A program made the position numbers and the translations under genes. The notes under the pieces were generated by a model. It was not told the origin of the DNA. It ran no database searches and saw only the letters and a list, made by a program, of their open reading frames with translations. From Bacillota bacterium (GTDB lineage Bacteria > Bacillota > DTU025 > MWDF01): DNA of 44,867 bases. The first letter of the stretch is position 1. Every line of letters begins with the position of its first letter. The DNA is taken from assembly GCA_029565935.1 (NCBI GenBank), contig JAKQNF010000002.1, forward strand, positions 131,065 to 175,931, read 5' to 3'. This document shows positions 1 through 44,867 of this stretch, piece by piece.

Positions 1-37
1 TATATAAAAAGAAAATGGGCCCCGTAAACCGGAACCC
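1..37 (-). terminator. Rho-independent terminator of tRNA-Pro
   Basis: Read on the minus strand, an 8-bp stem (plus-strand arms 17-24 and 30-37, loop 25-29, two G.U pairs) is followed by a T-rich run, TTTTCTTTTT. It lies immediately downstream of the tRNA, so the tRNA looks like a single-gene transcription unit. Confidence 0.75.
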
Positions 38-40
38 AAT

Positions 41-118
41 TGGTCGGAGCGGGGAGACTTGAACTCCCGGCCTCTTGCACCCCAAGCAAGCGCGCTAGCC
101 AAACTGCGCCACGCCCCG
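41..118 (-). tRNA. tRNA-Pro, anticodon GGG
   Basis: This proline tRNA reads CCC and CCU codons. The 7-bp acceptor stem pairs 112-118 with 45-51, with one G.U pair. The anticodon loop TTGGGGT lies at 79-85, with GGG at 81-83. The T-arm contains GTTCAAG and the 3' CCA is genome-encoded (41-43). The gene has its own promoter and terminator. The anticodon call assumes a standard 7-nt loop. Confidence 0.95.
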
Positions 119-133
119 TAGCTGACAATAAAT

Positions 134-162
134 ATAATAACAGCATCATAGAGAGGTTTCAA
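134..162 (-). promoter_or_regulatory. sigma70-type promoter for tRNA-Pro
   Basis: TTGAAA (157-162 on the complementary strand), a 17-nt spacer, then TATTAT (134-139). The predicted start falls about 10 nt before the mature tRNA 5' end. Both hexamers are close to consensus. Confidence 0.75.
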
Positions 163-266
163 CAACTAGTTACAAGCCAAAGCCGTAAGCCTCATGATGG
201 TAATTATGTCAACCAACTCGATTATACATAGCCATACATCTTTGTATAACGCCATATATAGAATAA

Positions 267-292
267 ACGGGTTGACTATTATGTCAACCCGT
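267..292 (-). terminator. Terminator at the end of the yprB/mutS/dapL operon
   Basis: A perfect 10-bp inverted repeat (267-276 with 283-292, loop TATTAT) starts 15 nt past the yprB-like stop codon. On the minus strand it is followed by a T-rich stretch. It probably ends the long minus-strand operon that begins near 14500. Positions 119-266 contain the tRNA promoter and nothing else I can identify. Confidence 0.7.
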
Positions 293-307
293 CAGATTAT
301 ATCTTGT

Positions 308-970
308 TTATGGCTTCATGAACATCGACCAGAGACGTGCCGTAGACAGGAGATCCATGATGTTGTGTTTGATTATCGGCATGAGGAGTCCATAATTCCG
401 ACAATTAACGTATTCCCAATAGACTCTTGGAATTACGCTTCCCGGGATATCCCCCTCCCTATTCCAATCAGGGACCTTAAGGATGTTCCGTTCCAAAGAC
501 TGAAGGGAGCAACTTGCGAGCCTGTCCTTATATCTTTTCCTGGCAGGTTTTAGAAGATCCACGGATACGATTTCGGGAAGGGTGAGATTACAGTAGCTCA
601 TCCTCTTCTCAATGTAAGGAATGTCGAAGTTGTCCCCGTTGAAGGTCATCACGCAGGAACGTTCCTTTACATATGAAAGAAGCTCAAGCAATATGGAAGA
701 TTCCTCGGCCGGTTCTCTGGCAATGAGCTGAGAACATAGGATGCCTTCCTCCCCTACTTCAAGCAGACCTATAAGGAAGAGCGGCCCCGTAATGCCTGAC
801 AAGCCCGTCGTCTCTATGTCAAGGAAACGTATGCCGAAATAGTCCTCGTAGCTAAGCTCGTCGAGCGATGGAAGCACGTTCTCGACGAGTATGTGCCTTC
901 CGCCGCAATTCTCCCTCTCATCGCCTATGAGGTCGACACCAGAAATGAGCTCCTCATAGTCTACGATCAT
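308..970 (-). CDS. YprB-like RNase H-fold exonuclease
   Basis: A 220-aa protein of the YprB/RNase H-like superfamily, the DEDD fold that degrades nucleic acid with two metal ions. Visible motifs are LDIETTGL near residues 50-57 (first D and E), FNGDNFDIPY near 108-117, and HNIMDLLS near the C-terminus (last acid). This order is typical of ExoI-type domains. The N-terminal and C-terminal (TPR) extensions of some YprB proteins are absent, so this is a minimal domain. The ATG start overlaps the upstream stop (ATGA). It is the last gene of the operon and is followed by a terminator. The substrate is unknown; DNA or RNA end processing is inferred from the fold only. Confidence 0.75.
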   Translation of the reverse strand: MIVDYEELISGVDLIGDERENCGGRHILVENVLPSLDELSYEDYFGIRFLDIETTGLSGITGPLFLIGLLEVGEEGILCSQLIAREPAEESSILLELLSYVKERSCVMTFNGDNFDIPYIEKRMSYCNLTLPEIVSVDLLKPARKRYKDRLASCSLQSLERNILKVPDWNREGDIPGSVIPRVYWEYVNCRNYGLLMPIIKHNIMDLLSTARLWSMFMKP

Positions 971-2202
971 TTGGAGTATGTGTACCTTACTTTATACATG
1001 GTGTCCACCGTACCTTTAGCGGGTACCGTCAACTTTATGGTCGCACCGGTGCCGCTTTTCTGCCATTCTCCGCCGATATAGCTGATAAGCTCCCATTCTC
1101 CCGGGAAGCTCTCCACGAACTGCGCCTCGGTAGTGAACTGCGACGTAGATCTCACCCTGATCCTGAAGGATTCCTCATAGGAGCTGGTCCCCACTACCTT
1201 ACTATCCAGCCTTTCTATTTCTGCTACTATTTCCGACGCAGAGTCGAGCTTCAGCACCAGCTTATCGTCCACCACCTGTACGTTCGCAGGCAACAGAGTA
1301 TTTGCCGGTACTTTGCCGTTCGTTCCGTCGTTGACATACACCGTGAACGATATCGCCCTGCTGGGCAGGGCCGACATCGATTTATCTGCTGCCGTTTCAA
1401 GGAAGATGTCTGGCCTGATCGTCTCCTTCGTGGCCTGTTTCCCTGAAAAGCCTTTCAGGTTCGACCCTAATGAGGCTCCGACATAAGTCCTGTATGAGAG
1501 TCCCTTGACTGATATTAGCGGGAGGCGCAGTTCGCTTCTTGCGTCGATGTCAAGCGCTTGTCCTACAGGTTTTATAAGGCTCCATAGCTGTGAGCCGACT
1601 ATCTTGGACGCCTGGTTTGAGCTGATGGCGCCCTCCGTCCCGTAGAGCACGAACTCCGCGCCTTTATAGAACACGCTTGAGTCGTTCTTTATCGTAAGGA
1701 ACAGGCCAAGCTCGGCCTTCATATCCTGCGCCGTGATCAAATATCCTGTCACCGCCCACCTTATGCTGGTGGTCACGTAGGTAACCTCGAAGAGCGCCGG
1801 CCCTCCGTCATTTGAGAGCACCTGCCACCCCAGCTTCCTTGCTCCCGTAACGTCCTCATTAATGAACACGGACTCCACAGTCCCGGAACCGTCCACGCAT
1901 CTTACAAGAAGGCTCCCTTCACACGTACCGGCATCCTCCTCGAGGCCGTAAACGGCAGATACCCCGGGGCTCAGGTTCGCGTTGGCCTGATAGGTCACCA
2001 TGGCCAGCCCGCTGCTGGAACCGAGTATCTTAAGGTCCGATATGACGGATTCCACGGCGTTCTGCACACCTTGGGTCGGTGGAAGCGATATGGCGGGCTG
2101 CCCGGACGCACCGGAAGCTTGCGAGCCGGCCGCCGTGACCGAAAGAAGGACGAAAAGCGTCGCCAGCGCGGAAAGAAGGTTCCTAGGTTTTAAAATCCTC
2201 AT
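967..2202 (-). CDS. Secreted DUF4139-like protein
   Basis: A 411-aa exported protein of unknown function. The first ~30 residues form a signal peptide: basic start, leucine/alanine-rich core, cleavage after a GSQASG-like region. The middle part (VTYVTTSIRW, then LFLTIKNDSSVFYKGAEFVL) and the end (PGEWELISYIGGEW, then VPAKGTVDTMYKVRYTY) follow the pattern of DUF4139: a beta-rich domain with an unwinding-Tyr/Asn segment and a final L-x-Y-x-V strand. I recognise the family by pattern, not by search. The start overlaps the stop of the upstream PLP-enzyme gene by ATGA, and its stop overlaps the yprB start. In a diderm cell it would be periplasmic or on the outer membrane. Why it sits with repair and tRNA genes is unclear. 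Confidence 0.55.
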   Translation of the reverse strand: MRILKPRNLLSALATLFVLLSVTAAGSQASGASGQPAISLPPTQGVQNAVESVISDLKILGSSSGLAMVTYQANANLSPGVSAVYGLEEDAGTCEGSLLVRCVDGSGTVESVFINEDVTGARKLGWQVLSNDGGPALFEVTYVTTSIRWAVTGYLITAQDMKAELGLFLTIKNDSSVFYKGAEFVLYGTEGAISSNQASKIVGSQLWSLIKPVGQALDIDARSELRLPLISVKGLSYRTYVGASLGSNLKGFSGKQATKETIRPDIFLETAADKSMSALPSRAISFTVYVNDGTNGKVPANTLLPANVQVVDDKLVLKLDSASEIVAEIERLDSKVVGTSSYEESFRIRVRSTSQFTTEAQFVESFPGEWELISYIGGEWQKSGTGATIKLTVPAKGTVDTMYKVRYTYSK

Positions 2203-3467
2203 AGCCTCTTCCTCCTCGATAGTGCGCCCTCGGCGTATTCCATCAGGGTCATCTCCATCTGGTGCCTGCTCAACCCGCCTTGCATGTAGGCCGTGTAGGG
2301 CGGCCTCATCGGTGCGTCGGCGGAAAGTTCTATGGACGATCCTTGTATGAAAGCGCCTGCCGCCATGACTACGTCATCCTCGTATCCAGGCATGTAGCCC
2401 GGTACTGGTACGGCCTTCGCGTCAACAGGAGATCCCGATTGGACCGCTTTCATGAAACTGAGCAGCTCTTCCTTATCATTGAATTCTATGCGCACCACGG
2501 AATCCCCCCTGTCCTCGAGAGGACCCGGGTCTACCTTGTGTCCGAGCTGGTGAAGGAAGCACGATGCGAAGGCCGACGAGCACATCGCCTCGCAGGTTAT
2601 CATCGGCGCGAAGTAAAGGCCCTGCGCTATCAGCCTGTTCATGCCCAGCGTCGGTCCGCAATGTGAGCCGAGCCCCGGTGCAGTGAGCCGTGATGCGGCC
2701 CTTTCTACCAGCTCGGCCCTTCCCGCCACATAGCCACCTGCGGGAGCCACTCCTCCTCCGGGATTCTTTATCAGCGATCCTGCGATAAGGTCGGCCCCCG
2801 CGGAGCACGGCTCCAAGATGTCAGTGAATTCCCCGTAGCAGTTGTCGACGATGGTCACAGCGTCCGGATTAGCCTCTTTCACCGTACGGCAGATACTTCC
2901 TATCTCATCGACAGAAAGAGGTTTCCTGGTCGAATAGCCCCTCGACCTTTGTATCAGGACAGCGTCGGACGATCTTGAAGCCTCGGCTATCCCTGCAAGG
3001 TCCGGCCCGCCGGCCGCGCCCGGTGCCACTTCCGAGTAGGACACGCCAAATTCGCCAAGGGAGCCATATCCGTCTTTTCCGTGTATTATCCCGTCAAGCG
3101 TGTCGTACGGCCTCCCGAAGGCCGCCAGCAGCCTGCCTCCCGGCCTTAGGACCCCGAAAAGGGCAAGGGCGATGGCATGCGTGCCGGATACTATCTGGTG
3201 CCTTACCAATGAGGATTCCGCGCCCGCGATCATGGCGAAGGCTTCCTCGATCGCCTCCCGGCCGGAGTCGTTGTAGCCGTAACCCGTAGTCCCGCCGAAC
3301 TGGTAATCGGACAGCCCGGCCTTTCTGAAAGCCATCAGCACGCGGCGCATGTTGACCCGCCTTATCGACTCGTACCCTTCCTGCTGGCAGTGGCACGAAG
3401 CAAGTGCTTCCTCCGCCATTCCCATGACTTCAGCGCTAAACCCGCCCACGGCGTCGAATTTCCCCAT
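2199..3467 (-). CDS. Methionine gamma-lyase-like PLP enzyme (aluminium-resistance family)
   Basis: A 422-aa fold-type I pyridoxal-phosphate enzyme of the Met_gamma_lyase family, related to Bacillus YnbB. The PLP-binding lysine is probably K234 in GSLIKNPGGG, with the ring-contacting aspartate D208 in VDNCYGEF. SGTHAIALALF near residue 94 resembles the phosphate-binding segment. Bacillota often carry this gene beside miaA, as here (8 nt downstream). Family members are annotated as aluminium-resistance proteins or C-S lyases; the physiological substrate is poorly defined, so I give no gene symbol. It is full length, in the middle of the operon, and its stop overlaps the next gene. Confidence 0.85.
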   Translation of the reverse strand: MGKFDAVGGFSAEVMGMAEEALASCHCQQEGYESIRRVNMRRVLMAFRKAGLSDYQFGGTTGYGYNDSGREAIEEAFAMIAGAESSLVRHQIVSGTHAIALALFGVLRPGGRLLAAFGRPYDTLDGIIHGKDGYGSLGEFGVSYSEVAPGAAGGPDLAGIAEASRSSDAVLIQRSRGYSTRKPLSVDEIGSICRTVKEANPDAVTIVDNCYGEFTDILEPCSAGADLIAGSLIKNPGGGVAPAGGYVAGRAELVERAASRLTAPGLGSHCGPTLGMNRLIAQGLYFAPMITCEAMCSSAFASCFLHQLGHKVDPGPLEDRGDSVVRIEFNDKEELLSFMKAVQSGSPVDAKAVPVPGYMPGYEDDVVMAAGAFIQGSSIELSADAPMRPPYTAYMQGGLSRHQMEMTLMEYAEGALSRRKRL

Positions 3468-3475
3468 TATGGTCT

Positions 3476-4423
3476 TCAGCTGCCCCTTTCGTCCTCGTGT
3501 CCTGTGAAGTCCGCCTCTATGAGACCCGCGATCGTATCCGCGTCTTGTTCCATCGAATCGTACCAGGTTATGTCCTCATACCTCTTGAACCAGGTCATCT
3601 GCCGTTTCGCATACTTCCTCGTCTCCGCCTTTATCCTGTCGACCGCCTCCTCGAGGCTCGACTTCCCTTCGATGTAAGCCAGGAGCTCCTTGTAGCCTAT
3701 CGCCTGCATGGCCACCTTGCTGTTGCCGTATCCCTGCTCAACCAGACGTCCTACCTCGTCCAGGAGGCCGTCATCCATCATCCTGTCGACCCTGGCCTCT
3801 ATCCTGCGAACGAGCGCGGCCCTCTCGGTTCTGAGGCCGTAGAACCTCGCCGGGATCCCGGAATTTTGGCTGTCCTGACGCTGCAGCTCGCTTATCGGCC
3901 TGCCCGACCTGACGTACACTTCCAGCGCCCTCACTATCCTCCTGGCGTCGTTAGGATGTATCCTCAAGGCTGCCTCTACGTCGACCTCCTCGAGCTCCTT
4001 ATGCAAGGCTGCGGCACCTTCCGCCTCGGCCCTTGCGTAAAGGTTCTTCCTGAGCCCTTCGTCCGCCTCGGCCTCCGGGAACAGGAAGCCCCTGGTCGCC
4101 GCGTCGATGTAAAGGCCGGTCCCCCCGGCGATTATCGCCACCTTGCCCCTTTTGCGTATGTCCTCGTATGCGGCCTTTGCCAGCTCGCAGTACCTCGCCA
4201 CCGACATCGGGTCGTCAGGCAGGCACACGTCCAGCAGATGATGCCTGACGGCGGCCCTGTCGGTTCTTGCGGGTTTTGCCGTCCCTATGTCCATGCCCAC
4301 GTAAACCTGCATCGAATCCGCAGAGATTATCTCGCCGCCCATCCTTTGCGCCACGCACATGGCGACATCTGACTTGCCTGCCGCCGTGGGCCCCACTATC
4401 GCGATCGCGGTATCATAAATCAA
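3476..4423 (-). CDS. miaA: tRNA dimethylallyltransferase MiaA
   Basis: Transfers the dimethylallyl group from DMAPP to the N6 of A37 in tRNAs reading U-starting codons, the substrate step for MiaB encoded in the same operon. The 315-aa length is normal. The P-loop GPTAAGKS is at residues 11-18, followed by ISADSMQVYVGMDIGTAKP and HHLLD, and later GGTGLYI: all hallmarks of the family. The start is a TTG (4423) overlapping the upstream stop as TTGA; AAGGCGGG lies about 9 nt before it. Its isoprenoid donor would come from the DXS pathway encoded further right. Confidence 0.95.
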   Translation of the reverse strand: MIYDTAIAIVGPTAAGKSDVAMCVAQRMGGEIISADSMQVYVGMDIGTAKPARTDRAAVRHHLLDVCLPDDPMSVARYCELAKAAYEDIRKRGKVAIIAGGTGLYIDAATRGFLFPEAEADEGLRKNLYARAEAEGAAALHKELEEVDVEAALRIHPNDARRIVRALEVYVRSGRPISELQRQDSQNSGIPARFYGLRTERAALVRRIEARVDRMMDDGLLDEVGRLVEQGYGNSKVAMQAIGYKELLAYIEGKSSLEEAVDRIKAETRKYAKRQMTWFKRYEDITWYDSMEQDADTIAGLIEADFTGHEDERGS

Positions 4424-5274
4424 ACCCTTGAACCCGCCTTCTCATAACCTACGTACTCGACGCTTCCCGCCCCGCTCGAATGGAAAACACAGAACCCGGG
4501 CAAGCTCTCCAGGTCCTTCCTGGCACCGCCCTTCCTCACCTTGACGACCACCCTTCTTCCGGCCACCCTCAGTGCATTCTCCAGGTCCTCCCTTGCGGGC
4601 ATCCCCGCGACCGCCCACGTCCTTAACGAATCCACCGGTGTCCCCGACACCGGCCTTTCGAACATCGGGTCGAAGTAGACGACGTCGAAGCTTTCGTCTT
4701 CACATCCTCGCAGGTATTCGGAATACCTCGCGTTTATCCTATCGATCCTCGCTATGGCCGACGCTACGTCCAGGTCCGCCCTGTATGCTCTCATCCCGTA
4801 ATCCACGGCTAGATATATCGGCCTCGACGCCTCCAGCGCCGTCACGCGCCCTGCCACTCCTGCGGTCCAGGCGGCGACTATGGCGTCGGATCCGAGCCCC
4901 ATGGTGCAGTCCAGCACCTTGTCACCCTGCCTTAGCCGCATGGCCTTTGCCATGACGTCCTCCGCCCCCTTCTTCGCCTGCATTATCCTAAGATGGGCGG
5001 TGCTGGGATGGAATCTCAAAGAACATACCTCGTCGGCGAAGGAATACCTCATGAGCCTTACGGCCCCCTTTTCGAACACCAGGACATCGGCCTCGGCCAT
5101 CTCCGCGATCCGCCCTTTGAGATTTCGTCTTCGGACGAACTCCCACCCTATCCTTGCCGCTTCAGCAAAAGCGGCCGTTTCGGCCGCGATGTCCGCCTTC
5201 CTGTCGGTATCGACGGAGACCGTCACGAATCCTCCGGGTAAGCCCGCCTGAGCCGGCCCGTCCCCTTCCATCAT
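4420..5274 (-). CDS. RsmJ-like class I SAM-dependent methyltransferase
   Basis: A 284-aa Rossmann-fold methyltransferase. Motif I is VLDCTMGLGSDAIVAA (about residues 120-135), an acidic ALEAS follows for the SAM ribose, and the catalytic-type motif is YFDPMFERP near 200. Together with FHPSTAHLR before motif I, this matches the DUF548/RsmJ family (RsmJ makes m2G1516 in 16S rRNA in E. coli), in its Bacillota-type form. Target inferred only from family. ATG at 5274 overlaps the mutL stop, and its stop overlaps miaA, so translation is probably coupled. Confidence 0.75.
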   Translation of the reverse strand: MMEGDGPAQAGLPGGFVTVSVDTDRKADIAAETAAFAEAARIGWEFVRRRNLKGRIAEMAEADVLVFEKGAVRLMRYSFADEVCSLRFHPSTAHLRIMQAKKGAEDVMAKAMRLRQGDKVLDCTMGLGSDAIVAAWTAGVAGRVTALEASRPIYLAVDYGMRAYRADLDVASAIARIDRINARYSEYLRGCEDESFDVVYFDPMFERPVSGTPVDSLRTWAVAGMPAREDLENALRVAGRRVVVKVRKGGARKDLESLPGFCVFHSSGAGSVEYVGYEKAGSRV

Positions 5275-7142
5275 CTACGGCCGACTCCCCTCTCGATGCC
5301 GGAAAGGTCCACCTTAAGCAGCGTAGGCCTACCATGGGGGCACCTTATGGGATTGGACGTTTCGAAAAGGCCCTCCGCGAGGTCTTCCATCTGCTCCGGC
5401 TCCAGCTTCGTGCCGGCTTTCACCGCGCCCTTGCATGCCATCTCGACGGCGGCCTTCTTGAGCCTTCCGCCTACGTCGAGTCCGGACCTGATCCCGTCCG
5501 ATATGTCCCTCAAGGCGCTCAGCAGAAGGTCCTCGGGCGAAGGCTCATCCCCGCCTACGACGGGAACCGCCCTCACCAGCACGCTGCGAGCCCCGAACGG
5601 CTCTACTTCGAACCCAAGCCCTTTAAGGCCTTCCATCTCCTCCCTGACCAGCGCCGCTTCGGCCGGCATCAGCTCGATGGTTTCGGGCATAAGAAGAGGC
5701 TGGCTGGTTAAGCTTCTGGCCTCGAGCCTTCCCAGGAACCCGTCCACTAGTATCCTTTCATGCGCCACATGCTGGTCTATTACGATCAGCTGGCCATTAA
5801 GCTCCGCGATTATGTACGAGTCCATGAACTGGCCTATCACCCTGGGCTTCGCCTCCTGCCCGATCTCCGGGCCGGCATACGACCCCTCGGGTAGCTTGGC
5901 GTGCCCGGCTCCTTGGCTGGATGGCATCGGAGCGCCGCTGGCGCCAAATCCTTCGTAGGCGGGATGCACCTGCCCTTCGCTTCCGCCTCCATAGCCGGCG
6001 ACGGGCTCAGCCACCTCGTCTGCTGGACCGCGCCTTGCAGATCCTTTCTCGAAGTATCCGGCGTACCTGTCCATGATGATGCTGCCCGCGGCGGTACCGA
6101 CCCTTGGCTCTACGCCGTGTTCCGGGACTTGTGCTGCCACCTCGAGCCCCTGGGTGGAGCCCTGTGCCGCCTGCCTTACGGCTTCCCTGACGGCGGCGAA
6201 GACCGCCCCGTCGTCAGCGAACCTGACCTCCGCCTTGGCAGGGTGGACGTTCACGTCGACCCTTGCTGGGTCGATCTCCAGCCAGACGACGCACGGAGGA
6301 TAGCGCCTCTTGTCGTCCGCCTTGACGCCTTCCAGCCCTCTGTCGATGGCGCTGTACAGCGCGAGCGAAGATACGGGCCTTCCGTTGACGATAAGGTACT
6401 GGTCCTGCCTTCTCATCCTGAAGTCCTCGGGCGCACCGACCATGGCCATGGCCTCCACCCCCGGAGAAGAGCTCCTGCCGGTCGACATCCTGCCGGCAGC
6501 GTCCCCGAACACGGCCGTCGCCGCGTTATACGGCTCCCCGTCCCCGGGCGAGTAGAATACCTGCTTGCCGTCGAGGCTCAGCCTCACCGATACGGCAGGG
6601 CAGCTAAGGGCGAGCCTTTCGGCCGCCTTTTGTATCCTGTTCGCCTCGGCCTGCTTCGACTTCAGGTACTTCAGCCTGGCGGGCGTGTTATAGAAGAGGG
6701 AGTCCACCTCGACGGTCGTGCCCTGCCTTCCTGGCGCAGGACCTTCTAAGGCCAGCCTGCCCCCTTCATATTCGACCTTCCAGGCGGTCTGCTGCCCTCG
6801 GGCCCTCGTTATGAGCCTCACTTTGGCGACGGAAGCGACCGACGGCAGCGCCTCTCCCCTGAAGCCAAGGGTGTTCACCGCGAACAGCTCGTCAGCCGTC
6901 CTTATCTTGCTCGTGGCGTGCCTTTCGAAGGCCAGCAGGGCGTCGTCCCTGTCCATGCCGAACCCGTCGTCGACCACCCTTATCTGGTCGAGGCCGCCTC
7001 CGATTGCCTCTATGTCGATGCTCCTAGCGCCCGCGTCCACCGAGTTCTCGGCCAGCTCCTTGACCACGGAGGCGGGCCTTTCGACCACTTCCCCCGCAGC
7101 TATCTTGTTGGCCACTTCTAGCGGCAGCCTTATTATGCTCAC
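5271..7142 (-). CDS. mutL: DNA mismatch repair endonuclease MutL
   Basis: The GHKL ATPase matchmaker and nicking endonuclease of methyl-independent mismatch repair; it acts on MutS-DNA complexes. I chose the GTG at 7142 (GGAGGTG five nt before it), giving 623 aa beginning VSIIRLPLEVANKI. ATPase motifs: ELAENSVDAGA, DDGFGM and GFRGEALPS. The C-terminal endonuclease domain has DQHVAHERILVDG, an ACKGAVKAG segment and CPHGRP, the metal-site motifs of nicking MutL proteins. The usual DQHA(x2)E(x4)E motif is slightly altered here (A to V, last E to D). The linker (~residues 340-440) is Gly/Ser/Pro-rich. Upstream of the GTG lies a 117-nt gap after mutS. Confidence 0.95.
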   Translation of the reverse strand: MSIIRLPLEVANKIAAGEVVERPASVVKELAENSVDAGARSIDIEAIGGGLDQIRVVDDGFGMDRDDALLAFERHATSKIRTADELFAVNTLGFRGEALPSVASVAKVRLITRARGQQTAWKVEYEGGRLALEGPAPGRQGTTVEVDSLFYNTPARLKYLKSKQAEANRIQKAAERLALSCPAVSVRLSLDGKQVFYSPGDGEPYNAATAVFGDAAGRMSTGRSSSPGVEAMAMVGAPEDFRMRRQDQYLIVNGRPVSSLALYSAIDRGLEGVKADDKRRYPPCVVWLEIDPARVDVNVHPAKAEVRFADDGAVFAAVREAVRQAAQGSTQGLEVAAQVPEHGVEPRVGTAAGSIIMDRYAGYFEKGSARRGPADEVAEPVAGYGGGSEGQVHPAYEGFGASGAPMPSSQGAGHAKLPEGSYAGPEIGQEAKPRVIGQFMDSYIIAELNGQLIVIDQHVAHERILVDGFLGRLEARSLTSQPLLMPETIELMPAEAALVREEMEGLKGLGFEVEPFGARSVLVRAVPVVGGDEPSPEDLLLSALRDISDGIRSGLDVGGRLKKAAVEMACKGAVKAGTKLEPEQMEDLAEGLFETSNPIRCPHGRPTLLKVDLSGIERGVGRR

Positions 7143-7259
7143 GAGCGCACCTCCATCCCGATAATCCTGCCGGACTTGTACTTGGCGTCCGGCACGGTAT
7201 ATGCAAGGCCGTAGACGTATCCCGGGTTTACACCCGCCAGCCCGCAACAGGGAAATTCC

Positions 7260-9914
7260 CTATACTTCCTCTTCCTCCAGCGCCTTCTTCATCTCGAATA
7301 CCAGATCCAGGGCCTCCCTGGGGGAGAGCGCCTCGGGATCCGCGCCTTTAAGCAGCTCCATGGCCTTCGATTCGACCTTCTCCGGCAGGGGGCCGTCGTT
7401 TGCCGCTTCGGGCAGCTCGCCCCAGCCGAACAGCTTCATCTGATGTCCGCCTCTGTCATATATCTTCTCGAGCTGCCTCAGGATCTGTCCGGCGCGCCTT
7501 ATCACGTCCTTAGGCAGTCCTGCCATACGGGCCACGTTTATCCCGTAGCTCTTGTCAGTGCCGCCTCTTTGCAGCTTGTACAAGAACACGACTTCGTCGG
7601 CGCGCTCCGCGACGCTTACATGGTAATTCCTGGCAAACGGCAGCTTCTCCTCCAGTTCGGCCAGCTCGTGGTAGTGCGTCGTGAACAGGCACCTCGAACG
7701 CGTCACGTCGTGTATGTGCTCGGCCACCGCCCAGGCCAGGGCCATGCCGTCGTAGGTCGAAGTCCCCCTGCCCAGCTCGTCCACCATCACGAGGCTGCTT
7801 TCGGTGCTCGTGTTCAATATCTCGGCTACTTCGAGCAGCTCAACCATGAAGGTGCTCTTGCCGACCGCTATGTCGTCGTAGGAGCCCGCCCTGTAGTAGA
7901 TCCTGTCGGCCAGGCCGATTTTGGCCGAAGAGCATGGGACGTAGGAGCCGGCCTGCGCTATCAGCTGTATGAGGCCGATCATAGCGAGTACCGTGGACTT
8001 GCCCGCCATGTTGGGACCGGTTAGTATCAGAAGCCTCGCGTCGTCGTGCTTTAGCTCGATGTCGTTCTCCACGAACCTGCCCGCCGGCATCACGGCCTCC
8101 ATGACCGGATGCTTTGCATCGTACAACAACGTGTCGAGCCCGCTGTCAACCTCCGGGCGCACCCATCGCCTTTCGAAGGCCGCCCTTGCGAACGATGCCA
8201 GCACGTCGGCCGCAGCAGCTGCGGCGGCACTGCGCATTATCCCGTCCAGCATCCTAGACGCCATTTCGACCAGCCGCTTGAATATCTGCTGCTCCAGCTT
8301 GACCTGCTTCTCCTCAGCGCCGAGCACCTTGGTCTCGATCTCCTTGAGCTGCTCGGTGTAGTACCTCTCAGATCCGGCCAAGGTCTGCTTCCTTATGAAA
8401 TCAGAAGGCACATTCGCGATGTTCGACTTGCTCACCTCGAAGTAGTAGCCGAACACCGAATTGTACCCTATCCTCAGATTCTTTATGCCGGTGCGCTCGC
8501 GCTCGCTCGCCTCCAGCCCGGCCAGCCAGTCTCTTCCTCCGGCGGCGGCCGACCTCAGCTCGTCCACTTCGGCGTCGTACCCATGCTTGATGAATCCTCC
8601 CGATCCCATGTCGGCCGGCAGCTCGTCGGCTAGAGCAGCGTCGAGCTCTGCCGTCAGATCCTTGGCTGGGTCGATGGAATCTCCCAGTTCGCGAAGAAGC
8701 GGCGCCTTTGCGTCGGCTTCGATCGCCTTCTTAAGCATGCCCACACCTTTGAGAGAGCGCGACAGCGCGGCGAGGTCCCTGGGCATCGCGCTCGAATACG
8801 CCAGCTTCGAGCCCAGCCTCTCAAGGTCTAGGATCCCCGACAGGGCAGCTTCCATCCTCTCGGCCTCGGCCCTGTCCTTGATGAGCTCGCATACCGCGTC
8901 TTGCCTTCTGGATATCTCGAAAGCGTCGACGAGCGGCGCTTCCAGCCACGCCCTGATGAGCCTTGCGCCCATCTTCGTGGACGTGCGGTCCATGACGCCA
9001 AGCAGGCCCTTGCCACCCTCGGCCCTCTCGTTGCCGAAGACCGCGAGGTTTCTCCACGAGGCCCGGTCTATGTGCATGAAACCCGATATCCTGTAGGCTC
9101 CCAGGGAGGTGATGTGCCCCAGGTCCGATTTCTGGGTGAAGCCAAGGTAAGTAAGGAGCGCGCCGGCGGCCGCCGTCGCCGACGGCATTCCTACCAGCCC
9201 GAAGCCCTCTACGCCGGCGGAGCCGAAGTGGGCTGCCAAGGTCTTGGCCGCCTGTCTGGCATCGAACTCGTGCGCAGGCCTTTCCGTGACGGGAGCGCTC
9301 TTGGGGCCCGATGCGAGAAGCTCCTCCAGTCCATGAGGAAGAGGGCTGCCGGCCGCTCTTATCACCTCGCTCGGCGAGAGCCTTTCCAGCTCCTGTATAG
9401 CCCTTATGGTGGCATCCTTCCCGTCAAGCTGGGTGGCCCTGAACTCTCCGGTGGAAGCGTCGCAGTAGGCGATGCCTATCGCCCCGTCATGTATATGGAC
9501 CGCCGCCATGAAATTGTTGCCGCCGTCCTCGCCTTCGAGCACGCCCGGGCTCACCACCCTGATTATGTCGCGCTTGACGAGCCCCTTGACCAGCTTCGGG
9601 TCCTCCAGCTGCTCGGCTATCGCTACTTTATAGCCCTTCTTCACCAGCTGCGGCAGGTACTCGTCTATGGCATGGTGCGGCACGCCGCACATGGGCATCC
9701 TGTTGCCCGAGCCTATCTCCCTTCCGGTCAGGTACAGTCCCAGCTCCTTTGACGCCGTCATCGCGTCCTCGTTGAAAAGCTCGTAGAAGTCGCCGAGGCG
9801 CACCATCAAGAGCGCATCCGGATGGCGCGTCTTCAGCTCGTTGTACTGTTCCATCATCGGGGTGAGGCCCTTGCCGGGTCCTGTCATCGTAAGCTTCGCG
9901 TCCCCTTTCGCCAT
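7260..9914 (-). CDS. mutS: DNA mismatch recognition ATPase MutS
   Basis: An 884-aa MutS1 that binds base mismatches and recruits MutL. The N-terminal mismatch-binding motif is GDFYELF, with TGRE and MCGVPHHAIDEYLP nearby. The ABC ATPase has Walker A GPNMAGKST at about residues 632-640, a Walker B region VMVDELGRGTSTYDG, and FTTHYHEL. The C-terminus SPREALDLVFEMKKALEEEE is the usual short tail. The ATG lies two codons past the miaB stop. Full length, no odd residues seen. Confidence 0.97.
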   Translation of the reverse strand: MAKGDAKLTMTGPGKGLTPMMEQYNELKTRHPDALLMVRLGDFYELFNEDAMTASKELGLYLTGREIGSGNRMPMCGVPHHAIDEYLPQLVKKGYKVAIAEQLEDPKLVKGLVKRDIIRVVSPGVLEGEDGGNNFMAAVHIHDGAIGIAYCDASTGEFRATQLDGKDATIRAIQELERLSPSEVIRAAGSPLPHGLEELLASGPKSAPVTERPAHEFDARQAAKTLAAHFGSAGVEGFGLVGMPSATAAAGALLTYLGFTQKSDLGHITSLGAYRISGFMHIDRASWRNLAVFGNERAEGGKGLLGVMDRTSTKMGARLIRAWLEAPLVDAFEISRRQDAVCELIKDRAEAERMEAALSGILDLERLGSKLAYSSAMPRDLAALSRSLKGVGMLKKAIEADAKAPLLRELGDSIDPAKDLTAELDAALADELPADMGSGGFIKHGYDAEVDELRSAAAGGRDWLAGLEASERERTGIKNLRIGYNSVFGYYFEVSKSNIANVPSDFIRKQTLAGSERYYTEQLKEIETKVLGAEEKQVKLEQQIFKRLVEMASRMLDGIMRSAAAAAAADVLASFARAAFERRWVRPEVDSGLDTLLYDAKHPVMEAVMPAGRFVENDIELKHDDARLLILTGPNMAGKSTVLAMIGLIQLIAQAGSYVPCSSAKIGLADRIYYRAGSYDDIAVGKSTFMVELLEVAEILNTSTESSLVMVDELGRGTSTYDGMALAWAVAEHIHDVTRSRCLFTTHYHELAELEEKLPFARNYHVSVAERADEVVFLYKLQRGGTDKSYGINVARMAGLPKDVIRRAGQILRQLEKIYDRGGHQMKLFGWGELPEAANDGPLPEKVESKAMELLKGADPEALSPREALDLVFEMKKALEEEEV

Positions 9915-9915
9915 G

Positions 9916-11268
9916 TCAAGTCCTATCGGCCCTGGTGCCGTGAAGCACGAAGGTGCGCGCCTTCTCTATCCTAACCCTAACCAGCTCCCCGGGCTTGGCG
10001 TCGGCCTCGGGCCAATGCACCATCTTGTTCGTCCTCGTCCTGCCTGAGCACATCCTGGGGTCCTTCGCGGACGGGCCTTCGGCCATCACTTCCTCCACAC
10101 TGCCCAGAAGCTTCCTGTTCGCCGCAAGCGAGATCTTGTTCTGCAGCTCTATGAGCCTTCCTATCCTGTCCTTCTTTTCCTCTTCCAGGACCTGGTCCGG
10201 CATGGACTCAGCAGCCGTGCCCTTCCTGGGCGAGTAGACGAACGTAAAAGCCGAATCGAAGCCGGCTTCTTCCACGACGTCCAGGGTGCGTTGGAAGTCC
10301 TCCTCCGTCTCGCCAGGGAATCCTACCATCACATCAGAGGTTATGGCGCAGCCGGGCACGGCCTTTTTCACCTTGTCCAGCATGTTAAGGTACTCCTTCG
10401 CAGTGTAGCCCCTGTTCATCATCCTGAGCACCTTGTCCGAGCCGGCCTGGACGGGCAGGTGGTACTGCTCGCACACCTTGCCGAGGGATGACAGGGCCTC
10501 TATCATCCTGTCGTCGACGAACCTCGGGTGCGACGTCGTGAACCTCAGCCTGGAGCCGTCAGGCAGTGCCTCGTCAAGGGCGGCCAGCAAATACGGAAAA
10601 TCGGGCCTTGCGAGCCCGTCGACGGGCCCCAGGCCCTTGCCGTAGGCGTTGACGTTCTGCCCCAGCAGGGTGATGTCCTTCGCGCCGGATTCCGCCGCCT
10701 TTACGCATTCGGCGGTTATCTCAAAGACGGCGCGGCTCCTCTCCCTGCCCCTTACGTACGGCACGATGCAGTATGTGCAGAAGTTGTCGCATCCGTAGGT
10801 GATGTTCACGAACGCCTTGAGAGGGTCCTTCCTGAGCACGGGCAGGTCCTCTACGACTTCCTGCGGGCTGTCCCAGACCTCAACCACCCTTTCGCCGGAA
10901 TCCAGGCGCGCTAGGAGCTCCGGGAGCCTGTGGATGTTGTGCGTGCCGAAGGCGAGGTCAAGCCATGAGAGCCTCTCGTCCAAAGCTTCCCTGACCCATC
11001 CCTCCTGCGCCATGCAGCCGCAGATTCCGACCTTGAGGCCGGGCCTGGTCTTCTTCAGCCTCTTTACCTGGCCGAGGTTGCCAAGCGCCCTGTCCTCGGC
11101 GTTGCCCCTTACGCAGCACGTAAGGTAGAGTATCAGGTCGGCCTTTAGTTCATCCTCCGTGAAACCGTAGCCGGCACCTTCCAGGTACCCGGCTATCGTC
11201 TCCGAATCCCTCTCGTTCATCTGGCAGCCGAACACCACCAGCTTAGCTAGCCTTAAAACCTCTGTCAT
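9916..11268 (-). CDS. miaB: tRNA-2-methylthio-N6-dimethylallyladenosine synthase MiaB
   Basis: A radical-SAM methylthiotransferase acting on i6A37 tRNA made by MiaA. The UPF0004 domain supplies three cluster cysteines (about C15 in FGCQMN, C51 in LTCCVRG, C85 in ICGCMAQ). The radical SAM cluster is C160-x3-C164-x2-C167 (YGCDNFCTYC). A C-terminal TRAM domain ends with RVRIEKARTFVLHG. The usual TCSVR/TCAVR motif reads TCCVR here, adding a neighbouring cysteine. I chose the ATG at 11268, preceded by GGGCGGTGG, rather than a start 10 codons upstream that would overlap the acetyltransferase gene. The chosen start gives 450 aa. Confidence 0.96.
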   Translation of the reverse strand: MTEVLRLAKLVVFGCQMNERDSETIAGYLEGAGYGFTEDELKADLILYLTCCVRGNAEDRALGNLGQVKRLKKTRPGLKVGICGCMAQEGWVREALDERLSWLDLAFGTHNIHRLPELLARLDSGERVVEVWDSPQEVVEDLPVLRKDPLKAFVNITYGCDNFCTYCIVPYVRGRERSRAVFEITAECVKAAESGAKDITLLGQNVNAYGKGLGPVDGLARPDFPYLLAALDEALPDGSRLRFTTSHPRFVDDRMIEALSSLGKVCEQYHLPVQAGSDKVLRMMNRGYTAKEYLNMLDKVKKAVPGCAITSDVMVGFPGETEEDFQRTLDVVEEAGFDSAFTFVYSPRKGTAAESMPDQVLEEEKKDRIGRLIELQNKISLAANRKLLGSVEEVMAEGPSAKDPRMCSGRTRTNKMVHWPEADAKPGELVRVRIEKARTFVLHGTRADRT

Positions 11269-11287
11269 CCATCCACCGCCCGGAATC

Positions 11288-11749
11288 TCATAAGTCAAGT
11301 ACGTACCTGTTCATGATCCTTTCGCCCTCGGCGTACATCTCGTCGTGCTCGGGCACGCGAGCTTGCCCCGCGAACCTGAACCCGGCCTTTTCGGCCGTCC
11401 TCATCGAAGCTTCGTTGTCTGGCCTGGTCGTGATCACCAGCTGCGGCATCTTAAGCTTCCTCGCGAAGTCCGCAAGGAGCACGACCGCCCTTGAGGCATA
11501 GCCGTTCCCCCTGAAGGGCTCGTCGATCCCGTAGCCTATGTGGCCCGCGCACATGATCACGTGGTCGTTGTAGCCGACCCTGAGCACAATGCCCCCGACG
11601 GGCTTGCCCGTGCCGCTAAGCGCCACCTTGAACTCATAGAAGGGCACGAACGAGCGTGCCTTGTCCACATCTTCGGTATACCTGTCCAGCAGCAGCTCCA
11701 CGGTGCCGTCGTCTGGTATGCCAGGGTCGACGTAGACGAACTGCCCCAT
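11288..11749 (-). CDS. GNAT-family N-acetyltransferase
   Basis: A 153-aa acetyltransferase. The acetyl-CoA pyrophosphate loop is IDEPFRGNGYASRAV near residues 75-90 (R/QxxGxG/A type), followed by an Asn-rich PDNEASMRTAEKAGFRFAG typical of the RimJ/RimL-like branch. The ATG shares a base with the dapL stop (TGATG), and the gene ends 19 nt before miaB. Its substrate cannot be inferred; a small molecule or a protein N-terminus are both possible. Confidence 0.85.
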   Translation of the reverse strand: MGQFVYVDPGIPDDGTVELLLDRYTEDVDKARSFVPFYEFKVALSGTGKPVGGIVLRVGYNDHVIMCAGHIGYGIDEPFRGNGYASRAVVLLADFARKLKMPQLVITTRPDNEASMRTAEKAGFRFAGQARVPEHDEMYAEGERIMNRYVLDL

Positions 11750-12918
11750 CAGAACCTTATGCCCTGGGCCTTGAACCGCGAAAGCGCCTCATCAAGGTCG
11801 TCGTCCGCTATCGTCAGGGATATCCTGAAGTAGCCTTCGCCGTGCCTGCCGTATCCGTTGCCCGGCGTTATCACGACGCCGGTCCTGTCGAAGACGTGCT
11901 CTGCGAAACCGGCGGACGTATATCCTTCGGGCACCGGCACCCATACGTAGATGCTCCCGTTGGGATATTCGAGCTCGCATCCGAGCTCTCTCATCGTACC
12001 CACGACCTTGTCGCGGCGTTTCCTGTAGACCTCGCGCATCGAATCCACCGAATCCCAGGGCCCGTTCATCGCGGCCGTCGCCGCGACCTGCACCGCCTGG
12101 AAGGCCCCCGAGTCGAGGTTGGACTTAAGCGCGGCCAGCGTACCCACGGCGTCGGGATTGCCCACGGCCCATCCTATGCGCCATCCGGTCATGTTGAAGT
12201 ACTTAGACAACGAGCCGAACTCTATGGCAAGGTCCATCGCGCCCTTGGCGTTCAGCACGCTCGGCGGCCTGCTGCCGTCGTATGTCATCTCGGCGTACGC
12301 CGAATCATGCACCAGGATTATATCGTTCTCGGCGGCGAAGGCTACGGCCTCGTCGAAGAGCGCGCCGTCGGCGCACGCGCCGGTAGGGTTGTTGGGGTAG
12401 TTGAGGAACATCAGTGCCGTGTTCTTGGCCACGTCGCTCGGTATCTCGGAGAAATCCGGCAGGAAGCCGTTCTTCTTCAGCAGGGGCATATAGTAGGGTA
12501 TGCCCCCTGCGAACACCGTTCCCGCCTCGTATACCGGATATCCCGGGTCCGGGATGAGGTTGTACTTGCCGGGGTCGGTGAAGCACAGCGATATGTGCGC
12601 TATGCCCTCCTTGGACCCTATGAGCGAGCACACCTGCCTATCCGGGTCGAGCCCCACGTCGAACCGCCTCTTATAGTAATCCGCGACCGCCTTCCTGAAA
12701 GATCCCATGCCCTTCGACGATGGGTACTGGTGGTTCTTCGGGTCGCGCATACCGGCGACTCCTGCTTCGACCACGTGTTCTGGCGTCGGCATGTCCGGGT
12801 CTCCTATGCCCAGCGAGATTATGTTTCGCCCTTCGCGCCTGGCCTTTTCGATCTTGGCCTCTATCTGCGCGAAAAGGTACGGCTGCAGGTTCTGTATCCT
12901 CTGTGCCCTTCTGATCAT
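11749..12918 (-). CDS. dapL: LL-diaminopimelate aminotransferase DapL
   Basis: A 389-aa class I/II aminotransferase that converts tetrahydrodipicolinate directly to LL-diaminopimelate with glutamate, bypassing the succinylase/acetylase routes. The PLP lysine is in GSLSKYFNMTGWRIGW near residue 238; NYPNNPTGA and DSAYAEMTY are the other PLP-contacting motifs. The call rests on these and on dapF lying two bases upstream: dapL-dapF pairs are common. A related aspartate- or alanine-type aminotransferase is the main alternative. The start is ATG with GGGAGGATTAGC before it. Confidence 0.85.
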   Translation of the reverse strand: MIRRAQRIQNLQPYLFAQIEAKIEKARREGRNIISLGIGDPDMPTPEHVVEAGVAGMRDPKNHQYPSSKGMGSFRKAVADYYKRRFDVGLDPDRQVCSLIGSKEGIAHISLCFTDPGKYNLIPDPGYPVYEAGTVFAGGIPYYMPLLKKNGFLPDFSEIPSDVAKNTALMFLNYPNNPTGACADGALFDEAVAFAAENDIILVHDSAYAEMTYDGSRPPSVLNAKGAMDLAIEFGSLSKYFNMTGWRIGWAVGNPDAVGTLAALKSNLDSGAFQAVQVAATAAMNGPWDSVDSMREVYRKRRDKVVGTMRELGCELEYPNGSIYVWVPVPEGYTSAGFAEHVFDRTGVVITPGNGYGRHGEGYFRISLTIADDDLDEALSRFKAQGIRF

Positions 12919-12919
12919 G

Positions 12920-13777
12920 CTAATCCTCCCATCCTCCGGTGTAAGAATCCGTAAGCTTGCCTTTGAATACGAACGAAGCCGGGCCGGTCATCATGACGTG
13001 ACCGTCGCCCTTGGACCATTCGATGTCCAGCGAACCGCCAGGAAGGTCTATCCTGCTTTTCCTGCCGGCCCTTCCCGACACCGCCGCGGCGACAGCCACC
13101 GCGCACGCGCCGCTTCCGCAGGCAAGCGTAGGGCCCACTCCCCTCTCCCAGACGAATACCCTTATCCCGCCGTCGCCCAGCACCTGGGCGAACTCCACGT
13201 TCGTCTTCCTCGGGAATGCCGGGTGGTTCTCCATGAGAGGGCCAAGCCTCGTCATGATGTCCCTGCTCGTGCTGCCGACGAACGCCACCGCGTGCGGATT
13301 GCCCATGTTCACGCATGTGACCATGAGCTTCTCCCCGCCCACCTCGAACACTTCGTCTACCACCTTGTCGCCTTCGACCTTCACGGGTATGTCAGAAGGG
13401 GCCAGGGCGGGCTCTCCCATGTCCACGGTCACCTTCCAGTCCTTGCCGGAGCGCTCTGTTATCCTGGCCAGCTGTATGCCTTTGAGCGTTTCTATGCTAA
13501 GAGGCTCCTTGGCATTTGGGTATTTCTGGGCCCAGAGCACCGCGGCGCAGCGTATGGCGTTGCCGCACATCTCCGCTTCGGACCCGTCCGAGTTGAATAT
13601 GACCATCCTCAGGTCAGCCTTCTCGGAGGGCACCAGGACGATGAGCCCGTCCGCGCCCACCCCGAAGTTCCTGTCGCACACCTGCTTCGCCATGTTCTGG
13701 AGCCTCTTCAGGTCACCTGCTTCGGCCATGGTGAACACGAAATCGTTTCCCAAACCGTGCATCTTGTAGAATTCCAT
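12920..13777 (-). CDS. dapF: Diaminopimelate epimerase DapF
   Basis: Interconverts LL- and meso-diaminopimelate, giving the precursor of lysine and of the peptidoglycan cross-link. Both catalytic cysteines are visible: C71 in AEMCGNAIR and a second one near residue 220 in LACGSGACAVA. The N-terminus MEFYKMHGLGNDFV is a family signature. I chose the ATG at 13777; a TTG directly upstream (13780) sits too close to the Shine-Dalgarno sequence. The length (285 aa) is normal. Confidence 0.96.
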   Translation of the reverse strand: MEFYKMHGLGNDFVFTMAEAGDLKRLQNMAKQVCDRNFGVGADGLIVLVPSEKADLRMVIFNSDGSEAEMCGNAIRCAAVLWAQKYPNAKEPLSIETLKGIQLARITERSGKDWKVTVDMGEPALAPSDIPVKVEGDKVVDEVFEVGGEKLMVTCVNMGNPHAVAFVGSTSRDIMTRLGPLMENHPAFPRKTNVEFAQVLGDGGIRVFVWERGVGPTLACGSGACAVAVAAAVSGRAGRKSRIDLPGGSLDIEWSKGDGHVMMTGPASFVFKGKLTDSYTGGWED

Positions 13778-13792
13778 CAAATCACCGCCAGA

Positions 13793-14470
13793 TCAGATTA
13801 TCGCGGCCGCCACGGCCGCCACTATGAGTGCGGGCAGCATGTTGCCCGCCTTTATCCCGGCCTTCATCGAAAGGTTGAAGCTCAGACCCACCAGGATCAG
13901 CCCGCCCGCCCCGGTCATGTGCGCCAGCATGGCGTCCGTCATTATGCCCTGCAGCAGGCCGGCCCCCAGAGTCAAGGTACCTTGGACCACGAAGACCACC
14001 AGTGCGGAGAAGCCCACGCCTATGCCCAGCGTAGAGGCCATCGCCATGGACGTTATCCCGTCCATGACGGCCTTCATCGCAAGCACCGAGTAATCGCCTG
14101 TGAGCCCGTCGGAGATGGAGCCCATCACAGTCATCGGCCCTATGCAAAACAGCAGCGAGGCCGCCATCAGCCCTTCTGTGAACTTCCCTTCCCCCACCCT
14201 GCCGAGGCGCGATTTGAGCTTGTCTCCCAGGCCGTTGAGCCTGTCGTCGAGCTTTACGACCATGCCGACGGCGGTACCCAGCACCACGCAGACAAGCGTC
14301 ACGAGCAGGTCGGGTGAGCTCCAGGCGTTCTTCAGGCCTATCACGAGCGTGAAGAGCCCCATGACCCTCACCAGCTCGCCTCCGAAGTCCTTGGGTATGC
14401 GGCTCCTTAAAAGGAGCCCTGCGCCGGTGCCCGCTAGCACAGTCGCCGTGTTCAAGATCGTACCGGTCAT
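13793..14470 (-). CDS. DUF554 membrane protein
   Basis: A 225-aa polytopic inner-membrane protein of the DUF554 (YdfK/YqgA-like) family, with about seven hydrophobic segments. Recognisable family segments include GTILNTATVLAGTGAGLLL at the N-terminus, CIGPMTVMGSISDGL in the middle, and AGGLILVGLSFNLS near the end. Function is unknown in the family; it may be a transporter. It is the first gene of the long operon that ends near 308: a TATAAT box lies 36 nt upstream and AGAGGTG precedes the ATG. Confidence 0.85.
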   Translation of the reverse strand: MTGTILNTATVLAGTGAGLLLRSRIPKDFGGELVRVMGLFTLVIGLKNAWSSPDLLVTLVCVVLGTAVGMVVKLDDRLNGLGDKLKSRLGRVGEGKFTEGLMAASLLFCIGPMTVMGSISDGLTGDYSVLAMKAVMDGITSMAMASTLGIGVGFSALVVFVVQGTLTLGAGLLQGIMTDAMLAHMTGAGGLILVGLSFNLSMKAGIKAGNMLPALIVAAVAAAII

Positions 14471-14505
14471 GTCGCACCTCTGTTCAGGTAGAATCCTATC
14501 TAGAT

Positions 14506-14511
14506 ATTATA
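14506..14511 (-). promoter_or_regulatory. -10 box for the DUF554-dapF-mutS operon
   Basis: TATAAT on the minus strand, 36 nt before the DUF554 start. No good -35 hexamer is seen at 16-18 nt, so an activator or a weak -35 is possible. It is the only promoter-like element I see for this roughly 14-kb gene run. Confidence 0.5.
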
Positions 14512-14581
14512 TCATCTGGGGCTGGTTGAATCACCGTGAACAAAGCCCTTTGAGGCACGTCTGAATAAATGATATTGTGAA

Positions 14582-14610
14582 TTGTCTTATGCATAAAGCT
14601 CTGATAGAAT
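14582..14610 (+). promoter_or_regulatory. sigma70-type promoter for the cytochrome gene
   Basis: TTGTCT (14582-14587), 17-nt spacer, TAGAAT (14605-14610) on the plus strand, followed by the Shine-Dalgarno AAGGAGGG at 14628-14635 and ATG at 14642. The gap also holds the divergent promoter of the DUF554 operon. Confidence 0.65.
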
Positions 14611-14641
14611 ATTCGTGATTTCTGAGGAAGGAGGGAATTAG

Positions 14642-15061
14642 ATGAAGAAGATACTGATCGTAGGCATCGTACTGGCGACCGTGGTGATAGCTTCCATCAT
14701 AGTCTTCGCCGCCGTACCGTCCCTTACGATACCCGGTGTGAACGCCAAGGACGACCTGCCCAAGGGCTGCACCGACTGCCACGTCAAGGCGAGCGACGCT
14801 GACAGGACCATACTTGCGGGTATGAAGGCAATGATCGCCGCGGGGAACCACCCCAAGGTCGCCGACAGCATGCTCGACGAGCTGAAGGACTGCTACACCT
14901 GCCATAAGGCGGGAGCTTCCGCGGGTACTGTGGGCAGCGTGGTGCATTCTGCGCATTTCACCGGCAAGGACAACGCATTCATAAAGTACTACAGCGGCAA
15001 CTGCACCTGGTGCCACAGCGTGGACCTTACGAAGGGCGTAGTGGGTGTGAAGGGCAAGTAG
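14642..15061 (+). CDS. Three-haem c-type cytochrome, exported
   Basis: A 139-aa electron-transfer protein with three CxxCH haem-attachment motifs: CTDCH (residues 43-47), CYTCH (84-88) and CTWCH (121-125). Besides these three proximal histidines the protein has exactly three others (H70, H102, H105), which fits bis-histidine ligation of all haems. An N-terminal hydrophobic segment (residues 4-24) would export or anchor it outside the cytoplasmic membrane. It is the only plus-strand gene, with its own promoter and terminator, so it is regulated on its own. Redox partners are not encoded nearby. The small size and spacing resemble NapC/NrfH-type or c7-like modules only loosely. Confidence 0.9.
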   Translation: MKKILIVGIVLATVVIASIIVFAAVPSLTIPGVNAKDDLPKGCTDCHVKASDADRTILAGMKAMIAAGNHPKVADSMLDELKDCYTCHKAGASAGTVGSVVHSAHFTGKDNAFIKYYSGNCTWCHSVDLTKGVVGVKGK

Positions 15062-15083
15062 ACCGCCTCTGATGCCATCAAGG

Positions 15084-15110
15084 GCCGCCGGGCTGACCGG
15101 CGGTCTTTTT
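15084..15110 (+). terminator. Rho-independent terminator of the cytochrome gene
   Basis: A 7-bp GC stem (15085-15091 with 15097-15103) plus a G.T pair, with a 5-nt loop, followed by TCTTTTT. It lies 23 nt after the cytochrome stop. Confidence 0.8.
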
Positions 15111-15125
15111 CTGTCCTTTATGCGA

Positions 15126-15153
15126 CGGGCCCCCGGTCGCTCCCGGGGGCCCG
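15126..15153 (-). terminator. GC hairpin at the end of the exbB-to-SLH operon
   Basis: A perfect 11-bp GC-only inverted repeat (15126-15136 with 15143-15153) lies 40 nt after the stop of the SLH/coiled-coil gene. No T-run follows on the minus strand, so it may end transcription without a classic U-tract or protect a 3' end. Confidence 0.5.
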
Positions 15154-15193
15154 CAGCTATCTTATGTCCTATCGTTCGCGCCCCCGCCGCTGG

Positions 15194-17125
15194 TTACGGC
15201 GCGCTGGGCAGGAACATGGCGATTATACCCACTATGGCCCCGATCGCGCCGAGCACGATGCCTACGATGCCGAAGCCCTGGAGCTTCTTCATCTCGGCCT
15301 TCATGCTCAGGTCCTGCTCCGAGAGCTTCATCTCAAGGTCCTTGATCTGCTGTTTCAGGGCGTTCTCGCGCTCCTGGGCCTCCCAGGACTGGGCGGTCAT
15401 CAGGTCGTTGGCCTCTTGGGCGGACTTTTTCATCTTGGCGTCGACGTCCACTTGCATTGCGGCCACCTTGGCGTCGAGCGCGTTGTGCTTTAGAGTCAGG
15501 GTCGCAAGGTCGTTCTTCACGCTGACCAGCTGGCCCACCGCCGTCTCGAGGTTAGCCTTCACTACCTCGAGCGAGGTTTCGAGCGCCCCTACCCTTGCGG
15601 TCACCGCCGAAAGGTCCGATTTGAGTGCGGATATATTGAGGTTGGCCGTGTCCATGGCCTTCCTTAGAGACGCTATCGACGCGGTGTACTCGTCGTTTAG
15701 AGCCGCCTGTTCCGATGCTATTTTCAGTATCAGCGCCGAGGTGTTGAAGCTGTTCTCATCCAGGCTCTTGGAAAGGGCGGCCACCTTGTCGTCAAGCTTC
15801 TTGTCAGCCTGCTCGCGAAGCGCCTTCTCGTCGGCAAGCGCCTTTTGCGCCTCCTGGCGTCCCGCTTCCATCGCAGTCCTGAGTGCCGCGTCCTCGGCCT
15901 TCCTGACCACGATCTCCGTTTCGATTTCCGCAAGCAGGCCCGCCGCCGACTTCTCTATGTCCGCGCCCAGCATTTTGTCCAGGTCCGCAAGCTTCGCCGA
16001 AAGGCTAGCATCCGCGGCGGTCCTTAGCCTTTCTTCCTCGCCTATGTAGGAGCTAAGGCTTTCTACCGCACCATCCAGCCTTGCGCCCATTACCGTCAGC
16101 TCCGCGAGCATCCTCGCCTTGAGCTCGCCAACGGCTGTTTCCAACGCCTTGTCCTGCTTCCCCTCCAAGTTGGCGAGATCCGCAAGGCACTTCTCCGCTG
16201 CCAGGGAATGCTCGGCCGCCGCCCATTCCTTTATGGATGTCACGGCGGACTCGAGGTCCTTGCCGGTCTTGCCCTCCAGGGCCGCCATCTTCTCCTCGAG
16301 GGCCTTCCTGCTTCCGCTCTCCTTCTCTAGGTATGCGGAAAGGTCGGATACCGCCCTGTCTATGTCGGCGCCAAGTGCCGCCTTCAGGGCCGTCACGTCC
16401 GCGGAAAGCGACTGCAGGTCGGCCTCGCTCTTCTTGCGCGCCTCGTCGAGCCCCGCTACGGCGGCATTTGTCTTCTCCATGGCCGCAGCCGTCCTGGCAG
16501 CTTGGTCGTCGGCCTCGGCCTTGTCGCCCTTGACCTCGTCCATCAGCGCCATTATCAGCTTGTCCTTGGCGGCCTTCTCGTCGGCCAACGACTTCTCCAG
16601 CGATGCGATGCCCTGCTTCGTCCCCGCGATCGCCTCGTCTATGGCCTTGATGCGCACCGCCTGCGAGTCCAGGTCGGCGAGTATCTCCGCCGCTTCGGCC
16701 TTGCGCTCCTGCCTTTCGGCGGTCAGCGCCTTGCCGGCGTCCGCCGACTGGCTCTCAAGCGCCTTGACCCTTATGTCCAGGGTGCTCATCAGCGGCACTA
16801 TCTCTGCCCTGAGCTCGTTGGCGACCTGTCTTAGTATCCCCATGTCCTCCTCTGTGGCCGTCACGGCGCCCTTTTCGAGGTCGGTCAGCATCTTGGCCAC
16901 CACGAACGCGAGCAGGTACCTGTTCACGCCCTCCTCGCCCTTGAAGGTACCGTCGTCGTACACTCCCAGGTAGCCCTTGTCTACAAGCTTCATGACCGCT
17001 TCGTACGCCCAGTGGTCCTTCGGCACGTCCTTCACCTGCGGGGCAGCGACCGCCCCGAAGCACAGCAAGAACGCCATGGCTATGCTTATTGCCGAGGCTA
17101 TTCTGCTTTTCGTGGATATCATCAT
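15194..17125 (-). CDS. Omp-alpha-like envelope spacer: SLH domain, long coiled coil, C-terminal anchor
   Basis: A 643-aa exported protein with three parts. A signal peptide (cleavage near AVA-APQ) is followed by one SLH domain at about residues 27-75 (VPKDHWAYEAVMKLVDKGYL, then a GEEGVNRYLLA-type helix). About 530 residues of alanine/glutamate/lysine/leucine heptads with no proline follow, a continuous coiled coil. A C-terminal hydrophobic helix (GIVGIVLGAIGAIVGIIAMFL) lies at about 617-638. This is the layout of Thermotoga Omp-alpha: SLH bound to the cell wall, rod across the periplasm, helix in the outer membrane. I infer the same tethering role. I chose the ATG at 17125 because GGAGG lies 7 nt upstream. 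Last gene of the exbB operon. An S-layer-linked inner-membrane protein is the alternative. Confidence 0.75.
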   Translation of the reverse strand: MMISTKSRIASAISIAMAFLLCFGAVAAPQVKDVPKDHWAYEAVMKLVDKGYLGVYDDGTFKGEEGVNRYLLAFVVAKMLTDLEKGAVTATEEDMGILRQVANELRAEIVPLMSTLDIRVKALESQSADAGKALTAERQERKAEAAEILADLDSQAVRIKAIDEAIAGTKQGIASLEKSLADEKAAKDKLIMALMDEVKGDKAEADDQAARTAAAMEKTNAAVAGLDEARKKSEADLQSLSADVTALKAALGADIDRAVSDLSAYLEKESGSRKALEEKMAALEGKTGKDLESAVTSIKEWAAAEHSLAAEKCLADLANLEGKQDKALETAVGELKARMLAELTVMGARLDGAVESLSSYIGEEERLRTAADASLSAKLADLDKMLGADIEKSAAGLLAEIETEIVVRKAEDAALRTAMEAGRQEAQKALADEKALREQADKKLDDKVAALSKSLDENSFNTSALILKIASEQAALNDEYTASIASLRKAMDTANLNISALKSDLSAVTARVGALETSLEVVKANLETAVGQLVSVKNDLATLTLKHNALDAKVAAMQVDVDAKMKKSAQEANDLMTAQSWEAQERENALKQQIKDLEMKLSEQDLSMKAEMKKLQGFGIVGIVLGAIGAIVGIIAMFLPSAP

Positions 17126-17139
17126 GATGGCACCTCCGG

Positions 17140-19116
17140 TCAATGTCTGATTATTGCTTCAAGGCCGTCGTTGTCGATGGCCACCGGCTTGCCGGCCGCA
17201 TCGTAGGCCCTTACGTTCTCGAGTGATATCGTCATTCCCCCGGACTTGGCTATCCTGAAGTCTATGCTCACCAGCTGGCCGTCCGGCTCTCCTCCCGGCA
17301 GGAAGGAACATGTTATGCCCCTGATGGCGCCCTGCTGTACGTTCCCTGCGCCGAAACCGGGGTGCGTCCCGTCGGGAAGCAGCATCAAGAAGCCGGGGTT
17401 CACGGGTTTCTTGCCGAGCGGGACCAGCACGTCGCCGTCCCATGCGATGTCGAACTCTATCTTGGCGACGTCCGAAAGCCTTACTGCCATCACCCTCGCT
17501 TCCGCGAACCCGCTGTCTGTGCTCAGCTCGAGCCTTATGCCCCTTTGCACCTTGGGCACGTCTACGGTGCTTATCGTGTTCACCTGCTTCGCGTTCGACG
17601 CCATGGCCTTCGCTCTTAGCTGTACGGCCTGCGACAGCGCGCCCGGCAGTATGTGCCAGACCGCCTTGTAGGATTCGCCCGGTTCGAAGTGTCCGAGCTG
17701 CTTGGTAGCCGCGTCCCCGGGGGCGAGCTTAGCACCGGTCAGCTCCAAGGAGGCCTCGGCCCAGTAGGCAGATGAGTCGCCCACGTTGGTCAGCACCGCG
17801 CCCACAGGATACGAGGCCAACAGTCCCCCGTCCTCCGAAAGGCCTATCGTCAACGGCTCCAGCCTTAGGGCTAGCCTCGGGGGGGACAGGAGCTTTACGC
17901 TCCTTACCAGCGAGTTGTTCTCCGCGTTGAAGGATTCTACCTTGAGCTTGAGCTGCTGGTCGCCGTATGTCGCCCCGTCGGAGGCGATCTGCCACGAAAG
18001 TTGGGTCATGGCGCCCTTCTTGATATCCCCGACGTTCCTTACGGCGCTGGATCCGGACTGCAGCTTGAGGCCCTTGGGCAGCTCTAGCGTCGCCTTTACG
18101 TCGAGCGCCGGGCCCTTGCCCGTGTTCTGTATGTATGCCACTACCATGAACGAGGACGGTTGGCCCTCCTTCACGGCCGCCACTTCCGCCGGTGCCGCCA
18201 TGCCTATCGACATCACTCCGGGTGACAGGACTATCCCGCCGAGCCCGTAGTATGTGACGAGCGTCACTTGCGCGTTGGGTGCCAGTGTCAGCCCGTCCCA
18301 GTACATGGCCGCCGCAGAGTCCAGGTCGAACTCGCCCTCCCTGGTGAAGTCCCTGCCCTCGACCAGCCTGACGTCCCACAGGCTGTCGGCGAAGGCCCCC
18401 CAGTTGCTGAAGGCGACCCGGGCCGGCACCGTGAGCTCCCCGCCTTTAAGCGTGGCCTGCGACGTAACAGAAGGTTCGGTGAACGAATCGAAGGCCTGCC
18501 AGAAGTCCGGCATCGAATTGCCAAGGAAGTCCGCGTCGGATACGACTCCCAGCTCACCGGCCCTTAGGGGAGCACCGTCGTTCGCTCCTAGCATCGTGTC
18601 TATCATAAGCCTCAAGCCCACCGTGACGTCCTTGTCGGACGTGTTCAGCAGGGTGTATGCGATCCTCGCCGTGTCGTAGTAGCCCGTCATCTGGCTCCTT
18701 GTGAACGACAGGTCCTGCACCGCCCTCACCGGGCCGAGCATGTAGACGGTGGAGATCGAATTGCCCCTTTGCGAAGGGGCCATCACCACTGTCCCGTATT
18801 TGCCCTTCAAGCCCGCCCTCTTGGAGGCCCTGCCCCCGAAGACCCAGTCCTCGCCGTCTATCCTCACGGTCGTGTAGCTGGTCCATGGGACCGGCCTCCC
18901 GTAGATGAGGGGCATGGAATCATCGTTCGGGTTCTCTGGATCCCCTCCTGTGGTCTCGACCCCGAACCTGCCGTTCTCGGCCTCCCCGGCATTCACTATT
19001 ATCTTTATGAATTCGTTGGATATGCTTACCACCGGTTGGGCGGCGGCGCCCTGGGCCCCTGCGGCCAGAAGCGCAACCAGCGCGAACACGGCGGCTAATA
19101 GGCAGGCTTTCCTCAT
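17140..19116 (-). CDS. Large secreted protein with cohesin-like C-terminal domain
   Basis: A 658-aa exported protein that I cannot assign to a named family. It has a signal peptide (residues 1-27). A beta-rich region to about 300 contains NTSDKDVTVGLRLMIDTMLG, reminiscent of extracellular sugar-binding folds. Two CARDB/DUF11-like repeats follow (FMVVAYIQNTGKGPALDVKATLELPKG, and again near residue 440 with GAVLTNVGDSSAYWAEASLEL). A C-terminal domain from about 530 resembles cohesin (LSDVAKIEFDIAWDGDVLVP, then GQLVSIDFRIAKSGGMTISL). It sits between tonB and the SLH spacer gene and ends 15 nt before the latter. Likely surface or periplasmic; function unknown. Confidence 0.6.
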   Translation of the reverse strand: MRKACLLAAVFALVALLAAGAQGAAAQPVVSISNEFIKIIVNAGEAENGRFGVETTGGDPENPNDDSMPLIYGRPVPWTSYTTVRIDGEDWVFGGRASKRAGLKGKYGTVVMAPSQRGNSISTVYMLGPVRAVQDLSFTRSQMTGYYDTARIAYTLLNTSDKDVTVGLRLMIDTMLGANDGAPLRAGELGVVSDADFLGNSMPDFWQAFDSFTEPSVTSQATLKGGELTVPARVAFSNWGAFADSLWDVRLVEGRDFTREGEFDLDSAAAMYWDGLTLAPNAQVTLVTYYGLGGIVLSPGVMSIGMAAPAEVAAVKEGQPSSFMVVAYIQNTGKGPALDVKATLELPKGLKLQSGSSAVRNVGDIKKGAMTQLSWQIASDGATYGDQQLKLKVESFNAENNSLVRSVKLLSPPRLALRLEPLTIGLSEDGGLLASYPVGAVLTNVGDSSAYWAEASLELTGAKLAPGDAATKQLGHFEPGESYKAVWHILPGALSQAVQLRAKAMASNAKQVNTISTVDVPKVQRGIRLELSTDSGFAEARVMAVRLSDVAKIEFDIAWDGDVLVPLGKKPVNPGFLMLLPDGTHPGFGAGNVQQGAIRGITCSFLPGGEPDGQLVSIDFRIAKSGGMTISLENVRAYDAAGKPVAIDNDGLEAIIRH

Positions 19117-19133
19117 GACGGCGGCCCCTCCCT

Positions 19134-19907
19134 TCAGTCTATGAAAGTCGCGCTGATGAAGTGTGGCTCGGCCGCTGCCACGGGTTCCATCTTGAACGAC
19201 ACCTCTATCACTACCTTATAGTTCCTCTCCGCTGGCTTGAAGGACCAGTACCTCGCTATCGTCTTCACGGCCATCTCCCTCAGCCTTATGTCGTCGGGAC
19301 CGCTGAGCACGTTGGTGGCCATGACCGTCCCGGATGCTGCGACGTACACTTCCACCATCACGTCGCCTTCGCTGTAGGAGCTCATGGATTCCTTAGGATA
19401 GGTCATCGCCCTCTTGGAGGCCACCATCGCCTCTCCCGTGGGATCCTCGCCCGGGTATGAGGGTCCGACCGGAGCCGCTTGTTCTACGGGCTCTGTGCCC
19501 CCGTCGGCCTCGGTCTCGATCCCCGGCTCCCCTTGCTCTTCGACGGTTTCGGCGGGAACCGGCGTCGTGCCCTTGTCGGATACCACGATTTCGGCCTTGG
19601 GTTTGGCCGGGGCCTGCACCACCTGCGGCTTCGTGGCGGCCTTCGGGGCGACCGTCGTGATGCTCTTCTCATCAGGTACGACCTTGGCCACCGCCTTCTG
19701 CTGTTGCTCGACGGGCTCCTCCTCCACGACCTCAATGCCGGGGCTGCCCTTCGCGGGTGATATTGCCGCCAGCTCGACGATGCCCGCCCCCTCGAGGGGA
19801 AGCAGGTCGACCACCTGTGCCGGCTGCCACGGTATCAATAGCAGCAGCGCGTGCATCGCCGCCGATACGAGCAGGGCGATAGATCCCGCCGCGCCGTTCT
19901 TACGCAT
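19134..19907 (-). CDS. tonB: TonB-family energy transducer
   Basis: A 257-aa protein that would couple proton motive force harvested by ExbB-ExbD to outer-membrane receptors. It has an N-terminal transmembrane helix (IALLVSAAMHALLLLIPW). A proline/glutamate/lysine-rich periplasmic linker follows (about residues 55-165), then a C-terminal TonB domain with YSEGDVMVEVYVAASGTVMATNVLSG and ARYWSFKPA. The short cytoplasmic part and S/H residues in the helix fit TonB. The ATG shares a base with the exbD stop. No TonB-dependent receptor is seen in the window. A TolA-type role is possible. Confidence 0.85.
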   Translation of the reverse strand: MRKNGAAGSIALLVSAAMHALLLLIPWQPAQVVDLLPLEGAGIVELAAISPAKGSPGIEVVEEEPVEQQQKAVAKVVPDEKSITTVAPKAATKPQVVQAPAKPKAEIVVSDKGTTPVPAETVEEQGEPGIETEADGGTEPVEQAAPVGPSYPGEDPTGEAMVASKRAMTYPKESMSSYSEGDVMVEVYVAASGTVMATNVLSGPDDIRLREMAVKTIARYWSFKPAERNYKVVIEVSFKMEPVAAAEPHFISATFID

Positions 19908-20332
19908 CAATCATTCCCCCCGGGCGCCGTTGCCGGCTTCCTTTCCACGGCCAGCGCAAGGTGCACCCCGCCGCCCGTCCTTATGGCATCTACGACTGCG
20001 ATGAGCTGCTCGTACGTGACCGATTTATCCGCCATTATGGCGAAGGTCTCCTCGGGGTCCTTCTTCAGGGCGTCGACCACTCTCGCAGGCAGGTCACCGA
20101 TCGCGACCTTATGATCGCCGATGAATATCCCGCCTGCGCTGTCTACCGTGACCAGGACGATGTCAGAGGCGAGCTCTTTGGGCGTCGCCGCTCTGGGCAG
20201 CTCCAGGGGCATGCCGGATGTGTTGGTCCTGAAGCTCGTGAAGATCATGAAGAAGAAGATCAGATAGCACATCATGTCCACGAGCGGGACGAGGTCTATC
20301 CTCGGCTTCCTCTTTCTCCTTACGATTTCCAT
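19907..20332 (-). CDS. exbD: ExbD/TolR biopolymer transport protein
   Basis: A 141-aa partner of ExbB. It has a cytoplasmic KRKPRIDLVPLVDMMCYLIFFFM segment. The single transmembrane helix carries the proton-accepting aspartate as LVPLVDMM (about D19), and a periplasmic ExbD domain ends with the helix-strand TYEQLIAVVDAIRTGGGVHLALA. I chose the ATG at 20332, which shares a base with the exbB stop (TGATG); a longer reading in this frame upstream is not coding. Confidence 0.9.
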   Translation of the reverse strand: MEIVRRKRKPRIDLVPLVDMMCYLIFFFMIFTSFRTNTSGMPLELPRAATPKELASDIVLVTVDSAGGIFIGDHKVAIGDLPARVVDALKKDPEETFAIMADKSVTYEQLIAVVDAIRTGGGVHLALAVERKPATAPGGND

Positions 20333-20949
20333 CAGGCATCCTCCTTGCCGTTGAGTATGATGTCGACTATCTCGGTCTCGGCCACCATCATCACCGATAC
20401 GTGCCTGTCTATCTCGGCGGTGAAGTAGCTGTGCCCGAGCACCGTGGGCGCCGCCACTATCAAGCCGGCGGCGGTGGTTATCAAAGCCTCGGCAATGCCG
20501 CCTGCGAGCTGCGACGGGGCCGTTATGCCACCTAGCGCGTTGAGCACGTTGAAGCTCCTGATCATACCGGTGACGGTGCCGAGCAGGCCCAAGAGCGGCG
20601 CCACGGTAGCCGTGGTTTCGAGCACGAGCATGTTCTTCTCCATGCCGTAGACTTCGCTCTGCGCGCTCTTGCCGATGAGCTCCTTGAGGGATTCCTTGTC
20701 CTCGGCCCTTGATTGGAGGGCGGTCCTGCACAAGGACGCCACCGGACCCTTCATCGCCCTTAGCATCGTGAGGGCCTCGAGGCTTCCTCCCTGCGCGTAT
20801 GAGTTCCTCAGCGTCTTCAGCACCTTCTCAGGGTCGCTCGGTAGCACCGTGAGCTGGAAGAACTTGTAGATGATCACTGCGAGCGAACAGATCGAGCTCA
20901 GGATGATGGGGTACATCACCCAGCCGCCCATGCGGATTAATTCAAGCAT
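20332..20949 (-). CDS. exbB: ExbB/TolQ/MotA-family proton channel protein
   Basis: A 205-aa inner-membrane protein with three transmembrane segments. One lies near residues 12-32. The other two flank the conserved core TTATVAPLLGLLGTVTGMIRSF and GIAEALITTAAGLIVAAPTVLGHSYF, the MotA_ExbB signature. With ExbD it uses proton flow to energise TonB. First gene of a five-gene unit; GGAGGTATCGAC precedes the ATG, and the 47-nt gap after recN contains a CCGGATCCGG palindrome but no clear promoter, so it may be read through from recN. Confidence 0.9.
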   Translation of the reverse strand: MLELIRMGGWVMYPIILSSICSLAVIIYKFFQLTVLPSDPEKVLKTLRNSYAQGGSLEALTMLRAMKGPVASLCRTALQSRAEDKESLKELIGKSAQSEVYGMEKNMLVLETTATVAPLLGLLGTVTGMIRSFNVLNALGGITAPSQLAGGIAEALITTAAGLIVAAPTVLGHSYFTAEIDRHVSVMMVAETEIVDIILNGKEDA

Positions 20950-20996
20950 GTCGATACCTCCAAAAGAAAAGATGCCGGATCCGGATTGAATTCTTC

Positions 20997-22781
20997 CTAC
21001 TTAAATAGACTAAACGTATTTACTTCCTGCTTAGTCGCAGGCCCTTGCTCTTTATTCCCGCCTTGGCCCTTCGTCCAGGACTTCAACATGGTGCTCGCGT
21101 GCTTAACGGCCTCCTTGTCGTCGGTTCCGGACAGCATCCTGGCCAGCTCCAGCACCCTATCGCCGTCCGTGAGCGCCTTTGCTTGCACGACGGCTCGGGT
21201 GCCGTCGTCCGATTTGGTCACGGTGACGTGCCTGTCGGCGGCCGCAGCAATCTGGGCCAGGTGGGTCACAACTATGGCCTGCCCCGCCTCGGACACCTGC
21301 TTGAGCTTAAGGGCCACATGGTTCGCCGCGGCGCCCCCCACGCCCTGGTCGATTTCGTCGAACACCATGGCCAAGGCCCCCTCGCCCGCTATCGACGAGG
21401 CTACTTTAAAAGCCAGCATGAAGCGCGAAAGTTCTCCTCCGGAGGCTACTTTTGCAAGCGGCATCGGCTCTTCGCCCACGTTGGCCGAGAAATAGAACTC
21501 GAAGACCTCCAGCCCCGAAGCGCTCGCGAAGCGCCCTTCCTTGGCGTCCGTCCCGTTCACCGCGGTGCGCGGCATAAGCTTTGCGTAAAATCTCGCCCTT
21601 GGCATCATGAGCTCCTTCAGCTGCTCCTCGACCGACGACGAGAGCCTTTTAGCAGCATGCTGCCTGGCCAAGCTCAGCTCCTCCATGACGGCGAGCATCG
21701 CCCGCCTTGCGGCCTCGGCCATGCCGGCGGCGCTTCCGGTCCTGATCTCCAAGTCCTTGAGCTCTTCCATTTCCTTCCTGCACGAATCCAGGAAGCCCGC
21801 CAGCTCGTCCGCCTCCATGCGGTACTTCCGCTTCATCCTGCCGATGTCGGCCAGCCTGGATTCGACCACCGACGCCCTCTCGGGGTCCATGTCGAGCGCA
21901 TCCCTGGCCCTGAGCGCGTCCTCGGCGACGGACCTCATGGAATCGGCGGCAGCTTCCAGTGCCTCCTTACCTCCTTGCAGCTCGAAGCCGAGCTTCGCAG
22001 CGGCCTCCAGCTCCTCGGAGGCGGACCTTGCAAGGTCGATGGCCGACTTGGCGTCAAAGCCGCTGTCATAGAGCATCCCGTAGGCCTTTTGCATGCACTC
22101 GTAGATCCTGCTCGCGTTCGCGAGGACCTTGGCCTCCGCCATGAGCCTCGCCTCCTCGCCCGGTTCCACGGCGGCCTCTTCGAGCTCGTCCACCTGGTAT
22201 CCCAAGAAGTCCAGGCGGGCCTGCCTGTCCTCGGCCTTGGCCATAAGCTTTGCGAGCTCCTCCTCGGCGGACCTCCATCGCGAGTAGGCGGCCCCGACCT
22301 CTTGAAGAAGCTCCGCTTTTGCTCCTTCCAGGAACGCGTCTACAGCCGCAAGCTGGTATTGCGGCTTCAGCATCTTCTGGGTTTCGTTCTGGCCGAATAT
22401 GTCCATGAGGGCCTCGGCGGCCTGGGCAAGTTCACCGGCCGTGACCAGCTTCCCGTCGATCCTGGCCCTGGATCCTCCCGAGGAGTAGACCTCCCTTGAA
22501 AGGACCACGCTCCCGCCTTCCAGGACTATCCCCATCCGGCGTAGGGCCTCCTTCGCGAACGGATCGCAAGTTATGTCGAAAGCCGCCTCTATTACGGCGG
22601 CTTCCTTGCCCTTCTTGACGAATTGCGCATCGGCCCTAGACCCAGATACCAAGGCCAGACAGTCGACCACAAGTGACTTGCCGGCACCTGTCTCCCCGGT
22701 AAGCACGTTAAGCCCTCCGATGAAATCCAAACCTATGTCGTCTATAAGGGCGAAGTCCTTGACTCTGAGCGACTTGAGCAT
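20997..22781 (-). CDS. recN: DNA repair protein RecN
   Basis: An SMC-like ATPase of double-strand break repair. It has Walker A LTGETGAGKSLV near residue 30, long coiled-coil arms through about 150-440, a signature ASGGELSRFMLAFK and Walker B LAMVFDEIDQGVGG. I chose the ATG at 22781 (AGGAGG five nt upstream), giving 594 aa. One departure from family consensus: the segment usually like DIHGQHEHQ reads DIFGQNETQ here. It follows argR by 35 nt, the standard Bacillota order. Confidence 0.95.
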   Translation of the reverse strand: MLKSLRVKDFALIDDIGLDFIGGLNVLTGETGAGKSLVVDCLALVSGSRADAQFVKKGKEAAVIEAAFDITCDPFAKEALRRMGIVLEGGSVVLSREVYSSGGSRARIDGKLVTAGELAQAAEALMDIFGQNETQKMLKPQYQLAAVDAFLEGAKAELLQEVGAAYSRWRSAEEELAKLMAKAEDRQARLDFLGYQVDELEEAAVEPGEEARLMAEAKVLANASRIYECMQKAYGMLYDSGFDAKSAIDLARSASEELEAAAKLGFELQGGKEALEAAADSMRSVAEDALRARDALDMDPERASVVESRLADIGRMKRKYRMEADELAGFLDSCRKEMEELKDLEIRTGSAAGMAEAARRAMLAVMEELSLARQHAAKRLSSSVEEQLKELMMPRARFYAKLMPRTAVNGTDAKEGRFASASGLEVFEFYFSANVGEEPMPLAKVASGGELSRFMLAFKVASSIAGEGALAMVFDEIDQGVGGAAANHVALKLKQVSEAGQAIVVTHLAQIAAAADRHVTVTKSDDGTRAVVQAKALTDGDRVLELARMLSGTDDKEAVKHASTMLKSWTKGQGGNKEQGPATKQEVNTFSLFK

Positions 22782-22816
22782 GCGCACCTCCTGGTGCGTG
22801 AAATTCTGGAAGGATG

Positions 22817-23269
22817 TTATCTCCTGAGGGAGTCGAGCCTCCTTGAGACCTCGTCTACCGCTTCTCTCGGCTTTACGACCATTAGTATGCTGTCATCCCC
22901 TGCGATCGTGCCGAGCACTTCCTTCCAACTGAGCTCGTCCAGAACCGCAGCGACCGCGTGGGCCGCCCCGATGACGGTCTTGATCATGATGAGGTTGTCG
23001 CTATCCTGGATGCTGACCACATCGTCTTTCATAACCCGCTCGACGCGCTTGTTAAGGTTCTCGAGGTTCCTCTCCTCGGGTGCGGTATATTTATACCTGC
23101 CGTTGCTTGCCGGCCCCTTGACCAGCTCGAGTTCCTTGAGGTCCCTCGACACCGTCGCCTGGGTGACCTCGATCCCGTCCGCCTCGAGCAGCTTCGCGAG
23201 CTGCTCCTGCGTCTCCACGATATGGGTCCTAATCAGCTCGAGTATCTTCTGGTGACGTCTATGCTTCAT
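22817..23269 (-). CDS. argR: Arginine repressor ArgR/AhrC
   Basis: A 150-aa arginine-responsive regulator that represses arginine synthesis and activates its breakdown as a hexamer. The N-terminal winged helix contains HQKILELI and VTQATVSRDLKELELVK. The C-terminal arginine-binding and oligomerisation domain contains GTIAGDDSILMVVK, including the GDD ligand pair. The ATG at 23269 has AGGGGTG seven nt upstream. It lies between nadK and recN, the usual place in Bacillota. Confidence 0.95.
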   Translation of the reverse strand: MKHRRHQKILELIRTHIVETQEQLAKLLEADGIEVTQATVSRDLKELELVKGPASNGRYKYTAPEERNLENLNKRVERVMKDDVVSIQDSDNLIMIKTVIGAAHAVAAVLDELSWKEVLGTIAGDDSILMVVKPREAVDEVSRRLDSLRR

Positions 23270-23294
23270 CAGAACACCCCTCAATCAGCATTCT

Positions 23295-24149
23295 TTATAG
23301 CCTGCCTTCTTTTAACCTCTCTTTAAGAATACCGTAAAAGTTCCTTTCTCTCAACCGTATAAACAGTGTTGTATATGCAGATTTTTTTGCCCTTAGTTCA
23401 TCGCCGGGCTCGACGGGCACATAGACCTGCCCGTCCACCGTCATCACGGCCTGTTCGGTGGTCCCTTGCACGACCACCCTGAGCCTTCCGTCGCCCTTGA
23501 CTACGATCGACCTCGAGAAAAGAACGTGCGGGCATATGAACGTCGCCACCAGCACGTCGAGGTCGGATGATATCAGCGGGCCTCCCGCGGACAGCGAATA
23601 TGCAGTGGAGCCCGTGGGCGTGGCGATGATTATCCCGTCGCCCGGGAACCTCCCGAGGAACTCGTCCCCGATATACAAATCCAGGGTTATAAGGCGGGAC
23701 ATGCCGGCCTTGTTTATGACGACGTCGTTTAGCCCGGACATCTGGGCGACCACCTTGCCGCACCTTATGAGCTGGGCGTCGACCATCGTCCTCTCGTCGA
23801 CGTAGTACTGTCCCCTGGCGAGCTGCCTGACGGCCTCCCTGGGATCGCCCTCGTGCACCTCGGCCAGAAAGCCGACGTGGCCTAGGTTGATCCCCATAAG
23901 GGGCAGCCTGTACTGCATCGCCTTCCTGGCCGCCCCGAGAAGCGTTCCGTCGCCTCCGAGGACGACGGCGAAGTCCAGCTGGCGCGCCGTCTCGGGCTCC
24001 CAACCGAAGGGCTTAGCGCCGATCTTGTCCGCGAGGGCCTCCTCGGCGTAGACCTCCACGCCCTCCTGCCTTAGGACCTCGGCCGTAGTCATGCTGAGCT
24101 CCATGAAGTTCTCCTTACCCTGATGCGCTATTATCACGGCCTTGGGCAT
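23295..24149 (-). CDS. nadK: NAD kinase
   Basis: Phosphorylates NAD to NADP. A 284-aa protein with the GGDGT motif at residues 65-69 (catalytic D67), GLNDVVI for nicotinamide/adenine contact (family NE/ND position), and TPTGSTAYSLSAGGPL, the diagnostic NADK loop. The start ATG has GGAGGTGCCGGG before it, 18 nt after tlyA. Full length. Confidence 0.96.
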   Translation of the reverse strand: MPKAVIIAHQGKENFMELSMTTAEVLRQEGVEVYAEEALADKIGAKPFGWEPETARQLDFAVVLGGDGTLLGAARKAMQYRLPLMGINLGHVGFLAEVHEGDPREAVRQLARGQYYVDERTMVDAQLIRCGKVVAQMSGLNDVVINKAGMSRLITLDLYIGDEFLGRFPGDGIIIATPTGSTAYSLSAGGPLISSDLDVLVATFICPHVLFSRSIVVKGDGRLRVVVQGTTEQAVMTVDGQVYVPVEPGDELRAKKSAYTTLFIRLRERNFYGILKERLKEGRL

Positions 24150-24167
24150 CCCGGCACCTCCTAGCCA

Positions 24168-24983
24168 CTAGAGATTGTCATGCGCTTCGCGTACCGTGCT
24201 CCTAATAAGCTTTGCGACGTCCTCGACGGGCATAAGGCCGGATCCGGCCTTGCCCAGATACATCAAGTACTCTATGTTACCTTCCGGCCCCTTGACGGGT
24301 GAATAATCCACGCCGCCGACAGCGAGCCCTAGCTCGTATGCGCCCCTCGCGGCGAAGTCGAGCACCTGCTCATGCACGGCGGGATCCCTTACTACCCCGT
24401 TCTTCCCCACTTTCTCCCTGCCGGCCTCGAACTGGGGTTTCACAAGGATAACGCACCTTAGCCTGTCCGATCCCACCTTGAGCACCGCAGGCAGCACCTT
24501 CAGGAACGAGATGAACGACACGTCCATCGAGGAGAAGTCTATCCCCTCCTCAAACAGGTTCGGGTCCAGATTCCTGGCGTTGGTCCGCTCCATGACGATT
24601 ACCCTCGGGTCCTGCCTGAGCTTCCACGCCAGCTGGCCGTAGCCCACGTCGACGGCATAGACCTTGCTCGCGCCCCTTTGTAGCATGCAATCGGTGAAGC
24701 CCCCCGTGGAAGCGCCGATGTCCATCGCCTTCACGCCTGCAAGGTCGATCCCGAAGCGGTCGAGGGCCTTCTCAAGCTTGAGCCCTCCTCTGGACACGTA
24801 CTTCAGGGCCGGACCGGTCACTTCAACCTTGGCGTCCGGGGATATCTTCTCCCCAGGCTTGTCCCTCACCTGCCCGTCCACCTTCACGAGGCCGGCTATT
24901 ATTAATCGCCTTGCGCCCTCCCCGCTCTCGGCAAGGCCGCTTTCGAACACAAGGGCGTCGAGCCTTTTCTTCGAAGACGCCAT
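24168..24983 (-). CDS. tlyA: TlyA-family rRNA 2'-O-methyltransferase
   Basis: A 271-aa protein with an N-terminal S4 RNA-binding domain (KRLDALVFESGLAESGEGARRLI) and an FtsJ-type methyltransferase domain (MDIGASTGGFTDCMLQRGA motif I; VKPQFEAG). TlyA of mycobacteria methylates 16S C1409 and 23S C1920, which is the probable role here. The ATG begins two bases after dxs ends; dxs-tlyA-nadK-argR-recN is the usual Bacillota order. Confidence 0.93.
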   Translation of the reverse strand: MASSKKRLDALVFESGLAESGEGARRLIIAGLVKVDGQVRDKPGEKISPDAKVEVTGPALKYVSRGGLKLEKALDRFGIDLAGVKAMDIGASTGGFTDCMLQRGASKVYAVDVGYGQLAWKLRQDPRVIVMERTNARNLDPNLFEEGIDFSSMDVSFISFLKVLPAVLKVGSDRLRCVILVKPQFEAGREKVGKNGVVRDPAVHEQVLDFAARGAYELGLAVGGVDYSPVKGPEGNIEYLMYLGKAGSGLMPVEDVAKLIRSTVREAHDNL

Positions 24984-24984
24984 C

Positions 24985-26859
24985 CTAGCGACCTTCCTTC
25001 GCCGCGGCCGCCATCACGGCTTTGGCGATGCCTTCCGCGTCAAGGCCGAGCCGGCTAATTACGGCGGGCCTCTTGCCGTGCTTGATTGGGCTTTCCGGTA
25101 TAGACAGGGGAATCACGCTACCCGCCTGGCCCTCGCAAAGGAGCATCACGCTGGAATACAAGCCTCCCCTTGCCACGCCTTCCTCCACGGTGAAGATGAG
25201 CCTGTGTCCTTTCAAAGCGGACCTTACGACTTGCTCGTCGATGGGCTTGAGCGACCTGATATTTATCACCGTCGCGCTTATCCCCTCATCCTCAAGCATG
25301 GAGGTGGCCTTCATAGCCTCCGATGTCGACGGTCCCTCGCAGATCAGGGCCACGTCGCTCCCTGACTTGAGCACCTCGGCCCTGCCGGGCATGAACGGCG
25401 CTGCGGGGCCGGTCCTGGCCGAGTCGTTAGAATGTCCTTTGGGATATCTTATCATCACAGGACCGGCCGCTTCTTCCGCGGCCCATCCCAGCATCATCTC
25501 AAGCTCGGTCCCGTCCATGGGCGCCAGCACGGTGAAGCCGGGGGCCGACAGAGCCATGGACATGTCGTACGTGCCCTGGTGGGTTGCTCCGTCCTCGCCG
25601 ACGATCCCGGCCCTGTCGATCGCCAGGACTACGTGCAGCCCCTGCAGGGCGACGTCGTGCAGCATCTGGTCGTACGCGCGCTGCAGGAATGTCGAATAGA
25701 GCGCGACCACAGGCACAAGGCCCCCCGCGGCAAGCCCTGCCGCGAAAGTCACGGCATGCTGCTCGGCAATTCCCACGTCGAAGTACCTGCCCGGAAATCT
25801 CCTTGCGAATGAGGAAAGGCCAGTCCCCGCCGGCATCGCCGCGGTTATCGCGACGATCCTCGGGTCGCTTTCCGCCAGCTCCACGAGCTTTTTCGAGAAT
25901 ACGTCAGTGAAGCCGTCCTTGTTATTGTTCACCTTTATGCCTGTCGCCGGATCGAACGGCCCCGTGCCGTGGTAGCTGTCGGGGTCGGCCTCGGCAGGGG
26001 CGTAGCCCTTGCCCTTCTTGGTAACGGCATGTATGATGACGGGCCCTCCGAGCTTCCTGGCGTCTCTTATAGCGTTTCTCATCATCTTTATGTTGTGCCC
26101 GTCCAGCGGCCCGATGTAGGTAAAGCCCAGGTCCTCGAACAGCATCTTCGGAAGCAGCAGACCCTTCAAGGACCTTTTCACCACATGGCCGGCCTGCCTG
26201 ATCTTCTCGCCTACGATCGGGATGCCCGACAGAATCTGCTTGAAGCCGTTCTCGATCTTGCGCCTCGCCGGTGAGAACCTGATCCTTTCCAGCATCTCGG
26301 ATATGCTGCCGACGTTCCTCGCGATGGCCTGCTCGTTGTCGTTAAGGATGACTATGAGGTCCTCCTTGAGGGCACCCGCGTTGTTCATGGCCTCGTACGC
26401 CATCCCGCCGGTCATTGCGCCGTCTCCTATGACGGCGACGACCGCGTTGCCGGCGCCTTTTAGGCGCCTCGACACGGCAAGCCCGAGCGCCGCGGATATC
26501 GAGGTGGATGAATGGCCCGTGCCGAAGCAGTCTGACTTGCTCTCCTTTATGTTCGGGAAGCCCGAAGGCCCGCCTTCCTGCCTTAGCCTTTTCATGGCCA
26601 GCCTTCGCCCCGTCAGTATCTTCATAGCGTAGGACTGGTGGCCCACGTCCCAGACTATCCTGTCGACCTCCGGATCCAGCTCGGCCAGCAGCGCCACCGT
26701 AAGCTCCACCGTGCCGAGGTTAGATGCCAAATGTCCTCCGTTTTCCGCCACGCACTCGATGATATATGACCTGACCTCGTCGGCCAGGGCCTTAAGGTCC
26801 GCGTCGTCCAGCGCCATAAGGTCCTTGTGAGTGTCGATTTGGTCAAGAATATGCGCCAT
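24985..26859 (-). CDS. dxs: 1-deoxy-D-xylulose-5-phosphate synthase
   Basis: First and rate-limiting enzyme of the MEP isoprenoid pathway: pyruvate plus glyceraldehyde-3-phosphate to DXP, using thiamine diphosphate. 624 aa. TPP-binding motif GDGAMTGGMAYEAMNNAG near residue 150, ILNDNEQAI, YIGPLDGHN, and the transketolase pyrimidine-domain motif FDVGIAEQHAVTFAAGLA. The start ATG has GGAGGTAATGG upstream and follows oapA by 15 nt. With ispA nearby it supplies prenyl precursors. Confidence 0.97.
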   Translation of the reverse strand: MAHILDQIDTHKDLMALDDADLKALADEVRSYIIECVAENGGHLASNLGTVELTVALLAELDPEVDRIVWDVGHQSYAMKILTGRRLAMKRLRQEGGPSGFPNIKESKSDCFGTGHSSTSISAALGLAVSRRLKGAGNAVVAVIGDGAMTGGMAYEAMNNAGALKEDLIVILNDNEQAIARNVGSISEMLERIRFSPARRKIENGFKQILSGIPIVGEKIRQAGHVVKRSLKGLLLPKMLFEDLGFTYIGPLDGHNIKMMRNAIRDARKLGGPVIIHAVTKKGKGYAPAEADPDSYHGTGPFDPATGIKVNNNKDGFTDVFSKKLVELAESDPRIVAITAAMPAGTGLSSFARRFPGRYFDVGIAEQHAVTFAAGLAAGGLVPVVALYSTFLQRAYDQMLHDVALQGLHVVLAIDRAGIVGEDGATHQGTYDMSMALSAPGFTVLAPMDGTELEMMLGWAAEEAAGPVMIRYPKGHSNDSARTGPAAPFMPGRAEVLKSGSDVALICEGPSTSEAMKATSMLEDEGISATVINIRSLKPIDEQVVRSALKGHRLIFTVEEGVARGGLYSSVMLLCEGQAGSVIPLSIPESPIKHGKRPAVISRLGLDAEGIAKAVMAAAAKEGR

Positions 26860-26874
26860 CCCATTACCTCCGTA

Positions 26875-27414
26875 TCATCTGCCACGCCTGAGGAATGCCG
26901 GCACCAACGAGTTCGCGGCCGCGACCAGCCTGCCGGCGAGCAATATCACGCGTTCCGCCTCGCTCATCGCGAAGCCCTTAGATATGTACTTCAACGTGAT
27001 CGTGCCAGAAGCCACCACCGCCACCGTAACTGCCAGCACTAGCGTCGCGTTCGCATCCATGAGCGAGGCGAGGCCCGACGCGCTCGCAGCCGCGAGGGCG
27101 CCGCTGAGCGTGCCGCATATGTCGCCGACTATGTCGTTGCAGAAGTTCGCCACCTGGGGAGCGTTCCTCACAAGGCGCAAGGCTTCCGCCCCTCCTCTTA
27201 TCTTCCTCGCGGCTACGGCGTTTATGGGTGGTTCCGTGGCCGCGGCCACCGCCGTGCCGACTATGTCGAACGCGACTCCCGTGAGGACGGTGAGGAAGAG
27301 CAGCACAAAAGAAAGGAGAAGCGAGAACTCCCCCAATGATCCTGTGCCCATGTTGAGCGCGAATGACGTAAAAAGCACACCGAGGGCTATCCTGACCGCG
27401 GTCCTGGACTTCAA
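26875..27414 (-). CDS. oapA: OLE-associated membrane protein OapA
   Basis: A 179-aa membrane protein recognised as OapA, the protein that binds OLE RNA and brings it to the membrane. It has about four hydrophobic segments (residues 8-22, 30-48, ~97-116, 122-138). The best-conserved block spans about 47-100: VAFDIVGTAVAAATEPPINA, AARKIRGGAEAL, LVRNAPQVANFCND. It includes a D94-x3-D98 pair (NDIVGD), the DxxxD motif reported for OapA. I chose the TTG at 27414, which has AAGGAAGGTG about 6 nt upstream; a longer reading would run into the RNA. It lies directly downstream of the RNA gene and upstream of dxs, its standard position. In Bacillus halodurans loss of OLE or OapA causes cold, ethanol and magnesium sensitivity; the same role here is inferred. 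Confidence 0.85.
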   Translation of the reverse strand: MKSRTAVRIALGVLFTSFALNMGTGSLGEFSLLLSFVLLFLTVLTGVAFDIVGTAVAAATEPPINAVAARKIRGGAEALRLVRNAPQVANFCNDIVGDICGTLSGALAAASASGLASLMDANATLVLAVTVAVVASGTITLKYISKGFAMSEAERVILLAGRLVAAANSLVPAFLRRGR

Positions 27415-27437
27415 GGCGCACCTTCCTTCTAGTCGAC

Positions 27438-27457
27438 GGCCCGGCCTAAGCCGGGCC
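27438..27457 (-). promoter_or_regulatory. GC hairpin between OLE RNA and oapA
   Basis: A perfect 8-bp stem (27438-27445 with 27450-27457) with a 4-nt loop, 7 nt after the OLE terminal stem and about 10 nt before the oapA ribosome-binding site. No T-run follows, so it is more likely a processing or stability element, or part of the RNA 3' end, than a full terminator. Confidence 0.45.
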
Positions 27458-27464
27458 ATCAAAG

Positions 27465-28070
27465 ATACAGGCGGCAGCGGCACGGGTAAATACTGTGACT
27501 TAGGTCCAGTAGGTTTTCCCGCCTGTGCACCTTCTCGTCGCCGGAAGGCGGTTTCCCTTTACGACAGGCTCCCTGCGTCGCCGACAGGTAGACTGGATTA
27601 CCACTTAGATCACACTGCAATCCCCGCGTCGCCAAGGCAAGCCGAGCATCCTAGGAGTTTTCCTCGACAGCCCTTAAGGCGGTCCTTAGCCTCTTTTGCA
27701 GATACGGTTTCAACCTCACCCGCGCCGCCGTGGCCGCGGCGGCCGGCTAGGTTATCCCCCGCACCCGCTTCAAGGCAGGCTACGCTGCATCCAGCGCTTC
27801 CTCATACAGACGGTGGCTATGCACCGGACTGCAGGTTAACCCCAATCCGTGGGTCTTCGTAGACTGTATGGCCCACAGTCTTGGGCCTCAGCGCCGCCAG
27901 GGTCATCGCCCGCATGCCATTACGGATCGCCCTGGAGGCTATCCCCCTGCACAAACCCCGGACTGGGCGTCCAGAGCCCGCACAAGAGGCTTCATCGATG
28001 TGCCCTCAACGGAATTTTAACCCCGTTTTCAGGACAGCCGTGACCGACTAGGATAATGCGCCGCCTGCAT
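27465..28070 (-). ncRNA. ole: OLE RNA (ornate, large, extremophilic), about 606 nt
   Basis: A long structured non-coding RNA that forms a membrane-bound ribonucleoprotein with OapA. No protein reading with family-like composition is seen on either strand. The two ends pair over 11 bp (28060-28070 with 27465-27475, one G.U), closing the molecule at 606 nt, close to the roughly 610 nt known for OLE. Internal stems include 27870-27875 with 27882-27887, and 27724-27729 with 27738-27743. Locus: ispA and DUF212 upstream; oapA, dxs, tlyA, nadK, argR and recN downstream, the genomic setting described for OLE in Bacillota. An extended -10 element sits 6 nt before the predicted 5' end. RNase P, tmRNA and 6S RNA were considered and lack their signatures. 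The primary-sequence match to the OLE consensus was not computed. Confidence 0.85.
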
Positions 28071-28075
28071 TAATA

Positions 28076-28084
28076 TTTATATCA
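28076..28084 (-). promoter_or_regulatory. Extended -10 promoter of OLE RNA
   Basis: On the minus strand TG-A-TATAAA (28084-28076), with the TGA being the stop codon of the DUF212 gene. Transcription would start about 6-7 nt later, at or near 28070, the 5' end of the terminal OLE stem. No good -35 hexamer is present, as is common with extended -10 promoters. Confidence 0.5.
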
Positions 28085-28519
28085 CAAATTCAACACTATT
28101 GCAGAGACCACGACCCCCAGCGCAAGGCCGGCTACGACTTCCACCATCTCATGGCCTTGGAACTCGTTCATGTTGGGGCATCTCTTGTCGACGTATTCCT
28201 TTCCCAGCGTCTTTACGGCGACTTCCTTGAGCAGAAGGCCCTGCCTGTGGAATTCTGCCCGCATGTGCATGGCGTCATAGCTTACTATGCCCGCGAGCAC
28301 GAGGGTCGTGAGGAACTCGATGCTCGTCGTGCCGTTGAATATCCCGGCACAGAAGCACAAGGATCCCACCAAAGCGGCGTGGGCTGAGGGCATGCCCCCG
28401 GTCTTGAGCGCCCTTCCGGAGAAGAAGTCCCCGCTCTTCACCTTCGCAAGGACGAACTTGATTAGCTGGGCCATAAGCCAGGAGACAAGGACCGAGAAGA
28501 ATGCCCTTTCGTCTGCCAC
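28082..28519 (-). CDS. DUF212 (divergent PAP2) membrane protein
   Basis: A 145-aa protein of the divergent PAP2/DUF212 family (YuiD-like). Four or so membrane segments carry the PAP2-type motifs KTGGMPSAHAALVGSL (phosphatase motif 2, PSAH) and GHEMVEVVAGLALG (motif 3, H-x-x-x-E/D variant). Acid phosphatase or lipid phosphatase activity is possible; prenyl diphosphate phosphatase would suit its place between ispA and dxs, but this is inference. GTG start with GGGAGGCGG 6 nt upstream. Its stop codon overlaps the OLE promoter. Confidence 0.85.
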   Translation of the reverse strand: MADERAFFSVLVSWLMAQLIKFVLAKVKSGDFFSGRALKTGGMPSAHAALVGSLCFCAGIFNGTTSIEFLTTLVLAGIVSYDAMHMRAEFHRQGLLLKEVAVKTLGKEYVDKRCPNMNEFQGHEMVEVVAGLALGVVVSAIVLNL

Positions 28520-28533
28520 GTAAAACCGCCTCC

Positions 28534-29412
28534 CTAAGCTCGTAATAGTCCGATCGCCGCAAGCAATGCCTTCCCATCGCCGGGAAGTACCTTCACTTCC
28601 TCCTCCGCCATCTCGAGTAGGTTCCTAAGCCTGTCCTTTGCGCCTTCCAGCCCGAACGCCGTCACATACGTGAACTTGCCCTGCTCGGCATCCTTGCCGG
28701 GGGTCTTCCCCAGCTGTTCCTTAGTCGAAGTCGCATCGAGCACGTCGTCCCTCACCTGGAAGGCCCTCCCTACGAGAACGCCTATGCGGTCAGCCCCTGC
28801 AAGGTCCTGGGATCCGGCTATCAAGGCGCCGGCCCTTAGCGTAAAGCTTATCAGCGCCCCGGTCTTAAGGTCGTGCATCGCGGCAAGCGCCTCCTCGTCC
28901 TGCTGCCCTCCGGTCATATCGAGCGCCTGTCCGCCGGCCATGCCCGATGCTCCGGACGCTTTTGCCAGCTCCAGGGCCAAGCGCGAAGCCAGGTAAGCCC
29001 CGGCCCTCTTTACGTAGCCCTCGTCCAGGATCGTCTCGAAAGCCCTGCTTTGAAGGGCGTCGCCTGCGAGTATCGCCATGGCCTCGCCGAACACCTTATG
29101 GTTGGACGGCATACCTCTGCGGAAATCGTCGTCGTCCATCGAGGGCAGGTCGTCGTGAATGAGGGAATACGTGTGTATGAGCTCGACGGCGACCGACGGT
29201 TCGGCCGCAAACTCGATGTCGCCTCCGTATGCCATGACGGATGCGTGCAGCAGGTAAGGCCTGAACCTCTTGCCGCCCGAAAGGACGGTGTACTCCATCG
29301 CCTCCCACAGCGCCCTTGAGCCTTCCCCTTCCTTCAAGGCAAGCTCGAGGCACCTGCTGAAGAGGCTTCCCCGACCCAGCCATCGCTCATAACCGGGAAG
29401 TCTTGCGCTCAT
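28534..29412 (-). CDS. ispA: Farnesyl/geranyl diphosphate synthase IspA
   Basis: Condenses IPP with allylic diphosphates to C15 (or C20) prenyl chains. 292 aa. The first aspartate-rich motif is DDLPSMDDDDFRRG (D87-D94) and the second is DDVLD (D222-D226), with GGKRFRP near residue 46 for diphosphate binding. The two residues inserted in DDxx(xx)D mark the bacterial short-chain type. The ATG overlaps the xseB stop (ATGA). Product length cannot be read with certainty from sequence. Confidence 0.94.
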   Translation of the reverse strand: MSARLPGYERWLGRGSLFSRCLELALKEGEGSRALWEAMEYTVLSGGKRFRPYLLHASVMAYGGDIEFAAEPSVAVELIHTYSLIHDDLPSMDDDDFRRGMPSNHKVFGEAMAILAGDALQSRAFETILDEGYVKRAGAYLASRLALELAKASGASGMAGGQALDMTGGQQDEEALAAMHDLKTGALISFTLRAGALIAGSQDLAGADRIGVLVGRAFQVRDDVLDATSTKEQLGKTPGKDAEQGKFTYVTAFGLEGAKDRLRNLLEMAEEEVKVLPGDGKALLAAIGLLRA

Positions 29413-29648
29413 CTTCCACCCTCTCCGGCTTCCATGTCGACGAGCTTCCCGTCCGGACCCAGCAGCTTGACCTTCTCCTCCGCCGCATCCAGCACGGCCC
29501 TGAGCTTGCCTATCAGCTCGTAGCCCTCTTCATACAAAGCCATGGCCCTCTCGATGTCGATGTCCCTGCTTTCCATCAACCCCGCGATCTCCGAAAGCCT
29601 GGCCATCATGGTCTCGAAACTCTCCGCGGAAACCTTCTTCCTGGCCAT
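29409..29648 (-). CDS. xseB: Exodeoxyribonuclease VII small subunit
   Basis: A 79-aa all-helical subunit of exonuclease VII; several copies wrap the XseA catalytic subunit. The family pattern SFETMMARLSEIAGLMESRDIDIERAMALYEEGYELI is complete. Starts at an ATG with GGAGGTGCATCAGT, 60 nt after xseA, and overlaps ispA by ATGA. Confidence 0.93.
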   Translation of the reverse strand: MARKKVSAESFETMMARLSEIAGLMESRDIDIERAMALYEEGYELIGKLRAVLDAAEEKVKLLGPDGKLVDMEAGEGGR

Positions 29649-29708
29649 ACTGATGCACCTCCAAAGATGCCGGACCTTGCTCGATTATGGTCCGTCTTGA
29701 ATGGTCGA

Positions 29709-30959
29709 TCATTCGCCGCTCTTCACAACTTCGCAACCCAGCGTTCCGTGCTTCAGCCGCACTTCTACCCTGGCTCCCGAAGGCGCCTGGGAGTAGCTCC
29801 TCACCACCGTACCGTCCGGAAGCGCGCACACGGAATACCCCCTGTCCAGTACTGAAGCAGGATTAAGCGCCATCACCGACGCCTCCAGCGCCTTGAGCCT
29901 TGAGCCTGCCTCGAACACATGCCTTCTGGCAGCCGACCTTATTAAACTTTCCATATCGTCGACCGCCTGCCTCCTAAGGTCCACCATGTCCATCGGCCTC
30001 GCCAAGGGACCCCTGGAGACCATGCTCTCTAGAAGCGCCCTCTTTGCGGCGGCGATCTCGGTGAGCCTCCCTGTGAGCCTCCCTGCGACGGATCCGATCG
30101 CCCCGGCGATCGCCGAAGCGTCAGGCACTAGCAGCTCGGCCGCGTTGCTCGGGGTCGACGCCCTTACATCCGCTACGAAATCGGCGATGGTGAAATCGAC
30201 CTCGTGGCCTATCCCGGTGACGACCGGCCTCTCCATGGCCGCTATCGCCCTTGCCAGGCCCTCGTCGTTGAAACACCAAAGGTCCTCGGACGATCCTCCG
30301 CCCCTTGCTATGACGACCACGTCGGCTTCTCGCAGCCTGCTTGCCGCATCGAGGGCTTCCGTCACGCTCGCAGGCGCCGTAGCCCCTTGCATCGTAGCCG
30401 GGACGATAGTGATGCGGATGCCCTGCCACCTGGCCTTCGAAATCTTAATGAAATCCCTCGCCGCTGCGGACGAAGGTGACGTTATGAGCACGATGTCCTT
30501 TATGAACGGAGGAAGGGGTTTCTTGCGGGCCTGGTCGAGCAGCCCCTCCTTGAGGAGCTTGTCCTTGAGCCTGAGGAACGCTGCGTACTTCGCGCCCTCA
30601 CCGGCCGGCGCCAGGCTCTGTGCCACTATCTGGTAGACCCCGTTGGGCTCGTACACCCTGATGTCGCCGTAGGCCACCACAAGAAGCCCGTTCTCGGGTA
30701 TGAAGCCCAAGGCCGCCTGCTTCGCCGTCGCAGACCTGAACATCACGGCCTTCAGCTGGCTCCTGTCGTCTTTTAGGGTGAAGTACCAGTGTCCTGACCC
30801 GTACCTTCTCAGGTCGGCGACTTCTCCCATGACGGATATGCCGGCAAAATCCGGCTCATCGTCGAACATGCGGGCTATCCTGGCGTTTATGTCGCTTACG
30901 GATATGATCGTAGACTGTTCGACGCTTTCTTCGAACAGCAGGTTGCCAAAATCCCTCAT
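29709..30959 (-). CDS. xseA: Exodeoxyribonuclease VII large subunit
   Basis: Catalytic subunit that degrades single-stranded DNA from both ends. N-terminal OB-fold (VMGEVADLRRYGSGHWYFTLKDD), a catalytic core with ITSPSSAAARDF, VIARGGGSSEDLWCFNDE and GIGHEVDFTIADFVADVRASTPSNAAE, and a helical C-terminal half ending in NPASVLDRGYSVC. I chose the ATG at 30959 (GGGGGAG 8 nt upstream), which overlaps the upstream stop as ATGA; 416 aa. Confidence 0.95.
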   Translation of the reverse strand: MRDFGNLLFEESVEQSTIISVSDINARIARMFDDEPDFAGISVMGEVADLRRYGSGHWYFTLKDDRSQLKAVMFRSATAKQAALGFIPENGLLVVAYGDIRVYEPNGVYQIVAQSLAPAGEGAKYAAFLRLKDKLLKEGLLDQARKKPLPPFIKDIVLITSPSSAAARDFIKISKARWQGIRITIVPATMQGATAPASVTEALDAASRLREADVVVIARGGGSSEDLWCFNDEGLARAIAAMERPVVTGIGHEVDFTIADFVADVRASTPSNAAELLVPDASAIAGAIGSVAGRLTGRLTEIAAAKRALLESMVSRGPLARPMDMVDLRRQAVDDMESLIRSAARRHVFEAGSRLKALEASVMALNPASVLDRGYSVCALPDGTVVRSYSQAPSGARVEVRLKHGTLGCEVVKSGE

Positions 30960-31897
30960 ACCCACAGCTCCCCCAAGTAGGACACTCCTACCGCGTTATC
31001 GGAAGAAAGCCCGGCCATGCCGAACAGCACCTCGATCCCCTGTGCGTCCAGTTTTTTTATCAGGCCCTGCCTGATCCTCTCGTTGCTGGCCACGCCGCCG
31101 ACCATGAGGACCGTCCTTATGCCGGTCCCCTCAGACGCGCCAATAACGGCTGAAGATACGCTCTTTATGATGCAGTCCAGCACGGCCCTGGCCACACAGC
31201 TTGGATCCTCGCCGGCCCTGACCCCCCTTATCGCAGCCTCGCAAGGCCCGGAGAAGCTCATCCTTCCCCCCTGGACCGAAGAAGGGATCCTGAACGACAT
31301 GCCCTCGCCGCGCAAGGCCAGCACCTCCAGGGCCGGACCAGCCGGGAACGGGAGCTTCAGCGCCGCGCCGACCCGGTCGATCATCTGTCCGGCTGAGATA
31401 TCCGTGGTGGCCGCTACGACGTCGATGCCCATCTCACCTTCGCCCCAGAGCACTTCCATCACCTCGGTGGTGCCGCCCGACATATGGACCGCAAGGAACG
31501 TATCCCCAGGCGAAAGGCCTGCTTCAGGCGCGCACGCCGCTATGTGGCCTTCCTGGTGGCTGACCTCGACAAGATTGAGCCCAAGGCTCGACGCTACGGC
31601 CGAAGCTACGCTGCGACCAGCGTTGAACACGGGCATGTAGGATCCTTCGACCCTCCTCGGCCATGCGCTTACGGCGACAGAATCGACCTTGATGCCGTCC
31701 CTCCTGGCAACCGTGAACGCCTCTTTCATCATATCCGGGAGGTTTCGTATATGCATATAGAGGGCTTGTGACTGCCTTAGCCCGAGCCCTCCGTCTTCTA
31801 CTTCCAGTTTCTTCCTGAGATCAGCCGCCACCTCGCCATCCTGGCTTAGAGCCACCGAAGTGGTGTAGCAGCTAGTATCGATTCCCAATGCGGCCAT
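30956..31897 (-). CDS. Kae1/TsaD-like domain protein (paralog of TsaD)
   Basis: A 313-aa protein of the Kae1/TsaD (M22) ASKHA fold. It has ALGIDTSCYTTSVAL at the N-terminus, the metal-binding HQEGH (H114, H118), VHMSGGTTEV and the late SSDNAVG with the third metal ligand. It is shorter than TsaD (about 335-345 aa) and diverges in the substrate region. In many Bacillota such a gene sits between nusB and xseA and coexists with true tsaD elsewhere. I treat it as a paralog of unknown role rather than the tRNA t6A enzyme. Old annotation as O-sialoglycoprotein endopeptidase is a family legacy. Starts with ATG after GAGGGTCGG. Confidence 0.8.
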   Translation of the reverse strand: MAALGIDTSCYTTSVALSQDGEVAADLRKKLEVEDGGLGLRQSQALYMHIRNLPDMMKEAFTVARRDGIKVDSVAVSAWPRRVEGSYMPVFNAGRSVASAVASSLGLNLVEVSHQEGHIAACAPEAGLSPGDTFLAVHMSGGTTEVMEVLWGEGEMGIDVVAATTDISAGQMIDRVGAALKLPFPAGPALEVLALRGEGMSFRIPSSVQGGRMSFSGPCEAAIRGVRAGEDPSCVARAVLDCIIKSVSSAVIGASEGTGIRTVLMVGGVASNERIRQGLIKKLDAQGIEVLFGMAGLSSDNAVGVSYLGELWV

Positions 31898-31909
31898 GTC
31901 GACCGACCC

Positions 31910-32386
31910 TCAGACGGCCTTCAGTTCTTCGGCCAGCCTGCCCACGATGCCGTTGATGAAGCGGGGGCTCTCCTCTGTGCCGAAGGTCTTCCCTAGCTCG
32001 ACCGCCTCGTTAATAGCGACGGCGAAGGACATCCCCTCCACCTGTGTCATCTCGAATACGGCGATCCTCATTATGTTCCGGTCGGTGTACGCCATGCGGT
32101 CCAGCGACCAGTCCTTGGATATCCTGGCTATGGTATGGTCTATCCCATCCTTGGTTGCCATTACGCCCCTGACGATCTTCTCCGCGTATTCCTTGGGTTT
32201 ATCTGCCAGCTCCCCTGCGACGTCTTCCTCTGTGGCGTACCTAAGGGCCTCTTCGAGCCCGCCTCCGGCCAGGTCCAGCTGGAACAGCGCCCTTAAGGCG
32301 CACTCTCTCGCCTGTCTTGCTTCCTTGGGGCTCATGCCCCCCTTCGCCCTGCGATCCTCACGGGCGTGCGAAGCCGTATCACTCAT
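31910..32386 (-). CDS. nusB: Transcription antitermination factor NusB
   Basis: Binds boxA RNA with NusE (S10) in rRNA antitermination. 158 aa; the conserved parts are RECALRALFQLDLAG, WSLDRMAYTDRNIMRIAVFEM and VAINEAVELGKTFGTEESPRFINGIVG. The first ~17 residues are charged and extend beyond the family core; a downstream ATG (residue 18) is a possible alternative start. The annotated ATG overlaps the DUF2273 end by 8 bases. Confidence 0.93.
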   Translation of the reverse strand: MSDTASHAREDRRAKGGMSPKEARQARECALRALFQLDLAGGGLEEALRYATEEDVAGELADKPKEYAEKIVRGVMATKDGIDHTIARISKDWSLDRMAYTDRNIMRIAVFEMTQVEGMSFAVAINEAVELGKTFGTEESPRFINGIVGRLAEELKAV

Positions 32387-32621
32387 CCTCTTCCCCAGTG
32401 TCCTCTCCCAAGCCTAAAAGCCTGCCTATAGCCCCTTTGATCTCATCGTTGCCGTCGATTATGACCCCCAGAAGGAGTCCTACCATCGTGAACGCGGCTA
32501 TAACCAAGGCCTTCCAGAAGCCGAATACGGCTATCGTCAGGCCGAAGGCAAGGCCCGATGCCGCCCCGGCCGTCTTGGCGGAATTGCCCTTCCACCACCA
32601 TCTGCCTAGTCCTCGGTTCAT
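32379..32621 (-). CDS. DUF2273 small membrane protein
   Basis: An 80-aa protein with two hydrophobic segments (GAASGLAFGLTIAVFGFWKALVIAAF and MVGLLLGVIID) and an acidic tail. DUF2273 genes usually lie next to amaP and asp23 in Bacillota and belong to the same alkaline/cell-envelope stress group. I prefer the ATG at 32621; a TTG at 32630 is very close to the GAGGAGGG. Function unknown beyond that association. Confidence 0.75.
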   Translation of the reverse strand: MNRGLGRWWWKGNSAKTAGAASGLAFGLTIAVFGFWKALVIAAFTMVGLLLGVIIDGNDEIKGAIGRLLGLGEDTGEEDE

Positions 32622-32648
32622 GCCTATCAATCCCTCCTCAAATAAGGA

Positions 32649-33164
32649 TCAGACCGCGCTCCTTATGTGGATCTTCACCGAACGCACCGGGAAGCCGCTC
32701 TGCGCAGGCAGCGCCTCTTTTATGCGCGATTCGAGCTTGCTCACCAGCTCCGGTATGACAGCGTCCTTGGCCGCGGCCACCTTGAGCACCATGTCGAGGC
32801 CCTCGGGTCCCGACTTCGTGCGCATATCCACTTCCTGTACGCCTTCCACTTCCTTGGCCAGATTCCTGGCGAAGGATTCGATGGTGCCGACAGAGACGAA
32901 TATGTCTCCGGTCTCCGTCGTCCGCTTGAGCATCTTCCCTTCGCTCTTGCCGGTCCTTATCGTCATCTCGAACAGGTAGGCCATCACTATGATGACCGCT
33001 ATCTGCACCAGGAAGGTCGTAACCCACGAGTACATGAGCCTGTCGTAAAGCCAGTCACCCGCGGCCCCGATGTACCCTCCCACGTATTGAGACAGCGCCA
33101 TCAGGGAAAGGGTTCCGATAAGAATAGCCGCGATAAGCGTAACGATCCTGTCCAACAGCTTCAT
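32649..33164 (-). CDS. amaP: Alkaline shock response membrane anchor AmaP
   Basis: A 171-aa protein with two N-terminal transmembrane helices (residues 8-30 and 48-66) and a C-terminal Asp23-like soluble domain (TGDIFVSVGTIESFARNLAKEV, then VKIHIRSAV). In Staphylococcus AmaP anchors Asp23 at the membrane. Here it follows asp23 by 16 nt and precedes DUF2273, the standard arrangement. ATG with GGAGGTGCCGCA. Confidence 0.85.
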   Translation of the reverse strand: MKLLDRIVTLIAAILIGTLSLMALSQYVGGYIGAAGDWLYDRLMYSWVTTFLVQIAVIIVMAYLFEMTIRTGKSEGKMLKRTTETGDIFVSVGTIESFARNLAKEVEGVQEVDMRTKSGPEGLDMVLKVAAAKDAVIPELVSKLESRIKEALPAQSGFPVRSVKIHIRSAV

Positions 33165-33180
33165 TGCGGCACCTCCTGCC

Positions 33181-33573
33181 CTACTTCATCGTAACCGCCG
33201 TCTTCGCCCCGGCCGAGCCTTCGAAATCCACGCCTATCACGTGCACATTCACGGTGTTGACCTTAAGCCCCAGCATGCTCTCGATCGACCTCTTCACGTT
33301 CTTCTGCACGTTGCCGGCCACTTCCTTTATGTTCTCCCCGAACTTCACCGAGATGCTCACGTCGCATACGGCGCTGTTGTCCTGGAGCTTGACCTTTACT
33401 CCCTTGTAGATGTTCTTCTTGCCCTTTGGGCCGCTCCCGACGTTGTAGACCCCGTCCACTTCGGTAGCGGCAAGGGCGCCCACCACGCATATCACATCGT
33501 TGCTTATCCTGACGCCGTCGTCCGTGTAGTCGACGGTCTCCTTGACGGGTTTTGCGACCTTCTTCTCAGCCAC
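33181..33573 (-). CDS. Asp23/Gls24 family envelope stress protein
   Basis: A 130-aa protein of the Asp23/Gls24 family with GVRISNDVICVVGALAATEVDGV and VSISVKFGENIKEVAGNVQKNVKRSIESMLGL, the family core. Associated with cell-wall and alkaline stress in Gram-positive Bacillota. Found here in a cell that appears diderm. GTG start with GGAGGTAGACACGAA upstream. Forms a set with amaP and DUF2273 downstream. Confidence 0.92.
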   Translation of the reverse strand: MAEKKVAKPVKETVDYTDDGVRISNDVICVVGALAATEVDGVYNVGSGPKGKKNIYKGVKVKLQDNSAVCDVSISVKFGENIKEVAGNVQKNVKRSIESMLGLKVNTVNVHVIGVDFEGSAGAKTAVTMK

Positions 33574-33600
33574 TTCGTGTCTACCTCCAAATCGTCGGAG

Positions 33601-34158
33601 CTATACCCGCTCTAGGTACTTGTTGGTGCGCGTATCCACCCTTATCTTCTCACCCTGCTGGATGAACAGCGGTACTTGGATGACCGCGCCCGTCTCGAGC
33701 TTGGCGGGCTTCGTGCCTCCCGAGGCCGTATCGCCCCTCAGGCCGGGGTCCGTCTCCACGATCTCAAGCTCCACGAAGTTGGGGAGCTCTATGCCCACTA
33801 CCTTGCCCTGGTACTGCTGAACCCCGAGCTCCATGTTCTCCTTCAGGTACTTCAGCGAATCCCCTAGCACGTCGGCGCTGAGGCTGATCTGCTCGTAGTT
33901 GTCCTGGTCCATGAAGTGGTACTGCCCGTCGCTCTCGTACAGATACTGCATCTTCCTGAAGTCTATCTGCGCACGGGACAGCTTCTCCCCGGCGTTGAAG
34001 GCGTTTTCGATGGTGGCCCCGGTGATGATGTTGCGGAGCTTGACCCTCACGAACGCCGCGCCCTTGCCCGGCTTAACGTGCTGGAAATCTACGACGGTCC
34101 AGATGGAGCCGTCCCATTCTACCGTAAGGCCTGTCCTGAGATCGTTCGTGGAAACCAT
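33601..34158 (-). CDS. efp: Translation elongation factor P
   Basis: A 185-aa factor that relieves ribosome stalling at polyproline. Three OB-like domains; the loop [10 protein letters not shown] places the modifiable lysine at K32 as in Bacillus EF-P, whereas E. coli has K34 with EpmA/EpmB. The C-terminal signature ends [18 protein letters not shown] chose the ATG at 34158; a longer frame upstream overlaps the peptidase gene. It lies 17 nt after that peptidase gene, a common pairing. Confidence 0.95.
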
Positions 34159-34175
34159 GTGTAAAATACCCCCGA

Positions 34176-35237
34176 TCAAAGCTCGATTAGATGTTTGGGC
34201 GACTCGTACAGCACCTCTGCGTCGGCTTCGGTTATGACTACCAGGTCCTCGATCCTCACGCCGCCCCATCCAGGGATGTAGATGCCCGGTTCGACGGAGA
34301 TGACCATGCCCGGCTCGATCGTGTTCTCGTCCATCACGGAAAACCTCGGCTCCTCGTGGACTTCCAGCCCGACGCCATGTCCGAGACCGTGCCCGAAGTA
34401 CTGCCCATATCCTTTAGATTCTATCATTCCCCTTGCTATACTGTCTACTTCCTTGCCCTTGAGACCGGCTTTCGCGGCCTTGATCCCGGCCAATTGCGAG
34501 TCCAGCACTATGTCATATATCTCCTTCTGCTTAGCGTCGGCCTTGCCCAGGCAAACGGTCCTTGTCATATCCGATGTATAGTAGTCGAGGTATCCTCCGA
34601 AGTCGAGCGTCACGAGCTCGCCTTTCTGCATGATCTTATCGGACGCGGCCCCGTGCGGCAGCGCGCCTCTTTTACCCGAGGCGATTATCGTGTCGAATGA
34701 CGTGGACATGCCGTTTCTGATCATCCATATGTCCATCTCGACGGCCAGCTGCTTTTCGCTCATGCCGGGGCGGATTGTGCCGAGTACGTGCTCGAACAGC
34801 TTATCCGTCAGCCTGCAAGCCTTCCTGATCTTGTCCAGCTCCTCGTCGTCCTTGACAGCCCTGAGCTTCTCCACAGCGCCTTTCGTGGCGACCAGCGAGA
34901 TGCCGCCCGCTACGGCCTCATATGACGTGAACTGCTCCACCGTCAGCTCCTGCGCCTCGAAGCCGAGCCTTGTGACGCCTAGCTTCCTTGCCTCTTCCAT
35001 GACGCACTTGTAGAACTCGCCCGCCTTGTGCGTAATGACATTAAAGCCCCCAGCCTGCTGGCCGGCCTGCTCGGTGTATCTGAAGTCCGTAACCAGGGCA
35101 TAGCCGCCTTTCGTGATGATCAGCGCGCCGGCGGACCCTGTGAAGCCGCTCAAATACATCCTGTTCTCTTTCTTTGTGACCAGCATACCGTCTATGCCGT
35201 ATCCGTCCAGCCTTGTCTTGAACGCGTCAGCTCTCAT
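34176..35237 (-). CDS. M24B Xaa-Pro aminopeptidase/dipeptidase
   Basis: A 353-aa pita-bread metallopeptidase that removes residues ahead of proline. The two-metal site is visible: two aspartates in [17 protein letters not shown], a histidine in [14 protein letters not shown], and glutamates in [13 protein letters not shown] and GVRIEDLVV. The N-terminal creatinase-like domain starts [13 protein letters not shown] at 35237 with GGAGGACAAATC upstream. It may be pepP or pepQ; I leave the symbol open. First gene after the pilQ terminator; its promoter is not evident, only a weak TATAAC box inside the end of pilQ. Confidence 0.92.
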
Positions 35238-35249
35238 GATTTGTCCTCC

Positions 35250-35285
35250 AAAAAATAATGGCCCCCACCGTCTGATGAGGGCCAT
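35250..35285 (-). terminator. Rho-independent terminator of the pilMNOPQ operon
   Basis: A 10-bp stem with one G.U pair (35258-35267 with 35276-35285) is followed on the minus strand by TATTTTTT. It separates pilQ from the peptidase-efp unit. Confidence 0.8.
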
Positions 35286-35300
35286 CGGTATTGCGCTACG

Positions 35301-38300
35301 TTATAGTACGGGGCCCTTGATTTCGACTATACCATCCTTGAGTTGGGTTGTCTGCCCCGGTGTGATCGTCCATGCGGTGATCACTATGATGATCTCCTGG
35401 TCCTTCACGTCGGTGCCCCTCTTGGTGAACAGCTCCTTCAGGAGTGGGATGTCCCCAAGTATCGGCACCTTGGTGATCGTCTCGATCTCGTCCTGGCTGA
35501 ACAGGCCACCGATTATGGCTGATTGCCCGCTCTTGACCGTGACTATCGTCTCGAGCTCCCTCGTCCTTATCTGAGGGTAGTTCTGCGGCGTCCACCCGAC
35601 GATCGAGCTTATGGTCGGCTTGACTTGGGCCGTTATGCTTCCGTCGTAGCTCACCTTGGGCAGTATGGAAAGCTCGATGCCCGCGTTGATGTACTCAACG
35701 GTGTTCACGACCTGGCTCTGCTCGACCCTCTGGACTATTACGGGGATCCTGTCGCCGATCAGTATCCTGCCTTCCTTGCCGTCGACGGTGAACGTATGCT
35801 GCTTGGAGATGAGCTTCGCCTTGCCTTCATCCGCCAAAGCCGAGATCTTGTTGTCGAAGTCGAGGCTCACCGTAGCCAGCTGCGACAGAGTGTTGTACCC
35901 GAATACCAGCTTGTTGACGGTCCAGTCGATGCCAAGCCTCTTCGAGGCATCGTTCGACAGCTCGTACAGGCTAGCCTCGAAGAACACCTGGGCGAGTTCT
36001 AGGTCGAGCTCGTCGATGATGTCTACGATCTGCTCCTGCTCGCTTATCTTCGCAGTCACGACAAGAGACGAGGTCCTCGTGTCGACCGAGACCTTGCCCG
36101 CCGTCACCTCGCTAAGCGCGGCCTTGATGTCAGCCGGTGTCGCGTAGTTGAGCTTGTACACCCTCGTGACTATCGCGTCGGCTTCGGCTAGCGCCACCGT
36201 TATGCCCTTCACGTCGAGGGTCGTGATCACGTCCGCTGCCATCTTCTGAAGGTCTGCGGTCGCCCTCACTATGAGGTTGCCGCTCCTGTCGTCGGGCATC
36301 ATCGAGCTCGCCGGCAGGATTATCGCAAGCGCCTTGCTCACGTCGGTGGGAGATGCGTTTTGCAGCTTGTAGCTGACCACGACTTCCTCCGCCACCGGTG
36401 CCGTCTCGGGGACCGCCACCTGTATGTCCAGCTTGGCTATGACCTGCTCTACCAGGGCGAGTTCGGATTCGGCCCCGTAGACTATCAGGCTGTTGGTCCT
36501 TTCGGCCACCTGCACCCTGGAGTTGGTCGCCACCAGCTTGACCGGCGCTTCCATGTCCTTGGCGCTGGCGAACTTCAGCTGGTAGAAGCCCAGCTTCACG
36601 GGCTCTGCCTTTACCGCTTCCTCCTTGGCCACCGGCACGTCGAGGGCCGCGATTATGGTCAGAGCCTGCTCCTTGAGCGAGGGTGTGACGACCATCATCA
36701 GCTTATTGGTCCTCTCGTTGACGGCCAGCTTGCTCGGGGGCATCAGCACGGTGAGTGCGTTCCTTACGTCCGTCGCCGATGCGTTCGCAAGCTGTACGAC
36801 CTCGAGGGTCTCCTTCGTCGCCTCGGCCAGCCCCGCCGCCGTCTCGGCCTTCACGTCTAGTTTGGATATGAGGCTTTCGACGCTCTTGAGCTCCGAGGTG
36901 GTCCCGTATACCGTGATGCTTGAGGTCTCATCGGACGCTTGCACCTTCGCGGTGCCCGCCACTATCTTGACCGAAGCCTCGATGTCGGAAGGCTTTACGT
37001 TGTAGAGTTTGTAGAAACCGGTCTGGGTAAGCTCGGGTGCCGGCTTCTCGGTGCCCGCCACGGGTATGTCCAGGCTGTCGATGACTGCCTTCGCTTGGGC
37101 GAGCTCAGTCGGCGTGACCTTCATTATGACCTTGTTGGTCCTGTCGTCCACGTTCACCTTACCCGCGGCTAGCACCGCAGAAAGCGCCTTGCCGACCTCG
37201 GACGCGGGTGCGTACTTGATCTGGACGATCTCGAGGGTCTCTAGCAGCGCAACGGCCACTTCCGGTGCTTCCACCTTCACGTCCAGCTCGGTGATTATGG
37301 CCATCGCCATGACCTTCTCCTCGGGGGTCACCTTCAGCATGAGCTTGTTGGTGCGGTCATCGACGCTTACGTTGCTCTCCGGGAGTACTGCGAGCAACGC
37401 GTTCCTTATGCCCGAGGCCAGGGCGTATTTCACCTGGTAGACCTCCACTATGGGGGCTGCCACGGGTGGCTCTTCCACTACGGGTATGTCGATGTCAAGG
37501 CTCTTGATGATGCTCATCGCGAGGTCATTGCCCGCGGGGGTAACCATCATGAGCACCTGGTTGGTCCTCTCGTCCACGCTGACCTTACCGGATCCAAGCA
37601 CCGCGTCGAGGGCGGTCTTCACATCCTTGGCGTTCGCGTAGTTGATCTGGACCGTGACGAGCGATTCGACCGGCACTTCCACTACCTCGACCGGCTTTAC
37701 AAGAAGTGCTGCCTCCTGGTCCAGCTTCTTGAGGGCCTCTTCGATTATCGCGTGTTCGGCGTCGGTGCCGTATGCGACGATGCTGTTGTTGCTCTCAATG
37801 ACCTGGATCTTGGCGCCCGGGGCCGCCAGCTTGGCTACCGCTTCGACGTCGGTCGCCTTGGCGTACTTGGGCCCGTAGTAGCCCATTCTCAATGCGGGCG
37901 CCACAGGTGTCACCACCACAGGCTCGGCGACCTTGACGTCCAGCTCCTTGACGAGGGCCGTCGCCTCGGCCGCGGTCGCGGCGTCGGCTAGGATTATCAC
38001 CTTGTTGGTGCGCTCGTCTATCGCCACCTTGCTCGACGGCACTACGACGCCAATCGCCTTGGCGACGTCGGCCGCCTTCGCATACATAAGCGTGATCACT
38101 TCCAGATTCTCCTTGACGGCCGCGGCAGCTTGCGCCTTCGGGGTGGCGGCCTCTATGTTCTTCACGAGGTCGCTTATCTTGGCGTGCTCCTCGGGCGTCG
38201 CCTTGATTATCAAGGAGTTGCTCTTTGCATCGGCCTGTACCCTCTCGGCGGGCACTATGAGCGCGGCCACGGCCTTCACGTCCGCAGCGCTGGCGTTTGC

Positions 38301-39083
38301 CAGCTGCAGCACGCGTATCTCGACCGGCTCCGCTACCGTTTCGGCCTTCTTCTGGATGTCCAACTTCTCGATTATCCCGCGTGCCGCCTTTACGTCGGAC
38401 GCCTTGCCGCCCGCCAATATTGCGTTGAGCCTGGTGTCCACCGCGAGCGTGGCCTTAAGCAGCTTCGAAACCGCGGTATAGACCCCTTCGGCCTCTGCGT
38501 TCGAAAGCTGGATTATGTCAATTACTTCCTCCTCGGCCACCACTGCCTTCGATGCGGGCACCGGCACGTCGACCTTGGAGAGGAACGACTTCGCGAGCAG
38601 AATGTCAGCCTGGGTGCCGCGTATCAGCAGCGTCCCTGTCTTGTCGTCGGGCTGAACGGCCACGCCCGGCACCGCGAATGACAGCTTGATCGCGGCATCC
38701 GAAGGCGAGATGTTCAGCACCTCGAGCTTCTCGACGACCGCCTCTTGCATCAGCTTCGACAGCGTGCCCTTCAAAGTGACCATGATCGTGCCGTCCATGT
38801 AGACATACTCCAGCTCCGAGACCGAGCAGATTATGTCGAGGGCCTCTTCCAGCGGCACGTTGTTCAGCTTGACCGTGACTTTCCCCGCCACCGCGGGGCT
38901 GACCACGATATTTGCCTCGCCGATAGTCGCAAGTACCCTGAATACCTCCGCAAGCTCTGCGTTCTTGAGGTCAAGGCTTACCCTGGCGGGCGAGCTTGCC
39001 GCGAATGAGCGCGCGCCCATCATCAGCAGCGCCAACACCAGGGTCAGCGCGATTATCGCCGATATCTTCCTCCTTGGCATCAC
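35301..39083 (-). CDS. pilQ: Giant type IV pilus secretin PilQ with 13 N1-like repeats
   Basis: Outer-membrane secretin through which the pilus passes; 1260 aa, against about 700-750 for many PilQ proteins. It has a signal peptide (residues 1-29). An STN/N0-like domain follows (35-105; VSLDLKNAELAEVFRVLA, then LEEALDIICSVSELEYVYMDGTI). Thirteen tandem N1 (NolW-like) repeats span 119-1030. The secretin barrel domain lies at 1031-1242 (FFEASLYELSNDASKRLGIDW, IGDRIPVIV, IIGGLFSQDEIETITKVPILGDIPLL). No AMIN domain is seen. The start is GTG (39083), overlapping the pilP stop as GTGA with GGGGGTGAG upstream; an ATG one codon later is possible. Last gene of the pil operon. The long repeat stalk is inferred to span the periplasm. 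Confidence 0.92.
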   Translation of the reverse strand: MMPRRKISAIIALTLVLALLMMGARSFAASSPARVSLDLKNAELAEVFRVLATIGEANIVVSPAVAGKVTVKLNNVPLEEALDIICSVSELEYVYMDGTIMVTLKGTLSKLMQEAVVEKLEVLNISPSDAAIKLSFAVPGVAVQPDDKTGTLLIRGTQADILLAKSFLSKVDVPVPASKAVVAEEEVIDIIQLSNAEAEGVYTAVSKLLKATLAVDTRLNAILAGGKASDVKAARGIIEKLDIQKKAETVAEPVEIRVLQLANASAADVKAVAALIVPAERVQADAKSNSLIIKATPEEHAKISDLVKNIEAATPKAQAAAAVKENLEVITLMYAKAADVAKAIGVVVPSSKVAIDERTNKVIILADAATAAEATALVKELDVKVAEPVVVTPVAPALRMGYYGPKYAKATDVEAVAKLAAPGAKIQVIESNNSIVAYGTDAEHAIIEEALKKLDQEAALLVKPVEVVEVPVESLVTVQINYANAKDVKTALDAVLGSGKVSVDERTNQVLMMVTPAGNDLAMSIIKSLDIDIPVVEEPPVAAPIVEVYQVKYALASGIRNALLAVLPESNVSVDDRTNKLMLKVTPEEKVMAMAIITELDVKVEAPEVAVALLETLEIVQIKYAPASEVGKALSAVLAAGKVNVDDRTNKVIMKVTPTELAQAKAVIDSLDIPVAGTEKPAPELTQTGFYKLYNVKPSDIEASVKIVAGTAKVQASDETSSITVYGTTSELKSVESLISKLDVKAETAAGLAEATKETLEVVQLANASATDVRNALTVLMPPSKLAVNERTNKLMMVVTPSLKEQALTIIAALDVPVAKEEAVKAEPVKLGFYQLKFASAKDMEAPVKLVATNSRVQVAERTNSLIVYGAESELALVEQVIAKLDIQVAVPETAPVAEEVVVSYKLQNASPTDVSKALAIILPASSMMPDDRSGNLIVRATADLQKMAADVITTLDVKGITVALAEADAIVTRVYKLNYATPADIKAALSEVTAGKVSVDTRTSSLVVTAKISEQEQIVDIIDELDLELAQVFFEASLYELSNDASKRLGIDWTVNKLVFGYNTLSQLATVSLDFDNKISALADEGKAKLISKQHTFTVDGKEGRILIGDRIPVIVQRVEQSQVVNTVEYINAGIELSILPKVSYDGSITAQVKPTISSIVGWTPQNYPQIRTRELETIVTVKSGQSAIIGGLFSQDEIETITKVPILGDIPLLKELFTKRGTDVKDQEIIIVITAWTITPGQTTQLKDGIVEIKGPVL
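36000..38729 (-). repeat. Thirteen tandem N1-type repeats within pilQ
   Basis: Protein-level repeats of about 55-60 residues plus linkers, with the pattern V-x-Q-L/I-x-N/Y-A-x-A-x-D-V near the start, V-D-E-R-T-N-K in the middle and I-x-x-L-D at the end. By residue: 119-173, 187-243, 256-311, 327-383, 398-456, 475-533, 546-603, 616-675, 687-744, 759-818, 829-889, 901-958, 971-1030. Repeats 5, 9 and 11 form a second class (glycine-tyrosine start; V/A-Y-G in place of the TP turn). Confidence 0.85.
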
Positions 39084-39664
39084 TTTGACTCACCCCCCAA
39101 GACAAATTCCCTTTGATATCCTTTATATGAAAGTGTTATCTTGCTTTCGCTTATCCTCGTCACGAGTATGTCCCCTATCAGAGTGTCTCCGAGCCTTGCG
39201 CTGTAGGTGCCCTGCTCGATTTCCACGATCGCGTACAGCTTGTTCAAAGACCTTATGACGCCGGCGTATCTGATGTTGGGCCACTGCGGCTCGGGCGGCG
39301 GTGGCTCAGGCCTCAGGTCGTTGAAGGGGTCCCATCTGCCGATGGTGATCTTCGAAAGTGCCGGGTCGATCCTGTGGCCGGATATGTCCTGCGCCTCGGC
39401 AAGGCTTATGTTCAGCGCCCTGCCTATCTGCTGCTGCTGTTTGAACTTGGCCTCCAGCATGAGAGCTTCGTCCGACGGCGGCTTGGCATAGGGGAGCACC
39501 AGCTCTGCGAAGCCTATCGCCAGCGCGGCCAGCGCGATGATGAGGAATAGGATTATCACGATTATCTGGTTCCTATAGGCCCTCTTGGCCCTCTCGGCCG
39601 GAGTCAAGGGTAGTTTGCCGGCTTTAATCTCCGGTTTCGGCTTTGCGCTACTTGGCACTGCCAC
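39080..39664 (-). CDS. pilP: Type IV pilus assembly protein PilP-like
   Basis: A 194-aa bitopic protein. It has a cytoplasmic basic N-terminus, a transmembrane helix (NQIIVIILFLIIALAALAIGF), a proline-rich linker with PEPPPPEP, and a C-terminal beta domain (IRYAGVIRSLNKLYAIVEIEQGTYSARLGDTLIGDILVTRISESKITLSYKG) like the PilP/GspC HR domain. PilP normally is a lipoprotein; this one has a helix and no lipobox, so the GspC-like form is noted. Start GTG at 39664 (GGAGG 8 nt before), overlapping pilO. Links PilNO to the PilQ secretin. Confidence 0.8.
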   Translation of the reverse strand: MAVPSSAKPKPEIKAGKLPLTPAERAKRAYRNQIIVIILFLIIALAALAIGFAELVLPYAKPPSDEALMLEAKFKQQQQIGRALNISLAEAQDISGHRIDPALSKITIGRWDPFNDLRPEPPPPEPQWPNIRYAGVIRSLNKLYAIVEIEQGTYSARLGDTLIGDILVTRISESKITLSYKGYQREFVLGGESK

Positions 39665-40253
39665 CTTGCACACCTCCCTTCGGACGGATGAAGAGGCTCA
39701 GGTTGCATATCGAATGTAGTACGTCCTTCTGAGTCGTAGACCCGTCTTTGGCGGCTACGACTTCTGACTGGAGGTCGAAGCTGAAGTTCCTTACGGCGAG
39801 CTTCCTGTTCAGGACCTCGAGGTAGTCGTAGAAGGACTTGACCCCGGCATAGCTGCCGGTGACCTCGATTATCGTGGCGATGTCGTTGAAGCGGCCTATG
39901 GCCTTGCCATCGGTGAACCTCATCGAGTTGACCTTAACGCTGGACTTCTTGGCCATCTCCTCCACGTCCCTTATGAAGAAGGCCTGCTTGTCCTCGTCGC
40001 ATATCAACGCTTCCTCCGCCCTGAGCTGCTCTAGCGCGGCTTTCATGTCCGCCTCTGCTGTGCTGGCCTTGTTGAGCCTCGTAAGGTCGGCCCTAAGCTG
40101 CATCTCGACCGTCTGAAGGTCCTCACGGACCTTAGTCAGCCTCTCCTGCTGCGGTAGGAACACGTAGATGTAAAGGGCTACGAGACCTACGACCGCAAGG
40201 AAGGCCGCAAGGATCTTCAACGCCCTTATGTCCCTGTTGCTAAGCGCTGCCAA
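39648..40253 (-). CDS. pilO: Type IV pilus assembly protein PilO
   Basis: Inner-membrane alignment protein that dimerises with PilN. One transmembrane helix near residues 14-32 (ILAAFLAVVGLVALYIYVFL), a coiled coil (residues ~33-80) and a ferredoxin-like periplasmic domain (VTGSYAGVKSFYDYLEVLNRKLAVRNF). I chose the TTG at 40253, with GGAGG 8 nt upstream; the GTG at 40262 would sit on the ribosome-binding site itself. 201 aa. Confidence 0.88.
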   Translation of the reverse strand: MAALSNRDIRALKILAAFLAVVGLVALYIYVFLPQQERLTKVREDLQTVEMQLRADLTRLNKASTAEADMKAALEQLRAEEALICDEDKQAFFIRDVEEMAKKSSVKVNSMRFTDGKAIGRFNDIATIIEVTGSYAGVKSFYDYLEVLNRKLAVRNFSFDLQSEVVAAKDGSTTQKDVLHSICNLSLFIRPKGGVQGGSAK

Positions 40254-40258
40254 GCCTC

Positions 40259-40810
40259 TCACCTCCTCCTTTCGAGGGCTCCGAGCACAGTGAAGTCCTC
40301 ATAGGAAGTAGAGCCGTCTTCCTCGGTCCTCGTGATGGAGCTCACCTTCAGGTCCTTTAACATGCTCGCCGCTTCCAGCGAGAAGACCCCCCTCGCCACC
40401 GACTGGTAGCTGAAGGTGAAGCCCTTGATGGTCACCACCTCGTTGGTGCTTACGTTCGCCGAAGTGAGCCACATGTCGGCCGGCACGCTGGTCTTGAGCT
40501 GTGCCAAGAACAACGCCGGGCTTATGTGCGGATCTTCTAGCGCGATGACCTCGTCGTAAAGCGTCCTTATCTCGTTCGCCCTGGCCTCGACCTTCGCCAA
40601 TGCGTCTACGTCCGGCTTGATTAGCGCCATCGCGGCTTTTACCTCCTCGATGCGCTCCTGGGTCTTTATTATCGCCTGCCTCCTGAAAGAATATAGGCCG
40701 GCGAGACAGGCTAGGAGGACCGCGCCGAGGATTATCAGGGCGAGCACTATAGGACCAACGGACTGCTTTACTTTAGGTCGTTCTGGAAGAAGGTTAATCT
40801 TGTTCCTCAC
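40259..40810 (-). CDS. pilN: Type IV pilus assembly protein PilN
   Basis: A 183-aa protein beginning VRNKINLLPERPKV, where the INLLP motif is the docking site for cytoplasmic PilM. Then one transmembrane helix (VGPIVLALIILGAVLLACLAGLYSF), a coiled coil and a PilN periplasmic domain (ISPALFLAQLKTSVPADMWLTS). Start GTG overlaps the pilM stop (GTGA). Frame-open sequence further upstream belongs to pilM and is not used. Confidence 0.9.
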   Translation of the reverse strand: MRNKINLLPERPKVKQSVGPIVLALIILGAVLLACLAGLYSFRRQAIIKTQERIEEVKAAMALIKPDVDALAKVEARANEIRTLYDEVIALEDPHISPALFLAQLKTSVPADMWLTSANVSTNEVVTIKGFTFSYQSVARGVFSLEAASMLKDLKVSSITRTEEDGSTSYEDFTVLGALERRR

Positions 40811-41934
40811 GCTTCCTCCACCTCCCTCAAGGACAACCCGACAGCCACCGACATCACGGGCGCCATGCCTTCGGTGTCTATGTTGGACACCACGGAAGGC
40901 GAGATCCTGACGCGCTTGTACGGGTTGCCGAAGCTGACCGGAAGTCCGGTGAGTATGCCCATCATGTCGCTCAGGCCCTTGAGCTTTGAACCGCCTCCTG
41001 CAAGTACGATCTCCTTCACCGACAGGCTCTCTAGCTTGCTCTGCAGCTGGGCGTCGTGGTAGGTGATCGAGCGCTTGCATTCGAGGCTCAGGCCGTGGGC
41101 GACGTCATAGACCGCTTCTAGCACCTTCTTGCGGACCGGATCGCGCTCTGAGAGGTAGTCCTCCTCCGAGGGCACAACCTCCACGTCGGCCACCTTCATC
41201 TCCTCGGCCTGCTGTTCGCTCACCTGGGCGGCCTTCATTATCGCATCGGTGAAATGGTTCCCGCCGACCTGGACGATCCTGGTCATCCTTAGATGCTCCC
41301 CGTTGCAGATCACAAGGTCCGTAGTACCGCCGCCTATGTCAATGTATGCAATGCTGCCCGTCTCATCCTCTCCTATGAGTCCGTACGCCCTCATCATGCA
41401 GAAGGGCTGGATATCGATCGCGATCGGTATGAGCCCCGCCATCTCTAGCGCCGTGGCATAGCTCTCGACCTTGCTCTTGAGGGCCGCGACCAGCATCACT
41501 TCCACTTCCGACGTGCTGTCCTGCATCAGAACCACAGGATCCGGCATCACGACGTCCATGGTGGCCTCGTCCGTAGGGAAGGGCAGGTATTTGTCCGCCT
41601 CCCACTTGACGGCCTCCTTCAGTTCCTCATAGGGCATGCGCGGGAAGAGCACGGGCCTGACCACTACGTCCTGGCCCGCGATGCCGCACGATACTTGTCT
41701 GTTCCGGAAGCCGTTCTCCTTCCATAGCCCTCTTATCGTATCGGCTACGGCTGTGATATCCACTACGCTGCCTTCCTTGACAGTGTCCGGAGGCGTCGCA
41801 GCGCTAGCCATGTTTATAAGCTCTATGGCTCCGCGTACGTTCTGTATCTCCGCTATCTTTATGGTACTTGTACCGATGTCCACCCCTACCGCCGTTGCGC
41901 CTTTTCTCATGGAAGGTTTCTTGGTTGGACTCAA
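40807..41934 (-). CDS. pilM: Type IV pilus assembly ATPase-like protein PilM
   Basis: An actin-like (FtsA-fold) cytoplasmic protein that binds the PilN N-terminus and couples it to the motor. ATP-site motifs: VGVDIGTSTIKIAEI (phosphate 1), IAYIDIGGGTTDLVI (phosphate 2) and IVLAGGGSKLKGLSDMM (adenosine). I set the start at TTG 41934 because GGAGGTG lies 8 nt upstream; a TTG at 41949 would overlap that site. 375 aa, first gene of the pilMNOPQ operon. Confidence 0.92.
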   Translation of the reverse strand: MSPTKKPSMRKGATAVGVDIGTSTIKIAEIQNVRGAIELINMASAATPPDTVKEGSVVDITAVADTIRGLWKENGFRNRQVSCGIAGQDVVVRPVLFPRMPYEELKEAVKWEADKYLPFPTDEATMDVVMPDPVVLMQDSTSEVEVMLVAALKSKVESYATALEMAGLIPIAIDIQPFCMMRAYGLIGEDETGSIAYIDIGGGTTDLVICNGEHLRMTRIVQVGGNHFTDAIMKAAQVSEQQAEEMKVADVEVVPSEEDYLSERDPVRKKVLEAVYDVAHGLSLECKRSITYHDAQLQSKLESLSVKEIVLAGGGSKLKGLSDMMGILTGLPVSFGNPYKRVRISPSVVSNIDTEGMAPVMSVAVGLSLREVEEA

Positions 41935-41963
41935 GCTATTCACCTCCAACCGCGTATGATTGC

Positions 41964-41992
41964 CTTATAATAAATATGTTTTTCTACATCAA
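41964..41992 (-). promoter_or_regulatory. sigma70-type promoter of pilMNOPQ
   Basis: On the minus strand TTGATG (41987-41992), exact 17-nt spacer, TATAAG (41964-41969), 30 nt before the pilM start. It separates pilD from pilM. Confidence 0.6.
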
Positions 41993-42009
41993 GGCCGTTT
42001 CACCTGCTA

Positions 42010-42792
42010 TTAGTAAAAAATTCTCAAATACAATGACGTGTTTGCCAATATTATACCTGCTGCAGCTAAGTAAGGTCCAAAGGGTATCAGCTCACCCTTA
42101 TTCATCCTCTTCATCCTCAGCAGGGCCATAGTCGCAATTATGCCAAGTATGGACCCTAATAACAATACCATAAAAGCGCCGTACCAGCCAAGATAGGCTC
42201 CCGCCGCAGCCATGAACTTTATATCCCCGCCGCCCATGCCCCCGTTGGACAGCTCGGCCAGCAGAAGCAGGAAACCGCCGCACGAGACGGCCCCGAGCAG
42301 CGCATTGAGCAATGAGTTGATATAGGGACTTACTTTCAAGTTGAGGTTGAACAGCTGCACGGTTGCTTCCCTGAACGGGGATATGGCAAGGAAGAAGATC
42401 AGAAGAGGTATCGTGATCTTGTCCGGGATGATCTGCGTCCTTAAGTCCGTAAGGGCGATCATTAGGCATGCGGAGGAGAATATATAAAGTAACAAGCCCT
42501 CCAGGGTCAGCCCGAAACGATAATAGGCTATCAGCGCGAAGACCCCTGATGTTAGCTCCACCAAAGGGTACTGTACGCTTATCTTCGTTTTGCAGTATCT
42601 GCACCTGCCCTTCAGCATTATCCAACTGAGGACAGGAATCAAATCCAAAGCCGACAATACCGTCTTGCACTTCGGACACATGGACCTTTCCCCTTTTAAA
42701 TCCATGTCACCGGGAAGACGGTATATAAGGACGTTATAAAAGCTGCCGAGCACTAGACCGAAAATAAACAATAATATCGGTATAATGACCAT
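42010..42792 (-). CDS. pilD: Prepilin peptidase/methyltransferase PilD
   Basis: A 260-aa polytopic aspartic protease that removes the leader peptide from prepilins and methylates the new N-terminus. Zinc-type cysteines C39/C42 and C64/C67 (CPKC, CRYC) lie in the first loop. The catalytic aspartates are D116 (ALTDLRTQIIPD) and D190 (GGMGGGDIKFM). Eight or so membrane segments. The ATG shares bases with the minor pilin stop (TAATG). Genes for its likely substrates are adjacent. Confidence 0.95.
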   Translation of the reverse strand: MVIIPILLFIFGLVLGSFYNVLIYRLPGDMDLKGERSMCPKCKTVLSALDLIPVLSWIMLKGRCRYCKTKISVQYPLVELTSGVFALIAYYRFGLTLEGLLLYIFSSACLMIALTDLRTQIIPDKITIPLLIFFLAISPFREATVQLFNLNLKVSPYINSLLNALLGAVSCGGFLLLLAELSNGGMGGGDIKFMAAAGAYLGWYGAFMVLLLGSILGIIATMALLRMKRMNKGELIPFGPYLAAAGIILANTSLYLRIFY

Positions 42793-43139
42793 TAGTTATG
42801 CCTTTCTATCGAACACGAAACATGATAGCTATCCACAGCGAAAACGTATGCTCCTCCAGATGGACAAGATAAGTCATCATATGAGCCGCTAAAGAAGCCC
42901 ATCTCGGTAAATATATCTTCAAGGTTAGATAAATTATTTCCGAACTCATGGTGATTTAAGTAATTGTACATCCTAGCATTCTCTACTGTCTTTTGATTAG
43001 CCCTGCAAGCTTGTTCGTTAGTCATATCAATCATTTTTATATAGCTGAACACAGCAATCGATAGTAGGATTCCAATAATTGTGATAACAATAATCAGTTC
43101 AAACAGTGTAAAACCTTTACTGTCAAGATAGTTCTTCAT
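42792..43139 (-). CDS. Minor type IV pilin-like protein
   Basis: A 115-aa prepilin. The leader ends SKG and processing would give mature F1-TLFE5, with the required glutamate at +5. The N-terminal hydrophobic helix is IIVITIIGILLSIAVFSYI. Two cysteines near the C-terminus (LSCPSGG and VSCSIER) suggest a disulfide. It is transcribed after the pilA terminator and is translationally coupled to pilD. AT-rich relative to the pilMNOPQ block. Its exact pilin type is not assignable. Confidence 0.85.
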   Translation of the reverse strand: MKNYLDSKGFTLFELIIVITIIGILLSIAVFSYIKMIDMTNEQACRANQKTVENARMYNYLNHHEFGNNLSNLEDIFTEMGFFSGSYDDLSCPSGGAYVFAVDSYHVSCSIERHN

Positions 43140-43153
43140 AGCTCACCTTCAAG

Positions 43154-43170
43154 AGCTCAGTCATTGAGCT
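43154..43170 (-). promoter_or_regulatory. Small inverted repeat before the minor pilin gene
   Basis: A 6-bp repeat AGCTCA/TGAGCT with a 5-nt spacer, 15 nt upstream of the minor pilin ATG and just before the GAAGGTG ribosome-binding site. It could be an operator or RNA hairpin; a clear promoter is not seen. Confidence 0.3.
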
Positions 43171-43210
43171 AGATAGTTTAACCAACAGAAGCACTTAATC
43201 ATCGAATATG

Positions 43211-43240
43211 AAAAGTGGGAGTGGTTATCCACTCCCACTT
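43211..43240 (-). terminator. Terminator after pilA
   Basis: A perfect 12-bp stem (43213-43224 with 43229-43240, loop TTAT) lies 17 nt after the pilA stop and is followed on the minus strand by TTTT. It would allow much more pilA transcript than minor pilin/pilD transcript. Confidence 0.85.
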
Positions 43241-43257
43241 AGTGTTATTGCACTAAA

Positions 43258-43581
43258 CTATAAGGATCCATGTGTCGCGCAGGTAATAGTTGTTCCTTCA
43301 ACTGTATAAGTAGCGTTCGTTGTAGGACAAGTTATTCCTTCTGCATTATCAAGGTACGGTGTAAGGTCAGTTACCGCTGTTGCATCAGTGTTCGTGTCAG
43401 CAAAGTAAATGGCTGCGGCTGTCTTAAGTGTTCTCATATTAGACTGGCATGCCCTCTCCTGAGCTCTTGCTCTGAAGCTGTTGTACGCTGGTACTGCTAT
43501 CGCTATCAGGATACCAATGATCACTATTACGATCATAAGCTCCATAATAGTGAAGCCCTTCTGGTTCTTTGTCCTCCTCAT
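43258..43581 (-). CDS. pilA: Major type IV pilin PilA
   Basis: A 107-aa prepilin that assembles into the pilus fibre. The leader ends QKG (residue 9); mature protein begins F1-TIME5 and has the hydrophobic helix [22 protein letters not shown]. Three cysteines in the globular part; a C-terminal pair (ITCPTTN, ITCATHG) likely forms a disulfide. ATG with GGAGGTGTAACAA upstream, 37 nt after pilC. A strong terminator follows. Called major from its type-a leader and small size; a minor pilin role is possible. Confidence 0.88.
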
Positions 43582-43618
43582 TTGTTACACCTCCATAAAT
43601 GAATTATTAGGTTTATGA

Positions 43619-44830
43619 TTACGCGAAGCTAGCTATGCTGAACATCGGTACCATTATAGCTGCTACAAGGAATGCAGCCAAGATGCCAATAAATAGAATC
43701 ATCATAGGTTCTACCATTGATGTCAATGACTTAATCGCCATGTCTGTCTCTTCGTCGTAGAAGTCGGCCACCTTCTCCAACATAGAGTCCAGCGCACCAG
43801 TTTCTTCACCTATCGCTACCATGTGTCCAAGCATGGGAGGGAAGATAGTTGACTGTTTAAGCGGCTTTCCAAGCCCTGAGCCTTCCTTCACTCCCATCTT
43901 TGCAGTTTCAATATTCTTCCTCATGACGTAATTTCCTGCTGTCTTCTCAAGCAATTCTAATCCTTGAAGCATAGGTACTCCACTTTGTACCATCATGGCG
44001 AAAGTCCTAGCAAACATCGCCGTGTTGCTTTTTTTAATTAGAGGCCCAATAACTGGGACTTTAATTATGGCTCTATCGAACCAAGGTTTTAGGGGTTTTG
44101 TGAATAACCATCGAATAAAGAAGAAAAGTACTATTAATCCACCAAGCACCATATACCATTTTTGTTGAATGAACTCTGCAGTACCAAAAACTATTTTAGT
44201 TACTGTAGGTAATTCGGCATCGAAACTATCGAACAAACTGATAAATGAAGGTAATACCGCAACCATTAAAATTCCTACTGCAAGTATCGCCACTGTCACT
44301 AGAAATAGAGGATATGATAAAGCGCTTTTTACCTTACCAATGTTCCTACTGCTATTCTCATAGTACCTAGCAGTTCTATCTAATACATGATCCAGCGCGC
44401 CTGCGGTTTCTCCTGCTTCAACAAGGTTAGCAAACATGGGGGGGAAAATGCCTGGGTAGTTCTTAATTGCATTCGAGAATGATTCCCCGCCCTCTACCCT
44501 CTTCCTAACGTCATTGATCACCGCAGCTATACTTTTTTTGTCTAGCTGAGCCGTAAGTACATTAAGCGCACTCACCAACGGCAGCCCGGCTTGAATCATA
44601 GTAGCTAACTGCCTACTAAGAAGGGAGAGCTCCTTCACTGTTATCTTCTTGGCCTTGGGAGCCGTATCAAGGTTCGTACCTGCAGATTTTGCTGCCCCAC
44701 CTTCATTTATTGCAATAGGGATAAGGCCCTGCTGCCTCAGGCGTTCGATGGCCAGTTGCTTGGTATCAGCTTCCAAAGCGCCCTCAACGGCATGCCCCTT
44801 GTTGTCCCTGGCCTTGTAGGTGAACTGCAA
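43619..44830 (-). CDS. pilC: Type IV pilus platform protein PilC
   Basis: Inner-membrane platform (GspF family) that holds the PilB/PilT motors. About 403 aa from the TTG at 44830 (GGGAGG 7 nt upstream), which gives the family start LQFTYKARD; an ATG at 44854 is less likely. Two T2SSF repeats are seen: ELSLLSRQLATMIQAGLPLVSAL-type and AMFARTFAMMVQSGVPMLQGLELLEK-type, each ending in an ETGALD motif (VEAGETAGALD, AIGEETGALD). Clearly AT-richer than pilM-Q. The upstream gene (perhaps pilT) ends at or beyond the window edge; positions 44831-44867 hold only the ribosome-binding site and edge sequence. Confidence 0.93.
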   Translation of the reverse strand: MQFTYKARDNKGHAVEGALEADTKQLAIERLRQQGLIPIAINEGGAAKSAGTNLDTAPKAKKITVKELSLLSRQLATMIQAGLPLVSALNVLTAQLDKKSIAAVINDVRKRVEGGESFSNAIKNYPGIFPPMFANLVEAGETAGALDHVLDRTARYYENSSRNIGKVKSALSYPLFLVTVAILAVGILMVAVLPSFISLFDSFDAELPTVTKIVFGTAEFIQQKWYMVLGGLIVLFFFIRWLFTKPLKPWFDRAIIKVPVIGPLIKKSNTAMFARTFAMMVQSGVPMLQGLELLEKTAGNYVMRKNIETAKMGVKEGSGLGKPLKQSTIFPPMLGHMVAIGEETGALDSMLEKVADFYDEETDMAIKSLTSMVEPMMILFIGILAAFLVAAIMVPMFSIASFA

Positions 44831-44867
44831 ATGACCGCCTCCCTTCCTCGACATTCAATCAACAGCG

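Follow-up and report, generated by a model that had tools for sequence, protein, structure and literature searches.

The window, a stretch of 44,867 nucleotides of Bacillota DNA taken at its full length, very probably encodes an authentic OLE RNA of full length, situated in the usual ispA-(DUF212)-ole-oapA-dxs locus of a bacterium that apparently builds an outer membrane. OLE is among the largest conserved structured RNAs of bacteria; its biochemical function is still unknown, and it has been familiar chiefly from Gram-positive bacteria. The window RNA is an added member of this already known family, and its interest lies in the host range and in a variant of the k-turn that binds the partner protein OapC.

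The preliminary description of this DNA had identified an OLE RNA bounded by a terminal helix at 27465-28070 and had asked for a covariance-model search on the minus strand. That search, performed with cmscan and Rfam 15, gave a single match here, to RF01071 (OLE), at 28080-27455 of the minus strand with an E-value of 1.6e-125; the gathering threshold of this model is 50 bits. The matched RNA was 626 nt long and covered positions 1-616 of the 616 positions of the model.

27455-28080, minus strand: OLE RNA (RF01071), full length; 438.2 bits by cmscan

The identification was thereby borne out, and the helix-bounded RNA stood as described, with the model match running slightly beyond it at both ends. 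The gene-free interval, given previously as about 670 nt, measured 667 nt, bounded by the DUF212 gene, which ends at 28082, and by the TTG at 27414 that is the likely oapA start, and the ORF listing contained no same-strand ORF of at least 60 amino acids covering it. No promoter match was found for OLE. A 343-aa antisense ORF on the plus strand, opposite oapA and OLE, was the only long ORF there and was rejected as a gene, as it was broken in a congener (L003). In both congeners compared here, RF01071 matched over the full model, and their OLE RNAs were 97% and 90% identical to that of the window. The scores in the three congeners, the window included, were 426-438 bits, and those of most relatives were higher (mostly about 440-583 bits). 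On the sequence evidence, the interval 27455-28080 encodes an OLE RNA and the earlier call is correct.

The fold was evaluated by laying the Rfam model structure on an alignment of 22 OLE RNAs, and the pairing of P1 was counted by script on the alignment. The elements concerned are the following.

28060-28070, minus strand: 5' strand of P1, the 11-bp closing helix; pairs with 27465-27475, covariation above strand shuffles
27465-27475, minus strand: 3' strand of P1; pairs with 28060-28070, covariation above strand shuffles
28031-28045, minus strand: 5' strand of P3/P3.1, the helix proposed as membrane-crossing; 12 bp with 27668-27686
27668-27686, minus strand: 3' strand of P3/P3.1; pairs with 28031-28045
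28008-28027, minus strand: P4 hairpin with an A-rich loop; cmscan alignment, 95.5% paired across the alignment
27518-27590, minus strand: two hairpins with GGCGAC loops, taken as P12.2/P13; helices assigned from the cmscan alignment

The window RNA had canonical pairs at 140 of the 153 model pairs. Across the 22 OLE RNAs, 83.6% of the model-structure cells were paired, compared with 39-47% when the partners were slid, and double-sided changes were present in 87 of the 153 pairs. The 11-bp closing pairing noted previously was exact, with AUGCAGGCGGC (28070-28060) pairing with GCCGCCUGUAU (27475-27465), and it covaried in the 22 relatives: 88.4% of the P1 cells were paired, versus 77.2 ± 1.8% when whole 3' strands were shuffled, and 38 cells carried double-sided changes versus 13 after shuffling. 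The observed pairing was reached in 0 of 500 shuffles. P3/P3.1 was present in all 22 RNAs, with 12 bp in the window and 11-15 bp in the others, and the duplex energy of strands from the same RNA (mean -17.0 kcal/mol; -14.8 kcal/mol in the window) was compared with a mean of -8.6 kcal/mol for cross-species combinations. Both P1 and P3/P3.1 are left unpaired in the RF01071 model, yet both covaried clearly in the 22 RNAs, and adding them should sharpen the model.

The window RNA resembled the OLE RNA of Halalkalibacterium halodurans and other Bacillota (RF01071) in having all model stems, P1, P3/P3.1 and the A-rich P4 loop. In the published structures, the dimer is held by the A-rich P4 loop, which is one dimerisation site, together with the P5.1 GCCCA loop, the GGC-bearing P6.1 loop and the P9 GGCC loop (PMC12265935). 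With the loops assigned from the alignment, all four were present in the window sequence as in other Bacillota OLE RNAs, as were the GGCGAC loops of the hairpins assigned here to P12.2/P13, where the OapB site has been placed (PMC9723947). OLE variant 1 (TANB77) and variant 2 (RF39) belong to the same family and have many conserved nucleotides in common with the window RNA, but differ from it in that P7-P9 are shortened or missing, or the OapB site is missing (PMC11332333). Unlike these variants, the window RNA aligned over the whole model and is thus of the full-length type.

The gene order on the minus strand was ispA, DUF212, OLE, oapA, dxs, tlyA, nadK, argR and recN.

28534-29412, minus strand: ispA-type polyprenyl synthetase; PF00348, E 2.8e-53
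28082-28519, minus strand: DUF212/divergent PAP2 gene between ispA and OLE; PF02681, E 1.1e-30
26875-27414, minus strand: oapA, 179 aa, with a likely TTG start after AGGAAGG; homology to OLE-adjacent OapA
24985-26859, minus strand: dxs; PF13292, E 5.1e-108
20997-24983, minus strand: tlyA, nadK, argR and recN in this order; ORFs and recognition of the sequences alone

The preliminary description had correctly read the ispA/dxs/tlyA/argR/recN neighbourhood, oapA and the outer-membrane genes, with ispA and dxs now supported by Pfam and tlyA, argR and recN by recognition. The oapA gene downstream of OLE and the neighbouring ispA and dxs are as in other Bacillota OLE loci. The DUF212 gene between ispA and ole, also found in many other OLE loci, differs from the H. 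halodurans-type locus. The ispA/DUF212-OLE-oapA-dxs arrangement recurred in both diderm and monoderm loci. A short TsaD/Kae1-like protein (313 aa), recognised by eye, was encoded at 30956-31897 in an xseA-nusB run.

The OapA of the window shared 94 and 81% identity with its congeners and 30-42% with the OapA-position proteins of other families, and its alignment with 20 other OapA-position proteins contained 12 invariant residues. The CNNM transmembrane domain of the MpfA/CNNM Mg2+ transporters was matched in Pfam by 14 of these 21 proteins, the window member being without a match; unlike MpfA, OapA is short, single-domain and located beside OLE. A direct phmmer search of the PDB with OapA gave no match, and an AlphaFold prediction based on three close sequences in the alignment had a pLDDT of 42, so that the putative fold is assigned here from sequence homology. 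A search of the host genome for a CNNM-type Mg2+ transporter (MpfA) gave no CNNM match, in line with the published anticorrelation of OLE and MpfA (PMC11332333). Homologues of the two other partner proteins were found. OapB (97 aa) was encoded after map (L044:4856-5149), with the solved OapB structure 7k9b as its best PDB match (E 1.3e-11), and an L7Ae-type OapC (87 aa) was encoded between rpoC and rpsL (L045:4301-4564), with an E-value of 2e-13 to YbxF.

As OLE is located directly upstream of oapA within a same-strand gene run, it might act in cis, as a leader or spacer of the oapA-dxs operon, and not in trans as an RNP. We consider this highly unlikely, since conservation extends over the entire fold and takes in the domain 1 dimerisation loops, the homologues of OapB and OapC are retained in the host genome, and the OLE of H. 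halodurans has been published as a separate, protein-bound RNA (PMC9723947, PMC12265935).

The genuine OLE RNA of the window differed from that of H. halodurans at the OapC site. In H. halodurans, the OapC k-turn forms at the expense of P6 from J4a/5 (AUC-GAU-GAAG, which includes U84 and C85) and J5/6 (UUAAGG), and the U84A mutant lost OapC binding in the published assay (PMC9723947). We placed U84 and C85 within the alignment ourselves, and their positions agree with the U-G wobble and the C-G pair described for H. halodurans.

27990-28005, minus strand: J4a/5, the bulged strand of the OapC k-turn, GGGCACAUCGAUGAAG; nearly invariant in 22 OLE RNAs
27930-27950, minus strand: J5/6 and the 5' shoulder of P6, with AU-AGCC replacing UUAAGG; alignment of 22 OLE RNAs

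The J4a/5 strand was invariant or nearly so in 22 of 22 OLE RNAs. In nearly all 19 other relatives, diderm or not, the J5/6 strand read UUAAGG or something close to it; in the window RNA and both of its congeners it read AU-AGCC. The second pair of the C-helix, a U84-G wobble in H. halodurans, was replaced in all three by a U.C mismatch, with the strand one base shorter; the essential C-G pair was retained in all three. At the same site, P6 was maintained in the host genus by compensatory flips from G-C to C-G. The k-turn formed for OapC by J4a/5 and J5/6 was not found in the window RNA, and judging from the alignment it looks broken in the host genus. The flips that kept P6, together with the altered J5/6, suggested that selection in this genus retained P6 and apparently not the k-turn. 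OapC binding via the known k-turn is probably weak, different or absent in the host genus, in which the OapC gene is still kept. The OLE assignment stands despite this result, because the k-turn is the site of one partner and not a mark of family membership, and published variants are also without partner sites.

The broken k-turn could also suggest a relict, with OLE decaying in the host lineage. The U.C mismatch and the one-base deletion in all three congeners would agree with decay, as would scores below those of most relatives. This reading nevertheless has a very slim chance: P6 was preserved at the k-turn site itself through the compensatory C-G flips, P1 and P3 were intact along with the 140 canonical model pairs, and both the OapA protein and the OLE RNA were conserved among the congeners at the identities given above.

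The host of this full-length OLE RNA is a congener of the Bacillota MAG ADurb.Bin153, and its draft genome comprises 36 contigs and is 98% complete. The window itself contained several genes of outer-membrane machinery.

35301-39083, minus strand: PilQ-like secretin, an outer-membrane channel of 1260 aa; PF00263, E 1.1e-37, with 13 Secretin_N stretches
39648-41949, minus strand: pilO, pilN and pilM; PF04350, PF05137 and PF11104
19134-20949, minus strand: tonB, an exbD-like gene and exbB; PF03544 and PF01618, exbD from sequence
15194-17143, minus strand: SLH-domain protein with an OmpM/Omp-alpha-like layout; PF00395, E 1.6e-7, and a weak N-terminal match to an SLH-type porin family

The SLH protein has a coiled coil, and upstream of it in the same run (15194-19116) lies a gene for a 658-aa protein without a clear family; both adjoin tonB. 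Contig 23 of the host (L046) carried the cluster bamA-ompH-lptFG-lptC-lptA, with a BamA matched at an E-value of 1.1e-40 (Pfam Omp85 and POTRA) and an LptA/LptD_N protein. A gene for a sporulation-type protease, a SpoIVB-type peptidase (Peptidase_S55), adjoins these outer-membrane assembly genes directly upstream of bamA-ompH-lptFG-lptC (L046:9917-17945). From its genes, the host appears to have an outer membrane, a difference from the H. halodurans host of OLE. Omp85 was detected in 12 of the 12 genomes of the host order (G000-G011), and OLE and Omp85 occurred together in 10 of them. LpxC had no match in the host or the 11 other genomes of the order, and a search of the host genome for TamB was likewise negative; the outer membrane is thus probably without canonical lipid A and not of the classical LPS type, although the host has genes for Lpt transport. 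The literature names Negativicutes, Halanaerobiia and Limnochordia as classes of Bacillota with diderm cells (PMC11448272).

Since the host genome is a 36-contig draft and probably a MAG, a binning error could have joined OLE and outer-membrane genes from different organisms, in which case OLE would not be in a diderm cell. This is extremely improbable, as the secretin, pilMNO, tonB and exbB flank OLE on one contig and OLE and Omp85 co-occur in most genomes of the host order. Moreover, five single-contig genomes (G158, G197, G232, G312 and G373) held OLE, Omp85 and LpxC, the LpxC of G158 being split by a stop, and these five exclude binning as a general cause.

How general OLE is in cells with an outer membrane was assessed on 399 genomes sampled evenly across the phylum. 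OLE was present in 284 and Omp85 in 102, with both in 71. OLE was found in 71/102 genomes with Omp85 (70%) and in 213/297 without it (72%; Fisher p = 0.70, a descriptive value because the sampled genomes are related). Members with OLE occurred in 27 of the 37 Omp85-bearing families, and LpxC was detected in 47 of 56 tested genomes having both OLE and Omp85. Three larger Omp85 families were without OLE (f32, f41 and f62; 18 genomes), and our guess from the literature is that these are Negativicutes. The preliminary description had proposed that this locus would extend the range of OLE to a cell with an outer membrane. A diderm host was supported by the secretin, TonB and BamA genes; the 71 genomes showed that the case is not an isolated extension, and OLE in outer-membrane Bacillota is already present in public genomes. 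A published survey reported OLE in most classes of Bacillota, Negativicutes excepted, and took this absence to hint at an involvement in the cell-wall biology of some Gram-positives (PMC11332333, Fernando and Breaker 2024). The genome set of that survey probably includes outer-membrane species with OLE. In the open-access OLE papers searched, no statement of OLE in outer-membrane Bacillota was found.

As for how OLE might work in such a cell, the RNA would dimerise, to judge from H. halodurans and the published cryo-EM structures, and OapA would anchor it in the cytoplasmic (inner) membrane, where the complex may serve as a membrane RNP for stress (cold, alcohol) and Mg2+. According to the transmembrane-RNA model of 2025, domain 2 can reach the Gram-positive wall (PMC12265935). 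The P3 of diderms did not exceed that of monoderms in length, which fits the crossing of a single membrane, presumably the inner membrane. Under the transmembrane model, domain 2 would be in the periplasm of a diderm host, and the RNP would face a closed periplasm instead of a thick wall. Taken jointly, it is conceivable, though doubtful, that the OLE RNP of the host genus works without the OapC k-turn and that in outer-membrane hosts the proposed extracytoplasmic domain 2 lies in a closed periplasm and not beside a Gram-positive wall; in that case, OLE would be a general RNP of the inner membrane, predating the loss of the outer membrane in most Bacillota.

The equal frequency of OLE with and without Omp85, the five single-contig genomes with LpxC and the P3 of the same length make it unlikely that the function of OLE is, as a general rule, specific to the wall, and the distribution of OLE in this respect argues against the Gram-positive cell-wall link hinted at previously (PMC11332333). 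Natural diderm hosts would allow the sidedness of OLE to be tested with periplasmic probes, and the host genus provides a natural k-turn variant for the question of OapC.
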